A DNA stretch of 64,000 nt, taken from assembly GCA_014384565.1 (NCBI GenBank), contig JACNFO010000061.1, forward strand, positions 1-64,000, given 5' to 3'. This document shows, piece after piece, positions 1 through 64,000 of the stretch. The translations under genes were made by a program, and so were the position numbers. The notes beneath the pieces are model-generated. The model was not told the DNA's origin. It saw nothing but the letters and a program-made list of their open reading frames with translations, and searched no databases. This stretch comes from Candidatus Pseudothioglobus aerophilus. Its GTDB lineage: Bacteria > Pseudomonadota > Gammaproteobacteria > PS1 > Pseudothioglobaceae. Numbering within the stretch: the first letter of the stretch is position 1; each line of letters starts with the position of its first letter.

Positions 1-287
1 CTTCCAAGGTAGTCATCGGAGGCTAGGTTATGAGGAAGATCAATCATAAAGCCCGAATTTCTTCCTGCGGGACCCTCACCTATTTCACAGGCTTCAAGTA
101 TTGTAATTTTTATATCCTTATTGATTTGATTTAAACGTCGAGCTGCAGAGAGGCCAGCAAAACCTCCACCAATAATTAGATAGTCTACATTGCTATGATT
201 AGAAAGCTTTGGATTGACCTTTCTTTTAGGAAGAATTTCTTTCCAGCCAGTTTTACCAGGGTTTTTTGGTAGTTTGATTTTGCTCAT
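1..287 (-). CDS. FAD-dependent oxidoreductase, DAO family (5' part only)
   Basis: Not in the ORF track because it runs off the window edge. Reading leftwards from the ATG at 285-287 gives 95 residues. After a ~32-residue N-terminal extension comes a dinucleotide-binding motif (YLIIGGGFAGLSAA), then an acidic strand end (ILEA) and a GPAGRNSGF segment typical of DAO-family flavoproteins such as PuuB or glycine/D-amino-acid oxidases. These oxidise amines or amino acids with FAD. The substrate cannot be read from the N-terminus. It diverges from an aldehyde dehydrogenase gene, a pairing that would fit amine oxidation to an aldehyde followed by its oxidation to an acid; that link is inference. Confidence 0.8.
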   Translation of the reverse strand, partial: MSKIKLPKNPGKTGWKEILPKRKVNPKLSNHSNVDYLIIGGGFAGLSAARRLNQINKDIKITILEACEIGEGPAGRNSGFMIDLPHNLASDDYLG

Positions 288-297
288 TTTTGTTCTT

Positions 298-411
298 TTA
301 ATATACCGACTCTTCCATCGCATTATTCAAAGTAGGAAGCATTTCAATCTTGACTTTTAGTCGATCTGTTCTCTTTGCATCCTTACCAAGTCTTTTAGAA
401 GAGTTAACCAT
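298..411 (-). CDS. Possible 37-aa small protein upstream of the DAO oxidoreductase
   Basis: A short ORF below the track's cut-off: ATG at 409-411, TAA at 298-300, giving a basic N-terminal half (SSKRLGKDAKRTDRLKVK) and an acidic tail. It ends 10 nt before the start of the DAO gene on the same strand, as expected for a leader or co-translated small protein. No Shine-Dalgarno sequence is visible ahead of it and I recognise no family. It could equally be untranslated leader. Confidence 0.3.
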   Translation of the reverse strand: MVNSSKRLGKDAKRTDRLKVKIEMLPTLNNAMEESVY

Positions 412-478
412 AATAGTTTGATTACAATAGATTTAATATATGTTTCGTAGATTAAATATTTGTTAAATGGTACATTAA

Positions 479-500
479 TTTTTCATACAAAGATGAAAAA
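479..500. promoter_or_regulatory. Perfect 8-bp inverted repeat between divergent genes
   Basis: TTTTTCAT-ACAAAG-ATGAAAAA lies between the divergently read DAO/small ORF and the aldehyde dehydrogenase operon, upstream of the putative promoter at 529-556. A dimeric regulator controlling both directions is a reasonable guess; no regulator gene is adjacent in the window. The arms are A/T-rich, so chance is not excluded. Confidence 0.35.
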
Positions 501-528
501 TACTATATTTACTTATTCCCTTATATTC

Positions 529-556
529 TTGATAAATCACCAATAAAGAGTAAAAT
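529..556 (+). promoter_or_regulatory. Putative sigma70 promoter of the ALDH operon
   Basis: TTGATA (529-534), 16-nt spacer, TAAAAT (551-556), with the start codon 30 nt further on. Two near-consensus hexamers at an acceptable spacing. The region is very AT-rich, which makes such matches cheap. Confidence 0.4.
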
Positions 557-585
557 TTAATATTTTAAAAATAAATAAAAAAATA

Positions 586-2034
586 ATGTCAAATCTGTCT
601 AATAACTTTATAGCCGGCGACTGGGTCAAGGGTTCTAGTTCGATATCTAACATAAATCCTTCCGACACTAGCGATGTCATTGGTGAGTATGCGCAAGCAA
701 ATAATGCTCAGCTAGAGGATGCCCTTAACTCTTCTCAAATTGCGCAAAAGCAATGGGCTGCTACTGGTTTGGAGCAGCGACAAGCTGTGTTGATGAAGAT
801 TGGTGAGGAGATGATGGCTCGAAGTGCTGAGTTAGGAGAGCTACTTTCTCGTGAAGAAGGTAAACCGGTAGCTGAAGGCAAAGGAGAAATTTATAGAGCT
901 GGTCAATTTTTTACTTACTACGCTGCTGAAGTGCTTCGTCAAAGTGGAGATACTGCAGATTCAGTTAGGCCAAACATTGAAATTGATGTTCGACGAGAAG
1001 CTATGGGGACTGTTGCAATTATTTCTCCTTGGAATTTTCCAACAGCAACTGCAAGCTGGAAAATTGCGCCAGCACTAGCATTTGGTAATGCAGTAATCTG
1101 GAAACCTGCCAACCTAACTCCAGCGAGCGCCGTTGCATTAACAGAAATCATTGCAAGGCAAGATATTCCAAAAGGATTGTTTAATTTAGTTATGGGGTCT
1201 GGATCATCTATTGGACAGGCTTTAGCTGAAAGCCCAAAAGTCCATGCTATTAGTTTTACTGGATCCTATGATGTTGGACTTCAAATAGCTGGTGCTGCGG
1301 CAAAAAACTTAACGAAGTTTCAATTAGAACTTGGATCTAAAAATCCATTAGTAATAATGGATGATGCAGATATTGACGTTGCTGTTGCTGCTGCAACTGG
1401 CGGTGCTTTTGGAAGTACAGGTCAAAAGTGTACTGCTTCATCAAGGCTAGTGGTTCACGAATCAATACACGATGAGTTTGTTGATCGAATGAGTCAGTCT
1501 ACTGCAGATCTAAAGGTTGGACATGCTCTTGATGAAGGCACTCAAATTGGTCCAGTAGCCAGTCAGCAGCAACTTGACTCAAACCTTAGATATATGTCTT
1601 TAGCAAAAGAAGAGGGATGTGAAATAGTTTGTGGCGGTGAGAAACTCGAGCTCGATAATCCAGGTTTTTACATGCAGCCTGCATTATTAGTTGGTGGTAA
1701 TAATTCAATGCGGGTGAACCGAGAAGAATTGTTTGCACCTATGGCGTGTGTTATTAAGGTTGCGGATTATGATGAAGCACTTTCAGTTTCCAATGATACT
1801 GATTTTGGTCTTGTTTCAGGCATTATTACTCAGTCACTATCACGAGCAAGTCATTTTCGAAGAAATGCAGAGAGTGGTTGCGTTATGGTGAACTTACCAA
1901 CGGCTGGCACCGATTATCATGTTCCTTTTGGCGGTAGAAAAAATTCAAGCTTTGGTCCCAGAGAGCAAGGATCCTATGCAAAAGAGCTATATACTCAAGT
2001 TAAAACTTCATATATTTCTAGTGGAAACCCATAA
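586..2034 (+). CDS. NAD(P)-dependent aldehyde dehydrogenase
   Basis: A full-length 482-aa member of the ALDH superfamily, oxidising an aldehyde to its acid with NAD(P)+ in the cytosol. Visible signatures: SPWNFP with the oxyanion Asn near 150, the cofactor lysine in IWKPAN (173), the general base in LELGSKNP (Glu248) and the nucleophile in GQKCTASS (Cys282). Overall it looks closest to semialdehyde dehydrogenases of the succinate/alpha-ketoglutarate semialdehyde type (GFYMQPALL, VPFGGRKNSSFGPRE), so a dicarboxylate semialdehyde is a possible substrate. It heads a tight run; its stop overlaps the next start by one base (TAATG). Confidence 0.93.
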   Translation: MSNLSNNFIAGDWVKGSSSISNINPSDTSDVIGEYAQANNAQLEDALNSSQIAQKQWAATGLEQRQAVLMKIGEEMMARSAELGELLSREEGKPVAEGKGEIYRAGQFFTYYAAEVLRQSGDTADSVRPNIEIDVRREAMGTVAIISPWNFPTATASWKIAPALAFGNAVIWKPANLTPASAVALTEIIARQDIPKGLFNLVMGSGSSIGQALAESPKVHAISFTGSYDVGLQIAGAAAKNLTKFQLELGSKNPLVIMDDADIDVAVAAATGGAFGSTGQKCTASSRLVVHESIHDEFVDRMSQSTADLKVGHALDEGTQIGPVASQQQLDSNLRYMSLAKEEGCEIVCGGEKLELDNPGFYMQPALLVGGNNSMRVNREELFAPMACVIKVADYDEALSVSNDTDFGLVSGIITQSLSRASHFRRNAESGCVMVNLPTAGTDYHVPFGGRKNSSFGPREQGSYAKELYTQVKTSYISSGNP

Positions 2035-3023
2035 TGGCTCATCCATCACTTTTTATTGACGCCCTTCAATACAACAATTGGAGTGAAGAGGTATTCAAAC
2101 AAATTAATGATGGTGGTCTAAGTGCGGTCCATGTTACAATTTGCTACCACGAAGACTTTAAGGAGATGGTTCAAAATGTTATTGACTGGAATCGCTATTT
2201 TGAAAGTTATTCAAATTTGATTTTCCATGGCAAGTCTGCAAGTGATGTACTTAAAGCTCAAAATGAGGGACGAACTGCAATATTTTTTGGGTTTCAGAAT
2301 TGCTCGCCCATAGAAGATGACATTGGATTGGTCGAAATATGCCATCAATTGGGAATTCGATTTATGCAGCTTACATATAATAATCAAAGCTTATTAGGTA
2401 CAGGTTGTTACGAAGAAAATGACCCAGGTATAACCCGAATGGGTAAGCAAGTAATTAAAGAAATGAATAGAGTTGGCTTGGTGGTTGATATGAGCCATTC
2501 TTCAGAGATTTCTACTCTTGAGGCGATTGAAATTTCAGAGCGCCCTATTGCTATTACCCATGCTAATCCAACTTTTTGGCATCCTGCATTAAGGAACAAG
2601 TCTAATAAAGTTCTTGAGGCATTAGGTGAAAGTGACAGTATGCTTGGGTTTTCAGTATATCCTCACCACCTAAAGGATGGAACAAATTGTACTTTGGAAA
2701 GCTTTTGCCAAATGATTGCTGATACTTCAGAAATCATGGGGGTTCATAATATTGGAATTGGTACAGATTTGTGTCAAAATCAACCTGACAGTGTTGTTGA
2801 ATGGATGAGAAATGGTACTTGGACAAATGAACGTGACTATGGTGAGGGTTCTGCAAGCTTTGCTGGTTTTCCTGAGCAACCAGAATGGTTTCGCAACAAT
2901 CATGATTTTGTAAATATTGCAACTGGCTTAAAAAGTGTCGGATTCTCTAGTGATGATGTTGGTTTAATAATGGGTAAGAATTGGCTAAACTTTTTTGAAG
3001 CCTCTTTTGAATCTTTAAAGTAA
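2034..3023 (+). CDS. M19 (membrane/renal) dipeptidase family protein with degraded metal site
   Basis: 329 aa, peptidase M19 fold. Canonical M19 enzymes bind two zincs through an N-terminal HxD, a central Glu and two later His. Here the HxD position reads IDALQ, and the usual Glu-containing strand reads FGFQNCSPI with Gln in place of Glu. The two later histidines remain (VVDMSHSS and ITHANP). The 'FQN.SPI' form is, as I recall, a recognisable subfamily also found beside dimethylglycine/glycine betaine catabolic genes in Pseudomonas (PA5396). Classical dipeptide hydrolysis is therefore doubtful. ATG overlaps the ALDH stop by 1 nt; the next gene follows after 6 nt. Confidence 0.85.
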   Translation: MAHPSLFIDALQYNNWSEEVFKQINDGGLSAVHVTICYHEDFKEMVQNVIDWNRYFESYSNLIFHGKSASDVLKAQNEGRTAIFFGFQNCSPIEDDIGLVEICHQLGIRFMQLTYNNQSLLGTGCYEENDPGITRMGKQVIKEMNRVGLVVDMSHSSEISTLEAIEISERPIAITHANPTFWHPALRNKSNKVLEALGESDSMLGFSVYPHHLKDGTNCTLESFCQMIADTSEIMGVHNIGIGTDLCQNQPDSVVEWMRNGTWTNERDYGEGSASFAGFPEQPEWFRNNHDFVNIATGLKSVGFSSDDVGLIMGKNWLNFFEASFESLK

Positions 3024-3029
3024 ATAATT

Positions 3030-4772
3030 ATGACTACTGAAACTGTACAAATTGATATTGATTCTGATTTTATGAGAACACCTGAAAAGGTGATGCGTCT
3101 TGAAAGGATGGGCTCATCTTTTCCAACTCGGTTAAGCTTTATGCGAACTCTTATAAGGCGTATGTCTAAAGAGAATTGGAAGTTTGAAAGGACTCGTCGT
3201 GAAGTTGATAAAGATGGATATGGCATAAGTGTTTATGCAGTTACTACACCTAATAGAACATATTCATTGATAGCTTTTACTCAAGAAATTCCAGCTGATA
3301 TGAGAACGGATAGGGTTATTGCTGAGGTATGGGATGCAACGTTTAGTCTTTTTGACGGCGTTCCATCACAAGAGGATATTGATTATTTGGCGGACAACAC
3401 GCCTAAGCAAGAGGCTGGTCGATATAGGCCAAGTGAGCTTACCTTATCAAGGGCAAATAAAAGTCTAAGAGTTTTTAAAAATGTTGTTGACTCTTTGTCT
3501 GCTGGAAATCAGCCTGATAAAGATTTGTTAACCTCTGTAGGTTATTTAATGAGAACTTCTGCAGTTTATGGAAGTGGAAAGTTTGGTTGTGCCGATAGAG
3601 ATAAGATTTCTGATCGAGAGGAGTGTAAAGCACCTTTTCAAATAGAATTGTTAACTGTCTACTTAATTCGATGGTTCACGATAGATTCAGCTGAAGAGCT
3701 TGCAAAAGAAAGGGGTGGAGAAAAAGCCGTTAAACTTGATAAAACTACACGTCGATTTATTGGCGTTGGAAATGCAACAGGCCTTGGTATGGCCCCATTT
3801 TTGCTTAAGCATCCTGCATTAATTCATAATTGGGTTGTTGCAAAAGAGACTGCATTGGCAAGAGTCAGGTCAATTGAAACTCCAATTGAAGGTACTCTTA
3901 AGGTTTTTTTAAAGTCACTTCTTCAGGTTAGCCAGCATGTTGATGAATGGAATGTTGAAGACGATATTCAGAGCGAAAGAATCTCCTGCTTGACAGACGA
4001 AATTCAAGCACTAAGACTTTGGTGTGAAAATGAGCCAAATATTTTAAGACCATATCCTTGGAATGGAATTTATCAATATGTTGAGGATAATTTTTCTCTT
4101 GAGTGTCAAGAGATGGTTGTGTCACTTATTATTGAGCCACATGGAGCATTAGTTGATGACTTAGCTGAGACGATGTCAACAACTGAAATTCCAAAATTTA
4201 AAGCAGATATGTCTTTATCTGAATTAAAAGAGGTTGTAGCAGATTCCTATCAATGGGCGACAACTATAGACTTTTCTTTGGGGGAATCTCAACATCATTT
4301 TTGGTACTATTCAGAGGATAAATTAGAACCTAGATTTGGCTCTAAAGGTGTTGATGACGGAGTTGAGAAAGAAATGCCTCTTGCTATTGGTAGAGATGTT
4401 CATGATTTAAATGAAAAACTATTGGAAACTAGTAACGCAACTTCTCTCAGTGACTTTGTAATGAGTTATCCGCAATTTAGACATATTATTCGTCGAATTC
4501 AGAATACTTTTGTAAGGCCTTATTCTGAAGTACAAGATAATCTATTGAGTGAGACCATGAGGCCATTAGATCTATTACGCTTTAAGTTGGCTTTTTTTGG
4601 CGCTTCGAAATTTGATCCAAAGTCAAACCTTTGGACTCGGATATCAATGTATCAAGGCGCACCGATGCCTGACCAATTATCAGAACCAAATCACGACTGT
4701 TGGTCATTTCCAATTGGAGGTCGTTCGCAGTCATATCCTTGCATAAACTGTACATGTCAAAAAGACATCTAA
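3030..4772 (+). CDS. Unrecognised 580-aa protein in the catabolic operon
   Basis: I do not recognise this family. It is soluble, with no signal peptide or membrane segment. Notable segments are GNATGLGMAPFLLKHPAL near residue 250, a Trp/His-rich stretch (HHFWYYSEDKLEPRFG) near 430, and a C-terminal CINCTCQKDI that could bind metal. It also carries a GKFGCADRD...EECKAPFQIE stretch around 185-205. It sits 6 nt after the M19 gene and overlaps the following DUF3726-like gene by 19 nt, so it is almost certainly co-translated with both. The overlap suggests partners in one pathway or complex. Codon use matches its neighbours and does not suggest recent transfer. Confidence 0.8.
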   Translation: MTTETVQIDIDSDFMRTPEKVMRLERMGSSFPTRLSFMRTLIRRMSKENWKFERTRREVDKDGYGISVYAVTTPNRTYSLIAFTQEIPADMRTDRVIAEVWDATFSLFDGVPSQEDIDYLADNTPKQEAGRYRPSELTLSRANKSLRVFKNVVDSLSAGNQPDKDLLTSVGYLMRTSAVYGSGKFGCADRDKISDREECKAPFQIELLTVYLIRWFTIDSAEELAKERGGEKAVKLDKTTRRFIGVGNATGLGMAPFLLKHPALIHNWVVAKETALARVRSIETPIEGTLKVFLKSLLQVSQHVDEWNVEDDIQSERISCLTDEIQALRLWCENEPNILRPYPWNGIYQYVEDNFSLECQEMVVSLIIEPHGALVDDLAETMSTTEIPKFKADMSLSELKEVVADSYQWATTIDFSLGESQHHFWYYSEDKLEPRFGSKGVDDGVEKEMPLAIGRDVHDLNEKLLETSNATSLSDFVMSYPQFRHIIRRIQNTFVRPYSEVQDNLLSETMRPLDLLRFKLAFFGASKFDPKSNLWTRISMYQGAPMPDQLSEPNHDCWSFPIGGRSQSYPCINCTCQKDI

Positions 4773-5485
4773 CAATCTCTTTAAATGAAGTCCTTTTTTA
4801 TTTTACTCGAGCAGCTTTTGGAGTAAATGCCCCTATTGGCCTTTCAGAAGACTTTGCGCGAGGCAATATTTGGGTTTCAGAAAATGGTTTTGATCCTTCA
4901 CGATGTAGTTTAAAGGCGCTTGATAATTTAGATAGTAAAGCAAGTAGCTTATCAATCAAATTTGAAAAAACAAAAGATGGGGGGCATCTATTTTGTCCAG
5001 AAGGAAAATTCTTATCTTCCCTAGAGGCCTCATCAAGTTGTGTGGATTGGATAGAAGTTAGTAATGGCTCTGGTGCGCTAAAGATCAGTAATGTTGATTC
5101 TCCATTTCTAGTTGTTTCGGCTTTAGGGGCGAATGGGTGTCTTGGAATAAAGGTACTTTGGACTGATCAAGAAAAAAATCAATTTCAAGTTAACTTAATC
5201 AATAATGACGACTGGGAGGTCTTAAGTTCATCGTCTACGCTTATAGAATTAAGTAGCAATGCTGATATGTTAATTTCACCTTTAACAGCGAGCGATGAAT
5301 CCAATAAAGGAAATATTATTAAGAAATTTAACTTAGCCGAGGAGAAATTAAAAATTCTTCATATTGGCGTTAAAGTGGAAGAGAATTGGGATGCAATTTA
5401 TAGCTACTTTTCACGCTGTCTGGTTAAATCAAGTGCTGAGTCTAGGGCTTCTGGCGCTGGCGCTGGACTAGTCGATACAGACTAG
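4754..5485 (+). CDS. DUF3726-like protein, operon end
   Basis: The track starts at 4700, but the conserved N-terminus (MSKRHLTISLNEV...) begins at the ATG at 4754, giving 243 aa and a 19-nt overlap with the preceding gene. The opening SLNEVLFYFTRAAFG followed by LSEDFARGNIWVSENG resembles DUF3726 proteins as I remember them; I hold this family name with moderate confidence. The C-terminus ends in a Gly/Ala/Ser-rich tail. It has no known catalytic motif and probably works with the 580-aa protein whose reading frame it overlaps. Confidence 0.7.
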   Translation: MSKRHLTISLNEVLFYFTRAAFGVNAPIGLSEDFARGNIWVSENGFDPSRCSLKALDNLDSKASSLSIKFEKTKDGGHLFCPEGKFLSSLEASSSCVDWIEVSNGSGALKISNVDSPFLVVSALGANGCLGIKVLWTDQEKNQFQVNLINNDDWEVLSSSSTLIELSSNADMLISPLTASDESNKGNIIKKFNLAEEKLKILHIGVKVEENWDAIYSYFSRCLVKSSAESRASGAGAGLVDTD

Positions 5486-5486
5486 T

Positions 5487-6866
5487 TTAGCATTCAATAA
5501 AGCTTACAGCTAAACCGCCCAATGACGTCTCTTTGTACTTTGTGGACATATCAAGGCCTGTCCTTTTCATAGCTGCAATACACTGATCTAGAGAAATTAA
5601 GTGCTCACCACTTTCTCTAAGTGATAGTGAACTTGCAGTATATGCCTTAACCGCTCCAAATCCATTTCTCTCAATACAAGGAACTTGAACAAGACCTTTA
5701 ACCGGATCGCAAGTCATTCCTATGTGGTGTTCTAATGCCATTTCTGCGGCATTTTCAATTTGAGCAGTTGTACCGCCTCTTACCGCGCACAAAGCTGCAG
5801 CAGCCATTGAGGATGCTGAGCCTACCTCCCCTTGGCAACCCACTTCAGCCCCTGATATAGAGCTGTTATGTTTTATTAGTCCGCCGATTGCAGATGCCGT
5901 TAATAGGAATTGACGAATTTGTTCTTGAGTCGCTGACTTGTGTTTGAAGAAGTAGTAAAGAGTTGCTGGAACTACTCCAGCTGCTCCATTGGTGGGAGCA
6001 GTAACTACCATATGACCAGCAGCATTTTCTTCATTTACAGCCATGGCGTATGCACAAAGCCAGTCACTAGAATTTGTATTTTCTGGATCAATCTGGAGGT
6101 TTTCATGTAATTTTTTTGCGCGCCTCTTTGTATTTAAGCCACCTGGCAAGATGCCCTCGGTCGCAAGACCACTTTCAACACAAGTTTTCATTGCATCCCA
6201 GATAGTGTCCAGCTCCCTATTCAGCATTTTTTCAGGGATATTTTCTATTTCATTGGCGAGCTTCATTTCCCAAATGGTTTTATTGTGCTTTTTTGACATT
6301 TCCAGCATTTGATCTGAATTATCAAACGGGAATGGGTAGGCTGAGCTCGGCTCAGCTGCAATAGGCGCTTCAACATTATCTATTTCTGCTAATGTAGATA
6401 TAAAACCACCACCGATAGAGAAATAAGTATGTGAAATTAGAATTGAATCTGACTTGTCAAGAAGCTCAAAAACCATACCATTAGGGTTTTGCTTTAATGA
6501 GTTCCTGGTATCAAAAATGATATCATCTTCCGAAAAGAATGCGACTTTTTGAGTGTTGTTGATAGCTATATTTTTTGAATTCCAAGTTCTCTCAATGACT
6601 TCATCCATATTCTCTTTAATGATGGTATTTGGAAGATAACCATTTAGTCCAAGAGTGACAGCTTTATCTGTTGCATGACCAACTCCTGTATAAGCTAAAG
6701 AATTCTTTAGAGTACACCTCATATGATGCATATCACCAGAAGGATTTGAATCTAAAAAATTTCTGACATGCGTCATAAAATCATTGGCAGCAACCATGGG
6801 CCCCATTGTGTGCGAGCTTGAAGGCCCAACACCAACTTTAAATAAGTCTAAAACACTGATAAACAT
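5487..6866 (-). CDS. sdaA: L-serine ammonia-lyase (Fe-S serine dehydratase)
   Basis: 459 aa, single-chain type as in E. coli SdaA/SdaB. It deaminates L-serine to pyruvate and ammonium using a [4Fe-4S] cluster. Seen: the N-terminal FKVGVGPSSSHTMGPM anion-binding segment, GAEVGCQGEVGSASSMAA, and the later cysteines in IGMTCDPVKGLVQVPC that bind the cluster with the first. It converges on the DUF3726-like gene with 1 nt between them and diverges from ghrA around a 22-bp palindrome. With the glycine cleavage operon next door (and GlyA elsewhere), it completes a route from glycine via serine to pyruvate. Confidence 0.95.
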   Translation of the reverse strand: MFISVLDLFKVGVGPSSSHTMGPMVAANDFMTHVRNFLDSNPSGDMHHMRCTLKNSLAYTGVGHATDKAVTLGLNGYLPNTIIKENMDEVIERTWNSKNIAINNTQKVAFFSEDDIIFDTRNSLKQNPNGMVFELLDKSDSILISHTYFSIGGGFISTLAEIDNVEAPIAAEPSSAYPFPFDNSDQMLEMSKKHNKTIWEMKLANEIENIPEKMLNRELDTIWDAMKTCVESGLATEGILPGGLNTKRRAKKLHENLQIDPENTNSSDWLCAYAMAVNEENAAGHMVVTAPTNGAAGVVPATLYYFFKHKSATQEQIRQFLLTASAIGGLIKHNSSISGAEVGCQGEVGSASSMAAAALCAVRGGTTAQIENAAEMALEHHIGMTCDPVKGLVQVPCIERNGFGAVKAYTASSLSLRESGEHLISLDQCIAAMKRTGLDMSTKYKETSLGGLAVSFIEC

Positions 6867-6929
6867 AAAAAAATTACATAAAAAGTATTACTAATATTCT
6901 ACATTAATATTTGATTTTAGCTATTAAAA

Positions 6930-6951
6930 AAATTCATGGTACCGTGAATTT
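6930..6951. promoter_or_regulatory. 22-bp near-perfect palindrome between sdaA and ghrA
   Basis: AAATTCATGGT/ACCGTGAATTT: 10 of 11 positions are symmetric. It lies in the 168-bp divergent region, 64 bp from the sdaA start and 84 bp from the ghrA start, where a shared operator would be expected. The GGTACC core with A/T arms is the size of a GntR- or LysR-type site. No regulator is encoded beside it. Confidence 0.5.
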
Positions 6952-7034
6952 CTTAATAACTATTTTTAGGGCACTGTCTTGCATAAGTAAATTAAAATAC
7001 CAATATTAATTTGAAAATAACTATGAGTTAAACT

Positions 7035-7973
7035 ATGTCAATAGTATTAGCATCTACAGACTTCTGGGAGGATATGGAGGTTTGGTCAAATGGCCTGCAA
7101 AAGGCTATGCCAGAGATGGATATAAAAGTTTATCCGGATGATGGGGATGTTAATGAGGTTGAATTTGCTGTTGTCTGGAAGCATCCTCGAGGTATATTAA
7201 AAAAATATCCTAATTTAAAGGCAATTATGTCCTTGGGGGCAGGAGTAGACCATATTACTAGTGATCCTGAGCTGCCTGAAGGGATTCCTATAGTTCGCCT
7301 GGTTGATAAAAAATTAACTCATGAAATGTGCCTTCACGCCTTGCATTGGGTACTTCATTTTCATAGCGATCAGCATCTTTATAGATCTCAACAACTTAAA
7401 CGCCAGTGGATTCAGCAAAGCTCTATTCAGACAGAGGACCGAACAATTGGCATTATGGGCCTAGGGAATATTGGCAGAAGTATTGGTGAATTATTAGTTA
7501 CTCAAAGTTTTAATGTTATTGGCTGGGGCGCTAATCAAAAATCTTCACTCGCAGATATTAAATATTATTATGGTCAAGGCCAGCTTTCTGATTTTTTAGG
7601 CAGGACGAATATTCTAATTAATGTCCTTCCCTTAACATCAGATACTGCCAACATTATTACAAAAAAAGAGCTTAGCCTTCTTCCAAAAGATTCATTTATT
7701 ATAAATATTGGTAGAGGTGGAATAATTAATGAGAATGATTTAATGACTCTTCTTAGTGAAGGGCATATTAAAGCAGCTGCTTTGGATGTATTTGCACAAG
7801 AACCGTTGCCAGAAAATAATTCACTTTGGGACCATCCTTCAGTTTATATAACGCCACACATTGCAGGGCAAAGTAATCCAAATTCAGCAGGACAAACTAT
7901 TTCTGAAAACATCCATCGAATCCAAAAAGGAGAATTGCCTTATCCTATATATAGTAGGGCTAATGGGTATTAA
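7035..7973 (+). CDS. ghrA: Glyoxylate/hydroxypyruvate reductase, GhrA type
   Basis: 312 aa, D-2-hydroxyacid dehydrogenase family. It resembles E. coli GhrA along its length, including the N-terminal ADYALVWHPP-like segment (EFAVVWKHP) and LGAGVDHI. The Rossmann motif IGIMGLGNIGRSIG spans about 137-151. The catalytic triad is in place: Arg227 (NIGRGG), Glu256 (FAQEP) and His275 (PHIAG). It reduces glyoxylate to glycolate or hydroxypyruvate to glycerate with NADPH. Placement between sdaA and the glycine cleavage genes fits handling of serine/glycine-derived oxo acids. It stands alone, 161 nt before gcvT. Confidence 0.85.
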   Translation: MSIVLASTDFWEDMEVWSNGLQKAMPEMDIKVYPDDGDVNEVEFAVVWKHPRGILKKYPNLKAIMSLGAGVDHITSDPELPEGIPIVRLVDKKLTHEMCLHALHWVLHFHSDQHLYRSQQLKRQWIQQSSIQTEDRTIGIMGLGNIGRSIGELLVTQSFNVIGWGANQKSSLADIKYYYGQGQLSDFLGRTNILINVLPLTSDTANIITKKELSLLPKDSFIINIGRGGIINENDLMTLLSEGHIKAAALDVFAQEPLPENNSLWDHPSVYITPHIAGQSNPNSAGQTISENIHRIQKGELPYPIYSRANGY

Positions 7974-8062
7974 TTCTGATACAAAACTTTGTGATTAGCT
8001 AAAGGAAGACTGCTGAGTCTTGTAACCATTCTGTCGATATTCACATAATTACCCTATTTATA

Positions 8063-8081
8063 TCAATTCAAGACGAATTGA
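8063..8081. promoter_or_regulatory. Inverted repeat just upstream of the gcvT promoter
   Basis: TCAATTC-AAGAC-GAATTGA, perfect 7-bp arms with a 5-nt loop, ending 1 nt before the putative -35 hexamer. A candidate operator for the glycine cleavage operon. I looked for a glycine riboswitch here and do not see one. Confidence 0.4.
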
Positions 8082-8082
8082 A

Positions 8083-8111
8083 TTCAACTAAATAAACTAT
8101 TCTTATATAAT
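8083..8111 (+). promoter_or_regulatory. Putative sigma70 promoter of the gcv operon
   Basis: TTCAAC (8083-8088), 17-nt spacer, perfect TATAAT (8106-8111). A start near 8118 would leave a short leader of about 17 nt before the ATG at 8135, which argues against the track's upstream TTG start at 8120 and against any 5' riboswitch. Confidence 0.55.
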
Positions 8112-8134
8112 ATGGCTTTTTGAGACACATTGTA

Positions 8135-9259
8135 ATGTCTAAAGATATGTTAATTCAAACTACTCCCTTGCATCAAATGCACTTAGATGCTGGAGCAAAG
8201 ATGGTGCCTTTTGCTGGGTATGATATGCCTGTAAGTTACCCTCTTGGGATAAAAAAAGAACACAACCACACACGTGAAAAAGCAGGACTTTTTGATGTCT
8301 CTCATATGGGGCAGATAAGGCTGGGTGGTGTAAATGCAAAAAAAGCACTTGAGTCTATAGTTCCAGTTGATATTATTGATTTACCCTTAATGAAATTGCG
8401 CTATGCTTTATTTACAAATAAATCTGGCGGTGTAATGGATGACTTGATGGTTACCAATCTGGGTGATGAAGATTTGTTTTTAGTGGTTAATGCTGGCTGT
8501 AAAAATGCTGATTTTGCTCATTTGCAAAGGACAATTGGTGATGACTGTAAAGTAGAGTTTCTTGAAGATGTTGCACTATTGGCATTACAAGGACCTTCAG
8601 CACATAAAGTTTTATCTGAGATTGCACCTTCTATTAGTGAAATGCTTTTTATGACCGCTAAACAAGTAGTTATAAATGGAATTGAATGTTTGATAACAAG
8701 GTCTGGCTATACAGGAGAAGATGGTTTTGAAATTTCATTAGCAGCTAAAGATTCTGAGGAATTAGCAAAAATTTTACTTTCTAACATAGAAGTTGAATGG
8801 GTTGGTTTAGGTGCAAGAGACTCTCTTCGTTTAGAAGCTGGATTATCTCTTTATGGGCATGAACTTGATATTCATCATAGTCCTGTTGAGTCTTCATTGG
8901 GCTGGGCATTATCCAAGGTAAGAAGAACTGGTGGAGAAAGAGAAGGTAATTATTTAGGCTTCGAAACTATTATGAAGCACCTTAGTGAGGGCTCCGAATC
9001 AAGGGTTTTTGGCCTTCAACCCGAAGGAAGAATGCCTGTTCGAGATGGAGCAATGATTGAAGATGAGTTGGGTAATAATGTGGGAAAGGTAACAAGTGGT
9101 GGCTTTGGCCCTAGCATAAATAGGCCAATAGCTATAGCAAGGTTAAAAAAGAGTTATATAGAAAAAAATTCCAAGCTTTTTGCATTAGTTAGGGATAAAA
9201 AAATTGCAGTTGAGATTGTAAGTCTGCCATTTGTTAAACAGAACTATTACAGAGGTTAA
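8135..9259 (+). CDS. gcvT: Glycine cleavage T protein (aminomethyltransferase)
   Basis: The track begins at a TTG (8120), but the promoter position and homology favour ATG 8135 (374 aa); ATG 8147 (MLIQTTPLHQMH) is also possible. GcvT moves the methylene group from the H-protein-bound aminomethyl arm to tetrahydrofolate and releases ammonia. Recognisable segments are the N-terminal TPLHQMHLDAGAKMVPFAGY, FDVSHMGQI, VDDLMVTN-like MDDLMVTNLG, GYTGEDGFEI and GLGARDSLRLEAGL, with the C-terminal GKVTSGGFGPS. First gene of gcvTHP; gcvH follows after 21 nt. Confidence 0.95.
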   Translation: MSKDMLIQTTPLHQMHLDAGAKMVPFAGYDMPVSYPLGIKKEHNHTREKAGLFDVSHMGQIRLGGVNAKKALESIVPVDIIDLPLMKLRYALFTNKSGGVMDDLMVTNLGDEDLFLVVNAGCKNADFAHLQRTIGDDCKVEFLEDVALLALQGPSAHKVLSEIAPSISEMLFMTAKQVVINGIECLITRSGYTGEDGFEISLAAKDSEELAKILLSNIEVEWVGLGARDSLRLEAGLSLYGHELDIHHSPVESSLGWALSKVRRTGGEREGNYLGFETIMKHLSEGSESRVFGLQPEGRMPVRDGAMIEDELGNNVGKVTSGGFGPSINRPIAIARLKKSYIEKNSKLFALVRDKKIAVEIVSLPFVKQNYYRG

Positions 9260-9280
9260 ATATTAATATGAGGAGTAGTA

Positions 9281-9652
9281 ATGAGTATTAAATTTTCAGA
9301 AGATCATGAATGGATTCAGTCACAAGGAGATGATCTAGTAGTTATTGGGATAACGGATTTTGCCCAAGAGCAATTAGGAGATCTGGTTTATGTTGAGTTA
9401 CCGGAAGTTGGGGATGAGTGTAGCCGCGGAGAAAATATTTCCGTAATTGAGTCAGTTAAAGCTGCTTCAGATCTAGTTGCACCAGTTTCTGGAACTATTG
9501 TTGAAGTTAACAGTCGTTTAGAAGATGAGCCAGAACTTGTCACTGAAGACTCTATGGGCGAAGGTTGGTTTATCAAGGTGAAATTATCAAGTCCTGAAGA
9601 ATTAGATGAATTAATGGATGAAGGCGCGTACAACACTTTTATTGAGGAATAA
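9281..9652 (+). CDS. gcvH: Glycine cleavage H protein
   Basis: 123 aa lipoyl carrier that shuttles the aminomethyl group from GcvP to GcvT. The lipoylated lysine is Lys60 in IESVKAASDL, at the expected place in the hybrid lipoyl fold (E. coli about residue 65). A good ribosome site (GAGGAG) lies 10 nt ahead of the ATG. It is 21 nt after gcvT and 12 nt before gcvP, so one operon. Confidence 0.96.
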   Translation: MSIKFSEDHEWIQSQGDDLVVIGITDFAQEQLGDLVYVELPEVGDECSRGENISVIESVKAASDLVAPVSGTIVEVNSRLEDEPELVTEDSMGEGWFIKVKLSSPEELDELMDEGAYNTFIEE

Positions 9653-9664
9653 GGAAAGAGTTAA

Positions 9665-12517
9665 ATGGCTAAAAAAATTGAAGATTTATTAAATAATGAT
9701 GCCTTTACTTCTAGGCATATTGGTTCTTCAACTGAGCAGAAAAATCAGATGCTTGATTATCTTGGTTTTGACAACTTAGATAAGTTAATTGATGAGATTG
9801 TGCCAGATGTTATTCGTCGGAAAAAGCCGATGAATATAGCTAAAGGTATGTCGGAGTTGGCAGCCCTTAAAAAATTAAGAAATCTAGCTAGAATGAATAT
9901 TCGTTATAAGTCATTCATTGGCCAGGGTTATTACAATGCAATTACACCACCAGTAATTCAGCGCAATGTCCAAGAAAATCCCTCTTGGTACACAGCTTAT
10001 ACCCCTTATCAGCCAGAAATATCTCAAGGCCGGTTAGAGGCATTAATGAATTTTCAAACAATGGTCTCAGACTTAACAGGGATGGATTTGGCAAATGCAT
10101 CAATGCTAGATGAGGCAACTGCTTGCGCAGAAGCTATGACTTTATGTCATCGAGTTAGTAAATCTAAGAGTCAAATATTTTTTGTAGCTAATGATTGTTT
10201 TATTCAAAATATTGAAGTAATTAAAACTCGAGCTGAGCCACTAAATATTGAGGTCGTTGTTGGTGACCCTTTGACTGATCTAAAAGAGCTTGATTGTTTT
10301 GGAGTGTTATTGCAATATCCTAATACTTATGGCGGCTATAGTGATTACTCAAGTTTAATAGAATTAGTTCATCAAAAAAAAGCTCTCGTTGCAGTTAGTG
10401 CAGACTTACTTTCTTTAACACTTTTAAAGCCACCTGGTGAAATGGGTGCAGATATAGTAGTTGGTAATACTCAAAGATTTGGAGTGCCAATTGGTTATGG
10501 TGGGCCACATGCTGCCTTCATGTCTATCAGTGACAAATACAAAAGGTCTATGCCTGGGCGTATTATTGGAGCATCGGTTGATACTAAAGGGAGGCTTGCT
10601 TATAGACTTGCGCTTCAGACTAGAGAGCAACACATTCGCCGTGAAAAAGCGACAAGTAATATTTGTACTGCTCAAGCTCTTCTAGCAATTATGGCAAGCA
10701 TGTATGCTGTTTATCATGGACCAGAGGGACTTAAAAATATCGCTGATCGAATTTTTCGCTACTCAAGTGTTTTTGCTGAAGGCATGTCAGAAATGGGATT
10801 TCGTATTTTAAATGAGACATTTTTTGATACATTAACTATAGAAGTTGAGAACTCTGATGCAGTAGTTATGCAAGCTGAAAAGAATGGATACAACATAAAT
10901 GTTTTTAGTAAGACACTCGTTTCAGTTTCATTTGATGAGCTGAGTGCTCCTGAGGATATAGAGTACTTATGGAAAATATTTAATACAGAATCTGGCCTAA
11001 ATACTCAAATTATATTTGAAAAAAATAAGACTCAAATTCATAAAAGCCTAAAAAGAAAATCAAGCTTCTTGACACATGATGTTTTTAATACCTATCGATC
11101 AGAAACAAATATGATGCGCTATATTCGATATTTAGGGGATAAGGATATTGCACTTGATCGCTCAATGATTCCTCTTGGTTCATGCACAATGAAGCTTAAT
11201 GCTGCAGCAGAATTAATACCAGTATCTTGGCCAGAATTTTCTCAGATCCATCCAGCAGTTCCAATGAATCAAGTCATAGGTTATCAGGAGATGATTAGTG
11301 AGCTTGAAGAAATGCTTTGTGAGGCAACAGGTTATGCTGCAATATCACTGCAGCCAAATTCAGGAGCTCAGGGTGAGTATGCAGGATTAATTGCAATTCG
11401 TGCTTATCACCGAAGTAGAGGTGAAGAAAATAGAAATATTTGTTTAATCCCATCTTCTGCCCATGGTACTAATCCAGCATCTGCGCAAATGGCTGGTATG
11501 AAGGTAATCGTAATTGATAGTGCAGAGGATGGCAATATTGATCTTTTAGATTTAAAAGCTAAAGCAAAAGAGCATGCCGATAATTTAGCTGCAATAATGA
11601 TTACATATCCTTCTACTCATGGAGTATTTGAAAAGGACGTAAAAGAGGTTTGTGAAATTGTTCATAATGCTGGAGGCCAGGTTTATATTGATGGTGCTAA
11701 TATGAACGCAATGGTTGGTGTTTCTGCTCCAGGTGAGTTTGGAGGCGACGTATCACACCTTAATTTACATAAAACATTTGCTATTCCTCATGGTGGTGGT
11801 GGCCCTGGAGTTGGGCCAATTGGCGTTAAAGAGCATTTAGTACATTTTTTACCAACAACGCCATTAAATAATACAGATGTTGGAAGTATTTCTGGGGCTC
11901 CATGGGGTTCTGGCAGTATTTTGCCTATCAGTTGGATGTATATTGCAATGCTTGGTAAAGAAGGTCTTTATGCTTCTACATGCAATGCAATTTTAAATGC
12001 AAACTATATATCAAAGAGACTTGAAGAGCACTATCCAATACTTTATAGTGATGAAAATGGCAGAATTGCCCATGAGTGTATTATTGATATTAGGCCCATT
12101 AAAGATACAGTTGGTATAAGTGTAGATGATGTAGCTAAGCGACTCATTGATTACGGTTTTCATGCTCCAACTATGTCATTTCCAGTTGCCGGAACGTTAA
12201 TGATTGAGCCAACAGAGTCTGAGTCATTGGATGAGCTTGATCGATTTTGTGAAGCTATGATACAAATCAGAAAAGAGATACTAAAAGTTGAATCTGGAGA
12301 ATACTCTACAGAAGATAACCCGCTAATTAATTCTCCACATACTCTAGAAATGGTAACATCTACAGAATGGAATTTTTCATACTCCAGGGAAGAGGCAGCA
12401 TATCCTGTCGAAAGTTTAAGGCGAGTTAAATACTGGCCGCCAGTTTCGCGTGTGGATAATGTCTATGGAGATAAGAACTTAATTTGTTCTTGTCCAAGTT
12501 TAGAAGATTATAAATAA
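9665..12517 (+). CDS. gcvP: Glycine dehydrogenase (decarboxylating), P protein
   Basis: 950 aa, the fused long form (E. coli 957 aa), not the split gcvPA/gcvPB seen in many low-GC bacteria. PLP-dependent decarboxylation of glycine. The PLP lysine is Lys703 in [16 protein letters not shown]. The N-terminal half has FTSRHIGSS and [13 protein letters not shown]; the C-terminal half has [12 protein letters not shown] and [11 protein letters not shown], all typical. It supplies C1 units and NADH from the glycine made by sarcosine oxidation. Followed after 7 nt by a GcvR-like gene. Confidence 0.97.
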
Positions 12518-12524
12518 AAATTTT

Positions 12525-13040
12525 ATGACATCATTTTTGATTAGTGTTTTAGGTGACGATAAACCTGGGCTTATTGACGGTCTTTCAAAGATTATTGTGG
12601 CTAATAATGGTGACTGGATTGAGAGTAATATGTCCAGCTTTGAAGGAAAGTTTGCAGGAATTCTGAAGGTTAATGTGCCATCCAAAAATGCTACTCAATT
12701 AAGTAAAGAGTTGGTTTCATCATCTTTAGGATTACAAATTGCGTGCGAAGAAACTTCCCCATTAAAACAAGCTAATGTAAAGAGTTATAACATTGAGCTT
12801 ATTGGTCAAAATCATGTTGGTATTATCAATAAACTATCTCATGTTCTAGCAGATGATTTGCAAGCAAATGTAGAAGAGTTAAAGACTGAGATAATTGATG
12901 CATCTATGTCTGGAGAGCAGCTTTTCAAAGCACAAATTACTCTTCATTTGCCAGTCTCCCTTGATGAAAGTCTTATTAGAGATAAGCTTGAGCTAATTGC
13001 AGATGAGATGATGGTAGAGATATATTCTTACGAAAGTTAG
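12525..13040 (+). CDS. gcvR: GcvR-like tandem ACT-domain protein
   Basis: 171 aa, two ACT-like halves: SVLGDDKPGLIDGLSKII at the N-terminus and ELIGQNHVGIINKLSHVLA from about residue 90. In E. coli GcvR binds GcvA and represses gcvTHP when glycine is low. Here it is 7 nt after gcvP and presumably co-transcribed, so it may sense glycine and adjust the operon it belongs to. No GcvA-type LysR gene is nearby, so the partner is unknown, and it may act differently from E. coli GcvR. Confidence 0.75.
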   Translation: MTSFLISVLGDDKPGLIDGLSKIIVANNGDWIESNMSSFEGKFAGILKVNVPSKNATQLSKELVSSSLGLQIACEETSPLKQANVKSYNIELIGQNHVGIINKLSHVLADDLQANVEELKTEIIDASMSGEQLFKAQITLHLPVSLDESLIRDKLELIADEMMVEIYSYES

Positions 13041-13077
13041 GATGGTTTGATTAGTAAGAGTTATTATTTCTTTTGAT

Positions 13078-13848
13078 CTAGAAACTTCCATAAGCAATAA
13101 ATGGACCATTTCTATAATTAGACTTTCCATAGTTAAACGGCTCATCATTTGGATGCTTAACTGAGCCACCTGCACATCTCAATACAGCATCTCCAGCAGC
13201 AGTGTCCCATTCCATAGTTGGACCAAATCGAGGATAGACATCAGCCTCACCACAGGCAACTAAACAAAATTTTAATGAAGACCCAATGGATGTTGTATTC
13301 TTAATTTTATGATCATTTAACCAAGTATTTGTTAATTCGTCACGATGAGAAATGCTTGCTACAGCAACAGCTCCAGATTGAGGTAATTCTCGTATAGTTA
13401 TAGGCTTAATTAAGTCATTTGATTCTTCGAAAGCGCCAGTAGCAACTGAAGCAAAAAACATCCTGTTAAGTGCAGGTGCATAAACAACCCCTAAAGTTGG
13501 AATGCCATTTTCAATAAGTCCAATATTTACAGTAAATGAACCTAAGCCATCTTTTTTAAGGAACTCTTTTGTACCATCAAGTGGATCTATGAGAAAAAAC
13601 TGATTCGTAGCTTTTGAACTATGACTTTTTGAGTCTTCTTCTGAGACAATTAAGATATCTGGGGTAATCTCTTTAAGTTTTTTAAGAATTACATCCTCTG
13701 CTGCTTTGTCAGCTAGTGTGACCGGTGATCCATCATCTTTGAACTTAACATTTATTGAATTAGCATAGATTTTTATAATCTCATTACCAGCATTTCGGGC
13801 TGTTAATTTCAACTCTTTTAATAAATATGAGTAATCAATAGTTTCCAT
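13078..13848 (-). CDS. cysQ: 3'(2'),5'-bisphosphate nucleotidase CysQ (copy 1)
   Basis: 256 aa, inositol-monophosphatase superfamily. Metal-binding motifs: SEEDS (about 75-79), FLIDPLDGTKEF (about 88-99) and EWDTAAGDAVLRCAGG (about 208-223). CysQ removes the 3' phosphate of PAP, an inhibitor of sulfotransfer and RNases such as Orn. It lies 29 nt downstream of the creatinase gene on the same strand, an odd partner. A second homologue is at 42420-43241, so one of the two may act on a different phosphomonoester such as inositol phosphate. Confidence 0.85.
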   Translation of the reverse strand: METIDYSYLLKELKLTARNAGNEIIKIYANSINVKFKDDGSPVTLADKAAEDVILKKLKEITPDILIVSEEDSKSHSSKATNQFFLIDPLDGTKEFLKKDGLGSFTVNIGLIENGIPTLGVVYAPALNRMFFASVATGAFEESNDLIKPITIRELPQSGAVAVASISHRDELTNTWLNDHKIKNTTSIGSSLKFCLVACGEADVYPRFGPTMEWDTAAGDAVLRCAGGSVKHPNDEPFNYGKSNYRNGPFIAYGSF

Positions 13849-13877
13849 TTTTCTGGGTTAGTGTTTTATAAAAACTA

Positions 13878-15083
13878 CTAAGTAATAATATTATGCTCTG
13901 GACCAAATGGAAATTTGGTGATGTCATAGGCGCTATCTTCAGTTAATACCATAACATCATGTTCACGATAACCACCAGCACCAGCCTGACTTCCTGGGAT
14001 CATAATCATAGGCTCCATAGAGACAACCATATTTTTTTGCAGCACTGTATCTATATCCTCTCTTAGCTCAACTCCAGCTTCACGGCCATAGTAGTGAGAC
14101 AAAACTCCAAATGAATGACCATATCCAAAAGTTCTACTTTCAAGTAAGCCATACTCTTCAAAAATTTTATTAAGTTCAAGTGCGATGTCTTTGCATGCAA
14201 CTCCTGGCTTGATAAGTTTCATTCCTTCCTCATGTACCTTTACATTAATTTCCCACAATCTCAGGGATTCGTCATCAACATGATCATAAAATAATGTTCT
14301 TTCGAGTGCAACATAGTAGCCTGCAATCATTGAAAAACAATTAAGACTTAAAATATCACCTTTTTGAACTTTCCTAGTGGTCACGGGGTTGTGCGCGCCA
14401 TCAGTATTAATGCCAGATTGAAACCAAGTCCAGGTGTCCATTAGCTCTGAGTTTGGATATCGCTTAGCAATTTCTCTGACCATAGCCTGTGTTGAGTGAA
14501 GGGCTACCTCGTGTTCTGGCACTCCTTCTTTAACAGCTTCAACGAGTGCTGCTCCGCCTATATCACAAACATTTGCCCCCTGAATGATATGAGCAATTTC
14601 CTCATCTGACTTGATAGAGCGCATCTTCATGCAATCAACTGAAATATCAATAAAGTTTGATTTGTTAAATGCAGCTTGAAGCTTGTCTAAGCGCTCTTTA
14701 GTTATATGATCATACTCTATACCAATTTTATCGCCATTACTTACGAGCTGTTGTAATGCATAAAAGAAGCTATCTTTTTGCCAGTCTGTGTAGACTAAGT
14801 TTTCACCAAAAGTTCTACGCCAAGGTTGGCCACCATCAATATTTGCAGTTACCGATGTAGTTTTATCTTGCGTAACGACAAGTGCATAAGGTCTGCCAAA
14901 AGAGCAATAGAGGAAGTCACTGTAATAATTAATACCATGAATTGACGTAAAAATTATACTATCAATGTTATTTTGCGCCATATGAGTTCTGAGACTCTGC
15001 TGGCGATTTTGGAATTCTTTATCACTGAATGTATGGACTATATTATCACCATTGGGTATGTGTATCGATCTTGGCATATTCAT
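13878..15083 (-). CDS. creA: Creatinase (creatine amidinohydrolase)
   Basis: 401 aa, M24 pita-bread fold. From memory it aligns almost end to end with Pseudomonas putida creatinase (403 aa), for example INYYSDFLYCSFGRPYALVV, DTWTWFQSGINTDGAHNP and YGHSFGVLSHYYGREAG. The catalytic residues match with a one-residue offset: His231, Glu261 and Glu357 for His232, Glu262 and Glu358. Like that enzyme it needs no metal, and the M24 metal ligands are absent. It hydrolyses creatine to sarcosine and urea, and sarcosine oxidase genes lie 3.3 kb away. A strong ribosome site (AAAGGAG) precedes the ATG. No creatininase or urease is in the window. Confidence 0.93.
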   Translation of the reverse strand: MNMPRSIHIPNGDNIVHTFSDKEFQNRQQSLRTHMAQNNIDSIIFTSIHGINYYSDFLYCSFGRPYALVVTQDKTTSVTANIDGGQPWRRTFGENLVYTDWQKDSFFYALQQLVSNGDKIGIEYDHITKERLDKLQAAFNKSNFIDISVDCMKMRSIKSDEEIAHIIQGANVCDIGGAALVEAVKEGVPEHEVALHSTQAMVREIAKRYPNSELMDTWTWFQSGINTDGAHNPVTTRKVQKGDILSLNCFSMIAGYYVALERTLFYDHVDDESLRLWEINVKVHEEGMKLIKPGVACKDIALELNKIFEEYGLLESRTFGYGHSFGVLSHYYGREAGVELREDIDTVLQKNMVVSMEPMIMIPGSQAGAGGYREHDVMVLTEDSAYDITKFPFGPEHNIIT

Positions 15084-15214
15084 AGCGACTCCTTTGATTG
15101 AGTTAATTTGTGCGGATGTTAGTCATTTTAGTAAAGTATAGCAAGCTTTTTTTAAAGCATATATTTTCTGCTTGATGAAAAATAGCTTATGATCCATGGT
15201 CTAATTACTCTAAT

Positions 15215-16081
15215 TCATTGAGGTTTATTTAAAATACTTTCACGTATGAATGTATAAAGTCCTGAAGCTACGACAATAGATGCCCCAATAAGGGTAAAGC
15301 TATCTGGCCTCTCTCCAAGAACTATTATTGCTAGAAGCATTGCGAATACAATCCGTGAATATCGGAATGGTGATATAACGGACATTTCACCAATGCGTGA
15401 TGATATAACAAGAGAATAATAAGCAATTACTCCAAAAGTCGATGCTCCAATAAAATACATAATTTGATATAGTGATGGAGCTATCATTGGTGAATTAAAT
15501 GGAATAATCAAAATACCTGAGAATCCAAAAGCTATAAAGGCATATAAAGCAATCGTTACCGAGGGAAGGTCAACCTTCATTGCGCGAGTTGATAAATCTC
15601 TTGCTGCTAGAAATAAAGCTCCAAGCAATGCAAATATTGAAGCCGGCATAAAGCCACCATAGCCAGGACGCAAAATTAATAACACACCCAGAAAGCCAAC
15701 AAATACTGCTGTCCAGCGCCTCCATCCTACTTTTTCTCTAAAAAATATTACAGCGCCAATGGTTACTAATAATGGCGTTATTTGTAGAATAGCTGAAGCG
15801 GATGAAAGTGGCGTTAAAGCAATTGCTGTAACAAAAAATACCGCCCCTAAGAGCTCACAAATTGTTCGAATTATTACATGTTTATTTAATAGGTCTTTAT
15901 GAAAAATTGGTGCTTTCTGAAAAAGTGCAATTATGAGAAAAACGATACTTCCAGTAAAGCCAAGAATTATTATTACTTCTGAAATTGGAAAATAAGCTGA
16001 GAGAATTTTAATAAATAAATCCTCAAATGCAAATCCAGCCATAGCAAGAATCATGAATAGAATGCCTCTTAAGTTATCCAT
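15215..16081 (-). CDS. DMT-family (EamA) transporter, upstream of creatinase
   Basis: 288 aa, about ten hydrophobic segments in two EamA repeats, the inner-membrane drug/metabolite transporter architecture. It precedes the creatinase gene on the same strand by 131 nt, so the two may be co-expressed; uptake or release of a guanidino or N-methyl compound would fit, but the family's substrates are broad. It diverges from a second EamA gene at 16275 across a 193-bp gap. Confidence 0.85.
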   Translation of the reverse strand: MDNLRGILFMILAMAGFAFEDLFIKILSAYFPISEVIIILGFTGSIVFLIIALFQKAPIFHKDLLNKHVIIRTICELLGAVFFVTAIALTPLSSASAILQITPLLVTIGAVIFFREKVGWRRWTAVFVGFLGVLLILRPGYGGFMPASIFALLGALFLAARDLSTRAMKVDLPSVTIALYAFIAFGFSGILIIPFNSPMIAPSLYQIMYFIGASTFGVIAYYSLVISSRIGEMSVISPFRYSRIVFAMLLAIIVLGERPDSFTLIGASIVVASGLYTFIRESILNKPQ

Positions 16082-16202
16082 GAATTTTTAGGCCTAAGTG
16101 TTTAAAGTTAAATTTTAACTGCTACTAAGCTCTGAATTTACTTATTTTTTGTACAAATAATAGTGTTAACTTTGGTATCTCTTCTTGGCACGTAAAAAAT
16201 GA

Positions 16203-16231
16203 TTGACAGATATATATTTTAAGAACAAAAT
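16203..16231 (+). promoter_or_regulatory. Putative sigma70 promoter of the second EamA gene
   Basis: Perfect TTGACA (16203-16208), 17-nt spacer, CAAAAT (16226-16231), followed 43 nt later by the chosen start codon. One of the clearest promoter matches in the window. Confidence 0.5.
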
Positions 16232-16274
16232 GCGGAAATAATTAGTGTCAATCTTTATGTTATGTAGGGGTTTC

Positions 16275-17171
16275 ATGCAGAATAGATATTTTCTTGGATT
16301 TTTATTAGTCGTTATCAGCGGAATCATCTGGAGTTTTGGTGCGCCACTTGTTCGCCTACTAGAAGATGCTGAAAACTATAGACTTCAATATCTACTTTAT
16401 AGGGGTTTAATAATCACATCGGTGATTCTCATTTATGTAGCATTTAGAGAAGGCAAAGATTTTTTTCTTACGTTTAAGAGGATCGACTCCTGGAGTTTGG
16501 TTGGAAGCGTTGTAATGTCATTTACATTTTTTGGATGGATTTATGCATTAACAACAACAACTGTAGCTATTACTCTATTAATGCTTGCCCTGTCCCCAGT
16601 TCTTTCTGCGTTTTTAGGCTACCTTATTTTAGGTGAAAGGTTGAGTCCTATCACTTTTATAAACATGTTAATTGTTGCTGCTGGAATTACAATTATGGTT
16701 TGGGATAGTGAAAAATCAACTACTTTATTAGGCGTTGTTTATGGTTTCTTTGTAGCTTTAGGCTTTGCAATATACACAATTACAATTCGAAAAAATCCTG
16801 AAGTACCTAAATTATTAACGCCTGCGCTTGCTGGCTTTTTTTGCATGTTATGGGCAACAATTTTAATTCTAGTAAGTGGAAGTAGTTTTGAAATGGCCTC
16901 AGCCAATATTGGCATTAGTATGATGCATGGCTTAGTAGTTGGAGTTGGCCTTATATTATATGGCTTAGGGGCAAAATATTTGCCTAGTGGTGAGCTTGTA
17001 ATGCTTTCATTGCTTGAGGTTGTTTTAGGTATTTTTTGGGCGTGGCTTCCAATATTCGGCATTCACGAGATTCCGAGTACAAATACTTTAATTGGCGGTT
17101 GCGCTATATTTATGGCAATTATTTTTCAGGGAATGAATGCCAGAAAAAAACATGTAATCCCTATGCCTTAG
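16275..17171 (+). CDS. DMT-family (EamA) transporter
   Basis: 298 aa from the ATG at 16275 (MQNRYFLGFLLVV). The track uses a GTG at 16245, but AGGGG sits just before 16275 and the hydrophobic core starts there. Two EamA repeats, about ten membrane segments; FLGYLILGERLSP in the first half and LSLLEVVLGIFWAW in the second are typical. Substrate unknown. It is read towards the gbcB-like/sox run but 121 nt and a possible promoter separate them. Confidence 0.85.
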   Translation: MQNRYFLGFLLVVISGIIWSFGAPLVRLLEDAENYRLQYLLYRGLIITSVILIYVAFREGKDFFLTFKRIDSWSLVGSVVMSFTFFGWIYALTTTTVAITLLMLALSPVLSAFLGYLILGERLSPITFINMLIVAAGITIMVWDSEKSTTLLGVVYGFFVALGFAIYTITIRKNPEVPKLLTPALAGFFCMLWATILILVSGSSFEMASANIGISMMHGLVVGVGLILYGLGAKYLPSGELVMLSLLEVVLGIFWAWLPIFGIHEIPSTNTLIGGCAIFMAIIFQGMNARKKHVIPMP

Positions 17172-17254
17172 TGTTATTTTTAATTAAATCTGGCTGGAAT
17201 TAAAAACAGTCTGTTTTCTTTTCTAATTTTTACAACTGCATAAGGCAATGATAA

Positions 17255-17268
17255 AATTGTAAACAATT
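17255..17268. promoter_or_regulatory. Palindrome upstream of the gbcB-like/sox operon
   Basis: AATTGT-AA-ACAATT, perfect 6-bp arms, 24 nt before the start codon of the reductase gene. Candidate operator for sarcosine/N-methyl catabolism. It overlaps where a promoter must lie, so a repressor is more likely than an activator. Short and A/T-rich. Confidence 0.35.
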
Positions 17269-17292
17269 ATTTAAATACTAAGTTGAAGTAAG

Positions 17293-18399
17293 ATGAATGA
17301 ATTAGTTTTTCCCAATATAAATATTGAAAGTCTTGATAGATGGGTTGGAGACCTATCACCTTTAAAGTGTATTGAAATCAAAGATGAAACCCACAATGTT
17401 AAGAGCTTTACTTTTAAGTCAAAGAAAGATGCTTGGTTTCAGTTTTTGCCAGGCCAGCATACAACTCTATTTTTAAATATAGAGGGTAATGAGGTTATGA
17501 GAACTTATACCATAGCGTCAAGTCCAACTCGACCTTACACAATAACTATCACTAATAAAAGAATGAAGGATGGGGTTGTTACTAACTGGATGCATGACAG
17601 CTTAAAGATTGGTGATTGCGTTGATGCTCTTAATATTGGAGGGTCTTTTAGTGTTGCTCTTGATCAGCCCAGGTCTAAAATTTTACTCATGTCAGGTGGA
17701 AGTGGTATTACCCCAATGCTCTCAATGACAAGATATTTTATAGATTTATCTATAAATGTTGATTTAGTTTTTATTCATAATGCACAATCTCCCAAAGATT
17801 TAATTTCAAAAGAAGAGCTTGAGTTTTATGAACTCCATCAGACTAACTTTAAAAGGCATTTTATATGTGATAAACCAGATGCAAACTGGGAGGGACCTAG
17901 TGGATTTTTAAGTTCTGAACTGCTTTTAGAGCTTGTACCAGATTTCTCTGATAGAGAGGTATATTGTTGTGGGCCAGAACCATATATGCAAAATGCAAAA
18001 AAGATTTTAGAATTGAGCGATTTTGATATGTCTGCTTATCATCAAGAGAGCTTTGATATTGAGAGTTCTACTGCTCAAAGTAATATGGCAGTTCATCTGG
18101 AATTGCCAGAACATAAAGTTCCAAATAGTGGAATAAATGAATATAATGTCACCCTGTCGAAGAGTGGTAAGGTTGTCTCTTGTGGCAGTAATTCGAGTAT
18201 ATTGGTTTCAATCCAAAAACAAGGCATTACAGTTCCTTTTGCCTGCTCTATGGGGCTATGTGGAACATGTCGTACCAAGATGATAGAGGGTACAGTTGAG
18301 ATGGATGCTCAGGGTGGGCTTTTAAAGTCCCATGAGGAAGAGGGGTACATACTTACTTGTTGTTCTTACCCCACAAGTGATGTAGTTCTTGATTTATAG
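17293..18399 (+). CDS. GbcB-like oxidoreductase (FAD, NAD and C-terminal 2Fe-2S ferredoxin domains)
   Basis: 368 aa. Order: FAD domain with RTYTIAS (about 80-86), NAD(P) domain with MSGGSGITPMLSM (about 135-147) and the YCCGPEPYM hallmark (about 223), then a plant-type ferredoxin with CSMGLCGTC...C near residues 315-355. This is the layout of Pseudomonas GbcB (366 aa), the reductase that feeds electrons to the Rieske oxygenase GbcA for glycine betaine demethylation, and the sequence reads as close to it. No Rieske oxygenase gene is in the window, so the partner must be elsewhere. It sits 25 nt before soxB, likely in the same transcript. Confidence 0.8.
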   Translation: MNELVFPNINIESLDRWVGDLSPLKCIEIKDETHNVKSFTFKSKKDAWFQFLPGQHTTLFLNIEGNEVMRTYTIASSPTRPYTITITNKRMKDGVVTNWMHDSLKIGDCVDALNIGGSFSVALDQPRSKILLMSGGSGITPMLSMTRYFIDLSINVDLVFIHNAQSPKDLISKEELEFYELHQTNFKRHFICDKPDANWEGPSGFLSSELLLELVPDFSDREVYCCGPEPYMQNAKKILELSDFDMSAYHQESFDIESSTAQSNMAVHLELPEHKVPNSGINEYNVTLSKSGKVVSCGSNSSILVSIQKQGITVPFACSMGLCGTCRTKMIEGTVEMDAQGGLLKSHEEEGYILTCCSYPTSDVVLDL

Positions 18400-18424
18400 T
18401 TTTATTGTTTAAGCTTAAATTATT

Positions 18425-19675
18425 ATGCAAAAAAAATATTCTTGGTATTCGCTATTAAAGGCTGGATTGGGCAATCAAGAATGGGATCAAGCAATCCCAT
18501 TAGTAAAACCTAAATCTAAGTACGATGTTATTATCATTGGTGGTGGTGGCCATGGACTAGCTACAGCTTATTATTTAGCTAAAGAGTGCGGCATTACAAA
18601 TGTTGCAGTTCTTGAAAAAGGCTATATTGGTGGTGGAAATACTGGCAGAAATACCACTATTATTCGTTCAAACTATTTAAGGGACGAGGCTTCTAGTCTT
18701 TATGAGCACTCCATGAGACTTTGGGAAGGGCTTAGTGAGGATCTAAATTTCAATGTTATGTTTAGTCAGAGAGGAGTATACAACCTTGGACACACTCTGC
18801 AAGATATGAGAGATATTGAGCGAAGAGTAAATGCTAATGTGCTCAATGGTGTTGATGCCGTTGTTGTTGACCACAAGGAGATAAAAGAACAAATTCCAAT
18901 TATTAATACTTCTAAAAATGCAAGATACCCAATTATGGGAGCATCTTTCCAGGCACGTGCTGGCGTTGCTCGGCATGATGGTGTTGCTTGGGGCTTTGCC
19001 AGGGCCGCTTCAAATCTTGGAGTTGACATTATACAAAATTGTGAGGTTATTGACATCGAGGTTGAAGAAGGCAAAGTCAAAGGCGTTAAGACAACACTGG
19101 GTGATATTATGGCAGATCGAGTTGGCTGCGTAAGTGCAGGGCACTCTTCAGTTGTTGCAAAAATGGCAGGATTAAGGCTGCCAGTTGAAAGCCACCCTCT
19201 TCAAGCATTTGTGTCTGAAGCTATGAAACCAATTCTTCATACGGTAGTAATGTCTAACGCTGTTCATGGTTACGTAAGCCAGAGTGATAAGGGAGATTTA
19301 GTTATTGGAGCTGGTATTGATGGTTACAACTCATATGCTCAAAGAGGTAGTGCAAAGATAGTAGAGCATTGCGCTGCTGCAATACTTGAATTGTTTCCAA
19401 TTTTTTCGAGAGTACGTATGAACCGTCAATGGGGAGGCATAGTTGATGTTTGCCCTGATGCTTGTCCTGTAATTAGTCCAACAAAAGTTGAAGGGCTTTA
19501 CTTTAACTGTGGCTGGGGAACTGGAGGCTTTAAAGCGACTCCAGGCTCTGGAAATGTTTTTGCTCACACCATTGCTCAAGATAAGCAACATGAGTTAGCA
19601 GTTCCATTTCATATTGATCGTTTTACAAGTGGAGCTCTTATTGACGAGCATGGTGCAGCAGGAGTTGCGCATTAG
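18425..19675 (+). CDS. soxB: Sarcosine oxidase beta subunit
   Basis: 416 aa, DAO-family subunit of the heterotetrameric enzyme that demethylates sarcosine to glycine, giving methylene-THF and H2O2. FAD-binding motif [17 protein letters not shown] at about 34-50. A histidine in ARHDGVAWG (His184) lies where the covalent FMN-binding His175 of Corynebacterium SoxB is expected. [14 protein letters not shown] closes the flavin site. Gene order B-D-A-G is classic, but N-methylglutamate dehydrogenase (mgdABCD) has the same order and folds; the creatinase and gcv genes nearby favour sarcosine. Confidence 0.92.
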
Positions 19676-19695
19676 TTATATATAAAGGTAATATT

Positions 19696-19980
19696 ATGTT
19701 TTTGATAGTTTGTCCATATTGTAAAGAATCGAGAGATCAAAATGAATTTTCTCCTGCTGGAGAGGCTTTTATTGCAAGACCTCAGAACCCTGAAGAGCTT
19801 AGTGATGATGAGTGGTCTGATTATGTATTTTATCGCACTAATCACAAAGGAGATCACTGGGAGCAGTGGGTCCATACTAATGGATGTCGTAAATATTTCT
19901 TAGTTAAAAGATCTACGATTAGCCATGAAATTCTTGAGGTTGCGGCTTTTGGAGAGGTAACGAGCGAGAATCCATCATGA
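19696..19980 (+). CDS. soxD: Sarcosine oxidase delta subunit
   Basis: 94 aa, the small zinc-binding subunit. CPYCKESRD near the N-terminus supplies two cysteines; a further Cys/His group lies in TNGCRKYF and the WEQWVH segment, as is usual for SoxD. It stabilises the alpha-beta complex and has no catalysis of its own. It is 20 nt after soxB and overlaps soxA by 4 nt (ATGA), implying translational coupling. Confidence 0.92.
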   Translation: MFLIVCPYCKESRDQNEFSPAGEAFIARPQNPEELSDDEWSDYVFYRTNHKGDHWEQWVHTNGCRKYFLVKRSTISHEILEVAAFGEVTSENPS

Positions 19981-22900
19981 GATTAAAGAATCATAAGAGT
20001 GACTTTATAGATCAATCTGAAGCTCTAAGCTTTATATTTAATAACAAATCCTATAAGGGTTATAAGGGCGATACCTTGGCGTCTGCATTAATAGCAAATG
20101 ATGTTCTATTCTTTGCTAGGAGCTTTAAATATGGACGTAAGCGTGGCCTAATGGGTTCAGGTGTTGAAGAGCCTAACGCACTTGTTTCACTAGAAATTGG
20201 TGGGCGCTATACGCCTAATTTGAAGGCAACTGAAGTTATGCTTTATGATGGCTTAAGTGCTGTGAGCTCTAGTAATCCAAATTCAATTGATTTTCGCGCT
20301 TTAATTAAACCATTACATCGATTTATGCCAGCAGGTTTTTATTATAAAACCTTTATAAAGCAAAAGGTTTGGGCAATGGTTGAAGACAGTCTAAGATCAA
20401 TTGCAGGCTTTTCAAAAGCCCCTACTGAAAAAGATGAGGATGTTTATGATCATATTTTCCATCATACTGAGGTCCTTGTTGTTGGAGGTGGCGTAGCAGG
20501 AATAACAGCTGCATTAGAAGTTCTCAATAACTCTAAAACTACAAGGGTTATTTTGGTTGATGAGCGAGCGCATTTAGGCGGGGAATTATTTAATGAATTT
20601 CAAAGTGATGATACTGCCATTAGTTGGCATCATGATAATCTTAGCAAGTTACTGGAATTTAAAAATGTAGCCAATAGTCGTTTGAAAATATTCTCCCGAT
20701 CAACAGCCTATGCTTGGTATGACCATAACTATATAGAGGTATTGCAAACTAATGCTACTGGTGAGTCATTGATATCAGGAGTCACACAAGCTGCTAGGAA
20801 AGTGCTGCATAAGATAAGAGCTAAAGAAGTTATATTGGCAACTGGAGCTCATGAGCGCCCTATGTTATTTGAAACGAATGATTTAGCAAATATAATGTTG
20901 AGTCAGTCTGTTAGGCGTTACCTTAATGAATTTGGTGTAATCTCAGGCAAAGATGTTGTTTTGTATGGAAATAATGACAGCATCTATAGCACAGCAATTG
21001 ACATCAAAAATAATGCGATTAACTGTAAGGTCATTGATATTAGACCGTCTGGCGGTGAGAGTGAAACTGTTTTAAAGGCAAAAAAATTAGGTATCGAAGT
21101 TCTCCAAGGTTATGCTGTGCTAAAAGCACATGGAACAAACCTAGTAAAAGGTATCGAGATTTCTTCGGTTGAATTGCAAGGCAAGAAGTGGAGGCTCACA
21201 GGTCCTTCAAAAAGATTAAATTGTGACTTATTGGCATCATCAGGTGGCTTTAATCCTGTGGTCCACCTTGACTGTCATTGCGGCGCAAAAACTTTTTTTG
21301 ATGAAGATTCTCAAGCTTTTTTGCCACAAAAGGTGCGAAAAAATAGACAAGTGTGTGGCTCAATTAGTGCCATTGGATTTTGGAAGGATGTTGTAATTGA
21401 TGCAAAAAATAAAGCTCAATTGATACTTTTATCTTTGGGCGAAATTAAGAAATCTACCCAAGATAGCATGAGCAAAAATTATTTAGATTACTACAATGCT
21501 AGTCAATTTTTTGTGCCAATAGAAATTCTGAATAGGCCAAAAGTGTTTATTGATATGCAAAATGACGTAACTACTTTAGACGTTGCTCTGGCAATTAGGG
21601 AGGGGTATCGTTCGATTGAACATATTAAGCGTTACACTGCGATGGGATTTGGAACTGATCAAGGTAAAACTGGCAATATCAACGGTATTGCTGTTGCAGC
21701 CCAGTTTCTAGATGTTCCTTTGTCTGAAGTTGGAACAACTACATTTCGCCCAGCCTATACTGGAGTTGATTTTGGTGCTATGGCAGGCCGGGAAGTGGGA
21801 GGTTTTTTTGATCCCCAAAGGTATACAACAATTCATGACTCTCATTTAGAAAGTGGAGCAGAGTTCGAGGTCGTAGGCCAGTGGTACCGACCTTGGTATT
21901 ATCCAAAGAGTGGAGAAGATATTCATCAAGCAGTTAATAGAGAGTGTCTTGCCGTTAGAACTTCACTAGGAATGATGGATGCATCAACTCTTGGAAAAAT
22001 TGATGTTCAAGGGAAAGATTCTAGAGAATTTTTATCCAGAGTTTATACCAATGCTTGGATGAAACTTGCTCCAGGAAGCTGTCGTTATGGACTTATGTGT
22101 AATGAGAAAGGAATGATCATTGATGACGGAGTTTCAACCTGCATCAATGATAATCACTTTATTATGACTACTACAACTGGTGGTGCTGCAAGCGTTTACT
22201 CTGCTCTAGAGATGTGGTTACAAACCGAGTGGAGTGACTTAGATGTTCACCTTAGTAGTGTTACAGACCAATTTGCAACCGTCGCAGTTGTTGGACCAAA
22301 TGCTCGTAATTTGATGAAAGTTCTATGCCATGACATTGACTTTGAGCGTGATAATTTTAAGTTTATGCAGTGGCGACCTGGAACAGTATGCGGGGTGCAA
22401 GCAAGGGTTATGAGGATTAGTTTTTCTGGCGAACTTGCTTATGAAATTAATATTGAGGCTAATTATGGTCGATATATTTGGGATGAGGTTGCATTGGCTG
22501 GAAAGCCATGGAATATAACGCCTTATGGAACTGAATCAATGCACGTACTTCGCGCAGAAAAAGGTTATATTATTGTTGGTCAAGATACTGATGGTTCGAT
22601 GACACCAATGGATGTCAACATGAAGTGGATCCTTGCAAAAGATAAACCTTTTTCTTATATTGGCCGTCGTTCTTTTAGTATTTCTGCACTCAATTCTGAT
22701 GATCGCTTTCAACTAGTAGGCCTATTAACAAAGGATGCTCATGTTGTGCTTCCAGAAGGTTCTCACATAATTAATAATAAAGGAGGCTCGATAGGTTATG
22801 TGACCTCCAGTTATTTTAGCCCAATACTTAGAAGGTCAATTGCAATGGCTCAACTTAAGGGGGGACTTTCAAAAATGACTGAAATAGTCTTAGTTAAAAT

Positions 22901-22997
22901 TGTTCAAGAGAAACAAGGTTTAAAGGAAATCCCTTGTGAAGTTTCTAGAAGTGTTTTTTATGATATTGAAGGTGAAAAGGTGGATGGTAATGAGTAG
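19977..22997 (+). CDS. soxA: Sarcosine oxidase alpha subunit
   Basis: 1006 aa, full length. N-terminal ~100 residues form the ferredoxin-like domain without cluster cysteines (GDTLASALIANDV, SFKYGRKRGLMGSG). A nucleotide-binding domain follows (VVGGGVAGITAALEV, about 165-179), then a C-terminal GcvT-like folate-binding half from about residue 620 (YRPWYY, CRYGLMCNEKGMIIDDGV, ISFSGELAYEINI). It receives the imine formed at SoxB and passes the methylene group to THF, which couples directly to the gcv pathway. Overlaps soxD by 4 nt and soxG by 8 nt. Confidence 0.95.
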   Translation: MRLKNHKSDFIDQSEALSFIFNNKSYKGYKGDTLASALIANDVLFFARSFKYGRKRGLMGSGVEEPNALVSLEIGGRYTPNLKATEVMLYDGLSAVSSSNPNSIDFRALIKPLHRFMPAGFYYKTFIKQKVWAMVEDSLRSIAGFSKAPTEKDEDVYDHIFHHTEVLVVGGGVAGITAALEVLNNSKTTRVILVDERAHLGGELFNEFQSDDTAISWHHDNLSKLLEFKNVANSRLKIFSRSTAYAWYDHNYIEVLQTNATGESLISGVTQAARKVLHKIRAKEVILATGAHERPMLFETNDLANIMLSQSVRRYLNEFGVISGKDVVLYGNNDSIYSTAIDIKNNAINCKVIDIRPSGGESETVLKAKKLGIEVLQGYAVLKAHGTNLVKGIEISSVELQGKKWRLTGPSKRLNCDLLASSGGFNPVVHLDCHCGAKTFFDEDSQAFLPQKVRKNRQVCGSISAIGFWKDVVIDAKNKAQLILLSLGEIKKSTQDSMSKNYLDYYNASQFFVPIEILNRPKVFIDMQNDVTTLDVALAIREGYRSIEHIKRYTAMGFGTDQGKTGNINGIAVAAQFLDVPLSEVGTTTFRPAYTGVDFGAMAGREVGGFFDPQRYTTIHDSHLESGAEFEVVGQWYRPWYYPKSGEDIHQAVNRECLAVRTSLGMMDASTLGKIDVQGKDSREFLSRVYTNAWMKLAPGSCRYGLMCNEKGMIIDDGVSTCINDNHFIMTTTTGGAASVYSALEMWLQTEWSDLDVHLSSVTDQFATVAVVGPNARNLMKVLCHDIDFERDNFKFMQWRPGTVCGVQARVMRISFSGELAYEINIEANYGRYIWDEVALAGKPWNITPYGTESMHVLRAEKGYIIVGQDTDGSMTPMDVNMKWILAKDKPFSYIGRRSFSISALNSDDRFQLVGLLTKDAHVVLPEGSHIINNKGGSIGYVTSSYFSPILRRSIAMAQLKGGLSKMTEIVLVKIVQEKQGLKEIPCEVSRSVFYDIEGEKVDGNE

Positions 22998-23577
22998 TTT
23001 AGTAGAAAACAATGTTGTGGAATTTAGAACAACTTTTCAACCTGTTTTGGATCAGGATGGTTTTCTTATTAATCAGGATGACCTAGTTTGCCGTGAGATT
23101 ACAGATTTATCTTTAATGGTTATAAGAACATCAAAAGATCATAAAAAAAATGCTATTACTATTAAAGACATTTTTAATGCAAAGTTACCTGAATCTTTAT
23201 CTGCAAGCCTCAATGATAACGGTGATAATTTTCTATGGATAAGCCCAGATGAAATTTGGTTGCTACATAATAGAAATAATAAAGATCAACTTCTTGAAAA
23301 GCTTAAATCACTCCCTAAAGGAATGTCAACGATAGACAGTTCTGGAGCTTATGGTATTCTGGAGTTTTCAGGAAATAATGTAGATGCCTTATTGTCTAGA
23401 TGGATGAGTTATGATTTAGAGGGCTCCTTGACTATAGGTAAAGTTGTATCAACTACTTGTGGGCAAGCGCCAGTTTGTGTTTACCGAAATATTCAGGGAA
23501 ATTTATTGATGATGGTTAGACACTCGTTTTCTCATTATGTTGCTGGGTTATTAAAGGATAGTGCAAAAAGAATATAA
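22990..23577 (+). CDS. soxG: Sarcosine oxidase gamma subunit
   Basis: The track starts at 22936, but the ATG at 22990 (MSSLVENNV) gives the normal 195-aa length and an 8-nt overlap with soxA (ATGAGTAG), with AAGGTGG just upstream. Weakly conserved family; TIDSSGAYGILEFSGNNVDALLSRW resembles the GcvT-like substrate-domain remnant found in SoxG. Completes soxBDAG. Confidence 0.88.
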   Translation: MSSLVENNVVEFRTTFQPVLDQDGFLINQDDLVCREITDLSLMVIRTSKDHKKNAITIKDIFNAKLPESLSASLNDNGDNFLWISPDEIWLLHNRNNKDQLLEKLKSLPKGMSTIDSSGAYGILEFSGNNVDALLSRWMSYDLEGSLTIGKVVSTTCGQAPVCVYRNIQGNLLMMVRHSFSHYVAGLLKDSAKRI

Positions 23578-23593
23578 GGAAGAATAATTTATT

Positions 23594-24163
23594 ATGGAAA
23601 AGGTTAGCTTTAAAAGTATGGAGAATGGAACTGCTGAAGAGTATGCTTTTCTAAATGACCTTGAAGATGAATTTAATTTAGAGCTTCCAAAGCGATTGAT
23701 TGCTTCACTGCGATCACTTAATTCAAGTCTTTCTGGTTATCAAATTAGTAGACTTGAGCACAGTTTACAAGGTGCTACAAGAGCCCACTTTGCCGGGGAA
23801 GATTTGGAAATAATAATAGCGATTTTATTTCACGATATAGGAGATGGTCTAGCTCCATATTCACATTCAGAAATGGCAGCAGCAATTCTTCGACCTTTTG
23901 TATCAGAAAAGACTTATTGGATTGTAAAACATCATGGTGTCTTTCAGATGTACTACTATGCTCATCATTCAGGTGGAGATAGAAATGCTAGAGAATTATT
24001 TATTAATAGTCCTTGGTATCAAGATGCTATAAAGTTTTGTCATGAATACGATCAGAATTGTTTTGACCCAAATTATGAGACAAAGCCCCTAGAGTTTTTT
24101 ATTCCTATGATCAATGATTTTTTTTCAAGTCCCAAGTTCAATGAGCCTGAAAAACTTGTATGA
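23594..24163 (+). CDS. HD-domain protein at the end of the sox operon
   Basis: 189 aa. Metal ligands can be followed in order: His in SRLEHSLQ (about 56), His-Asp in ILFHDIGDG (about 78-79), His in YSHSEMAA, HH in VKHHGVF (about 115-116), and a later Asp. That H/HD/H/H/D pattern is shared by HD phosphohydrolases and by the mixed-valent di-iron oxygenases (PhnZ, myo-inositol oxygenase). The segment around the first His (S.LEH..Q.AT) resembles the PhnZ/COG4341 side, but the Tyr/Glu pair that caps iron in PhnZ is not evident. Only 16 nt after soxG, so probably co-transcribed and acting on a related small molecule. Function unknown. Confidence 0.75.
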   Translation: MEKVSFKSMENGTAEEYAFLNDLEDEFNLELPKRLIASLRSLNSSLSGYQISRLEHSLQGATRAHFAGEDLEIIIAILFHDIGDGLAPYSHSEMAAAILRPFVSEKTYWIVKHHGVFQMYYYAHHSGGDRNARELFINSPWYQDAIKFCHEYDQNCFDPNYETKPLEFFIPMINDFFSSPKFNEPEKLV

Positions 24164-24195
24164 TAACTAATGATAATTCAAATTAATTTAATACA

Positions 24196-24720
24196 ATGAA
24201 TACTTTTTTACTTCACCTTCTGCCAAGACAAATACACCTAATTATTTTTATACTAGTAGGCTCATTGCTTGGTTATGCAGCTTATAGTATGAAGGTTCTA
24301 GGTCTAGAGGCTTGCACTCTTTGCATCACCCAGCAATTCTTTTACTGCCTTATTGGTGTTACAGCTTTTATTGCTTTTCTTCATAATCCTTACCCTTTTT
24401 TTAGTCAAATATACTCTGTACTGATATCTATTAGCTCAATTGTGGGAATTTGGATTTCTGGAAGACAAGTATGGCTTCAAGGATTGCCTGAAGATGAGGT
24501 GCCGTTATGTGGTCCGCCTCTAGAATATATCATTGATGTATTTCCATTTGCTGATGTAATTAATGCATTATTTATGGGCGATGGTAACTGTGCAGAAATT
24601 CCATGGAAGTTTTTAGGTCTTAGTATGGCAGGTTGGTCTTTGGTTTGGTTCCTAGTGATCTTTCTTTTAAGTATTTTAGCAATAAAAAAATCTACTTCTA
24701 TTTTTAAAACACAACAATAA
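24196..24720 (+). CDS. dsbB: Disulfide bond formation protein DsbB
   Basis: 174 aa inner-membrane quinone reductase that reoxidises DsbA. Four hydrophobic segments; the first redox pair is CTLC (ACTLCITQQ, about residue 36-39) and the second pair is in PLCGPP and GNCAEIPW on the second periplasmic loop. The Gln-Gln after CTLC differs from the usual QR, but the quinone-side Arg could be R of SGRQVW. It starts 32 nt after the HD-domain gene, with no clear promoter of its own. Confidence 0.92.
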   Translation: MNTFLLHLLPRQIHLIIFILVGSLLGYAAYSMKVLGLEACTLCITQQFFYCLIGVTAFIAFLHNPYPFFSQIYSVLISISSIVGIWISGRQVWLQGLPEDEVPLCGPPLEYIIDVFPFADVINALFMGDGNCAEIPWKFLGLSMAGWSLVWFLVIFLLSILAIKKSTSIFKTQQ

Positions 24721-24791
24721 GCTGACTATTTCCAAAATAAATACTTCTATGGTAAGATAATTTATCAATTAAGTAGAGTAATTTTTAGGAT

Positions 24792-25946
24792 TTGGCTGAT
24801 TTTAAAGAAACAGTAAAAAAACTATTTGATTCCGTTGATGTCCAGATCGATGGAGCTCGCCCGTGGGATCCAAAAATACATAATGAGCTTTTTTATGCAC
24901 GAGTTATTAGTGGAGGCTCTTTAGGGCTTGGTGAAAGTTATATGGATGGTTGGTGGGATTGTGATTCATTGGATCAATTTAGTGATAAATTACTAACTGG
25001 GCGAATTGACAAGCAAGTAAAGGCAACTAACCTAGCTTTTTTAGGTCATTTTATTAAGGCTTATCTCTTTAATGCTCAAACTAAAAAAAGAGCCTATATT
25101 GTTGGTAGAGAGCATTATGATACTGGGAATGATTTATTTTCGTTGATGCTAGACAAGAGAATGAATTACTCATGCGGCTACTGGAGAGGCACTGATAGCC
25201 TGGAGCAAGCACAAGTTAACAAATTAGATTTAGTTTGTAGGAAGCTCCACTTAAAACCTGGTATGGACGTCCTTGAAATTGGATGTGGTTGGGGGAGTTT
25301 TGCAAAGTATGCTTCACAAAATTATGATGTAAATGTTCATGGAGTAACTGTTTCAAAAGAACAGATGCATTATGCAGAAAGATCTTGCAAGGGATTAAAT
25401 ACTTCGTTTGAGTTGAAAGATTATCGAGAACTTAGCAAGAAATATGATGCCATAGTTTCAATAGGTATGTTTGAACATGTAGGTAGTAAGAATTATAAAA
25501 CATTTATGAATGTTGTCCATAGTTGCTTAAAGGAAGATGGGATGTTTTTACTGCATACAATTGGAAGGAATAATTCAACTCATGCGACTGACCCATGGAC
25601 GAATAAGTATATATTCCCAAATGGTATGACCCCTTCTTCTAGTCAAGTTAGTGAGGCCTTACAGGGTTTATTTGTAATCGAGGATTGGCATAGTTTTGGC
25701 CAAGATTATGATACAACATTAATGGCATGGAATGAAAACTTTCAAAACAATTATCATAGATTGAGTGAAAAATATGATGAACGGTTTAAGCGAATGTGGG
25801 AATATTATCTAATGATGTGTGCTGGCACCTTTCGCTCTAGAAGAAATCAATTATGGCAGCTAGTACTGTCAAAAAACGGAATAACAGGGGGTTATAACTA
25901 TAAAAATAATCCTAGATTTAGTGACCAAAAAGATCTTCTATCATAG
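24792..25946 (+). CDS. cfa: Cyclopropane-fatty-acyl-phospholipid synthase
   Basis: 384 aa (E. coli Cfa 382). Uses SAM to convert unsaturated acyl chains of membrane phospholipids to cyclopropanes. SAM site VLEIGCGWGSFAKYAS, then IVSIGMFEHVG, FLLHTIGR and the C-terminal GFR-like TFRSRRNQLWQ segment. GSLGLGESYMDGWW marks the N-terminal domain. The start appears to be TTG (24792): an in-frame TAG lies two codons upstream and the first ATG would remove conserved sequence. AGGA is only 1 nt from that TTG, an unusual spacing. 3' end overlaps thiE by 29 nt. Confidence 0.93.
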   Translation: MADFKETVKKLFDSVDVQIDGARPWDPKIHNELFYARVISGGSLGLGESYMDGWWDCDSLDQFSDKLLTGRIDKQVKATNLAFLGHFIKAYLFNAQTKKRAYIVGREHYDTGNDLFSLMLDKRMNYSCGYWRGTDSLEQAQVNKLDLVCRKLHLKPGMDVLEIGCGWGSFAKYASQNYDVNVHGVTVSKEQMHYAERSCKGLNTSFELKDYRELSKKYDAIVSIGMFEHVGSKNYKTFMNVVHSCLKEDGMFLLHTIGRNNSTHATDPWTNKYIFPNGMTPSSSQVSEALQGLFVIEDWHSFGQDYDTTLMAWNENFQNNYHRLSEKYDERFKRMWEYYLMMCAGTFRSRRNQLWQLVLSKNGITGGYNYKNNPRFSDQKDLLS

Positions 25947-26490
25947 CAATAGATTTGCAGCCTGCATCAAGTACACTTTGTTGATTTTCAAAAGTAATTC
26001 CCCCTATACCAACAATAGGAATATTAATATTACTTTTAATATTTTGAATCATTGAGATGGAACAATAAGCAGCATTTGGTTTAGTTTTAGATTTAAAAAC
26101 AGCCCCTAAAGCAATATAATTTGCACCATTCTTTTCAGCTTCTAGAGCAAGTTCAAGATTATTATGGCATGAAACACCAATAATAAATTTCTTGCCAAGC
26201 AGCCTTCTTGCAGAAGGAACATCCACATCATTTTGCCCCAAGTGAACACCATCCGCACCAATTTTCTTACAAAGGTTGACATCATCATTGACTATAAATA
26301 AAGTATTATGTTGTAGGCATAGTTCAAGCAACTGTGTTGCTTCATCTAGCTTACGTTTTTCGTCTTGGATTTTACGGCGGTATTGGAGAATATTTACTTT
26401 ATGTTTTTTAATTGCATTCTCAATAAGGGTGATATTCAGGTCTTTATCTGGTGTGATTCCGTACAGACCTTTTATTCTTTGATTTAACAT
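25918..26490 (-). CDS. thiE: Thiamine-phosphate synthase
   Basis: The track extends to 26523, but the fold begins at MLNQRIKGLYGITPD, ATG at 26488-26490, giving 190 aa. Joins HMP-PP and THZ-P to thiamine phosphate. TIM-barrel landmarks: ILQYRRK (phosphate/substrate arginines), FIVNDDVNLCKKIGADGVHLGQNDV, VSCHN, NYIALGAVFKSKTK and VGIGGI. Its start codon is 3 bp from the divergent lptC start, so each promoter must lie inside the other gene. It overlaps cfa at the 3' end. Confidence 0.92.
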   Translation of the reverse strand: MLNQRIKGLYGITPDKDLNITLIENAIKKHKVNILQYRRKIQDEKRKLDEATQLLELCLQHNTLFIVNDDVNLCKKIGADGVHLGQNDVDVPSARRLLGKKFIIGVSCHNNLELALEAEKNGANYIALGAVFKSKTKPNAAYCSISMIQNIKSNINIPIVGIGGITFENQQSVLDAGCKSIAMIEDLFGH

Positions 26491-26493
26491 ATC

Positions 26494-27450
26494 ATGGCTC
26501 TTTTTCAAACTAAGAAAATTCAATCATTTATAGTATTCATTATAATCTTGGCATCTATCTTATGGATATTTCAAGATAATTTTCTAAAGCTTTTGGCATT
26601 TCAAAAAGTTTCAGAACAATCAATTTTAACTGCTGAAGAGCCTGATGAAACTGCTTATCTTGAAAAAATAGATAATTTTATTCTTAAAGAATATTCAAAT
26701 GAGCAGGTTTTATTGCATACGATACAAGCTGATACTTATTACAGTTATAAAAACTCCCCAGTCCAGATTGTCGACGTTGAAGTTAAAACATTTAATGAGA
26801 AACAAGAAGAAGGACTCGTACTTAGATCAAACCGCGCTGAAATTCTTAAATCTGGCGAGATGTTTTTTAATGGTGAGGTAAAAATTCAAACTAAGACAGG
26901 AGTTTCTCATGAACTTGATACTGAGTCTTTAATAGTTCTTAGTGATAATGGTCAAATTAAAAGCAATAAAGAGGTCACATATTTAGGTGAGACAGTAAGA
27001 ATTATTTCTGAGGGAATGGAAATGAATATTGATAGTGATACAATGTATTTAAGTGGTAATGTTAAAATTGTTGAAGACTCTGGTATGACGGTTGATACAA
27101 AAAATTTATATATTAGTCACAATGCAGGTGAAAAAATATATAAAAGTAAAGAGAAAACTGTTTATCGTTCAAAAGATACTATTGTTAATTCAGAAAATGG
27201 AATTGATATGGATATGAATATAAAGCTAATTAATCTGTTAGGAAAAGTAGAGATTGTGAGTGGTCCTGGAGATATTCTTAAGAGTTCTAATGTTGTAATT
27301 GATCAGTCCAATGATGGTGAAGTCTTAAAATCTAACTCACTTTCCCACTTTAAATCAGATACTGTTGACATAAAGGCAAAAAAAATGCATTATGATGCTG
27401 TAACAAAGAAACTTGAATTAATGAATAAGGTTGTGGCTGTTTATGAATAA
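26494..27450 (+). CDS. lptC: LptC-like LPS export protein, extended
   Basis: 318 aa against about 190 in E. coli. An N-terminal membrane anchor (residues ~9-27) leads into a periplasmic beta-taco. The recurring turn-and-strand element appears four times (NGEVKIQ, SGNVKIV, LGKVEIV, NKVVAVY) instead of about twice, so the C-terminal half looks like an added taco segment. LptC passes lipopolysaccharide from LptBFG to LptA. The gene overlaps lptA by 8 nt (ATGAATAA). lptB, which usually follows lptA, is not here. The role is inferred from fold and context; identity to classical LptC is low. Confidence 0.75.
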   Translation: MALFQTKKIQSFIVFIIILASILWIFQDNFLKLLAFQKVSEQSILTAEEPDETAYLEKIDNFILKEYSNEQVLLHTIQADTYYSYKNSPVQIVDVEVKTFNEKQEEGLVLRSNRAEILKSGEMFFNGEVKIQTKTGVSHELDTESLIVLSDNGQIKSNKEVTYLGETVRIISEGMEMNIDSDTMYLSGNVKIVEDSGMTVDTKNLYISHNAGEKIYKSKEKTVYRSKDTIVNSENGIDMDMNIKLINLLGKVEIVSGPGDILKSSNVVIDQSNDGEVLKSNSLSHFKSDTVDIKAKKMHYDAVTKKLELMNKVVAVYE

Positions 27451-27928
27451 AATTATTTTATTAATTACTATTTTTTTTACGACTTTTGTTTTTGCGCTCC
27501 CAGAAGATGCAAAGCAACCCATAGAAATTGAAGCTGAGTCTGTCATAGTTGATGAGCTATCCGGTTTTAATGAGTTTAGTGGAAATGCTGAAGTTAGGCA
27601 GGGTTCACTTTTAATGACTGCAGAACTTATCCAGGTTCAAACTAATACAGATGGTGTTGAAACAATGAAAGCAACTGGCACAGTTGATAGTCCTGCTAAG
27701 TATATTCAAAGTCAAGAAAATCAGGCACGTTTTATAGAGGCAACTGCAACATTAATTACCTATGATGTGAATGAAGGCATGATTTTTTTGGTTGGAAATG
27801 CCTACTTAATTCAAGGATTTGACTCGTTTAGTGGCGACACATTAACCTATGACATTAGTAACGATAAGGTAATTGTTAAAGGCTCAGAGGATGGGACTAA
27901 AAGAGTAAAGTTTAAAATCGATCTTTAA
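27443..27928 (+). CDS. lptA: LptA periplasmic LPS transport protein
   Basis: 161 aa from the ATG at 27443; the track's TTG start (27431) lies upstream of the signal peptide. Signal peptide MNKIILLITIFFTTFVFA, then a single OstA domain with QPIEIEAESVIVDE, FSGNAEVRQGSLLM and the C-terminal FSGDTLTYDISNDKV. It polymerises to bridge LptC and LptD across the periplasm. Overlaps lptC by 8 nt; converges on adk with 12 nt between. Confidence 0.9.
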   Translation: MNKIILLITIFFTTFVFALPEDAKQPIEIEAESVIVDELSGFNEFSGNAEVRQGSLLMTAELIQVQTNTDGVETMKATGTVDSPAKYIQSQENQARFIEATATLITYDVNEGMIFLVGNAYLIQGFDSFSGDTLTYDISNDKVIVKGSEDGTKRVKFKIDL

Positions 27929-27940
27929 AAAAACTATAAT

Positions 27941-28594
27941 TTAACTAATTAGAGCTGATGTAATTCTATTTTTGACTTCATCAAGTGAGCCAACTCCACT
28001 TATAGCGATAAACTTTGAGCCTGAAGCAGCAATTTTTGCATCATCACGATAGTATTTAACAAGCGGCTCAGTTTGTTTGTGGTAAATTTTTAATCGCCCT
28101 CTAACAATAGTTTCATCATCATCAACCCGCTGAATTAAATCTTCACCAGTTAAGTTATCCTTGCCTTCTAATGTAGGTGGGTTGAAGGCAATATGATATG
28201 TTCTTCCTGAAGGTAAATGAACGCGGCGACCAGACATTCTAACTACAATGTCATCGTCTGGAACTTTAACCTCAACAACATAGTCAATCTTAATTCCTTG
28301 TAATTTAAGAGAATCAGCTTGATTAATGGTTCTAGGAAATCCATCAAGTAAATAGCCATTACTACAATCTTTTGATTGAACTCTTTCTTTAACCAAAGCA
28401 ATAATTATCTCATCAGGGACAAGGTTTCCTGCGTCTATAGTTTTTTTCGCTTCGAGCCCAATAGAAGTTCCTGCATTTACTGCTGCCCTCAGCATATCAC
28501 CCGTAGAAATCTGGGGGATATTAAATTTTTCACAGATATGAGCTGCTTGAGTGCCTTTTCCAGCACCAGGCGGCCCTAATAAAATAACATTCAT
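27941..28594 (-). CDS. adk: Adenylate kinase
   Basis: 217 aa, long-lid form. P-loop [13 protein letters not shown] at 4-16, STGDMLRAA (NMP site), [14 protein letters not shown], and a LID of about 120-160 with no zinc cysteines ([13 protein letters not shown]), as in E. coli Adk. Interconverts ATP+AMP and 2 ADP. 15 nt after the phosphofructokinase gene and presumably co-transcribed. Confidence 0.97.
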
Positions 28595-28609
28595 ATGGAC
28601 ACTTTGTAG

Positions 28610-29854
28610 TTAAACTTCAAAAGGCGGTAATTTTTTCTTAACTTTTGATTTTTGCATTACGACATAATCGGGTAACCCATTATTATACGGTGGATAGTTC
28701 TCACCTTCAATAAGTGGAAGCAAATATTCACGACATGAATTGGTAATTGAAAACCCATCTTCTGAAATATAATTTTCGGGCATCATTTTTTCGACGTTAG
28801 CAATGTCTTTTAATTCGCCATAACCTATTTCCCATTGATAGGGGTTATTAGATAACCTGACAATCGAAGGCATAATGGAGTTCTTACCATCTAGTGCCAT
28901 TTCAACTGCAGCCTTGCCAAGAGCATAAGCTTGTTTCACATCTGAATTCGAGGCTAAGTGACGGGCTGATCGCTGAAGATAGTCTGCTACTGCCCAGTGG
29001 AATTTATAACCTAAGGCTTTTTTTACTATATTTGCAACAACTGGCGCTGCGCCACCTAATTGAGCATGTCCAAAGTCATCACGCGTTCCTTGCTCAGCTA
29101 AAAATTTTCCATCAGGCCATTTTGTTCCTTCTGAAACGACAATAGTGCAGTAGCCAAACTCTTTCACATTCATATCTACTTTTTCTAGGAATTTCTCTTC
29201 ATTGAAGTCAATTTCTGGAAAAAGAATTACAACTGGTATTGACGAGTCAACAAGTCCTCCAGCAGCTGCTATCCATCCAGCATGACGCCCCATAACCTCA
29301 AGTACAAAAATCTTTGTTGACGTAGCAGCCATTGATGCGACATCAAAACTAGCCTCCATCGTAGAGACTGCAATATACTTAGCTACCGAGCCAAAACCAG
29401 GGCAATTATCAGTAACAGGAAGATCGTTATCAACGGTTTTAGGAATATGAATCGCTTGAATCGGATACCCCATACTTTCTGAGAGCTGAGAAACCTTTAG
29501 GCAGGTATCTGCCGAGTCTCCCCCACCATTATAAAAAAAATAACCAATGTTATGAGCCTTAAAAACCTCAATGAGGCGTTCATATTCTGCTCTATTTGCT
29601 TCAAGAGATTTCATTTTATAGCGACAAGATCCAAACGCACCTGAAGGAGTATGAGTTAGTGCTGCTATATCTGCATCAGTTTCAACTGACGTATCAATCA
29701 AATTCTCAGTTAAGGCTCCAATGATTCCATTCTCACCTGCATATACAGTGCCAATTTTATCTGGATGTTTACGAGCTGTTTCAATCACGCCACTAGCCGA
29801 AGCATTTATTACTGCAGTAACTCCTCCAGATTGAGCATAAAAAGCATTTTTCAT
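28610..29854 (-). CDS. pfp: Pyrophosphate-dependent 6-phosphofructokinase
   Basis: 414 aa. Phosphofructokinase family with FYNGGGDSADT and IPKTVDNDLP. The Asp in the first motif and the Lys in PKTVDND mark PPi as phosphoryl donor; ATP enzymes have Gly at both. EVMGRHAGWIAA and VVSEGT are also present. The reaction is reversible, so it serves both glycolysis and gluconeogenesis and can recover PPi, as in several methylotrophs and marine gammaproteobacteria. It heads a pair with adk. The 261-bp upstream region holds no gene. Confidence 0.92.
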   Translation of the reverse strand: MKNAFYAQSGGVTAVINASASGVIETARKHPDKIGTVYAGENGIIGALTENLIDTSVETDADIAALTHTPSGAFGSCRYKMKSLEANRAEYERLIEVFKAHNIGYFFYNGGGDSADTCLKVSQLSESMGYPIQAIHIPKTVDNDLPVTDNCPGFGSVAKYIAVSTMEASFDVASMAATSTKIFVLEVMGRHAGWIAAAGGLVDSSIPVVILFPEIDFNEEKFLEKVDMNVKEFGYCTIVVSEGTKWPDGKFLAEQGTRDDFGHAQLGGAAPVVANIVKKALGYKFHWAVADYLQRSARHLASNSDVKQAYALGKAAVEMALDGKNSIMPSIVRLSNNPYQWEIGYGELKDIANVEKMMPENYISEDGFSITNSCREYLLPLIEGENYPPYNNGLPDYVVMQKSKVKKKLPPFEV

Positions 29855-30115
29855 AATATTTTATTATTAGTTTGTAGTTAAAATAAAAAGGAGATAAATT
29901 TAAGGGCACTGCTCTAATCAGCACACTTATAAATTTCTCTTCAAACTCCACAGAAGTATATCATTTGAAGTCAATATAGCCTTCAATAATTCTATAGTGC
30001 AGTTTAATTATATTAATATTAAGTATTTTTAAAGAAATATAATTTTATAGAGGACAAATTAAGAATTTGTGTCAATTTGTTTCATTAATAATTTGCAAGT
30101 TGCTAATAATACTTT
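29855..30115. other. Intergenic region upstream of pfp
   Basis: 261 bp between pfp and yrfG. It is AT-rich and presumably contains the pfp promoter on the minus strand. One short perfect dyad, CAAATT-AAG-AATTTG, is at 30054-30068. I see no tRNA, known RNA or convincing small ORF; the track ORF at 30069-30290 mostly overlaps yrfG on the other strand. Confidence 0.6.
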
Positions 30116-30802
30116 CTATGGCATTACTTCAAGAAAACTCTCAATATTTATAAAGCCAGGAACTATTTTTTTATCGATCATACTGCTTGGTTTATTGATT
30201 GCAATTATATTCTTAATTTTAAATTTTGAAGCTGACTCTAAGACATCTAGTGAGTCATCAAAAAAAATTGTTCTTTCATTGTCAAATTGAATGACAGTAG
30301 TTAATTGCTCCCAAAATTGTTGCTTCTGCTTTATAACTCCAAAATCATGTGAAGAAATAATTTTATCAAAGTAGCCTTCCAGCTTTGATATTTGCATTTT
30401 TAGCGCAATACCTTTTCGATGAGCATTAGTTACTAAGTAAATACGTTTTTCTTTTGATCTTGCTGTAATAAGGAAATTTAGAACATGATTATGAACTTGA
30501 ATTAAGTGAGCAACATCACCCTTTAATTTCATAATATCGAAATCCAGTTTTTCTTCCCAATAATCTAGACAATACCAAGTTAATTTGCCTTCTTGAGAGT
30601 CAAGCATTGAAATTATTATATTTTTTGAATCCTTAAAACTAATATTGTGCTTTTCAGAATAAACTTTCGGGAGGTATTTAAGCCAAAAATGCAGATCGAA
30701 GTTTAAATCTAAGAGCGTCCCATCTAGATCTAGCAAAATGGTATCAATTTGATGCCAATCAACGTAGGAATTTAGTTTATTTTCTTCGCCAGGATGTTCC
30801 AT
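30116..30802 (-). CDS. yrfG: GMP/IMP nucleotidase YrfG type (HAD family)
   Basis: 228 aa, HAD subfamily IA. DLDGTLLDLNFD carries the nucleophile and acid Asp; VTNAHRKG holds motif II Thr, and TIFFDDSLDVL motif IV. From memory it follows E. coli YrfG closely (LLDMDGTLLDLAFDNYFW, LNWYCLDYW, TNAHPHN). It dephosphorylates GMP and IMP. The ATG (30802) lies inside cysS, a 26-nt overlap, so it is translated from the cysS message. Confidence 0.85.
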   Translation of the reverse strand: MEHPGEENKLNSYVDWHQIDTILLDLDGTLLDLNFDLHFWLKYLPKVYSEKHNISFKDSKNIIISMLDSQEGKLTWYCLDYWEEKLDFDIMKLKGDVAHLIQVHNHVLNFLITARSKEKRIYLVTNAHRKGIALKMQISKLEGYFDKIISSHDFGVIKQKQQFWEQLTTVIQFDNERTIFFDDSLDVLESASKFKIKNIIAINKPSSMIDKKIVPGFINIESFLEVMP

Positions 30803-32165
30803 CTATGCTATCTTCAAGAATAATACCAAGTGTTAAAAGTTCATCACGAATCTGATCAGACATTGCAAAGTTTTTGGAGGCTCTAGCCTCTTCCCTTTGA
30901 TTTATTTTTATAGAAACTTCAGCCTCTGATAGTTCTGAGCCTTGTTGGAGGTATAGCTCAGCATCGTATTCAAGGATACCTAGGTAGTTACCTAATTTTT
31001 TTAGTAATTGAGCTAAAGATGCAGCGTGCTCAGAATCCTTTGAGCGCTCAATATTTACTTGTTTAGCAATTTCAAATAATATACTTAATGCAATAGGAGT
31101 ATTAAAGTCATCATTTAATGCGGCATCGAATCTGTCTTCATAATCAAAAGTCATACCTACTTTGACATCTATTTTTTTACTAGAGGAAAAGCCTTTTGTT
31201 GCAGTGTAAAGTCTTTTTAATGCAGATTTTGCGCTTTCAATATTTGTATCGCTAAAATTTAGTGGGGAGCGATAATGGCTGCTTATAAGAAAATATCGAA
31301 GAGTCTCACCATCATATTTATCTAAAACACCACGAATAGTAAAGAAATTTTTAAGCGACTTACTCATTTTTTCGTCATTAATATTAACGAATCCAACGTG
31401 CATCCAAGTGTTGACAAATTTGCAATTATTTGCACCTTCTGATTGGGCTATTTCATTTTCATGATGAGGAAATGTTAAGTCCATTCCGCCACCATGAATA
31501 TCAAAATGATTTGATATAAAGTGAGTTGACATTGCTGAGCATTCTATATGCCAACCTGGCCTTCCTTCTCCCCATGGCGAAGACCACTTGGGCTCACTTG
31601 GTTTCGCTTTTTTCCAGAGAACAAAATCAAGAGGATCTTGTTTATTACTCTCAATATCTACTCGTGCACCAGCTACCAGATCATCTAAATTTTTCCCAGA
31701 AAGCTTGCCATAATTTCTAAATTTTCTAACAGAATAAAAAACATCACCATTTTTGCCTTCATAGGCAAGCCCTTTCTTTGAAAGTAATTCAATCATATCT
31801 ATCATGTGATCGATTGAGTCAGTAGCACGAGGCTCAATGTCAGGACTGAGAACTCCTAGCGCTTTTTCATCCTCATGCATCGCATCGATAAATCGATTTG
31901 TTAGAGAGTAGATATCCTCATTATTTTCAATTGCCCGACTAATAATTTTGTCATCAATATCAGTAATATTTCTTATGTATTGAACGTTTGGGTAGTTTCG
32001 CCTCATATGACGTGTAATAACATCAAACATTACTAATACTCTAGCATGACCCATATGACAAAAATCATAAACAGTCATCCCACAAACATAAATTCCAATA
32101 TTGTTTGGGTCTATTGGACGAAAGTCTTCTTTTTGATTAGTAAGGGTATTATAAATTTTGAGCAT
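30777..32165 (-). CDS. cysS: Cysteinyl-tRNA synthetase
   Basis: 462 aa (E. coli 461), class I synthetase. Zinc ligands begin with YVCGMTVYD; HIGH-like motif CHMGHARV at about 34-41; GGMDLTFPHHENEIAQSE; KMSKS motif EKMSKSLKNF near 266-272. Charges tRNA-Cys. First gene of a cysS-yrfG unit; rubredoxin diverges from it 159 bp away. Confidence 0.97.
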   Translation of the reverse strand: MLKIYNTLTNQKEDFRPIDPNNIGIYVCGMTVYDFCHMGHARVLVMFDVITRHMRRNYPNVQYIRNITDIDDKIISRAIENNEDIYSLTNRFIDAMHEDEKALGVLSPDIEPRATDSIDHMIDMIELLSKKGLAYEGKNGDVFYSVRKFRNYGKLSGKNLDDLVAGARVDIESNKQDPLDFVLWKKAKPSEPKWSSPWGEGRPGWHIECSAMSTHFISNHFDIHGGGMDLTFPHHENEIAQSEGANNCKFVNTWMHVGFVNINDEKMSKSLKNFFTIRGVLDKYDGETLRYFLISSHYRSPLNFSDTNIESAKSALKRLYTATKGFSSSKKIDVKVGMTFDYEDRFDAALNDDFNTPIALSILFEIAKQVNIERSKDSEHAASLAQLLKKLGNYLGILEYDAELYLQQGSELSEAEVSIKINQREEARASKNFAMSDQIRDELLTLGIILEDSIDGTSWRRK

Positions 32166-32254
32166 TAAGATATTTTATACTGGATTATCTTAATTAATAC
32201 AAATACCGCTATATTTGTTCTAACTATGATTATCAATTAATCACTTAAAAAATG

Positions 32255-32260
32255 TATAAT
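32255..32260 (+). promoter_or_regulatory. Putative -10 element of the rubredoxin gene
   Basis: Perfect TATAAT (32255-32260) 64 nt before the rubredoxin ATG; the -35 (TATCAA at 32231-32236, 18-nt spacer) is poor. Confidence 0.35.
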
Positions 32261-32278
32261 TATTTTTTAATTTTATAT

Positions 32279-32299
32279 TAGCTAAGCCTTGCCTAGCTA
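32279..32299 (+). promoter_or_regulatory. Hairpin in the rubredoxin 5' leader
   Basis: TAGCTAAGC-CTT-GCCTAGCTA, 9-bp arms with one mismatch, 25 nt ahead of the start codon. No U-tract follows, so it is not a terminator for anything read rightwards; it could shape mRNA stability or be a protein-binding dyad. Confidence 0.3.
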
Positions 32300-32324
32300 T
32301 CTTTATGGCTCTTCTAAAATCATT

Positions 32325-32489
32325 ATGAAAAAATATAAATGTAATATGTGTGGCTGGATTTACGATGAGAATACAGGAGCTCCTGATGAAGGAATTAGTC
32401 CTGGCACTAGATGGGAAGATATACCTAATGACTGGGCATGTCCACTTTGTGGCTCTGGTAAGGAAGATTTTGATATGGTGGAAATTTAG
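32325..32489 (+). CDS. rubA: Rubredoxin
   Basis: 54 aa from the ATG at 32325; the track's start at 32289 adds residues not found in rubredoxins. The FeS4 site is [10 protein letters not shown] and [10 protein letters not shown], with standard spacing and the usual GxxPGTxWEDIPxDWxCP core. A one-electron carrier. The rubrerythrin at 58422 lacks its own rubredoxin domain, so this protein is a candidate electron donor for it. Monocistronic, 60 nt before leuB. Confidence 0.96.
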
Positions 32490-32549
32490 ATTCAATACAA
32501 TTGAGCAAGCGTAAAATAAATTAATTAAAGTTTTAACTTCAAATCAAAT

Positions 32550-33623
32550 ATGTCAAAAATATTAATTCTCCCTGGTGATGGAATAGGTACAGAAATTGTT
32601 GATCAAGCGGTCAAAGTAATTAATTCATTAAATTCTAACCATGAAATGGGGATGACTCTAGTTAATGGGCTGATAGGCGGAATCGCATATGAGGAAACTG
32701 GATCACCTCTTCCTGATGAAACTATCAAGACAGCTAAGAGTTGTGACTCAATCCTATTAGGGGCAGTTGGAGGACCAAAATGGGAGTCATTAGAAAGAGA
32801 TTTAAGGCCAGAGCGGGGACTATTAGGAATTCGATCTGAGCTAGCTTTATTTTCTAATTTAAGGCCTGCAATTCTCTATCCACAGTTAGCGAGTGCATCG
32901 AGCCTTAAAACTGAAATTGTATCGGGTTTGGACTTAATGATTGTGCGTGAGCTGGTTGGTGGTATTTATTTTGGTAAGCCAAGGGGGATAGAAATTAGAG
33001 ATGGAGAGCGCTTTGGAATTAACTCAGCGACCTACTATGAATCTGAAATAGCCCGTATCGGCCACTCTGCTTTTCAAATTGCTCAAAAAAGAGGAAAGCG
33101 AGTTTGCTCTGTTGATAAGGCAAATGTTCTTGAAGTTTCTGAGCTTTGGAGAGAAGTCATGGAAGAAGTTTCATCTAGCTATCCAGACGTAACTCTTTCC
33201 CATATGTATGTCGATAATGCAGCAATGCAACTTGTAAGAGATCCCAAGCAATTTGACGTTATGGTTACAAGTAATCTTTTTGGGGATGTTTTGTCTGACT
33301 GTGCTGCAATGCTCACTGGGTCAATTGGCATGCTTCCATCTGCTTCTCTTGATAAGAATAGTTTTGGTATGTATGAGCCTATCCATGGCTCAGCACCAGA
33401 TATTGCTGGAAAAGATATTGCCAATCCACTAGCTACCATATTATCTGTTTCAATGATGCTTAGGTATTCACTTAATCAGGCGGAGCTCGCTGATAAAATC
33501 AATTTGGCTGTTAGCGAAGTACTGGATAAAGGCTATAGAACCAAAGATATTTCTGCAGCTGGAGATAAAGTTGTTGGAACTGAGGAGATGGGTGATTTAA
33601 TTGTTATGGCTTTAGAGTCCTAG
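32550..33623 (+). CDS. leuB: 3-isopropylmalate dehydrogenase
   Basis: 357 aa, oxidative decarboxylation of 3-isopropylmalate in leucine synthesis, NAD-dependent. [11 protein letters not shown] at the N-terminus, [37 protein letters not shown], the metal-binding DNAAMQLV...[21 protein letters not shown], and [14 protein letters not shown]. leuA, leuC and leuD are not adjacent, so the pathway is split. Its stop overlaps that of the facing alkA-like gene by 4 nt. Confidence 0.96.
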
Positions 33624-34243
33624 TAGAGCACTTCTTCACTATCAATAGATCGCCATAAAAACCAACAGGCAACGGATCTGTAGGGTCGCCATGTATCTGA
33701 AATTTCTATAATTCTATCTATCTCGAGTTTTTTGCCATTATTGTAGAGTTGGTTCATAGCTCTTATAATCCCAACATCTTTCAGTGGAAAAATATCTTTT
33801 TCTAGTAAGTGAAACATGCCAAACATTTCTGCAGTCCATGGGCCAATACCTTTAATAGTGATGAGTTCTTCATAGATACTAAGATAATTGCGCCCTTCCC
33901 AATATGCATTATTCTCAATATTGTTAGCAATAAAATGTTCAGAAATGTTATAAATATATTGTATTTTTTGCTTGGACAAGCCGCATAGCTTTAAATTTTC
34001 TCTGCTTGTTAATAGAACCTTACTAGGCTCAATAGTTTTAACTAATTCAACTATTTTATTCCAAACACTTGACGCTGCCTGAATAGATATTTGTTGACCA
34101 ACTATTGAGCGAAGTAAGGTTTCGTAAGCTTCTCCTCGAGATGAAATAGAGTAGTCTTTGAATTGGCTAATAATATTTCCAAGGGTTTTATCAGTCTTAG
34201 TTAAATAGTTAAGTGAATCTTTCCAATAGTCTGGATTTGTCAT
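33620..34243 (-). CDS. DNA-3-methyladenine glycosylase, HhH-GPD (AlkA-like)
   Basis: 207 aa. Base-excision glycosylase of the HhH-GPD superfamily without an Fe-S cluster. [16 protein letters not shown] is the AlkA-type substrate-pocket helix; the hairpin is [18 protein letters not shown] near 130-147 and the catalytic Asp is in FPLKDVGI near 158. It lacks the N-terminal AlkA domain and matches the short 200-aa forms. Converges on leuB. Confidence 0.88.
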
Positions 34244-34368
34244 AAAGAGTAGGTTAATTTATATTAAAAGAATTTTATTTGATAAATATTTACTATATCT
34301 GATTATATGTTTAAAACGCAGTATCGTATAATCTGATTTATAACATTAACCAGTAATCAAGGAATCTA

Positions 34369-35253
34369 ATGAGTGTAAAAAAAAATGTAGCGTTTATTGG
34401 ACTTGGAACTATGGGCTATCCTATGGCTGGTCATCTATCTAGGTCAAGTCTATTTAACTTAAAAGTATTTAACCGCTCTCCTCAAAAGGCTACAGCATGG
34501 AGTAAGGAGTATGAGGGTGAGGTTTCCAGTTCAATTAAAGAGGCGGTAATGGATGCCGACTTTGTTGTTACATGCACTGGAAGAGATGAAGACATGATGG
34601 AAATTGTGTTTGCTGAACAAGGGATGATTGCCCATCTTAAAAAAGGATCAATCTTGATTGATCATACTACAACCTCTTATAAATTAGCCAAGCACTTAAA
34701 TGAGTCTTTAGCTGCAAAGGGAGTGTCATTTATAGATGCCCCAGTTAGTGGCGGAGAGGCAGGAGCAATTAATGGAGTTCTTAGTGTCATGGCGGGCGGT
34801 ATTAAAGGGGTCCTTGATGAGTCAGAAGCGTTGATCAATACCTATTCCAAAAATATTACTTTTATGGGAGAATCTGGAAAAGGGCAGCTTGCTAAAATGG
34901 TAAACCAGATTTGTATTGCAGGTTTACTGCAAGGCTTGTCTGAAGGCTTATTATTTGCAGAAGCTGAAAATCTTGATATGACTAGTTTATTATCAGCAAT
35001 CTCTGGAGGTGCGGCACAATCCTGGCAAATGGTAAACCGAGCTGAAACAATGCATCAAAGAGAATTTGATTTTGGGTTTGCTATTAAGTGGATGGTAAAA
35101 GACTTGGGCTATTGTATTGATCAATCGAGCTCCAATAATTCAAATCTAGAATTTACCAAGGAAGTTTATGATCGATATGTTAACTTAATGGATAAAGGTC
35201 ATACCTATAGTGATACTTCAGCTTTAATGTTATTTGATGACTTGAATAAATAG
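34369..35253 (+). CDS. NAD(P)-dependent 3-hydroxyisobutyrate dehydrogenase-family protein
   Basis: 294 aa beta-hydroxyacid dehydrogenase. Rossmann motif AFIGLGTMGYPMAGHL at 9-24, substrate motif IDAPVSGGEAGA near 120, and the catalytic Lys in GQLAKMVNQICIAG near 172-185. Members reduce or oxidise tartronate semialdehyde, 3-hydroxyisobutyrate or related 3-hydroxyacids; sequence alone does not decide. Good ribosome site (AAGGAATCTA). It faces the ProC-like gene of an aminotransferase pair, so it may belong to the same pathway, which is inference. Confidence 0.85.
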   Translation: MSVKKNVAFIGLGTMGYPMAGHLSRSSLFNLKVFNRSPQKATAWSKEYEGEVSSSIKEAVMDADFVVTCTGRDEDMMEIVFAEQGMIAHLKKGSILIDHTTTSYKLAKHLNESLAAKGVSFIDAPVSGGEAGAINGVLSVMAGGIKGVLDESEALINTYSKNITFMGESGKGQLAKMVNQICIAGLLQGLSEGLLFAEAENLDMTSLLSAISGGAAQSWQMVNRAETMHQREFDFGFAIKWMVKDLGYCIDQSSSNNSNLEFTKEVYDRYVNLMDKGHTYSDTSALMLFDDLNK

Positions 35254-35331
35254 CATTAAAATTTGATATTACTAAGATTCATGTAGTGCAAAAAATATGA
35301 TTACTGCTTCACTTAATGAAAACTTATTACT

Positions 35332-36111
35332 TTATTTTTTTGATGAATTATTATTTAGAATAGTGTCCATACCTCCCAACCATGATGATAAAGCTTCTTT
35401 TTGATGTAATTGATTAACTAAGCTCTCAGTAATTCCACCAGGTGTTGCTACTTTAGATATGATTTCACTTAAAGTTTCATCACTCTCTAGTGCAATTTCT
35501 ATATTTCCTTTAAGGGTTTCTAAAAGAAGGTTTTGAGAAAATTTTGAAGATAAATTATTATTTTCAAACCAATTTGAAAGAGTTTCAAAGAGAACAAAGC
35601 TTGCTCCTGAGACTGCGCCAATAACTGCAGCAACATTAAATTCTTTTTCTGTTTTACACTCAAATACTGGACCTAAAAATGATAGAAATTCATGCCATTC
35701 GGAGTTTTCTGGAAATAAAAGACTGGGCCCTTTGTTGGATGCATTTGCATACCCTGGCATCATTGAAGTGTGAACTTCCTTGCAGTTAGTTGTTCTGCAG
35801 ATTGCCGCTCTCGTTATTCCTGCAATTGCAGATAAAATATTATTTTCTTTTCGAAAATTTAGACCACTTAAGATTGAGAGTGAATTATTTGATGGCAAAC
35901 AGATAAATACCATATCACAGCTATCTAGGAGATGCTGATTACTTTCTGCAATTTCTAAATTAAATTTATTTTTTAGATTTAATCCTCTTTCATGAGATCT
36001 TGGTGACAACATAAAATCAAAAGGAGCACTTACCTTGTTTATTCCAGTGATAATAAATTCGGCAAGTTGGCCAGCACCCAGTATTCCAATTTTTTTTAGA
36101 GCTTTAGGCAT
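35332..36111 (-). CDS. Divergent pyrroline-5-carboxylate reductase paralogue
   Basis: 259 aa. N-terminal Rossmann motif KIGILGAGQLAEFII and the ProC-type second half are recognisable (VATPGGITESLVNQL for the usual TSPGGTTEA). The signature SGSGPAY of real ProC is replaced by SGASFVLF, and IAGITRAAI stands where ProC has VAGI. The genuine proC is at 52184-53014, so this copy is free to have another job, for example reducing a different cyclic or open-chain imine. It follows the aminotransferase gene by 2 nt, so the aminotransferase product may be its substrate (inference). Confidence 0.75.
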   Translation of the reverse strand: MPKALKKIGILGAGQLAEFIITGINKVSAPFDFMLSPRSHERGLNLKNKFNLEIAESNQHLLDSCDMVFICLPSNNSLSILSGLNFRKENNILSAIAGITRAAICRTTNCKEVHTSMMPGYANASNKGPSLLFPENSEWHEFLSFLGPVFECKTEKEFNVAAVIGAVSGASFVLFETLSNWFENNNLSSKFSQNLLLETLKGNIEIALESDETLSEIISKVATPGGITESLVNQLHQKEALSSWLGGMDTILNNNSSKK

Positions 36112-36113
36112 TT

Positions 36114-37436
36114 TTAAGGCATTTCATCAAGTGTTTCAGATATTGCACGTGCAGTAACTTCAATGTCTTCTTCTGTATGGACAATTGAGGATAATGAATG
36201 TAATGTAGCTGATGGATTCATATAAATTCCTTTATCAAAAAGTCTCAATGCAAAATTTCGAAATTTTAAACGATCTACACTTTTACAAAAGTCACGATAA
36301 TTAGAGATTTCTTTTTGGTCTGTGAAGAAGATTTGAAACATGGAATTCACACCTTGGCATACCATCTTATGTTTATTATTTTTTTTAGAAATAGATTGAA
36401 TTTCTTCTGTAAGTTTAACGCCAAGATCTTTAATTTTGACAAAACCTGCTTGATTGTCATCTAGCATTGTTGTAAGCATCGTTTTACAAATATGCAAAGC
36501 TAATCGACCTGCATTATGTGTCCCAAAATGTAGAACCTTTCCCCATTCAAGGCCAGACATGATTTCATCAGAGCCACCTATCGCTGCCATAGGAACACCA
36601 GAACCTAGTGCTTTTCCATAAGTAACAATATCTGGCTTTAAGCCATAAAGTTCAGCACATCCGCCAGCAGCAACCCTGAATCCTGTAACAGTTTCATCTA
36701 AATAAAATAAGGCGCCATGTTCATTGCAGAGCTCTTCAATTCTATTAAGGTACCCTGGTTTTGGTACTATTACGCCCATATTTGACATAATTCCTTCAGT
36801 CACAACACAAGCAGCATCACGGCCATGAAGAGCCATTGCTCTCTCTAGTGCATCAAAATCATTCCATGGGACAATAATGGTATCCATCCAACTTTCTTCT
36901 GTCATCCCAGAACTATCTGGAATTCTTATTGGAGAATTAGGATGCCCTAATGAGGTTATAGGCTGTGGGTTGCTATTAATTAATACAGCATCCCACCACC
37001 CATGATAGTGACCTTCAAATTTAATAATTTTTCGACGCCCAGTATGACCTCGTGCAAGTCTAATTGCTGCCATAGCTGCTTCTGTTCCTGTATTAGCAAA
37101 TCTTACTTTATCAACATGCGGTAGTAAATTTACTAAAATTTCTGCAACTTCAACTTCAACTTCTAATGCAGTTGCAAAATGACTTCCACGAGCAATTTCT
37201 TTTGTAACTGTGGTCACAATTTTTGGATGCGCATGTCCTAATGGAAGAGCTCCAAATGCCATCATCCAGTCTATATATTCTCTACCATCTACGTCGTATA
37301 ATCTAGATCCCTCTCCATGAGACATATATCTAGGGGTTGTGCCAAATGCTGCAGGGCCTCTAGAGGCTGATGAAACTCCCTCTATCAAAACTTTAGAGCC
37401 TCTTGCAAAGAGACTTTCAGAAGTATTTTTTTTCAT
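36114..37436 (-). CDS. Class III aminotransferase, glutamate-1-semialdehyde aminomutase-like
   Basis: 440 aa, fold-type I PLP enzyme. GSAM-like features: the N-terminal PGGVSSxxR-like segment (EGVSSASRGPAAFG), FANTGTEAAMAAIRLARGHTGR, KFEGHYHGWWDAVL, LDETVTGFR with the PLP-binding Asp, and the Schiff-base lysine in YGKALGSGVPMAAIGG. It differs from hemL in being coupled (2-nt gap) to a ProC paralogue. Such GSAM relatives act on diverse beta- or omega-amino substrates. I would not call it hemL; the real one may be elsewhere. Confidence 0.8.
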   Translation of the reverse strand: MKKNTSESLFARGSKVLIEGVSSASRGPAAFGTTPRYMSHGEGSRLYDVDGREYIDWMMAFGALPLGHAHPKIVTTVTKEIARGSHFATALEVEVEVAEILVNLLPHVDKVRFANTGTEAAMAAIRLARGHTGRRKIIKFEGHYHGWWDAVLINSNPQPITSLGHPNSPIRIPDSSGMTEESWMDTIIVPWNDFDALERAMALHGRDAACVVTEGIMSNMGVIVPKPGYLNRIEELCNEHGALFYLDETVTGFRVAAGGCAELYGLKPDIVTYGKALGSGVPMAAIGGSDEIMSGLEWGKVLHFGTHNAGRLALHICKTMLTTMLDDNQAGFVKIKDLGVKLTEEIQSISKKNNKHKMVCQGVNSMFQIFFTDQKEISNYRDFCKSVDRLKFRNFALRLFDKGIYMNPSATLHSLSSIVHTEEDIEVTARAISETLDEMP

Positions 37437-37623
37437 TTATTAGATCCCAAAAGTGAATATATTGTAATTTCAATATATTTTATAAAAGTCGTATAAGACA
37501 ATTTTAATTACTACTAAAGCCCATTAACCCTATGTTAACATTTTCTTTTTTATTACAAGATTAATAATTACTTAAATTTATCTTTGTTATTAAATCGCAC
37601 TTAACCAATGGCATAATATTGCT

Positions 37624-38169
37624 ATGCGAAAAAAGCCAAAATTAACAAATATTCACACTGTTGCACAAAGCCGTATTTTCAATCTTGAGTCTATGGATGT
37701 TGAATTTTCAAATGGAGCGACTCGAATTTATGAAAGGTTAATGTCTAGAGGAAATGGAGCGGTTTTGGTTATTCCAATGCTTGATGATGATACTGTTCTA
37801 ATGATTTATGAATTTTCTGGTGGAACTGAGCGCTATGAACTAGGCCTAACAAAAGGTAAGATTGATAAGGGCGAAACTCCTATCGAAGCTGCTGGAAGAG
37901 AGTTAAAAGAAGAGATTGGTTATGGTGCTCGTAAGCTTACTTTTCTTAAAACCATTACGCTTGCTCCAGGCTATCAATCAAATGAAACTCATATTGTTCT
38001 TGCTGAAGATCTTTATGAGGAGTCGGCCGAAGGAGATGAGCCAGAACCACTAGAGATAGTTCCTCATAAGCTATCTGAACTAGAAATGCTTACCTATAAC
38101 GAAGATTTAACGGAAGCACGAAGCATACTTGCTTTGTATATGGCAAGAGAGATTATTCGAGGTCGATAA
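37624..38169 (+). CDS. nudE: ADP compounds hydrolase NudE
   Basis: 181 aa (E. coli 186). Nudix box GKIDKGETPIEAAGRELKEEIGYGA at about 79-103. It tracks E. coli NudE along its length, for instance ESMDVEFSNGATRIYER, TERYELGLTKGKIDKGE and EGDEPEPLEIV. Hydrolyses NADH, Ap3A and ADP-ribose. It begins a run of same-strand genes to nadC; the 187-bp upstream region is AT-rich without a clear promoter. Confidence 0.93.
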   Translation: MRKKPKLTNIHTVAQSRIFNLESMDVEFSNGATRIYERLMSRGNGAVLVIPMLDDDTVLMIYEFSGGTERYELGLTKGKIDKGETPIEAAGRELKEEIGYGARKLTFLKTITLAPGYQSNETHIVLAEDLYEESAEGDEPEPLEIVPHKLSELEMLTYNEDLTEARSILALYMAREIIRGR

Positions 38170-38172
38170 AGG

Positions 38173-38832
38173 GTGAGCGAAATACCACCTTCTTTTTGGC
38201 TTGATGAAAACAACTCAGAATTTCCAAAACTAAGTCTTGCATTAACAGAGCCTAATGGGCTAATTGCTATTGGTGGCAATTTGTCTGTTGAAAGATTACT
38301 AAAGGCTTATTCACTAGGAATCTTCCCTTGGTATGGAAAGGATGAGCCTATACTTTGGTATTCGCCTGATCCAAGAATGGTTATTACACCTGAAAAATTT
38401 CATCTTTCAAAGAGCTTGAAGAGAGTCATTCAATCTTCTAAATTTGAGGTTTGTATTGATACCGCCTTTAAAAATGTCATAGTTCAATGTCAAAAAATAT
38501 CACGGAAAGGACAATCTGGTACATGGATAAATGATGATATGATTGAAGCTTATTGTAGACTTCATGAGGCTGGCCATGCCCATTCATACGAAGTTTATGA
38601 AGATGGGGAGCTTGTTGGTGGGCTCTATGGCGTTGCTTTGGGAAATGTTTTTTTTGGTGAGTCAATGTTCTCATTAATGAGTAATGCATCAAAAGTTGCT
38701 TTTGCTTATTTACTTCAACAGGGTCCGTATCAATTAATTGATTGTCAAGTTGAGAATAATCATTTAGAAAGTTTAGGTGCATTCAAAATGCCTAGGGATT
38801 TGTTTATACAACAGCTGAAGGCCTTTGTGTAA
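38173..38832 (+). CDS. aat: Leucyl/phenylalanyl-tRNA-protein transferase
   Basis: 219 aa. Adds Leu or Phe to proteins with N-terminal Lys/Arg, marking them for ClpAP. FPWYGKDEPILWYSPDPRMV, GTWINDDMIEAYCRLHEAGHAHSYE and GLYGVALGNVFFGESMFS are diagnostic. It starts with GTG 3 nt after the nudE stop; AAAGG abuts the start. Confidence 0.96.
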   Translation: MSEIPPSFWLDENNSEFPKLSLALTEPNGLIAIGGNLSVERLLKAYSLGIFPWYGKDEPILWYSPDPRMVITPEKFHLSKSLKRVIQSSKFEVCIDTAFKNVIVQCQKISRKGQSGTWINDDMIEAYCRLHEAGHAHSYEVYEDGELVGGLYGVALGNVFFGESMFSLMSNASKVAFAYLLQQGPYQLIDCQVENNHLESLGAFKMPRDLFIQQLKAFV

Positions 38833-38865
38833 AATACTAGTATTAAAGAAAGTATCAGAGGACCC

Positions 38866-39000
38866 ATGAAAATTTTATTTAAATATGTTGTATTGGTTAC
38901 GTTTGTATTCACTTTGGCCGCATGTGGCAGAATGGGTGATTTAACTTCTAATGAAGGTAGCCAGATTGATTCTGTAGAGTCGACATCTAGCACTTACTAG
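38866..39000 (+). CDS. Small lipoprotein, LptM/YifL-like
   Basis: 44 aa, too short for the ORF track. MKILFKYVVLVTFVFTLAAC is a lipoprotein signal with lipobox LAAC; the mature part begins CGRMGDL, close to the CGLKGPL of LptM (YifL), which assists LptD assembly in E. coli. It is followed at once by lysA, the same neighbourhood as yifL homologues in many gammaproteobacteria. AGAGGA precedes the ATG. The tail is short and acidic/Ser-rich. Confidence 0.8.
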   Translation: MKILFKYVVLVTFVFTLAACGRMGDLTSNEGSQIDSVESTSSTY

Positions 39001-39012
39001 ACATATAATTAA

Positions 39013-40266
39013 TTGAATTCATTTTATTTTCAAAATAAAGTATTACACGCTGAGTCTGTGCCTGTTTCAGATTTAATGGGTGCGTATGGCTCTCCCCTCT
39101 ACATTTATTCTAAAAGTCAAATAGAGTTTAACTGGCAACAGTTTGAAAAATCCTTTGGTTCGCATCCTCATTTAATTTGTTATGCTGTAAAGGCCAACTC
39201 AAATTTGGCGGTATTAAATGTTCTTGCTAACCTAGGCTCAGGATTTGATATAGTTTCAATTGGTGAGCTCGAAAGAGTAATTGCTGCAGGCGGTAATCCA
39301 AAAAAATGTGTATTCTCTGGAGTTGCTAAAACAGAGCAAGCCATTCAAAAGGCACTTGAATATGGAATTTATTGCTTCAATGTTGAATCTGTAGCTGAGT
39401 TAGACCGAATTGAGTCTGTTGCAGCTTTACTAAAGATGAATGCACCAATATCTATTCGTGTGAATCCGAATGTTGATGCAAAGACGCATCCATATATCTC
39501 GACAGGCTTAACTGAAAACAAGTTTGGAGTAGGCGCTGAGCTAGCTCTATCTTTGTATAAAAAGATAAACCTCTCAGATCATCTTGAAGTCTTTGGTTTA
39601 GATTATCATATAGGATCACAGATTACAGATATTTCACCTTTCTTAGAGGCTCTTGATAAAGCGCTCGAGCTAATAGCAAAGCTTGAAGAAGAGGAAATTT
39701 ATTTAAATCATATAGATATTGGTGGTGGAGTAGGAGTGACTTATGACAATGAAACAACTATCAGTATTAATGACTACATACACTCAGTAATTCAAAAAGT
39801 TAGTGATTTGAAAATTATGGTAGAGCCTGGTCGATCCATTGTTGGGAACGCAGGAATATTTGTCACTAAGGTTGAATATCTAAAGCAGAATGAATTGAAA
39901 TCATTTGCAATTGTCGATGGTGCAATGAATGATTTACTTCGACCTGCTCTTTATGGCTCCTATCATCAGGCAGTTACAATTGAAGATAATTCAAAAGGCA
40001 TAAAGGATTCATGGGACATAGTTGGGCCTGTATGTGAGACTGCAGATTTTTTGGCAAAGAAAAGAAGCCTTACTCTTGAGCAGGGAGACTATATTGCACT
40101 AATGACTGCTGGCGCATATGGGTTTGTTTTAAGTTCTAACTATAACTCTAGGCCAAAAGTAGCGGAAGTAATGGTTGATGGCTCTATGCATCAATTAGTG
40201 CGTATGAGAGAAACTACTGAATCACTTTTTAAAAATGAGATGATATTAAAAAATGAAACTAACTAA
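39013..40266 (+). CDS. lysA: Diaminopimelate decarboxylase
   Basis: 417 aa PLP enzyme, last step of lysine synthesis. PLP lysine in CYAVKANSN near 57, glycine-rich HIDIGGGVGVTY, VEPGRSIVG, and the catalytic Cys region GPVCETADF. It starts with TTG at 39013: the N-terminus MNSFYFQNKVLHAESV matches Pseudomonas-type LysA and no ATG is available there. 12 nt after the lipoprotein gene; overlaps yhbY by 14 nt. Confidence 0.95.
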   Translation: MNSFYFQNKVLHAESVPVSDLMGAYGSPLYIYSKSQIEFNWQQFEKSFGSHPHLICYAVKANSNLAVLNVLANLGSGFDIVSIGELERVIAAGGNPKKCVFSGVAKTEQAIQKALEYGIYCFNVESVAELDRIESVAALLKMNAPISIRVNPNVDAKTHPYISTGLTENKFGVGAELALSLYKKINLSDHLEVFGLDYHIGSQITDISPFLEALDKALELIAKLEEEEIYLNHIDIGGGVGVTYDNETTISINDYIHSVIQKVSDLKIMVEPGRSIVGNAGIFVTKVEYLKQNELKSFAIVDGAMNDLLRPALYGSYHQAVTIEDNSKGIKDSWDIVGPVCETADFLAKKRSLTLEQGDYIALMTAGAYGFVLSSNYNSRPKVAEVMVDGSMHQLVRMRETTESLFKNEMILKNETN

Positions 40267-40552
40267 TAATCAGAAAAAATATTTGCGTTCTATGGCCCAT
40301 GACTTAAAGCCCTTTGTAATGATAGGTCAGCATGGACTAAGTGAGTCAGTGCTTGCTGAAATGGAATCAACAATGCTCAAGCATGAGCTGATAAAAATTA
40401 AGTTAAGAGTTAGTGATCGTGAAGAAAAACTAAAAATTATTGATAAAATTATAGAGCTTTCTAAGGCTGAACTAATTCAAGTGATTGGAGGGGTGATTGT
40501 TATTTACAGGCCGTTTGAAGATAATCCTGATATTATTCTACCAAGATCATAA
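40253..40552 (+). CDS. yhbY: YhbY-family RNA-binding protein (CRM domain)
   Basis: 99 aa, a single CRM domain. Features: LTNNQKKYLRSMAHDLKP, the GxxG-type loop IGQHGLSESVLAEM, then KLRVSDREEK and QVIGGVIVIYRP. Associates with the large ribosomal subunit precursor. Overlaps the 3' end of lysA by 14 nt, so translation is probably coupled. Confidence 0.93.
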   Translation: MKLTNNQKKYLRSMAHDLKPFVMIGQHGLSESVLAEMESTMLKHELIKIKLRVSDREEKLKIIDKIIELSKAELIQVIGGVIVIYRPFEDNPDIILPRS

Positions 40553-40586
40553 AGCTTTAAATAAATCCTGTTAATGCTTAGATAAA

Positions 40587-41672
40587 ATGAAAATTGCCAT
40601 CAGCGCTGCAGAAACTTCTGGTGACCTTGTCGCATCATCCTTAGTGAGCGCACTGAAATTGTACCGGCCTGATTATGAAATAGAAGGTTTGGCGGGCGAT
40701 AAGATGTCTGCTGCTGGATGTAAAAGATTATGGCATACGGATCAAGTCAACGTGATGGGTCTTAGCGAGGTTTTAAAGAAACTACCGACTATTTTGAAGC
40801 TTAGACGATCTATAATTCAATACTTTTTGTCTAATAAGCCTGATGTTTTTATAGGAGTTGATTCACCTGATTTTAATTTTAAGATTGAAAGAAGGCTTAG
40901 AAAAAATGGAGTTAAAACCGTTCATTTCGTTAGTCCTTCAGTATGGGCATGGCGAGCAAATCGGATACATAAAATTAAAAAGTCAGCTGATTTAATGCTT
41001 TGTCTTTTTCCATTTGAGGTAGATTTTTATCGTACTTATCAGCAAAAAGCTATTTTTGTTGGACATCCATTGGCAGAAAAATTAAAGCCTCGAAAAAAAC
41101 ATACGTCAAATAAGCAAGTTTTATTAATGCCAGGATCAAGAGAGGCTGAAATTAAAACTTTATTGCCTGAGCTTTTATCTGCTGCTAAATTGATGCATAA
41201 AAAAGACTCTGAGATTAAATTTAGTTTGTCACTTGCAAATGAACATCTAAAGGATTGGGTAGAAGATAAAATTCAAGGACTGGATATTGTTCTAAGTTCA
41301 GGTGATTCCCATGAAAAGATTAAAAACTCTGATCTAGTTATTGTTGCCTCAGGAACTGCAACCCTTGAGGTGGCATTACTCGCTGTGCCGATGGTAGTGG
41401 TATATAAACTTTCAAAGATAAGTTATCAGATTGTTAAGCCTATGCTAAACACTAAAAATATTTCACTTCCAAATAAAATTTTAGGGAAAGACATTGTCCC
41501 TGAGTTACTTCAAAATGACGCAAACGGTCAAAATATTTTTGAACAGTCTATGAAGTTGATTGAATCAGATAATACAAAACTAGTTAAAGAATTGGAAAAA
41601 ATTCATGGGCTTTTAAATCAAAAAGCAAGTGTTAAGTCTGCCGAAGCAATCATTGAGTTCTTGCATGGATAA
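40587..41672 (+). CDS. lpxB: Lipid-A-disaccharide synthase
   Basis: 361 aa (E. coli 382). Glycosyltransferase family 19, condenses UDP-diacylglucosamine with lipid X at the inner membrane. ISAAETSGDLVASSLV, GVDSPDFNFKIERRLR, HFVSPSVWAWR, LMPGSREAEIKTLLP and VASGTATLEVAL are family landmarks. Overlaps nadC by 8 nt. Confirms an LPS-bearing outer membrane. Confidence 0.96.
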   Translation: MKIAISAAETSGDLVASSLVSALKLYRPDYEIEGLAGDKMSAAGCKRLWHTDQVNVMGLSEVLKKLPTILKLRRSIIQYFLSNKPDVFIGVDSPDFNFKIERRLRKNGVKTVHFVSPSVWAWRANRIHKIKKSADLMLCLFPFEVDFYRTYQQKAIFVGHPLAEKLKPRKKHTSNKQVLLMPGSREAEIKTLLPELLSAAKLMHKKDSEIKFSLSLANEHLKDWVEDKIQGLDIVLSSGDSHEKIKNSDLVIVASGTATLEVALLAVPMVVVYKLSKISYQIVKPMLNTKNISLPNKILGKDIVPELLQNDANGQNIFEQSMKLIESDNTKLVKELEKIHGLLNQKASVKSAEAIIEFLHG

Positions 41673-42486
41673 AGAGTTAAAAAAAATAGTTGAGTTAGCG
41701 CTTACAGAAGATATAGGTTCTGGAGATCTATCTTCAAGTCTTCTTGATGACGTCATTATAAATGCTGAAATAATTTGTAGAGATCGAGCGACTATATGTG
41801 GCACAGAGTATTTTGACTTATGCTTTCTATCTCTTGATAAAGACATAGAAATAAGATGGAATTTGAAGGATGGTGATGAGGTTCAGCCTGGTGAAGTTAT
41901 TTGCAATATTAAAGGAAGATCTCGATCAATCATTACTGCAGAAAGAACGGCCCTTAATTTTCTTCAAATTTTAAGTGGCACGTCAACTAAAACCAATTAT
42001 CTAGTTAACCTTATAGGACGAACAAAGGCGCAATTACTTGATACAAGAAAGACAATCCCAGGCTTAAGAAAAGCACAAAAATATGCTGTTAAGTGTGGTG
42101 GCGGTGTAAACCATAGGATGGGGCTTTATGACTGTATCATGCTAAAAGAAAATCACATTTTATCGATTGGCTCCCTTGATAAATCTATAAAGAAAGCTCT
42201 TAAAAAATATCCTGAAAAACCAATTGTGGTTGAAGTGGAGACTTTGGAGCAGCTTCGTTGTGTTCTATCAATAAAGGGAATAACAAGAGTTCTTTGTGAT
42301 AACTTTAGTCTTATAGATCTTAAAGAAGCTGTCAAAATTGCGCAAGGTGTATATCCAATTGAGGCCTCAGGTGGAGTGAATGAAACAAATATTGTCAGTT
42401 ATGCAGAGACTGGTGTTGACTATATTTCAATAGGCTCAGTTACAAAAGATGTTGCTGCGGTTGATTTATCTTTGAGATTTTCTTGA
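41665..42486 (+). CDS. nadC: Nicotinate-nucleotide pyrophosphorylase (carboxylating)
   Basis: 273 aa from the ATG at 41665; the track's 41629 start lies in lpxB. Converts quinolinate and PRPP to NaMN. ALTEDIGSGDLSS, TAERTALNFLQILSG, LDTRKTIPGLRKAQKYAVKCGGGVNHRMGLYD and EASGGVNETNI mark it. Overlaps the 3' end of the facing cysQ copy by 67 nt, the longest antisense coding overlap in the window. Confidence 0.96.
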   Translation: MDKELKKIVELALTEDIGSGDLSSSLLDDVIINAEIICRDRATICGTEYFDLCFLSLDKDIEIRWNLKDGDEVQPGEVICNIKGRSRSIITAERTALNFLQILSGTSTKTNYLVNLIGRTKAQLLDTRKTIPGLRKAQKYAVKCGGGVNHRMGLYDCIMLKENHILSIGSLDKSIKKALKKYPEKPIVVEVETLEQLRCVLSIKGITRVLCDNFSLIDLKEAVKIAQGVYPIEASGGVNETNIVSYAETGVDYISIGSVTKDVAAVDLSLRFS

Positions 42487-43241
42487 TACCCTACTGCTCT
42501 AAAGGCTGGGCTTAGATTATCTTCTCTGAAATTATAAGTTAAGGGTTTATTGTTTAAATCAAGAACTGCGCCACCTGCGCCTTCAAGAATATAGACTCCG
42601 GCTGCAGTATCCCATTCTGAGCAGCGCCCAAATTTAGGATAGCAATCATAAATTCCTTCTGCAATTAAACAAAATTTAAGTGCACTTCCCAGTTTAAAAG
42701 TTTCAAAATTTGTTTTAGATCTAAGATGATTTTTTAGAGGTTTATTGTTATTTGAGTACCTTCCCACTACGATTTTTTCCCACCTATTAGGTTTTTTTGT
42801 AGAAATTTTATGAGGTTTGTTTCCAACCATCTTTATTGATGATTGACTTGGCAACCGATAGTAGTGTACTTTGTGAAATGGAGAATAGATTAAACCAAAA
42901 TCTGGGTAATTATTTCGAATAAGAGCAATGCTAATACAAAAGTCTGGTGAGCCATCTATAAAGTCACGAGTTCCATCTAAAGGGTCGACTAGCCAATACT
43001 CATCCCAAGATTTTCGAGATGAAAAAGGGATGTTAGATGACTCTTCAGATAGTATTGGCGTGTTAGGAGTTAGTTTTTTCAAAGTATTTATGATTAACTC
43101 ATTTGATTCTTTATCAGCCTGAGTTACAGGGGTATTGTCGCTCTTCATTCTGAAGTTTTCTGAATTGTTGCGATGAGACATAATAATTTCTCCTACCTCA
43201 ACAGTAAGAGTTATTAGTTCTGAAAGAATTTTATCTAGCAT
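42420..43241 (-). CDS. CysQ/inositol monophosphatase-family phosphatase (copy 2)
   Basis: 273 aa. Metal-site motifs SEESSN (about 69-74), YWLVDPLDGTRDF (about 86-98) and EWDTAAGVYILEGAGG (about 210-225). It resembles the first copy (13078-13848), including SALKFCLIAEG and YPKFGRCSEWDTAAG, so they look paralogous. The last ~22 residues are read antisense to nadC and look unlike a conserved domain; the stop may have been lost upstream. Probable PAP phosphatase, or a related phosphomonoesterase. Confidence 0.83.
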   Translation of the reverse strand: MLDKILSELITLTVEVGEIIMSHRNNSENFRMKSDNTPVTQADKESNELIINTLKKLTPNTPILSEESSNIPFSSRKSWDEYWLVDPLDGTRDFIDGSPDFCISIALIRNNYPDFGLIYSPFHKVHYYRLPSQSSIKMVGNKPHKISTKKPNRWEKIVVGRYSNNNKPLKNHLRSKTNFETFKLGSALKFCLIAEGIYDCYPKFGRCSEWDTAAGVYILEGAGGAVLDLNNKPLTYNFREDNLSPAFRAVGYQENLKDKSTAATSFVTEPIEI

Positions 43242-43335
43242 AAGCCAAATTATATCATTGACAGTTGTATTTATTTTTTACTAAGAAGATAACTTAAGTA
43301 AAATTTATTTCTATTAACAAGGTGAAGCTGAGAAT

Positions 43336-44043
43336 ATGAAAAAACAGATATTAACTATGGGTGGTGGTGGATTTACTTCTAAGCCAGAGAATCTTAAATT
43401 GGATAAGTATTTATTGTCTTTGTCAGACAAAAAAAATCCTAAAGTTTGTTTTATACCTACGGCAAGTGGAGACGATGAGAGTTATAAAAAACGTTTTTAT
43501 TCTTCATATAAAAAGCTTAATTGTGAAACGAGCCATTTATCTTTATTTAGTCCACCTGAAGGTGACTTGAGAGATTTTGTTTTAGAAAAAGATATTTTTT
43601 ATGTTGGTGGTGGCAATACAAGAAACCTTTTGGTTCTTTGGAAAGAGTGGGGTCTTGATAAGTATTTGCATGAAGCCTGGTGTAATGGAGCAATAATGGC
43701 TGGACTAAGTGCTGGATCCATTTGTTGGTTTGAGCAAGGCTTAACTGATTCAAAGACTGGTAAATTGCTTCCACTAGATTGTTTAGGCTTTCTGCAAGGA
43801 AGTAACTGCCCACACTTTGATACTGAGATTAAAAGGCGACCTGAGTATCATAAAGCTATTTTAAATGGCATCATGAAGTCAGGAATTGCTTGTGATGATG
43901 GCGTTGCTGCGCACTTTATAGATGGAAGCCTTGAGCGCTGTGTATCGTCTTTATTAAATGCAAAGGCTTATAGTATTAAGAATGATAATGGCATTATTAA
44001 CGAATCAGTTATTGAGCCAGTATATCTTGATGATCTGGTTTAA
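43336..44043 (+). CDS. Peptidase S51 family protein (PepE/cyanophycinase-like)
   Basis: 235 aa. TMGGGGF at the N-terminus, FYVGGGNTRNLLVLW and the nucleophile elbow GLSAGSICWFEQG near 121-133. PepE cleaves Asp-X dipeptides; this type (with EQGLTDS and CPHFD) is a frequent annotation as 'peptidase E'. Soluble, no signal peptide. Good ribosome site. Followed by a hairpin terminator. Confidence 0.83.
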   Translation: MKKQILTMGGGGFTSKPENLKLDKYLLSLSDKKNPKVCFIPTASGDDESYKKRFYSSYKKLNCETSHLSLFSPPEGDLRDFVLEKDIFYVGGGNTRNLLVLWKEWGLDKYLHEAWCNGAIMAGLSAGSICWFEQGLTDSKTGKLLPLDCLGFLQGSNCPHFDTEIKRRPEYHKAILNGIMKSGIACDDGVAAHFIDGSLERCVSSLLNAKAYSIKNDNGIINESVIEPVYLDDLV

Positions 44044-44054
44044 TTCACACAATA

Positions 44055-44081
44055 AAAAACCTAGTATTAAACTAGGTTTTT
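44055..44081. terminator. Bidirectional hairpin terminator between pepE-like and tRNA-Ile
   Basis: AAAAACCTAG-TATTAAA-CTAGGTTTTT: symmetric stem flanked by A- and T-runs, so it works as an intrinsic terminator from both sides. It would end the pepE-like transcript on the plus strand and the rpoD/tRNA-Ile transcript on the minus strand. Confidence 0.75.
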
Positions 44082-44088
44082 ATATATA

Positions 44089-44165
44089 TGGTGGGCCTAC
44101 TTGGACTTGAACCAAGGACCAATCGATTATGAGTCGAGTGCTCTAACCAACTGAGCTATAGGCCC
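44089..44165 (-). tRNA. tRNA-Ile (anticodon CAU, lysidine-modified type)
   Basis: 77 nt including an encoded CCA. Acceptor GGGCCTA/TAGGCCC, T-stem CTTGG/CCAAG, anticodon CAT at 44129-44131 in loop CTCATAA. CAU could mean Met, but C4-G69 and C5-G68 are the pairs that TilS uses to recognise tRNA-Ile2, and the sequence resembles E. coli ileX more than metT. C34 would be changed to lysidine to read AUA; tilS is at 60812. Base pair 27-43 is C/T, a mismatch. Starts 9 nt after the rpoD stop on the same strand. Confidence 0.9.
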
Positions 44166-44174
44166 GTAGAAGAT

Positions 44175-46022
44175 TTATTCTAAAAAACTTTGAAGTTTGT
44201 GTGCACGAGAAGGGTGCCTCAGCTTTCTGAGCGCTTTGGCTTCAATTTGGCGAATCCTTTCACGAGTAACGTCAAACTGTCTACCTACTTCTTCAAGTGT
44301 GTGATCTGTACTCATATCTATTCCAAATCGCATTTTCAAAACTTTTGCTTCTCGAGGTGATAAATTAGCTAAAAGATCACCAGTAGTTTCTTTAAGGCTT
44401 TCACGAGTTGTGACTTCTAAAGGTGAGGAAAGGTTTGTATCTTCAATAAAATCACCAATTGTAGAATCTTCATCGTCTCCTACTGGGTTCTCCATTGATA
44501 ATGGTTCTTTAGCAATCTTAAGTATTTTATTAATTTTATATTCTGGTAATTCCATTTCAACAGATAGCTCTTCAGGCGTTGCCTCTCTTCCAAATCTTTG
44601 AAGAAGTTGACGTCTTACTCGATTTAATTTGTTGATAGTTTCAATCATGTGAACTGGAATTCGAATAGTTCGGGCTTGATCAGCAATTGATCTGGTAATT
44701 GCTTGACGGATCCACCAAGTTGCATAGGTTGAAAATTTATAACCTCTGCGATATTCAAACTTATCTACTGCCTTCATTAAGCCTACGTTTCCTTCTTGAA
44801 TAAGGTCAAGGAATTGAAGGCCCCGATTTGCATACTTTTTGGCAATTGAAATTACAAGCCTTAAATTAGCTTCAATCATTTGACTTTTGGCTACTTTAGC
44901 CTTTCTATCACCCTTTCGAAGTCTTTTGTTAATTTCTTTAAGCTCTGCAATTGTTAACTTCATTGCCTCTTCATGCTCTAAAAGGCTCTTTTGTGAGTAA
45001 TAAATTTCTTTTTCTGTTTTTTCCAATGATGTTAGAGTTGCTTTATTAAGATCAATAGATTTGAGCCAATCAAAATTAGTTTCGTTTCCTGGAAATGATG
45101 CATAAAAAAGCTCTGAGCTCATCCCAGCATCAAGGCAGACTTGACGAATAAGATTTTCTTCTTTCTTTACCTTATCTACTCGACTTGTAACAAGCTCCAT
45201 CATTGTACTAACAAGTTTTGGAGCAAGTCTAAGTTCAGAGATGCAACTAGAAAATTTTTGTCTTGCTTTAACAGTCTTATCATCAAGATAGCCATTCTTT
45301 TCAAAAGATTTAACGTAGCTATTATGAGATTTTTGTATTTTATCAAAGCGCTCAAATATCATTCCTTCATCAGGGCCTGTATATTCTAGCTCATCGAAAT
45401 CTTCTTCATCTTCATCGAAATCTTCCTCATTCTCATCAATTTCCATTGCATCAAGATGGGCTTGTTTTTCCTTAATAAGTATTTGATTTTCTTCAAATTC
45501 TTCAGCATCCCCTTGGTAACCAATAACAACGTCAGTCATCTTACATTTACCTTCTTCAAGTCTTGTATATGCTTTGAAGAAATAGTCAGAGATTTCAGGA
45601 TAAAGAGAAATCGCTTGTAAGATTTGATAAACACCTGCTTCAATTTCTTTTGCAATGCGTACTTCATCTTTTTGTTCTAAAAGCTCAACTACGCCCATTT
45701 CTCGCATGTACATTCTAACGGGGTCAGTAGTTCTTCCAAACTCTGAATCAAGAGCCGCTAGTGCAGCTGTTGCAACTTCAGCAGAGCTAGCCTCTGCCTT
45801 TCCGCCCGACTTCATTACCAGCTCATCAGCATCTGGCGCTTCATCAGCGACCAATATATCCATTTCTTCTAAGATTGTTACAATTGGTTCAACCTGTTCA
45901 GGAGTTAATAAGTCTTCTGGTAAGAGATCATTGATTTCCGAATAAGTCAGGTAACCTTGCTCTTTTCCAATTGTTATTAGACTATTAAGGGCCTTTTTGT
46001 GAGCTTCAGTAGTTGTTTTCAT
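44175..46022 (-). CDS. rpoD: RNA polymerase sigma-70 factor RpoD
   Basis: 615 aa (E. coli 613). Region 1.1 at the N-terminus ([17 protein letters not shown]), [11 protein letters not shown] in 1.2, an acidic non-conserved insert (about 195-220, many Glu/Asp), [41 protein letters not shown] in region 2, and the -35 helix [20 protein letters not shown] at the end. Usual neighbours dnaG and rpsU are absent; prs lies upstream (87-bp gap) and a tRNA 9 nt downstream. Confidence 0.98.
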
Positions 46023-46109
46023 AATTTGATTTTTTCAAAACAGAGGGGAAATTATACCTAAAAGAGTAGATTGTTTATACCATTAATTCAGCCCTATAGA
46101 GGCCTAGGA

Positions 46110-47072
46110 TTAATCTGAATCTGCAAAAATTGTACTGATGGATTGTTCATCACTAATTCTTCGAATAACGTCTGCAAGAGTTGTGGCAATTGACAATTGC
46201 CTAATTTTATTGCATTTTTTTGCTTGATCCGTTAATGGAATTGTATTTGTAATAACCAATTCATCCAGCTTGGAGTTGGATATGTTTTCAATAGCACCTC
46301 CAGAAAGAACTGCATGAGTTGCATATGCAACAACTTTCTTTGCGCCCTTTTCTTTTAATATTTCAGCTGCTTGGCAGAGCGTTCCGGCGGTATCCACCAT
46401 GTCATCAATCATAATGCAGGTACGTCCTTCTACATCACCAATTACATTCATGACTTTAACTAAGTTTGGCGCTGGCCTCCTCTTATCAATAATTGCAAGG
46501 TCTGCGTCATTAATTCTTTTTGCTGCTGCTCTTGCTCTAGCAACACCGCCAACATCAGGAGATACTACGACTACATCTTGATAGTTATGATCCAAAATAT
46601 CCTGGACAAGGACAGGTTGAGCATATATGTTATCAATTGGAATATTGAAGAATCCTTGGATTTGATCTGCATGTAAGTCCATTGTCAATATGCGGTCAAC
46701 ACCTGACGTTTCTATCAATTGAGCGACAAGTTTTGCAGTTATTGGAACGCGAGTTAGTCTCGAGCGCCTATCTTGCCTAGAGTAGCCAAGATATGGAACG
46801 ACAGCTGTAATTTTTCCCGCAGAAGAGCGCCTTAGAGCATCAACCATTATTAATAACTCCATTAAAGTTTCAGCTGATGAAGGACCACAGGTTGGCTGAA
46901 TAACGAATACATCACATCCACGCACATTATCAAGAATTTCAACTTGAGCTTCGCCATCACTAAATTGACCTACAAAGGCTTTACTTTGGGTGATGTTGAG
47001 GTTAGTAATAATTTCGGATGAGAGATCAGGGTTTGCATTTCCGCTAAAGATCTTTATTCTTTCTAGAGACAT
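46110..47072 (-). CDS. prs: Ribose-phosphate pyrophosphokinase
   Basis: 320 aa. Makes PRPP from ribose 5-phosphate and ATP for nucleotides, His, Trp and NAD (trpD and nadC are nearby). [29 protein letters not shown] with the flexible-loop arginines, [11 protein letters not shown] and the PRPP loop [15 protein letters not shown]. In gammaproteobacteria prs is usually close to ispE; here a glutathione peroxidase gene has come between. Confidence 0.98.
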
Positions 47073-47157
47073 CCAATTAGACTTTTATTGATGTAGTATG
47101 CAATTATACAAACAAATTACGTGGCTAAGCGCAATAGTTTGGTAATTGAATCAAGAT

Positions 47158-47637
47158 TTATAGTATTTCATCTATTGATGCTGAAATATCTTCAGGTTCA
47201 GTAGTAGAACTGAAGCGCTTAAAAGGGATACCATCACGATTAATTAGAAACTTAGTAAAATTCCATTTGACGCTATCAGTTAGCTTTCCTTTTAGCTCAC
47301 TTTTTAAATACTTAAACAGGGGATGAGCATTTTTACCATTGACATCAACTTTTGTTGACATCAGAAACGTAACGTCATAATTTAGGTTACAAAAATCTTT
47401 GATTTCTTCAGAGGTGCCGGGCTCTTGTTTGCCAAATTGATTGCAAGGAAAGCCAATTATTACTAAACCTCTTTCTTTGTACTTTTGGTAGAGTTTTTCG
47501 AGTCCAGAATAGTGATAGGTTAGACCACAGAAGCTTGCAGTATTTACAATTAAAATTGCTTTGCCTTTAAATTGACTCAAAGAGATTTCTTCTCCATCAA
47601 GCTGACTAAAGTTGAATTGATATATATTTTCATTCAT
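47158..47637 (-). CDS. Glutathione peroxidase family protein (Cys type)
   Basis: 159 aa from the ATG at 47637, which has GAGGTAAGAATC ahead of it; the track's longer start (47706) would run into tRNA-Gln. Thiol peroxidase with catalytic Cys in VNTASFCGLT, Gln in GFPCNQFGKQEPG and Trp in VKWNFTKFLI. Cys replaces selenocysteine, as in most bacterial GPx/BtuE, which often use thioredoxin. Inserted between tRNA-Gln and prs. Confidence 0.92.
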   Translation of the reverse strand: MNENIYQFNFSQLDGEEISLSQFKGKAILIVNTASFCGLTYHYSGLEKLYQKYKERGLVIIGFPCNQFGKQEPGTSEEIKDFCNLNYDVTFLMSTKVDVNGKNAHPLFKYLKSELKGKLTDSVKWNFTKFLINRDGIPFKRFSSTTEPEDISASIDEIL

Positions 47638-47671
47638 GATTCTTACCTCAAGCTGATTAATCTTAACAATA

Positions 47672-47746
47672 TGGCTGGGGCGGATGGATTCGAACCATCG
47701 GTACACGGGATCAAAACCCGATGCCTTACCACTTGGCTACACCCCA
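47672..47746 (-). tRNA. tRNA-Gln (anticodon TTG)
   Basis: 75 nt with encoded CCA. Acceptor TGGGGTG/CGCCCCA with discriminator G, D-arm AGCCAAGTGGTAAGGC, anticodon TTG at 47712-47714 in a TTTTGAT loop, T-arm GATGGTTCGAATCCATC. Close to E. coli glnU. Its 5' 21 nt are also the last codons and stop of ispE. Confidence 0.95.
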
Positions 47747-48577
47747 ATTGTATAATGGCGATTTATCAATCGCTTTTGCGATAAAACCAGTCCATTTTGA
47801 TGGCAATTTATTGATTGCTATCGATGCATCTTTTTCTTTTTCAAAGGCTACAAAAACACAACATCCACTTCCAGTCATTCTTGCAATTCCGAGGTGGTTT
47901 TCAGTTGAGTCTAGATGGGCTATAGCCTTTTCTATATCAGCTTCCAAATGAATTGCAGCATCTAAGCAGTCGTTATGAGGATTAGATACCATTGAAAAGT
48001 TTGCTATTTTCCTTTGTACTGGAGACATTGTCAATGCTTTGTGTGTGAAAATTTCTTTTGTGGATATATGTTTGCCAATTGTAACAATTAAATAAAAGTA
48101 TTTTGGTAGGCTTATTGGTGTAAGTATTTCACCTATACCTTCGCCCCAAGAGCTATGACCATTAATAAATACAGGAACGTCTGCACCAAGATTTTGACCA
48201 ATATCCACTAATTCTTCTCTAGGTAAATTAAGATTCCAAAGCTTATTAAGAGCAATTAAAACAGTCGCTGCATTTGAGCTACCACCTCCTAAGCCACCTC
48301 CTATCGGTATTTTTTTAACTATAGCTATATCTGCCCCACCCTTTGACCCAGTGATTTTTTTTAGAAGAGTGGCGCTGCGTATAATTAAATCTTGATTTTT
48401 TGGAATATGTTCATTGCCACTAATTCGATCAATTACTCCATCACTTCTATAATTGATATTTATCTCATCGCAGTAATCTACAAGTTGAAAAATGGTCTGA
48501 AGGTTATGATAACCATCCGACCTTTTTGAGGTTACGTGTAAAAATAAATTAATTTTAGCGGGCGATAAGTAAGTCAA
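47726..48577 (-). CDS. ispE: 4-diphosphocytidyl-2-C-methyl-D-erythritol kinase
   Basis: 283 aa GHMP kinase of the MEP isoprenoid pathway. SPAKINLFLHV at the N-terminus, ATP loop VKKIPIGGGLGGGSSNAATVL near 86-106, and RMTGSGCCVF near the end. It begins with TTG (48575-48577), 1 nt after the orn stop; no ATG fits. The last residues (PLYNWGVAKW) and stop are encoded by the 5' part of tRNA-Gln, a 21-nt overlap. Confidence 0.93.
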   Translation of the reverse strand: MTYLSPAKINLFLHVTSKRSDGYHNLQTIFQLVDYCDEININYRSDGVIDRISGNEHIPKNQDLIIRSATLLKKITGSKGGADIAIVKKIPIGGGLGGGSSNAATVLIALNKLWNLNLPREELVDIGQNLGADVPVFINGHSSWGEGIGEILTPISLPKYFYLIVTIGKHISTKEIFTHKALTMSPVQRKIANFSMVSNPHNDCLDAAIHLEADIEKAIAHLDSTENHLGIARMTGSGCCVFVAFEKEKDASIAINKLPSKWTGFIAKAIDKSPLYNWGVAKW

Positions 48578-48578
48578 T

Positions 48579-49121
48579 TTAAGCTTTAATGAAATACTCT
48601 CTATAGTGTTTTAACTCATCTATTGAGTCGTAAACATCTGATAATGCTAAATGTCTGGATTTTTTATATGTGGAAGAAATAATGCTTGGCTTCCATCGAA
48701 CAGCTAATTCTTTTAATGTGGAGACGTCAATATGTCGATAGTGAAAAAACTTTTCTAGTTTTGGCATGTAGTTATTCAAGAACCTTCTATCCTGACAAAT
48801 CGAATTACCACACATTGGTGATGCGCCTTGGTCAACATATTTAATAAGAAAATCTAGGGTTTGGGATTCTGCCTCAGCAGTGGAAACTTTGCTTTCTATT
48901 ACCCTTTGGACAAGTCCAGATCTATTGTGTTGGTTTGTATTCCAGTCGTCCATTCCATTAAGAAGATCACTATTTTGGTGGATAGCTAACGAAGGGCCTT
49001 CTTCTATTACATTTAGATTGGCATCGGTAACTACTGTTGCTATCTCAATAATGACATCACTTTCAGGAATTAAACCTGTCATTTCAAGGTCTATCCAAAT
49101 AAGATTAGTTTTTTTATTCAT
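48579..49121 (-). CDS. orn: Oligoribonuclease
   Basis: 180 aa (E. coli 181) from ATG 49121; the track's extra 29 residues overlap trpD and are not conserved. DEDD 3'-5' exonuclease for 2-5-nt RNAs. [10 protein letters not shown] holds the first Asp/Glu, [13 protein letters not shown] and [12 protein letters not shown] follow, and [15 protein letters not shown] ends the set. The 7-nt gap from trpD has no Shine-Dalgarno, so translation may be coupled. Orn is inhibited by PAP, the CysQ substrate. Confidence 0.96.
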
Positions 49122-49128
49122 AATTAAT

Positions 49129-50145
49129 TTAATTATTGCTAGCAAAAATATATTCTTCAAGTTTTTCTTTTGCACTTCCATCTGATAATATTTTGAAAGC
49201 TTTTTCAATCCCTGAATTTAGTGTTTCTTCGAGGCCGCTTACATAAATAGCAGCTCCAGCATTTAAAGCAATGATATTTTTTGCAGTACCATTATGCCCA
49301 GAAAAGGCTTCATAAATTAGAGAGAGTGACTCATCAGCATTTTCTGCTTTAATATCATCAAGGTTACCTAGCTTTAAACCAAAGTCATCTGGATGAACGC
49401 TATAGGTTGAAACTTCATCATTATATAATTCAGCTACAAAGGTTTTATCAGCTATAGAAAATTCATCAAGTCCATCTGCAGAATGAACTACCATAACATG
49501 TCGAGAATTAAGGCTTTTTAGGACGTTAGCGATTGGCTCAACTAGGTTTCTGTCATAAACTCCAATAACTTGGTTAGGGGCTTTAGCTGGATTAGTCAGG
49601 GGGCCTAAAACATTAAATATAGTTCTGACTGCCAGTTCTTTTCGCGGACCAATTGCGTGCTTCATTGCACTATGATGTGCTGGCGCAAACATAAATCCAA
49701 CGCCTATTTTTTCAATACATTCGCTGATGACTTCGGGGCTTAAGTTAAGATTTATTCCAGCTGCCTCCAGAACATCTGCGCTTCCAGATTTTGATGAAAT
49801 GGATCGATTGCCATGCTTTGCAACTTTGCCACCTGCAGCTGCAACAACAAAGGCAGAGGCAGTCGATATATTAAATAGCCCTAGACCATCCCCACCCGTT
49901 CCGCAAGTATCTACAAGGTACTCAGCGCTACTTAATTCAACCGAAGTTGCCAGTGAGCGCATTACCTTGGCACTGGCAGTAATTTCTTCAATTGTTTCGC
50001 CTTTCATAGATAGACCAATTAAAAAAGCACCAATCTGTGCATCCGTTGTTTGGCCAGTCATAATGCTATTCATGACATCAAGCATTTCACTTTCATTTAG
50101 ATTTTTTTTTGAAATAACAGCTTTGATGGCTTGATTTATATTCAT
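49129..50145 (-). CDS. trpD: Anthranilate phosphoribosyltransferase
   Basis: 338 aa. Transfers phosphoribose from PRPP to anthranilate in tryptophan synthesis. [21 protein letters not shown] (PRPP loop), [51 protein letters not shown] are all family-typical. No other trp gene adjoins. 2 nt after pepP. Confidence 0.97.
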
Positions 50146-50147
50146 GG

Positions 50148-51398
50148 TTAGCGTTGACTCATAAGATGTTCAATATCATCTACATTTTTAATAGCTACTT
50201 CAGATAAAACATGGTTTCCATCGATAGTAACTAGCACATCGTCTTCAATCCTGATTCCAATGTTCCAGTATTTTGGATCAATTTTATCATCCTTGCGGAT
50301 GTAGATTCCTGGCTCCACTGTCATTACCATACCTACTTCAAATTTTCGAAAAGAATTGTCAATTTCTTTAACTCCAACATCATGAACATCCAAACCTAAC
50401 CAATGACCTGTTCCATGCATATAGAATTCTTTTAAATTACTTATATCATCCATTATCCCTAGCTTCATAAGCCCCCTTGTAATAATTTCACATGCTATTT
50501 CATGAGGTTTACTTACATCTTCACCTGGCATAATTGAAGCAATAGCCTGAATTTGGGCATTTAAAACAATTTCGTATATTTCTTTTTGAGGGACACTAAA
50601 CTTTCCATTAACTGGAAAGGTTCTAGTAATATCAGATGCATAACCAAGTACTTCACAGCCAGCGTCTATGAGAAGTAGCTCACCATCATTTAATAATTTA
50701 TTGTTTTCATTGTAATGAAGTATGCACGCATTTTCTCCACCTGCAACAATTGGAGGGTAAGAATGCTCTGAGTTCTCGTTTTTGAAGATGGAGTCAAATT
50801 CAGCGGCAATATTGTACTCATAAAGTCCAGGCTGAGTTTTGACCATAGCCTTCATATGTGCTTTTGAAGCAAGATTTGCTGCAGTTTGCATATTTTTTAC
50901 TTCGGAAGCATCTTTAATAATCCTCATTTCCGATAAATATGGGTTTAAAGGTTGAATGCTGCTATTAAAAATTGAAGCAATAGTTTTATTAAGGGTATTA
51001 GTACTTGCTCTATTTTTCCAGCCATCAGAGGTTGGCTGATCAAAATATAAAGGCGATTCGTTACTTATGATTTTCTTAATTTCATCTGTAAAAGTATTAA
51101 TATCATAAGCATTGTCGACTAATAAGGTTTCAGGTGCGAGATCAACTCCAAGTCTCACCCCATTCCATATTTCCTGAGTTTTATCTTTGGGCCTTAAAAA
51201 AATGCTGTAATTGTTTTTAGAGAAAACTGCAATTGCATCAGGCTCTATAAAACCAGTAAGATACCAAAAATTGCTATCTGGTCGAAAGGGGTAGTTGACA
51301 TCACTATTTCTTTTTTGTTCACTATTTGTAGACACAATTACTACTGCATCATCTCCTAGTATGCTTAACAACTCATCTCTTCTTTTTTTATGTATCAT
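50148..51398 (-). CDS. pepP: Xaa-Pro aminopeptidase
   Basis: 416 aa, M24 metallopeptidase. Unlike the creatinase at 13878 it keeps the metal ligands: LLIDAGCEVLGYASDITRTFPVNG (Asp, Asp), FYMHGTGHWLGLDVHDVG (His), VEPGIYI (Glu) and GIRIEDDVLVT (Glu). N-terminal creatinase-like domain with NFWYLTGFIEPDAI. Removes the N-terminal residue ahead of proline. First gene of the minus-strand run down to rpoD. Confidence 0.95.
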   Translation of the reverse strand: MIHKKRRDELLSILGDDAVVIVSTNSEQKRNSDVNYPFRPDSNFWYLTGFIEPDAIAVFSKNNYSIFLRPKDKTQEIWNGVRLGVDLAPETLLVDNAYDINTFTDEIKKIISNESPLYFDQPTSDGWKNRASTNTLNKTIASIFNSSIQPLNPYLSEMRIIKDASEVKNMQTAANLASKAHMKAMVKTQPGLYEYNIAAEFDSIFKNENSEHSYPPIVAGGENACILHYNENNKLLNDGELLLIDAGCEVLGYASDITRTFPVNGKFSVPQKEIYEIVLNAQIQAIASIMPGEDVSKPHEIACEIITRGLMKLGIMDDISNLKEFYMHGTGHWLGLDVHDVGVKEIDNSFRKFEVGMVMTVEPGIYIRKDDKIDPKYWNIGIRIEDDVLVTIDGNHVLSEVAIKNVDDIEHLMSQR

Positions 51399-51445
51399 TT
51401 TGTTAGGTGCATTAATTCATTGATAAATAACCCAAGAAAGATACC

Positions 51446-52162
51446 ATGAAAAAGATACGACTTTATCAAAATACTGCTCTATCTCTGGGCAATAGTATTG
51501 AGTTAAGTAAAGATAATAGCCATCATCTTAACAAAGTTTTGCGTTTCCCAGACGGTAAAAATATCACTATATTTAATGGCGATGGTTTTGATTACGACGC
51601 AAAAGTTCAAAGTTTAAAAAAAATAACCAGCATTAGTATTGTTTCAAAGTTAAAAAATGATTCTGAGTCTAAGCTAAATTTAACGCTAGCGCAGGGAATT
51701 GCTAAAGGCGAAAAAATGGATTTTTTAATCCAAAAAGCCATAGAATTAGGCGTATCAAGTATTATCCCAATGCAGCTAGAGCGCTGCGTAGTTAGGCTAA
51801 AAGGTGAACGAGCTCAAAAAAAAATAGAGCATTGGCAAAAGATAGCAAACCATGCATGTGAGCAATCCGGACGAGCTGTAATTGTTAATATCTGCCAACC
51901 TACTTTACTTAGTGATTTGCTTAGTGATCAAAATCATAATGGCTTTGTTCTGCATCATCGTGCAAATATAAGTCTTACTCAAATGCCTGAGCACTCAAGT
52001 GCAACAATTCTCATTGGGCCAGAGGGGGGATTAACGAATCAAGAAGTTGCTGACTCAACAAACGCTGGATTTAAGCCACTCTTGTTAGGGAAACGAGTTT
52101 TAAGGACTGAAACTGCATCACTAGTTGCTATAGCTAATATGCAGCTTTTATGGGGTAGCTGA
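51446..52162 (+). CDS. rsmE: 16S rRNA (uracil-1498-N3)-methyltransferase
   Basis: 238 aa SPOUT methyltransferase. HHLNKVLRFPDGKNITIFNGDG, the LAQGIAKGEKMDFLIQKAIELG segment, then the knot: TILIGPEGGLTNQEV and LLGKRVLRTETASLVAI. Diverges from pepP by 47 bp. Confidence 0.94.
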   Translation: MKKIRLYQNTALSLGNSIELSKDNSHHLNKVLRFPDGKNITIFNGDGFDYDAKVQSLKKITSISIVSKLKNDSESKLNLTLAQGIAKGEKMDFLIQKAIELGVSSIIPMQLERCVVRLKGERAQKKIEHWQKIANHACEQSGRAVIVNICQPTLLSDLLSDQNHNGFVLHHRANISLTQMPEHSSATILIGPEGGLTNQEVADSTNAGFKPLLLGKRVLRTETASLVAIANMQLLWGS

Positions 52163-52183
52163 AAATATTTTTAATTTTCTTTT

Positions 52184-53014
52184 TTACTCAACATCACCTA
52201 GGTCATTACTAAGCTCCCGGGCTCGGTCATAAGCAGCCCTTGTCGCTGCTGCAACTATTCCCTCAAAGTTTTGATCTTGAAAGCTTTCAATAGCCGCTTG
52301 GGTTGTTCCATTAGGGGAAGTAACTTCTTTCCTAAGTGTCTTTGAATCTTTACCACTTTTAGTTGCCATTAGGCTTGCACCTAAACTAGTTTGAATGCTT
52401 AAAGAGTTTGCAGTTTTCTCATCTAAACCAAGAGCGGTAGCTGCTTGCGTAATTGATTGCATCAATAGAAAAAAATAAGCTGGCCCACTTCCAGATATGG
52501 CAGTAATTGCATCTATTAATTTCTCATCATCTACCCAGAAACATTCGCCCACAGACGATAAGATTGAGGTTACTAATTCTTTTTGTTGGTTGCTGACTAA
52601 ATCATTTGCAAAAAGACCTGTAACACCACTTTGAAAAAGTGCAGGTGTATTAGGCATTGTTCTTACGAGGGCAAAATTACCTCCTAACCAACGATTAATA
52701 TCATTACCTCTAATTCCGGCTACGATAGAGACAAAGAGGTGGTTTGATTTAACTTTATTTTTTAATTGAAGGCAAACTATCGAGAGTACTTGAGGCTTTA
52801 CTGCAAAAACAACAATATCACTATTATCTAGTAAAGAGTTATTATCAGAATATGTTGTAATTTTAAGTTCAGATTGACGGTTGATAAGAAGCTCTTTATT
52901 AGAGTCGCTTACATTTATATTTTTAGCATCAAAGCCATTACTGAGGAGGCCTTTAATCAGTGCATACGCCATATTTCCGGCTCCAATAAATCCAATGACT
53001 GTTTTGTTTTCCAT
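52184..53014 (-). CDS. proC: Pyrroline-5-carboxylate reductase
   Basis: 276 aa. Last step of proline synthesis. IGFIGAGNMAYALIKGL, FAVKPQVL, VRTMPNTPA, the signature AITAISGSGPAYFFLLM and VTSPNGTTQAAIESF. All features missing from the paralogue at 35332 are present here. No yggS beside it. Confidence 0.96.
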   Translation of the reverse strand: MENKTVIGFIGAGNMAYALIKGLLSNGFDAKNINVSDSNKELLINRQSELKITTYSDNNSLLDNSDIVVFAVKPQVLSIVCLQLKNKVKSNHLFVSIVAGIRGNDINRWLGGNFALVRTMPNTPALFQSGVTGLFANDLVSNQQKELVTSILSSVGECFWVDDEKLIDAITAISGSGPAYFFLLMQSITQAATALGLDEKTANSLSIQTSLGASLMATKSGKDSKTLRKEVTSPNGTTQAAIESFQDQNFEGIVAAATRAAYDRARELSNDLGDVE

Positions 53015-53080
53015 ATAAAATATATTAGTTATAAATGCTTAACTCAATTCTACCAAACTTGCAATAAATAAAGAACATTA

Positions 53081-53749
53081 ATGAAAAAATTTCACCCAAA
53101 ACTAATATTGATTGATGTCGATGGAACTCTAGTTGACAGTGTCCCTGACCTTGCCTACTGTGTTGACGAGATGATGATTCAGCTTGGTATGCCGCCAAGA
53201 GGAGAGTCAAGGGTTAGACATTGGGTTGGAAATGGTGTTCCCAGATTAGTAGAGCGAGCTTTGACTGGAGATTTAGATCTCAAGCCAAGTCGAGAAGTAT
53301 TCGACACCGCGTATCCAATTTTTTTAGACCTGTATGCTGAAAATTCAGCAATAAGGTCAAGCCTATATGATGGAGTTAAAGAGGGATTAGATTATTTACA
53401 ATCTAAGAATTATCTTTTAGGCTGTGTTACTAATAAAGCAGAGCAATTTACTCATCCATTACTAAAATCATTAAATATCTTTGATTACTTTAAGATAGTC
53501 ATTTCTGGTGATACTCTGGAAAAGAAAAAACCAGACCCTTTGCCGCTTCTTCATGGCGCTAGATTTTTTAATATAGATCCAAAAGAATGCCTTATGTTGG
53601 GAGACTCTGTAAGTGATGTAAAGGCTGCTAGAGCAGCTGGATTTGATATAATTTGTATGTCATATGGCTACAATCATGGTAATAATATATTAGAAGAAAA
53701 TCCTGATCTTGTAATCGATTCTATGACGCAGTTAAGAGAGTGTCTTTAA
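53081..53749 (+). CDS. gph: Phosphoglycolate phosphatase
   Basis: 222 aa HAD IA phosphatase. LIDVDGTLVDSVPDLA nucleophile motif, GCVTNKAEQF motif II, KKKPDPLPLL and CLMLGDSVSDVKAARAAG. Similar to E. coli Gph, which clears 2-phosphoglycolate from DNA repair. Its TAA overlaps the bioA ATG by 1 nt. A pairing with glyoxylate handling (ghrA) is possible but not shown. Confidence 0.88.
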   Translation: MKKFHPKLILIDVDGTLVDSVPDLAYCVDEMMIQLGMPPRGESRVRHWVGNGVPRLVERALTGDLDLKPSREVFDTAYPIFLDLYAENSAIRSSLYDGVKEGLDYLQSKNYLLGCVTNKAEQFTHPLLKSLNIFDYFKIVISGDTLEKKKPDPLPLLHGARFFNIDPKECLMLGDSVSDVKAARAAGFDIICMSYGYNHGNNILEENPDLVIDSMTQLRECL

Positions 53750-54984
53750 TGAGTATTGATGATAATCATATTTGGCATCCTTATGCTACGATACCAAATA
53801 AGGTTCCTACTTATTTGGTTGATACTGCAGATGGGGTTTATCTAAACTTTAAAAATGGAGCTCGTGTTATTGATGGCATGAGTTCCTGGTGGTCAATGAT
53901 TCATGGTTACAATAATTCTTTCATAAATAGGGCAATGAAGGCTCAGATCGATGCTGTATCGCACGTAATGTTTGGAGGGCTTACTCACCAACCTGCTATT
54001 GACTTATGTGAAAAACTCATAAAAATAACTCCTCAAGGGCTTGATAAAGTTTTTTTTGCCGACTCTGGCTCTGTTTCTGTAGAAGTTTCTCTTAAGATGG
54101 CTTTGCAGTATTGGCAAAATAAAGGAAAAAAAGAAAAGTCACATTTTGTAACCCCTAGAGGTGGTTACCATGGAGATACTTTTGGGGCGATGAGTGTGTG
54201 TGATCCAAATAATGGCATGCACCATTTGTTTAGTGGCGTACTCCCAAAGCATTACTTTGTAACTCAGCCCAAGTCAGGGAAAAGTGATGAAGCTCTTTTA
54301 GATTTAGAGTCAAGGCTTAAAGAAAGTCATAATAAGATTGCAGCAATTATTCTTGAGCCTATTGTTCAAGGGGCTGGCGGAATGAATATATATGATGCTG
54401 ATTACCTCAAAGGCGTTAGATCTTTATGTGATGATTATGAGGTCTTATTGATTGTAGATGAAATAGCGACAGGTTTTGGCCGAACAGGAGAACTCTTTGG
54501 ATGCAATCATGCAAATATTTCTCCTGATATTCTTTGTATTGGTAAGGCTTTAACGGGTGGCTATATGACCATGGCAGCCGCAATAACTTCCGAAAAAGTT
54601 TCAAGTACAGTTGGAGTATTAATGCATGGGCCTACTTTTATGGCAAATCCTTTATCCTGTTCAGCGGCGAATGCTAGTATTGATTTACTTCTTAATAGCA
54701 ACTGGAAAAAAAGAATCTCAGAGATTCAAGACATTCTTTCATCTCAATTGCTAGCTTTAAAGAAACATAAATCTATATTTGATGTTAGAGTAATTGGGGC
54801 AATAGGCGTTGTTGAGTTTAAAGAGCCTCTTGATATGAAAAAAACCCAACAGCAGTTAATTGACTGTGGAATTTGGCTTAGACCCTATGGCAAACTACTC
54901 TACACGATGCCACCCTTCATAATTACTGATCAAGAGTTACTTCAAATTACTGATGCAATGAAAGATGTGGCTGAAAGCCTTTAG
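53749..54984 (+). CDS. bioA: Adenosylmethionine-8-amino-7-oxononanoate aminotransferase
   Basis: 411 aa from ATG 53749 (track's GTG at 53740 is inside gph). PLP aminotransferase of biotin synthesis using SAM as amino donor. HIWHPYATI at the start, GMSSWWSMIHGYNN (substrate Trp-Trp), HVMFGGLTHQPAIDL, LIVDEIATGFGRTG and the PLP lysine in CIGKALTGGYMTMAA. No other bio gene here. Ends 15 nt from the converging priA. Confidence 0.95.
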   Translation: MSIDDNHIWHPYATIPNKVPTYLVDTADGVYLNFKNGARVIDGMSSWWSMIHGYNNSFINRAMKAQIDAVSHVMFGGLTHQPAIDLCEKLIKITPQGLDKVFFADSGSVSVEVSLKMALQYWQNKGKKEKSHFVTPRGGYHGDTFGAMSVCDPNNGMHHLFSGVLPKHYFVTQPKSGKSDEALLDLESRLKESHNKIAAIILEPIVQGAGGMNIYDADYLKGVRSLCDDYEVLLIVDEIATGFGRTGELFGCNHANISPDILCIGKALTGGYMTMAAAITSEKVSSTVGVLMHGPTFMANPLSCSAANASIDLLLNSNWKKRISEIQDILSSQLLALKKHKSIFDVRVIGAIGVVEFKEPLDMKKTQQQLIDCGIWLRPYGKLLYTMPPFIITDQELLQITDAMKDVAESL

Positions 54985-54999
54985 GAAATTTTTTACAGA

Positions 55000-56964
55000 C
55001 TATTCAATTGGATCAATATCAATAAACCAGCGAAGTGATGAGTTCACTTTGATTGTCGCAATATGCTTATAAAAAGTTTTAATTAACCTATGAAGCTGAA
55101 CTCTATCTTTAGATTGTAAATATAAATTGAAATAATAATAATTTGACTTCTTCTCAATTACCCCAGGCACAGGACCCCAAATTTCAATTGATTCTATATC
55201 AATACTATTAATTAATTGAGCCACTTCAGTTAAAAAATTTTCAGCATCATTTTTATTTTTAGAATTTGCGCAAATTAGTGCTTGATGAGCATATGGAGGG
55301 AGTTGTGCCTCTTCTCGCTCTAGTAACAAGGTTTTTGCGTACTCAATATATTGTGAATCTCTTACAAACTTAAAGATAGGATGATGGGGATAACGAGTTT
55401 GAATATTAACCTCTCCTCTATAGTCTCCTCTTCCACATCTGCCTGAAACTTGAATAAGTAATTGTGCTAATTGTTCTGTCGCTCTATAGTCTAGTGACAT
55501 GAGGCCAACATCTACATCCAAAATACCAACAAATGCTAAATTAGAGAAGTCATGGCCTTTTGCTAACATTTGAGTGCCAACAATAATGCAAGGCTTCCCA
55601 GAGTTTATTTTTTCTAAATGCAATGTAAATGCTTTTTTCTTTCTTGTCGTATCTCTATCAATTCTAATTACATCAGAATTGGGAAAATAGGACTCAAGAT
55701 TTTCTTCCAACCTTTCTGTTCCATAACCTAGTATTTTCAGGCTTTGACTATTGCAAGAGGGGCAAGAGGTTTCTGGGGGCTTTTCAAGACCACAATGGTG
55801 ACACTTAAGTCGATTAATATTGCGATGATAGACAAGTTTTGAGTCACAATTGGTGCATTCAGACTGCCAGTCGCATTCGGTGCAATAGTAAACTGGCGCA
55901 TAGCCCCGACGATTAATAAAGAGCATGACCTGTTTATCGTCTTCTAGGTATTTTTTTATTTTAGAGACTAGAGGTATTGATAGAGCTTCTGAAGGCTGAC
56001 TCCTCATATCAATTAGGTTAACAATTGGCATAATTGCTTCACCAGGACGAGTGGTCAAAGTAAGTCGTGTCAGTTTTTTGTCAGCAACATTTTTCATGGT
56101 CTCAAGCGACGGTGTTGCAGTTCCTAAAATCAGAGGAATATTTTCAAATTTGGCGCGCATAAAGCTTAGATCTCGAGCAGAATAGCGGAAGCTCGATTGC
56201 TGTTTAAAGGAGCCATCATGCTCCTCATCGACAATAACTAGTCCAAGTTTAGGGATTGGAGTAAAGATAGCGGAGCGAGTTCCTAAGATTACTTTTGCTT
56301 CTCCATCTTTAGCCAATAAATAGGCATCTTGTTTTTGGGTTTCATTTAGCTGTGAGTGAACAGCAACAACTCTTTCATTTATCCTTTCTTCAAAGCGCGC
56401 AATCATTTGAGGTGTTAATCCAATTTCAGGGACGAGAACAAGAACCTGCTTCCCATCTTTTATAAGCTGTTCAGTAAGATTGAGATAAACTTCAGTTTTT
56501 CCGCTTCCTGTGACCCCTTGAAGTAGAAATCCATGAAAGCTACTTTCATATTTAAGAACTTCATTAACTGCATTTTGTTGTTCAGATGTTGGCTTAAAGG
56601 ATCTCGGTGTGACTGCATTATTTATTTCAGTTGGTTTCTTAATAATTGCAGGCTTTCCAAGTCTCAGGTTTTTTGGAAGGGCACTGGCAAGAACTTCACC
56701 CACTGGATGATGGTAATAGTTGGCTGACCAGAATAAAAAACCAAGAATTTCTTTGGATAATAATGCTTCAGTATCAATTACTTCTTCGATAGCTCGAAGT
56801 TTACCAAACTCACTTCTATCTTTTAAAGAAAGGACAATTCCTATAACTTTTTTTGGACCAAATGGAACTTTAACTCTGGCTCCTACACTGACCTCTTGAT
56901 TACAAATGTAATCAAATGTATTGTATAAGGGCACTGGAATGGCAACTTCTATGATTTGACTCAA
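55000..56964 (-). CDS. priA: Primosomal protein N' (PriA helicase)
   Basis: 654 aa (E. coli 732). Restarts stalled forks. 3' DNA-binding domain at the N-terminus (EVAIPVPLYNTFDYI), Walker A LLQGVTGSGKTEVYL near 148-162, VIVDEEHDGSFKQ, then the zinc region CTECDWQSEC..C..C....C..C..C..C near 370-415, and LAKGHDFSNLAFVGILDVDVGL, VSGRCGRGD. Start appears to be TTG (56962-56964). Confidence 0.96.
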   Translation of the reverse strand: MSQIIEVAIPVPLYNTFDYICNQEVSVGARVKVPFGPKKVIGIVLSLKDRSEFGKLRAIEEVIDTEALLSKEILGFLFWSANYYHHPVGEVLASALPKNLRLGKPAIIKKPTEINNAVTPRSFKPTSEQQNAVNEVLKYESSFHGFLLQGVTGSGKTEVYLNLTEQLIKDGKQVLVLVPEIGLTPQMIARFEERINERVVAVHSQLNETQKQDAYLLAKDGEAKVILGTRSAIFTPIPKLGLVIVDEEHDGSFKQQSSFRYSARDLSFMRAKFENIPLILGTATPSLETMKNVADKKLTRLTLTTRPGEAIMPIVNLIDMRSQPSEALSIPLVSKIKKYLEDDKQVMLFINRRGYAPVYYCTECDWQSECTNCDSKLVYHRNINRLKCHHCGLEKPPETSCPSCNSQSLKILGYGTERLEENLESYFPNSDVIRIDRDTTRKKKAFTLHLEKINSGKPCIIVGTQMLAKGHDFSNLAFVGILDVDVGLMSLDYRATEQLAQLLIQVSGRCGRGDYRGEVNIQTRYPHHPIFKFVRDSQYIEYAKTLLLEREEAQLPPYAHQALICANSKNKNDAENFLTEVAQLINSIDIESIEIWGPVPGVIEKKSNYYYFNLYLQSKDRVQLHRLIKTFYKHIATIKVNSSLRWFIDIDPIE

Positions 56965-57014
56965 AGTAAAATGTTTTAGGGATAAAATAAGTATTTTAGC
57001 AATATAAATTAGCC

Positions 57015-57455
57015 ATGGTAGTTATTCAAAACATCATTAACGATATAAATATAGATGAAGACAAGCTTGGGCTAGATTGCCAAAAATTTATGAGTGAATC
57101 AGGGGTTAAAGAAAGTGAGTTACTCATTCGCATAGTATCTCCTGTTGAGATTCAAGTTCTCAATAAAGAGTACCGAGATAAAAACCAAGTAACTAATGTG
57201 TTATCTTTTCAAAGCGATATTCCTGAGGAAATTGGAGAGTCAATATTAGGCGATGTTGTTATTTGTGCTGACGTGGTAAGAGAAGAGGCACTATTAGGAG
57301 GTAAAACGTTTTCAGATCATTTGACTCATATGGCGATACATGGCATTCTTCACTTGGTAGGACATGACCATACAGATCTTGAATCTGCTAATAAAATGGA
57401 GTCTATTGAAATTGATTTTTTAAAGACTCTGGGGATTAGCAACCCATACCATTAG
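57015..57455 (+). CDS. ybeY: Endoribonuclease YbeY
   Basis: 146 aa metallo-RNase for 16S rRNA maturation. LNKEYRDKNQVTNVLSFQ and the zinc site HMAIHGILHLVGHDH (three His). It stands alone here, with no phoH (ybeZ) or lnt neighbour. Converges on the OxyR-like gene with 6 nt between. Confidence 0.95.
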   Translation: MVVIQNIINDINIDEDKLGLDCQKFMSESGVKESELLIRIVSPVEIQVLNKEYRDKNQVTNVLSFQSDIPEEIGESILGDVVICADVVREEALLGGKTFSDHLTHMAIHGILHLVGHDHTDLESANKMESIEIDFLKTLGISNPYH

Positions 57456-57461
57456 GCAAAA

Positions 57462-58319
57462 CTAAGAATTGATTAGAAGTCCTGCGAGTTTTTTGATGCT
57501 TTCTTCTTGCTGATTATTTTTTCTATAGATAACTCCAATATCTCGTTTTGCCTTGGTTGAATTCATATCAATGGATATATTGGGGTAATGCCTAAGTATG
57601 CCAAAATCGATTGCCATTTTGGGTAGAAAACTCACACCAATATCGGTATCGACCATAGCAACAAGGGTTGAAATACTGGTACAAGAAAAATCAGAAATAT
57701 GCTGATTTGAAATTTTATTATTTTGTAATATGTGTGACCTCAAGCAGTGGCCCTGCTCGAGCATTAGTAGTGACCCATTATCAATTACTTTAGATTTGCG
57801 TTTTTTATGTTGAATAAAGTAAATTGGGTCAGAAAAGACTTGAAAGCTTTCAATAAAGTTGGGCAATTCATATGGAAAAGCAAATATGGCAAAGTCAATC
57901 TTAGCTTGCTCTAGTTGCTTAAGTAAATTTTCACTGGTATCTTCCTTAAAAGAAACCTTAAGTTTTGGATAAAGCTTACTTAAGTTTGACAAGAAATTTG
58001 GCAGAATATAGGTAGAAATCGTAGGAATTACTCCAATGGTAACTTCAGAATCAAAAAAATCTAACTTTGCAGTACTTAATAAGACATTAATCTCAGCCAT
58101 CACTAATAGAGCTTGTTTTACAACTCGGTTTCCAGTGGCTGTAAAGTGAACGTTTTTATTGTCCCTCTCAACCAGCAGAACTCCTAAGTCGCTTTCAAGT
58201 TTTGATATTCCTGCGCTGAATGTGGAAGCGCTAACAAAGCAATCATCTGCAGCCTTGGAAAAGTGATTCGTTTTTTTTAGTGCAACTAAATACTGTAAGT
58301 TTTTTAGCGAGGGGGTCAT
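57462..58319 (-). CDS. OxyR-like LysR-family regulator with only one of the two redox cysteines in place
   Basis: 285 aa from the ATG at 58319 (MTPSLKNLQYLVALK); an upstream ATG at 58352 adds 11 residues. Winged-helix domain with HFSKAADDCFVSASTFSAGISKLE, then a substrate domain. MLEQGHCLRSHIL matches the OxyR peroxidatic Cys199 context (EEGHCLRDQ), but the resolving Cys nine residues on is Asn here; the next Cys is 21 residues away (DFSCTSIS). Diverges from rubrerythrin across 102 bp, so it probably controls that operon. Confidence 0.8.
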   Translation of the reverse strand: MTPSLKNLQYLVALKKTNHFSKAADDCFVSASTFSAGISKLESDLGVLLVERDNKNVHFTATGNRVVKQALLVMAEINVLLSTAKLDFFDSEVTIGVIPTISTYILPNFLSNLSKLYPKLKVSFKEDTSENLLKQLEQAKIDFAIFAFPYELPNFIESFQVFSDPIYFIQHKKRKSKVIDNGSLLMLEQGHCLRSHILQNNKISNQHISDFSCTSISTLVAMVDTDIGVSFLPKMAIDFGILRHYPNISIDMNSTKAKRDIGVIYRKNNQQEESIKKLAGLLINS

Positions 58320-58385
58320 TTTATATTCGTTTTTTACGGATATTATATACATATTTATTCAATTTATTTATATATAAAGTACTGG

Positions 58386-58391
58386 TATGAT
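58386..58391 (+). promoter_or_regulatory. Extended -10 promoter of the rubrerythrin operon
   Basis: TGG-TATGAT: an extended -10 (TGn) with a 4-of-6 or better hexamer, 30 nt before the start codon. The -35 region (TTTATT) is weak, which suits activator control by the divergent OxyR-like protein. Confidence 0.45.
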
Positions 58392-58421
58392 GATGGCTCG
58401 TTTAACCAATCGGAGGAAGTT

Positions 58422-58841
58422 ATGTCATTAAGCGGAAGTAAAACAGAACAAAGTTTAAAGGATGCATTTGCTGGAGAGTCACAGGCAAATAGACGCTACT
58501 TATATTTTGCAAACCAATGTGATGTTCTTGGTGAGCCAGATATGGCTGCTTTATTTAGATCAACTGCAGAAGGTGAAACTGGCCATGCTCATGGTCATAT
58601 GGAGCATCTCATTGAAGGTGGTGTTGGTGACCCAGGTACAGATATGCCTGCTAAGGAAGTAAGAGAGATGCTTGAAAGTGCTGTTCATGGAGAAACTCAT
58701 GAATACACTGATATGTATCCAGGTATGGCGAAAACAGCAAGAGATGAGGGTTTTGATGAGATTGCTGAATGGTTTGAGACTTTAGCTAAAGCTGAACGTT
58801 CTCATGCAAATCGTTACCAAAAAGCACTAGATAGTTTATAA
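58422..58841 (+). CDS. Rubrerythrin (di-iron domain only)
   Basis: 139 aa ferritin-like four-helix protein. Iron ligands lie in [15 protein letters not shown] (about 15-29), [15 protein letters not shown] (about 50-64), the [11 protein letters not shown] helix (about 90-100) and [14 protein letters not shown] near the end. The C-terminal rubredoxin domain of classical rubrerythrin is absent, so electrons must come from elsewhere, for example rubredoxin at 32325. Reduces H2O2 to water. Excellent ribosome site (CGGAGGAAGTT), implying high expression. First gene of a three-gene set. Confidence 0.93.
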
Positions 58842-58848
58842 AAACTTC

Positions 58849-58875
58849 GTTACCATAGGCTTAGCCTATGGTAAC
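58849..58875 (+). promoter_or_regulatory. Strong 12-bp hairpin between rubrerythrin and the Fe-S gene
   Basis: GTTACCATAGGC-TTA-GCCTATGGTAAC: perfect 12-bp stem, 3-nt loop, starting 8 nt after the rubrerythrin stop and ending 15 nt before the next ATG. There is no U-run, so it is more likely an mRNA-stabilising or processing hairpin, or a partial terminator, that raises rubrerythrin over the downstream genes. Confidence 0.6.
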
Positions 58876-58890
58876 AAATCCTAGGAAAAT

Positions 58891-60195
58891 ATGTCTAAAT
58901 TTAAAGAAGGTAATTTAGAAGCACCAACTCGCCACCCTCTAAATTGGAAAGATGAAGATTTTTATAATGAAGAGTCTCTCAACACAGAATTAGAAAGAGT
59001 ATTTGATATCTGCCATGGTTGTAGACGTTGTGTGAGCCTTTGCAAGTCTTTCCCAACTCTCTTTGATTTGATTGATGAGTCCCAAACATTTGAGGTTGAT
59101 GGCGTTGATAAGGCAGACTACAAGAAAGTGGTTGACCAATGCTATTTGTGTGATTTATGTTTCGTAGCAAAATGCCCTTATGTTCCGCCGCACGACTTTA
59201 ATGTTGATTTCCCACATTTAATGCTTCGAGCAAAAGCAATTCAATTTAAAAAGGGCGAAACAAAACTGTCTCATAAAATCTTAACGTCACCACAAAAAGT
59301 AGGTTCTGTTGCATCTTTGCCAGTAATCTCGCCAATTGTTAATTGGTCTAATAGCAACAAAACAATGAGAAAGGTAACAGAAAAAGTTTTAGGTGTTCAT
59401 GTTGATGCTGTTGTTCCAAAATACCATACCAAAAAACTTTCAAAAATTTTTGTAGAAGATAATTCTTCAAGTAAATTTAAGGTAGCAATTTTTGGAACTT
59501 GTTATGGTGAATATAATGATCCTCAAACAGTTATCGATTTAGTGGATGTTCTAAGGCATAACGGTGTAGAAGTAAAACTCATTAAAAAAACGCAGTGTTG
59601 CGGTATGCCCAAGATGGAGCTTGGTGATCTTGAGGCGGTGGTTAAGTATGCGAATGAAAATATAACGCCACTTATAAAGTTAGTGAATGATGGTTATAAA
59701 ATAATTGCGCCAATACCCTCATGTGTCTTAATGTTTAAAAATGAATTGCCAATGATAATTTCTGAAAATGAAGATATTAGGGCGATATCTAAAGCGTTTT
59801 ATGATCCCTTCGAATATCTATCATTTTTAAAAGAAAGTAACCAGTTTGATAGTAATTTCAAGCCAATTGATAAAGAAGTGCTTTATCAAATTGCTTGTCA
59901 CCAAAGAGTACAAAACATTGGCTCACACACTAAAAGAATTCTGGGCTTAATCCCAGACCTAGATGTAAATATTGCGGAAAGATGTTCTGGGCATGACGGT
60001 ACATATGGAGTCAGAAAAGATACGCATACTTACTCTGTGCAAATTGGAATGCCAGTTGCTAAAAAAATAACTGACACAACCGATTTGGTTGTTAGTGACT
60101 GCGTTATGGCTGGAAACCATGTCGCCCATATTGCTACGCAAGATATAGAATCCATTCATCCAATTAGCTTGGTGAAAATGGCTTATGATTTATAA
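58891..60195 (+). CDS. Fe-S oxidoreductase with two 4Fe-4S motifs and CCG domains (HdrD/GlpC-like)
   Basis: 434 aa. Two cluster motifs: C41xxC44xxC47xxxC51 and C84xxC87xxC90xxxxC95 (the second has one extra residue before its last Cys). A first CCG domain has FGTCYGEYN and TQCCGMPKMELG; the second is degraded (ACHQRV..., ERCSGHDGTYG). This is the build of glycerol-3-phosphate dehydrogenase GlpC or heterodisulfide reductase HdrD. No signal or membrane segment. I recall it as part of a conserved trio rubrerythrin / Fe-S protein / DUF3501. It may pass electrons to rubrerythrin; its donor is unknown. Confidence 0.85.
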   Translation: MSKFKEGNLEAPTRHPLNWKDEDFYNEESLNTELERVFDICHGCRRCVSLCKSFPTLFDLIDESQTFEVDGVDKADYKKVVDQCYLCDLCFVAKCPYVPPHDFNVDFPHLMLRAKAIQFKKGETKLSHKILTSPQKVGSVASLPVISPIVNWSNSNKTMRKVTEKVLGVHVDAVVPKYHTKKLSKIFVEDNSSSKFKVAIFGTCYGEYNDPQTVIDLVDVLRHNGVEVKLIKKTQCCGMPKMELGDLEAVVKYANENITPLIKLVNDGYKIIAPIPSCVLMFKNELPMIISENEDIRAISKAFYDPFEYLSFLKESNQFDSNFKPIDKEVLYQIACHQRVQNIGSHTKRILGLIPDLDVNIAERCSGHDGTYGVRKDTHTYSVQIGMPVAKKITDTTDLVVSDCVMAGNHVAHIATQDIESIHPISLVKMAYDL

Positions 60196-60214
60196 CATAA
60201 ATGAGGTTAATTAA

Positions 60215-60805
60215 ATGCTAACAAGACAAGACTTATTGTCTCTTGAAGAATACGCAGAACAACGTTCAGCTATTCGTTCAGATACTATTCAAACAAAAAA
60301 GCTCAGAGAGGTTAATCTTGGAGAGCATGTAAGGATCTTGTTTGAAAACAAGAAAACAGTCCAGTTTCAGATTCAAGAGATGCTTCGTATAGAGAAAATT
60401 TTTGAGGCTGACGGTATTCAAGAGGAGCTCGATGTGTACAACTCACTTGTGCCTGAGGGGTCAAATTTGAAGGCCACTATGATGATTGAGTATACTAATG
60501 TTGAGGAGCGAACGGCTGCATTATCTAAATTAATCGGCGTTGAAAGAAGCATCTATTTTCAAGTTGGTAATCATGACAAAGTGTTCGCTATTTGTAATGA
60601 GGACATGGATAGAGAAACAGAGGTTAAGACCTCAGCTGTTCACTTTATGCGTTTTGAGTTTGATCAAAATATGATGGTTGATTTTGGATCAAAAGCACCA
60701 GTCAAGGTTGGCGTTTCCCACCCCCATTATGATTATGAAATTATTTTGAATTCGGATACGCAAGAAGCCCTTAATAAAGACTTTAACAATAGCTACTTTA
60801 ATTAA
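60215..60805 (+). CDS. DUF3501 family protein
   Basis: 196 aa, unknown function. LTRQDLLSLEEYAEQRSAIRSDTIQTKKLREV at the start, then FENKKTVQFQIQEMLRIEKIFE and a C-terminal FDFGSKAPV-like VDFGSKAPVKVGVSHPHYDYE. It matches my memory of DUF3501, always found after a rubrerythrin and an Fe-S CCG protein. It has few cysteines, so it is not a cluster carrier. 19 nt after the Fe-S gene; converges on tilS with 6 nt between. Confidence 0.85.
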   Translation: MLTRQDLLSLEEYAEQRSAIRSDTIQTKKLREVNLGEHVRILFENKKTVQFQIQEMLRIEKIFEADGIQEELDVYNSLVPEGSNLKATMMIEYTNVEERTAALSKLIGVERSIYFQVGNHDKVFAICNEDMDRETEVKTSAVHFMRFEFDQNMMVDFGSKAPVKVGVSHPHYDYEIILNSDTQEALNKDFNNSYFN

Positions 60806-60811
60806 TAGTAT

Positions 60812-61981
60812 TTAAACTTCAGTAATTTCACCGAGGACTTCCATGGCTCGTAAAGAGCCATCTACATAATACATTCTTAATTTATCTCTGTCCCATGGAG
60901 GGATGCTTGATTCCTGAAGTACTTTTTTAAGAGATTGGGAGTGGCTTTTCCCTTTAACTTTTATTCGTTGACCATCTAAACGAAAACGTATTTCAAAATT
61001 AGGAAGGTTTTTTAATGCTTCGTAATAGGGGCATGGTAGTTTTGACGACTCAATATGCTCATCAAAAAAATACAACTTATTATTGTATCGCCTAACTTCA
61101 TAGTGATGCCATCTTAAGATTACATTAGCATCAGTTTTTGCACTCAATGAAGAGATAAGCTCATTGAGAACTTTATTAGAAGGTAATAGAAAGCCTAGAT
61201 TGGCAATATAATAACGAAGCACGTTAACCATTCTTCGTTTCGGTAGTTGAATTAATGAACTAACTTGAATTTTGTTATTGATCAGTAATTCAAAATTTTT
61301 AATATCAAGTTCGGCCAAGTCTTGCATCAGCTTCAATGCTTCTGCCTGATGCGCCGCACTTCTTGATACATTCTTAATAAGTCCATTAAATGCGCTTGAT
61401 AGCTTTGGTAGAAATTCAATTCTTAATAGGTTTCTTTTGAAATTAGTATCTCGGTTGCTATCATCCTCTATCCATTCGAGATGATTTTTTGAAGCATAGT
61501 CTATGATTTTTTGTTTTGAAATATTTAGAAATGGACGATAAAGCTCTGAGTCACCAATACTTTTTATTTTTGGCATTGAGGCAAGTCCAGCAACTCCACT
61601 GCCTCTAAACAATTGCAGTAAAAAAGTTTCAGCCTGGTCCTCTTGGTGATGTGCGGTACAAAGAATCTCATCCACTCTTAATTCAGACTTTAATGAAAGA
61701 TAGCGTTTTTTACGTGCATTTTCTTCGATATTAGAAGAATTTTCAAGATTTATATCTATATCTTTATACTCAATTTTTTGATTGTTACATAGGGCTGAAC
61801 AGAAAGTACACCACTCTTTGCTGAATTTAGACAGGTTGTGATTTATATGAACAGCTCGAACATTGCCGGGGAAGTGTTTATTTAAAAAATGAAGGAGTAC
61901 AACTGAGTCAATACCACCACTTAAGGCAACGACAATTTTCTTGCCAGTTAAGTATTCATCTTTATTCGCTAAATCTTCCAA
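60812..61981 (-). CDS. tilS: tRNA(Ile)-lysidine synthase
   Basis: 389 aa (E. coli 432). Converts C34 of tRNA-Ile(CAU) to lysidine; a substrate tRNA is encoded at 44089. PP-loop [17 protein letters not shown] near 17-33, [29 protein letters not shown], and a C-terminal domain with [15 protein letters not shown]. It starts with TTG at 61981 inside accA (20-nt overlap); no ATG precedes the PP-loop. Confidence 0.95.
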
Positions 61982-62912
61982 AGCCTAGTAGTTTTTCATG
62001 TCTATTCTCAATAAGTTTATCAATAGGCAAGTCAATTAGATTAGTTAGCTCTTTAATCAGGGCTTTTTTAAGAAATACAGAAGCCTTTTCAGGGTCTCTA
62101 TGAATTCCGCCAAGAGGTTCCGGTATTATTTTTTCAATTAGTTTATGTTTTTTTAAATGCTTACTTGTTAGTTTAAGTGACTCTGCGGCAATTGGCGCCT
62201 TAGAGGCGTCTTTATAAAGTATTGAGGCACAACCTTCTGGAGAGATAACAGAATAAATGCTGTATTCAAACATCATCATAGTGTCGCAAAGACCAATTGC
62301 AAGGGCACCACCTGAGCCACCTTCACCGATGACTACAGATAAGATTGGTGTTTTCAAGGTAGACATTTCAAATAAGTTTCTAGCAATCGCTTCACTTTGT
62401 CCCCGCTCTTCAGCACCAATTCCAGGATAGGCCCCAGGGGTGTCTATAAAAGTAATTACTGGAAGTGAGAATTTTTCAGCCATCTTCATGAGTCTAAGGG
62501 CTTTGCGATAACCTTCAGGCCTTGTCATGCCGAAGTTATGGAAAATCTTTTCCTTTGTTGAGCGGCCTTTTTGCTGCCCAATAAACATAAATGTGAGGTC
62601 ATCAATTTTTGCAATTCCACCAATCAATGAATGATCATTTGCATAGGCTCGATCCCCACAAAGCTCAGTGAACTCATCAAAGATTTTATCAATATAGTCT
62701 AAAGTGTAAAGCCTTTGAGGATGCCTTGCTAGCTGCGAAACCTGCCAATCAGTTAGCGATGAAAAAATTTTCTTTGTTAACAGTTCACTTTTTGCTTTTA
62801 GTGACTCCATTTCTTTAGCAATATCGGCATCATCTTTGATGCTCTCTAGGGCGTCAATTTTTTCTTCAAGTTCAGCTATTGGTTGTTCAAAATCAAGATA
62901 GTTTAAGTTCAT
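61962..62912 (-). CDS. accA: Acetyl-CoA carboxylase carboxyltransferase alpha subunit
   Basis: 316 aa (E. coli 319). Transfers CO2 from carboxybiotin to acetyl-CoA to start fatty acid synthesis. [85 protein letters not shown] and [13 protein letters not shown]. accD is not in the window. Overlaps tilS by 20 nt. Confidence 0.97.
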
Positions 62913-62980
62913 TTAATACGCTTAATGGTCGTTTAAAATTTATTGATAATTATAGCAGATGCAATGTTTATAATCTTGCA

Positions 62981-63589
62981 ATGGATTTACTTACCCTGCT
63001 TTCTCTAACGTTTGCTACATTTGTTTATGCAATTTCGCCAGGACCTGGCCTATTTGCAGTGCTGGCAATTTCTACAAGATATGGCCCTATTCCTGCTGTG
63101 TGGCTTTCAATTGGACATACTGTTGGTGATATCATTTATGTCGCACTTGCAATGTTAGCACTCAATGCCATAGCAGGTCTAATTAGTGATAGCATGCTCT
63201 ACGTTAAAATTTTAGGCGCATCCTATTTGGTATATATTGGCTACCAGCAGTATAGGTCAAGAGGTATTAGCTTCGAACAAACAAGTAACAAAAGTTCAAC
63301 ACTAAAGCTTTTATTAGCAGGATTTATTGTTGGGGTTACCAACCCTAAGACCATTATTTTTTATTTATCTTTTCTACCAGTTTTTATAGATTTAAATAAT
63401 TTGACCGTTGCAACCGAAATTAAAGTAATTTCAGTTATTGGAATTACAGTATTCTTCGTACTCACTCTAGCAAACATCCTAGGTCTTCGACTAAGAAAAC
63501 ATATTGCAAATCCAGTGATTATCAAGCGTGTAAATGAGATTACTGGTATTACGATGATTTTGGTTGGTTGTTTTGTGGGTCTGTACTAA
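62981..63589 (+). CDS. LysE/RhtB family amino-acid exporter
   Basis: 202 aa from ATG 62981; the track's start at 62879 runs into accA and is not membrane-like. About five to six hydrophobic segments. The family motif AISPGPGLFAVLA is at the first segment, then GHTVGDIIYVALAM and GFIVGVTNPKTIIFYLSFLP. Exports amino acids or related solutes; substrate unknown. Followed after 17 nt by a DMT transporter gene. Confidence 0.9.
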   Translation: MDLLTLLSLTFATFVYAISPGPGLFAVLAISTRYGPIPAVWLSIGHTVGDIIYVALAMLALNAIAGLISDSMLYVKILGASYLVYIGYQQYRSRGISFEQTSNKSSTLKLLLAGFIVGVTNPKTIIFYLSFLPVFIDLNNLTVATEIKVISVIGITVFFVLTLANILGLRLRKHIANPVIIKRVNEITGITMILVGCFVGLY

Positions 63590-63606
63590 TATTACCTAGG
63601 AAAATA

Positions 63607-64000
63607 ATGTTTCAATCTGAAAAAAATATGACATTTATAATGATTCTTGTTCCATTTGTGTGGGCATTATCAGGTATCTCAGCAAAATATCTTTCCTTTT
63701 ATATCGGTGAAGATGAGATTGTCGTCTATAGGTTTTTCTTATCTGTTCTTTCAACCATCCCACTTTTGATATGGATGAAAATACCTATCAAAATTAGTTT
63801 GTTTAATCTTGTGTTATCAATCGTCATTGCAATCTTTATGATTAGTAACTATCGGTTTTATTTTATGGGCATGCAAAGGGGCGCTGCGGGCTTAGGGGCT
63901 GCATTAGTTACTGTTTTGATTCCAATATTTGTCTATATTTTTATGATATTTTCAAAGAAATCTAAGCCACTTATTAAGGACTGGGCCGCACTACTGGTGG
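63607..64000 (+). CDS. DMT-family (EamA) transporter, 5' part
   Basis: 131 residues visible before the window ends; the first EamA repeat is complete enough to recognise (MILVPFVWALSGISAKY..., DEIVVYRFFLSVLSTIPLLI, GAAGLGAALVTVLIPIFVYI). ATG at 63607 with AGGA upstream, 17 nt after the LysE-type gene, so likely an operon of two transporters. Third EamA member in the window, not obviously a copy of the other two. Confidence 0.85.
   Translation, partial: MFQSEKNMTFIMILVPFVWALSGISAKYLSFYIGEDEIVVYRFFLSVLSTIPLLIWMKIPIKISLFNLVLSIVIAIFMISNYRFYFMGMQRGAAGLGAALVTVLIPIFVYIFMIFSKKSKPLIKDWAALLV

Follow-up and report, generated by a model that had tools for sequence, protein, structure and literature searches.

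A SUP05/Thioglobus operon of a widespread type that may break down homarine or a related N-methylated osmolyte

Four closely packed genes from Candidatus Pseudothioglobus aerophilus encode an aldehyde dehydrogenase (ALDH), a homologue of the M19 amidohydrolases, a 580-residue protein (P580) and a relative of DUF3726, the last two being biochemically unexplained, yet not unique to this genome. Here, we examine the locus within a 64,000-nucleotide stretch, referred to as the window, that starts at base 1 of its contig (JACNFO010000061.1, contig 25 of the genome) and spans bases 1-64000 (Table 1). The four genes are not a local oddity but belong to a widespread gene set that probably degrades a small methylated marine metabolite; at a probability of about 0.5, we read them as the version, in SUP05/Thioglobus, of an operon spread by horizontal transfer through which an osmolyte that is N-methylated and carboxylated, homarine (N-methylpicolinate) being the likeliest, is catabolised to N-methylglutamate.

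Table 1. Genes at the left end of the window, numbered from its first base.
Feature	Position	Strand	Remarks
DAO-family flavoprotein gene, 5' part	3..323	-	cut by contig end
MTTB-family methyltransferase gene remnant, ~30 codons (first 30)	320..411	-	rest and two SDR genes missing
ALDH gene	586..2034	+	482 aa; Pfam Aldedh 516 bits
M19 (renal dipeptidase-type) amidohydrolase homologue	2034..3023	+	329 aa; Pfam Peptidase_M19 227 bits
P580 (580-aa protein)	3030..4772	+	matches no known family
DUF3726-like protein	4754..5485	+	243 aa; divergent; ATG start at 4754

The four genes from ALDH to DUF3726 form one tight operon that is both real and conserved. The sequence-only reading, made from the letters of this DNA, had described a 1-nt overlap, a 6-nt gap and a 19-nt overlap between them, and the reading frames lie exactly so, with a single nucleotide shared by the ALDH and M19 genes in the ORF coordinates, a gap at 3024-3029 between M19 and P580, and the 19-nt overlap between P580 and the DUF3726-like gene; the overlaps suggest translational coupling. 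The four-gene order is kept in relatives, where P580 is 81-92% identical, and the arrangement is therefore not a matter of chance. Close relatives' loci come mostly from SUP05/Candidatus Thioglobus genomes, followed by SAR324, which places the host among the gammaproteobacteria of the SUP05 clade.

A DAO-family flavoprotein diverging from the operon had been counted as part of the same catabolic route. The gene is indeed real and divergent, but it is truncated, since the window begins at contig base 1, and it belongs to a separate module: in four related loci (L032, L034, L035 and L056) DAO, SDR, SDR and MTTB genes stand together, divergent from the cassette, and in other relatives an ALDH and a DHDPS-family gene take the place of DAO. 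Window positions 1-288 match L034 2028-2315 at 91%, and from base 326 the match continues from L034 5299 onward at ~96%, so that about 3 kb are missing in the window; positions 288-411 thus represent a deletion scar relative to L034, unless the assembly is wrong close to the end of the contig. Only because of this loss does the DAO gene abut the cassette. We therefore rejected it as a pathway member, given its separate divergent operon in the nearest relatives, and it probably lies outside this pathway.

The distribution of P580 defines which of the genes belong together. In an even sample of Pseudomonadota the protein was carried by 29 of 399 genomes, and the surroundings of 33 P580 genes outside the host genome were surveyed, 32 of them in this sample and one in the host's family. 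Of these 33, 28 had a recognised M19 gene nearby, 27 DUF3726, 20 LysR, 18 ALDH, 17 BCCT, 12 RidA and 7 Ldh, and some neighbourhoods lacking a recognised DUF3726 gene held a small unrecognised ORF with the same N-terminal pattern. From the counts for M19, DUF3726 and ALDH, the stable core unit is M19 with P580 and DUF3726, a trio shared by members of SUP05, SAR324, roseobacters, Rhizobiales and other gammaproteobacteria. To this trio the ALDH is an optional addition, albeit the commonest extra enzyme. The sequence-only reading had tied its two unknown genes to both ALDH and M19, and they do occur widely without the former but not without the latter.

Homologues of P580 are 43-47% identical on roseobacter and Rhizobiales plasmids, 38% in Pseudomonas sp. 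MPC6 and 26-32% in Sinorhizobium and the haloarchaeon Natrinema. The usual set of the ALDH variant reads LysR - ALDH - M19 - BCCT transporter - P580 - DUF3726 - Ldh (or RidA). Ruegeria TM1040 and Phaeobacter show this order with Ldh (the Ruegeria TM1040 proteins WP_011536996-WP_011537000 being followed by Ldh), Aminobacter and Shinella have LysR - ALDH - M19 - P580 - DUF3726 - Ldh followed by a glycine-betaine ABC transporter, and further Pseudomonadota genomes also carry the order LysR-ALDH-M19-(BCCT)-P580-DUF3726-(Ldh). The gene order of these four cassettes is that of the window (ALDH 64-67%, M19 65% and P580 ~45% identical), whereas the window's DUF3726 protein is more divergent than theirs and no LysR, BCCT/ABC transporter or Ldh gene adjoins its operon. 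A second form, found in Sinorhizobium, Alloyangia and a second copy in Aminobacter, runs IclR - P580 - DUF3726-like - M19 - polyamine-type ABC transporter, with RidA near and, in two of the three, a GABA aminotransferase and SSADH as well. In a P580 tree, SUP05 is sister to SAR324 and joins the types found in alphaproteobacteria; the type-B (RidA) gammaproteobacteria lie apart, and the operon has therefore probably moved horizontally.

Some individual loci depart from these patterns. On the Natrinema plasmid pNVE500 (L070, 12097-14627) a small 'hypothetical protein' comes after the P580 homologue, with ALDH, DHDPS and BCCT genes close by and no M19 listed around it. The SAR324 locus L052 (2412-13255) holds M19-P580-DUF3726 with no ALDH, flanked by genes for a PhyH dioxygenase, an aspartoacylase-like protein, a PALP enzyme, two creatinase-like M24 proteins and a phosphoribosyltransferase, and by IMPDH/GMPR-like genes. 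On the single-cell contig KB889759.1, P580 appears as two overlapping partial copies at distant places (L057 and L059), probably an assembly or amplification chimera.

P580 matched no Pfam family, and profile searches against PDB and Pfam were equally empty. Across the aligned bacterial members and one archaeon some 50 positions are invariant, Arg, Gly, Trp and Asp/Glu being frequent among them. The AlphaFold model was too poor (pLDDT 58), a fold search with it giving no match in PDB or BFVD. For the last gene, the DUF3726 label of the sequence-only reading is upheld by family alignment and synteny and not by the Pfam score, which at 15.1 bits (PF12525, E 0.022) falls under the curated cut-off of 22.1; PF12525 was matched by 10 of 13 aligned relatives at E up to 1, the family alignment contains the DUF3726 motifs SLNE... 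and SR..GAGAG..D, and the protein adjoins P580 almost always. The Pfam DUF3726 model is too narrow and gave no hit in the host genome, and a literature search on DUF3726 found nothing relevant. Structure prediction, which served poorly for P580, gave a confident model for the DUF3726-like protein (pLDDT 86, only one of five models being good) that matches the Ldh_2 fold (2g8y, E 5.5e-6, probability 1.00, TM 0.59 of query), with ureidoglycolate dehydrogenase and Delta1-piperideine-2-carboxylate reductase among the matches. Sequence support for this relationship is weak but collinear (hhalign E 0.004, probability 8%; one member matches PF02615 at E 0.025), and the invariant S46-H47-G48 catalytic motif of the cassette Ldh proteins is without counterpart in DUF3726, so that the modelled protein looks like a shortened Ldh_2-fold protein devoid of the SHG motif. 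We tentatively suggest, with rather less than even confidence, that P580 and DUF3726 are a new two-subunit type of enzyme that opens or dearomatises heterocyclic betaines carrying an N-methyl group, the substrates differing between lineages across the range from SUP05 to haloarchaea. On its P580 side the pair has no detectable enzyme precedent.

The M19 protein is a member of PF01244 (227 bits against a cut-off of 26) that lacks the binuclear metal site of the dipeptidases (HxD, bridging Glu, two His and Asp). Its HxD motif is missing and Q88 replaces the bridging Glu, with H155, H176 and D245 kept, from which the first metal site is judged absent; both changes are found in all 35 aligned members and in structure 2i5g. 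The latter, which we take to be P. aeruginosa PA5396, is the best PDB match (196 bits). A literature search on PA5396 found nothing relevant. In Vibrio natriegens and P. aeruginosa, dgcAB is preceded by a predicted dipeptidase gene (PMC12093977), and the M19 protein of this dimethylglycine locus (2i5g) likewise has no HxD and Gln in place of the bridging Glu, but its neighbours (dgcAB, fixAB) differ from those of the window protein. The ALDH is 64-67% identical to that of the roseobacter and Rhizobiales cassettes; its nearest curated models are 2,5-dioxovalerate (alpha-ketoglutarate semialdehyde) dehydrogenases, with a score below their cut-off, consistent with a putative five-carbon semialdehyde substrate.

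Evidence on the substrate comes largely from genes that adjoin the cassette in other genomes. Among these are BCCT or OpuA-type betaine transporters, which point to a betaine, and, in three non-SUP05 records (Ruegeria TM1040, Phaeobacter and Shinella), SoxBDAG-like operons. The flanking operons have 70-81% SoxB identity to an operon of Ponticoccus that is followed by mgsABC and a type III (GmaS type) glutamine synthetase, against 50-55% to those linked to gbc, glyA or purU, and in FastTree trees of both subunits they cluster with the mgsABC-gmaS-linked operon, apart from the gbc/glyA/purU-linked sarcosine oxidases (Phaeobacter being placed by SoxA only). This places them with MgdABCD (N-methylglutamate dehydrogenase) and not with SoxBDAG. 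The host's second SoxBDAG-like operon, on contig 24, is also of the Mgd type, and the window's sarcosine oxidase (18425-23577, after gbcB) groups apart from it. Ruegeria TM1040 and Phaeobacter share an order in which soxBDAG (Mgd type) is followed by an HTH regulator, LysR and the cassette, an AraC-type regulator sitting between the Mgd-type operon and the cassette. This fits a report that places an AraC-type regulator gene, tmaR, beside mgdABCD in R. pomeroyi, describes this linkage as persisting in strains without the upstream trimethylamine genes, and refers to a recently reported action of Mgd in homarine catabolism (PMC13390433, citing Nat Microbiol 2026, 11:1531); homarine is also drawn down by R. 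pomeroyi within hours (PMC12817926). The catabolic route for an amine or N-methylated amino acid that the sequence-only reading had proposed thus survives in part: betaine transporters of the BCCT and glycine-betaine ABC types, LysR and MgdABCD-type operons recur, but the DAO protein is not a member and the ALDH is not obligatory.

Co-occurrence across genomes is less telling. Within the family of the host, the genera that hold P580 are exactly those with Mgd, but as GmaS follows nearly the same pattern the association is not specific. No Mgd homologue at E of 1e-150 or below was detected in the nine other gammaproteobacterial carriers of the phylum sample (type B, with RidA), so there the pathway ends differently or the substrate differs. 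At a strict threshold for Mgd (at least 75% identity), six of eight Rhodobacteraceae-like genomes with the ALDH-containing form carry it and one of eight with the ALDH-less form (Fisher p 0.04, with forms classified by hand and relatedness ignored), an association that is suggestive only. We also considered whether a host without GmaS would need another source of N-methylglutamate, an idea that was dropped, as GmaS is absent from this assembly but present in complete relatives.

Operon structure, trio conservation, betaine-transporter linkage and Mgd-type linkage (in the three non-SUP05 records) were computed; upon these we infer a substrate, a product and a step for each protein, in a scheme that is chemically possible. 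Conversion of homarine to N-methylglutamate would demand loss of ring carbon 6 and oxidation of carbon 5. P580 with DUF3726, and the Ldh_2-type reductase where present, would carry out ring reduction and oxidative opening, the ALDH may oxidise a 5-oxo-pentanoate-type semialdehyde, the M19 amidohydrolase could take off an N-acyl (for example N-formyl) group, and MgdABCD, on another contig of this genome, would yield glutamate and methylene-tetrahydrofolate from N-methylglutamate. Release of formate would be fitting for the purU gene that flanks the Shinella cassette. Two Ldh_2 genes lie elsewhere in the host genome, only 33-40% identical to the cassette type.

The homarine catabolic operon described in 2026 from environmental bacteria reportedly has six genes, homABCDER, with a regulator among them, and N-methylglutamate and glutamate as products. 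These genes would equal LysR plus the five enzymes of the cassette; a literature search on homABCDER found nothing relevant. That the hom operon is a cassette of the window type is conjecture, as is any gene-by-gene likeness; the two would have in common the involvement of Mgd and an occurrence in marine proteobacteria. The statement of the sequence-only reading that the genes match no known pathway is probably wrong, the set being likely one for homarine catabolism. Trigonelline degradation in Acinetobacter baylyi by TgnABCDE would work alike, with opening of an N-methylpyridinium carboxylate, a semialdehyde dehydrogenase and an amidohydrolase, but the cassette has no apparent flavin monooxygenase pair like TgnA/B. 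Were homarine the substrate, the abundant, mostly uncultivated SUP05/Thioglobus bacteria of the open ocean and SAR324 would help to turn over a common osmolyte of phytoplankton, and the operon would tie the lineage to one-carbon metabolism.

An operon of the same kind could instead act on another betaine or N-methylated heterocycle (proline betaine/N-methylproline, trigonelline or hydroxyproline betaine), its ALDH making N-methylglutamate from the semialdehyde and its homologues serving different substrates according to lineage. We regard this as possible but rather unlikely. The subtypes do differ in their partners, with Ldh or RidA and with Mgd present or absent, the Sinorhizobium cassette keeps company with a polyamine-type ABC transporter, GABA aminotransferase and SSADH, and in SUP05 the surrounding genes include MTTB, DHDPS-family and ALDH ones of the sort found in proline- and hydroxyproline-betaine routes. 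Proline-betaine routes, however, use Rieske demethylases and, to our knowledge, need no P580, DUF3726 or M19, and the MTTB module is separable, this genome having lost it but kept the cassette.

The surroundings prompt a different view, in which the operon is an accessory part of a pathway from glycine betaine through dimethylglycine, sarcosine and glycine to serine: GbcB, SoxBDAG, GcvT and serine ammonia-lyase are encoded within 24 kb, and the closest M19 structure, 2i5g, recalls the predicted dipeptidase gene that precedes dgcAB (PMC12093977). Elsewhere, however, transporters and regulators of its own accompany the cassette and gbc or gcv genes do not, which makes this improbable. Still further from favour is a role in the use of peptides or amides, M19 acting as a genuine dipeptidase. 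Family membership speaks for it, but all 35 aligned members lack HxD and have Gln where dipeptidases have the bridging Glu, and the transporters found alongside are for betaines and not for peptides, which leaves it very improbable.

Beyond the operon, window positions 5487-25000 hold what appears as a glycine betaine to pyruvate island, with genes for serine ammonia-lyase, a GhrA-like reductase, GcvT, an M24 creatinase-like protein, GcvT neighbours of GcvH/GcvP size, GbcB (17293-18399) and SoxBDAG (18425-23577). On contigs 15, 24, 25, 26, 56, 59 and 61 the 1.47-Mb genome also has four MTTB-family genes and several GcvT-domain matches in long open frames of 766-853 residues. Most of these frames match DAO at the N-terminus as well and so look like DAO-GcvT fusions of the dimethylglycine-dehydrogenase kind. 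Together with the MTTB-family genes, these predicted fusions may represent a large investment in methylated-amine use for a genome of this size.

Follow-up and report, generated by a model that had tools for sequence, protein, structure and literature searches.

A candidate relocated resolving cysteine in an OxyR-type regulator of the SUP05 group

How might an OxyR protein work as a switch when the resolving cysteine of its disulfide has been lost? The question is raised by a LysR-type regulator of 285 aa, encoded on the minus strand at positions 57462..58319 of a 64,000-nucleotide stretch of DNA (hereafter the window) that belongs to an incomplete 1.47-Mb MAG of the SUP05/Ca. Thioglobus group. 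The initial annotation described an OxyR-like protein transcribed divergently from a rubrerythrin gene and unable to form the usual disulfide, and offered sulfenic acid, S-nitrosation or a disulfide with a distant cysteine as its means of sensing.

The OxyR-like identity is borne out. The reading frame starts with the ATG at 58319 (a further in-frame ATG upstream at 58352 is absent from most relatives) and carries the HTH_1 and LysR_substrate Pfam domains (PF00126, E 1.7e-14; PF03466, E 4.4e-23). The top NCBIfam model is OxyR NF008361 (E 1e-51), with a score of 175.9 bits that stays below the cut-off of 329 bits, a strict equivalog threshold for naming and no test of ancestry. Two OxyR models match at E 1e-51 and 8e-44, compared to 2e-31 for the best non-OxyR model, and the regulator scores no better as a member of any non-OxyR group. 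In the PDB the best match is Shewanella OxyR (7l4s, E 9e-46); matches 1-14 are all OxyR or OxyR2, followed by BenM at 7e-11. By sequence the regulator is thus an OxyR-type LysR protein in the broad sense, and the trees described below are confined to OxyR homologues.

The GHCLR motif is retained and its cysteine is residue 192 (codon 57744..57746, minus strand), equivalent to the peroxidatic cysteine C199 of E. coli OxyR and present in 36/36 members of the window's taxonomic family and 111/111 other homologues. At the position of the resolving cysteine C208, the canonical feature of a two-cysteine OxyR, the regulator has Asn201 (AAT, 57717..57719, minus strand), so that a C199-C208 bond is impossible, as had been proposed. 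The sole cysteine after Cys192 is Cys213, 21 residues further on (TGT, 57681..57683, minus strand). In the alignment it pairs with E. coli Ala221 and not with C208, and it is our candidate for a relocated resolving cysteine. Asn201 and Cys213 are invariant in near relatives. C27, in the HTH domain, is the one remaining cysteine; with C27, C192 and C213 present, and the latter two both conserved in the family, the protein is not a single-cysteine OxyR of the Deinococcus type. We rejected an alignment shift that would make Cys213 the equivalent of C208, since the anchors GHCLR and TS(I/L) bracket the region unambiguously. Sequencing error, MAG artefact and chance were likewise rejected, as the same residues recur in many independent genomes and Cys213 in 34/36 family members.

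The peroxide pocket around Cys192 is retained, with T100, S129, H191, C192 and R259 corresponding to E. coli T100, T129, H198, C199 and R266. The Thr-to-Ser exchange at S129 is also found in 26/111 of the other homologues. The pocket residues of SoOxyR and VvOxyR2 are named in PMC8787470.

We aligned 147 non-redundant homologues, 36 from the window's family and 111 from other gammaproteobacteria. In this sample, which the class survey threshold of E <= 1e-25 against the regulator biases to OxyRs resembling it, a cysteine occupies the E. coli 221 position in 34/36 family members compared to 0/111 others (82 with Ala, 25 with Gly), while C208 is retained in 3/36 compared to 106/111. The family column at 208 takes ten states (N, Y, S, Q, D, H, A, I, C and gap), and C221 is kept down to 45% identity. 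Three family members (L025, L084 and L050) have C199, C208 and C221 together. Two others (L054 and L085) have Phe at 221 and keep C199 alone of the three positions, L054 with an unrelated cysteine at 227. Conservation of Cys213 is by itself weak evidence, because 60 of the roughly 200 regulatory-domain columns match it in conservation; several further residues are also fixed in the family alone. A small genome of the family also carries a degenerate oxyR homologue interrupted by 11 in-frame stops (L089, G066:C1:224191-224985).

Outside the family the two events occur separately. A phylum-wide DNA pattern search with OxyR spacing, demanding one exact spacing and hence not exhaustive, recovered C221 in two real OxyR genes from one alphaproteobacterial genus (L216, L217), both retaining C208. 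A control pattern with Ala/Gly at 221 matched many true OxyR genes and revealed Phe at 208 with Ala at 221 in four alphaproteobacterial genomes (G369, G712, G460, G644). Five gammaproteobacterial homologues outside the family (L058, L061, L064, L154, L139) also have neither C208 nor C221. In these alphaproteobacterial and gammaproteobacterial proteins C208 is replaced by Phe, Leu or Trp, and they appear to be natural one-cysteine OxyRs. Given such C208-less and C221-plus-C208 proteins, C208 loss is recurrent and a three-cysteine OxyR arose at least twice. The combination of C199 and C221 without C208 was found nowhere outside the family in the alignment of 147 sequences and the phylum-wide patterns with their one exact spacing. 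Family searches of viral contigs, together with pattern scans, contributed few further OxyR sequences.

A maximum-likelihood tree built from 48 sequences recovers the family as one clade (support 100/100), and on it the history of C221 comes down to two changes, one gain at the family base and one loss. For the losses of C208 we built a larger tree leaving out columns 208 and 221. If regain is barred, there are 5 losses over 6.5 units of family branch length compared to 4 over 58 units elsewhere, a rate about 11 times higher (p = 0.0009). If regain is free, the losses are 2 in the family and 4 elsewhere, which is not significant (p = 0.12). Regain is quite possible for the pair L050 and L051, because their codons at 208 (Cys TGC and Tyr TAT) are one amino-acid-changing base apart. 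The three-cysteine proteins L025, L084 and L050 look like intermediates, and the order in which C221 was gained first and C208 was then free to be lost is favoured, not proven.

The genomic setting of the regulator supplies a candidate target. As the initial annotation stated, oxyR diverges from a gene on the plus strand for a short rubrerythrin of 139 aa (58422..58841; PF02915), which matches NF045767 over positions 3-143 of 194 and lacks the rubredoxin-like C-terminal section of that model. It is followed on the same strand by a GlpC/Hdr-type iron-sulfur protein of 434 aa (58891..60195; PF02754 and GlpC models), which adjoins rubrerythrin in every genus locus, and by a DUF3501 protein of 196 aa (60215..60805; PF12007, E 6e-70, and synteny). 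Together these three genes (58422-60805) form a cluster conserved across the genus. The back-to-back pair of oxyR and rubrerythrin is found in the window, in 17/17 genus loci (L005-L021) and in L025 and L084. Elsewhere in the family the divergent partner is a redoxin-glutaredoxin hybrid (Prx-Grx), identified by Pfam in L048, L051 and L056 and by likeness of the N-terminus in L022, L049, L050, L052, L053 and L087. It is a catalase in L085 and L023, a nitroreductase in L054, and neither hybrid nor catalase in L088. The partner has therefore been swapped repeatedly within the family. In genome G099 oxyR occurs as two paralogues, L048 next to the hybrid and L084 next to rubrerythrin. The catalase reading frame L023:2-1405 has an N-terminus resembling the redoxin-glutaredoxin start, as if catalase had taken the place of that gene under an unchanged promoter. 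Such exchange among genes that scavenge peroxide speaks for a regulator whose signal is still peroxide or a related thiol oxidant. A search of the incomplete host genome found no catalase, and rubrerythrin may accordingly be among its main defences against peroxide; a search of the same genome for the redoxin-glutaredoxin hybrid, run without a positive control, gave no match.

The 102-base intergenic region (58320-58421), suggested earlier as the place to look for DNA binding, does carry a conserved dyad that is a candidate binding site. In the window it reads ATTCG-N7-CGGAT (58325..58341), with one mismatch (CGGA); it has the T-N11-A geometry of a LysR box and the half-site spacing of ATAG-N7-CTAT, and we propose it as the OxyR recognition site. 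Across the genus the form ATATTCG-N6-(A)CG(A/G)ATAT is conserved. The core (A/T)TCG-N7-CGA(A/T) precedes oxyR in 21/36 family members under a strict definition and 28/36 under a relaxed one, where shuffles lead us to expect 0.07 and 0.65; these counts come from related, non-independent sequences and overstate the evidence. The dyad persists across differing partner genes. The sequence ATAG-N7-CTAT is found in 0/36 family upstream regions compared to 19/110 others. We propose no wider regulon, as ATTCGN7CGRAT has a single match in the whole host genome.

Visual inspection of the sequence and of the genus alignment leads us to predict an extended -10 element for the rubrerythrin promoter, TGGTATGAT (58383..58391, plus strand), whose TATGAT is almost invariant in the alignment. 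The start implied by this element would place the dyad centre about 65 bases upstream, which is about where LysR recognition sites usually lie. With respect to oxyR, the dyad centre is 14 bases away from the start codon, a position that would fit autoregulation.

Taken together, we favour the explanation that the regulator is a functional OxyR-type peroxide sensor with a relocated resolving cysteine, a C192-C213 pair replacing C199-C208, and we give it a probability of roughly one half. Hydrogen peroxide would oxidise Cys192 in the conserved pocket to a sulfenic acid, with which Cys213 would condense to form an intramolecular disulfide, and so stand in for the lost C208. With its regulatory domain thus altered, the regulator would activate the divergent rubrerythrin gene via the dyad adjoining oxyR, and it probably controls oxyR as well. 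We judge a relocated cysteine most likely because no other reading accounts at once for a fixed Cys221 and for a position 208 that is free to vary. Of the sensing options put forward in the initial annotation, the disulfide with the distant cysteine is hence favoured by a near-invariant, family-wide cysteine that goes together with C208 loss, and S-nitrosation has no particular support. Against relocation stand the OxyRs that have neither C208 nor C221, along with L054 and L085 in the family itself, from which it follows that a second cysteine is not obligatory; so does the alphaproteobacterial genus that has C221 alongside C208.

The same one-cysteine proteins, inside and outside the family, speak for the alternative that we rank second, itself rather unlikely, in which Cys192 acts alone, as a sulfenic acid, a mixed disulfide or a persulfide derived from sulfane sulfur, and Cys213 has no redox role. 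SUP05 bacteria are sulphur oxidisers, to which sensing of this kind would be suited. Sulfane sulfur is a signal for E. coli OxyR (PMC6831875), C199-SSH is a single-cysteine activated state in P. aeruginosa (PMC13295329), and the natural OxyR of D. radiodurans, whose single sensing cysteine has been aligned with C208 (PMC2881104), works via sulfenic acid (PMC2225504). However, C208 is still required for the peroxide response in E. coli and P. aeruginosa and for the sulfane-sulfur response in E. coli (PMC13295329, PMC6831875), and sensing by Cys192 alone leaves unexplained a single gain of C213 that was kept in 34/36 members down to 45% identity. A switch between subunits, in which Cys213 would form a disulfide with the Cys213 or Cys192 of its partner and lock the regulatory-domain dimer, seems improbable to us. 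The position equivalent to Cys213 in Shewanella OxyR is A225 in our alignment, just after a loop (aa 219-223) that together with helix alpha8 forms the regulatory-domain dimer interface (PMC8787470), yet the Ala or Gly usual at this position suggests a packed rather than an exposed site, and the predicted model has a pLDDT below 50 over the region.

AlphaFold reached a pLDDT of 58 for the full-length protein with 14 close relatives and 62 for the regulatory domain alone with 17 sequences (below 50 over fragment residues 81-165); in both models the pLDDT is below 50 across the whole second subdomain that bears the cysteines, where the geometry is unusable. The first subdomain agrees with OxyR, as does a fold search, which recovered OxyR folds at an rmsd of about 10-11 A, too loose to give distances. 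In known structures, C199 and C208 of reduced Neisseria OxyR are 18.4 A apart, and E. coli L224, three residues past 221, is among the residues packing on C199 (PMC2881104); this second finding speaks for the relocated cysteine.

It is also conceivable, at similarly long odds to the switch between subunits, that Cys213 is a structural Ala/Gly substitution fixed by ancestry in a protein that has lost peroxide sensing and is constitutive or answers another signal. Because C221 was gained a single time, its link to C208 loss rests on one lineage, and several other residues are likewise fixed in the family alone. The position of E. coli A233 is Thr in the regulator (residue 225, 57645-57647) and Met or Thr across the family; the changes A233T/V render E. 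coli OxyR constitutive, and the set point of the regulator may accordingly differ. A loss of sensing is at odds with the invariance or near-invariance of Cys192 and its pocket, and with partner genes that still serve peroxide scavenging.

How does a relocated cysteine compare with known systems? Both the sequence comparison and the fold search give Vibrio vulnificus OxyR2 (5b70) and Shewanella oneidensis OxyR (7l4s) as the nearest relatives with solved structures; they share the two-domain layout and the peroxidatic pocket, but retain the canonical resolving cysteine, with Ala at 221, where the regulator has Asn and Cys. E. coli OxyR provides the best curated family model, and its C199, H198, T100 and R266 are kept; the regulator differs in lacking C208, in having Cys at 221 and Ser at 238, in its score under the curated cut-off and in a dyad core of TTCG/CGAA instead of ATAG/CTAT. 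Deinococcus radiodurans OxyR (PMC2225504) is likewise a natural OxyR without the C199-C208 pair, but has one cysteine in all, whereas in the regulator C192 is accompanied by a conserved C213. Cysteine pairs other than C199-C208 are known from further LysR regulators (PMC11975290): LsrB of Agrobacterium is likewise a redox regulator that uses such pairs (C144/C273 and C236/C244), but this four-cysteine protein is a separate LysR protein of Rhizobiales, while the regulator is an OxyR by sequence.

A search of literature largely outside the subscription journals returned no OxyR with a replacement resolving cysteine and no Thioglobus OxyR. The loss of C208 is already known and recurrent; what appears to be new is that a replacement cysteine became fixed. 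We tentatively put forward, with slightly less than even confidence, that this is the first moved resolving cysteine in OxyR, in which C221 came first, C208 became dispensable and was lost repeatedly, and three-, two- and one-cysteine intermediates live on in one family.

It is debated whether OxyR needs its disulfide or whether single-thiol forms suffice (PMC6831875). Ready-made test proteins for this debate are offered by a family whose natural OxyRs have three, two or one of these cysteines and mostly stand beside peroxide-scavenging genes. Sulphur oxidisers of the SUP05 group are abundant in oxygen-poor seas. Our comparison suggests that the thiol switch of their regulator was rewired during evolution and, if true, it would be an example of a thiol switch rewired without loss of function.
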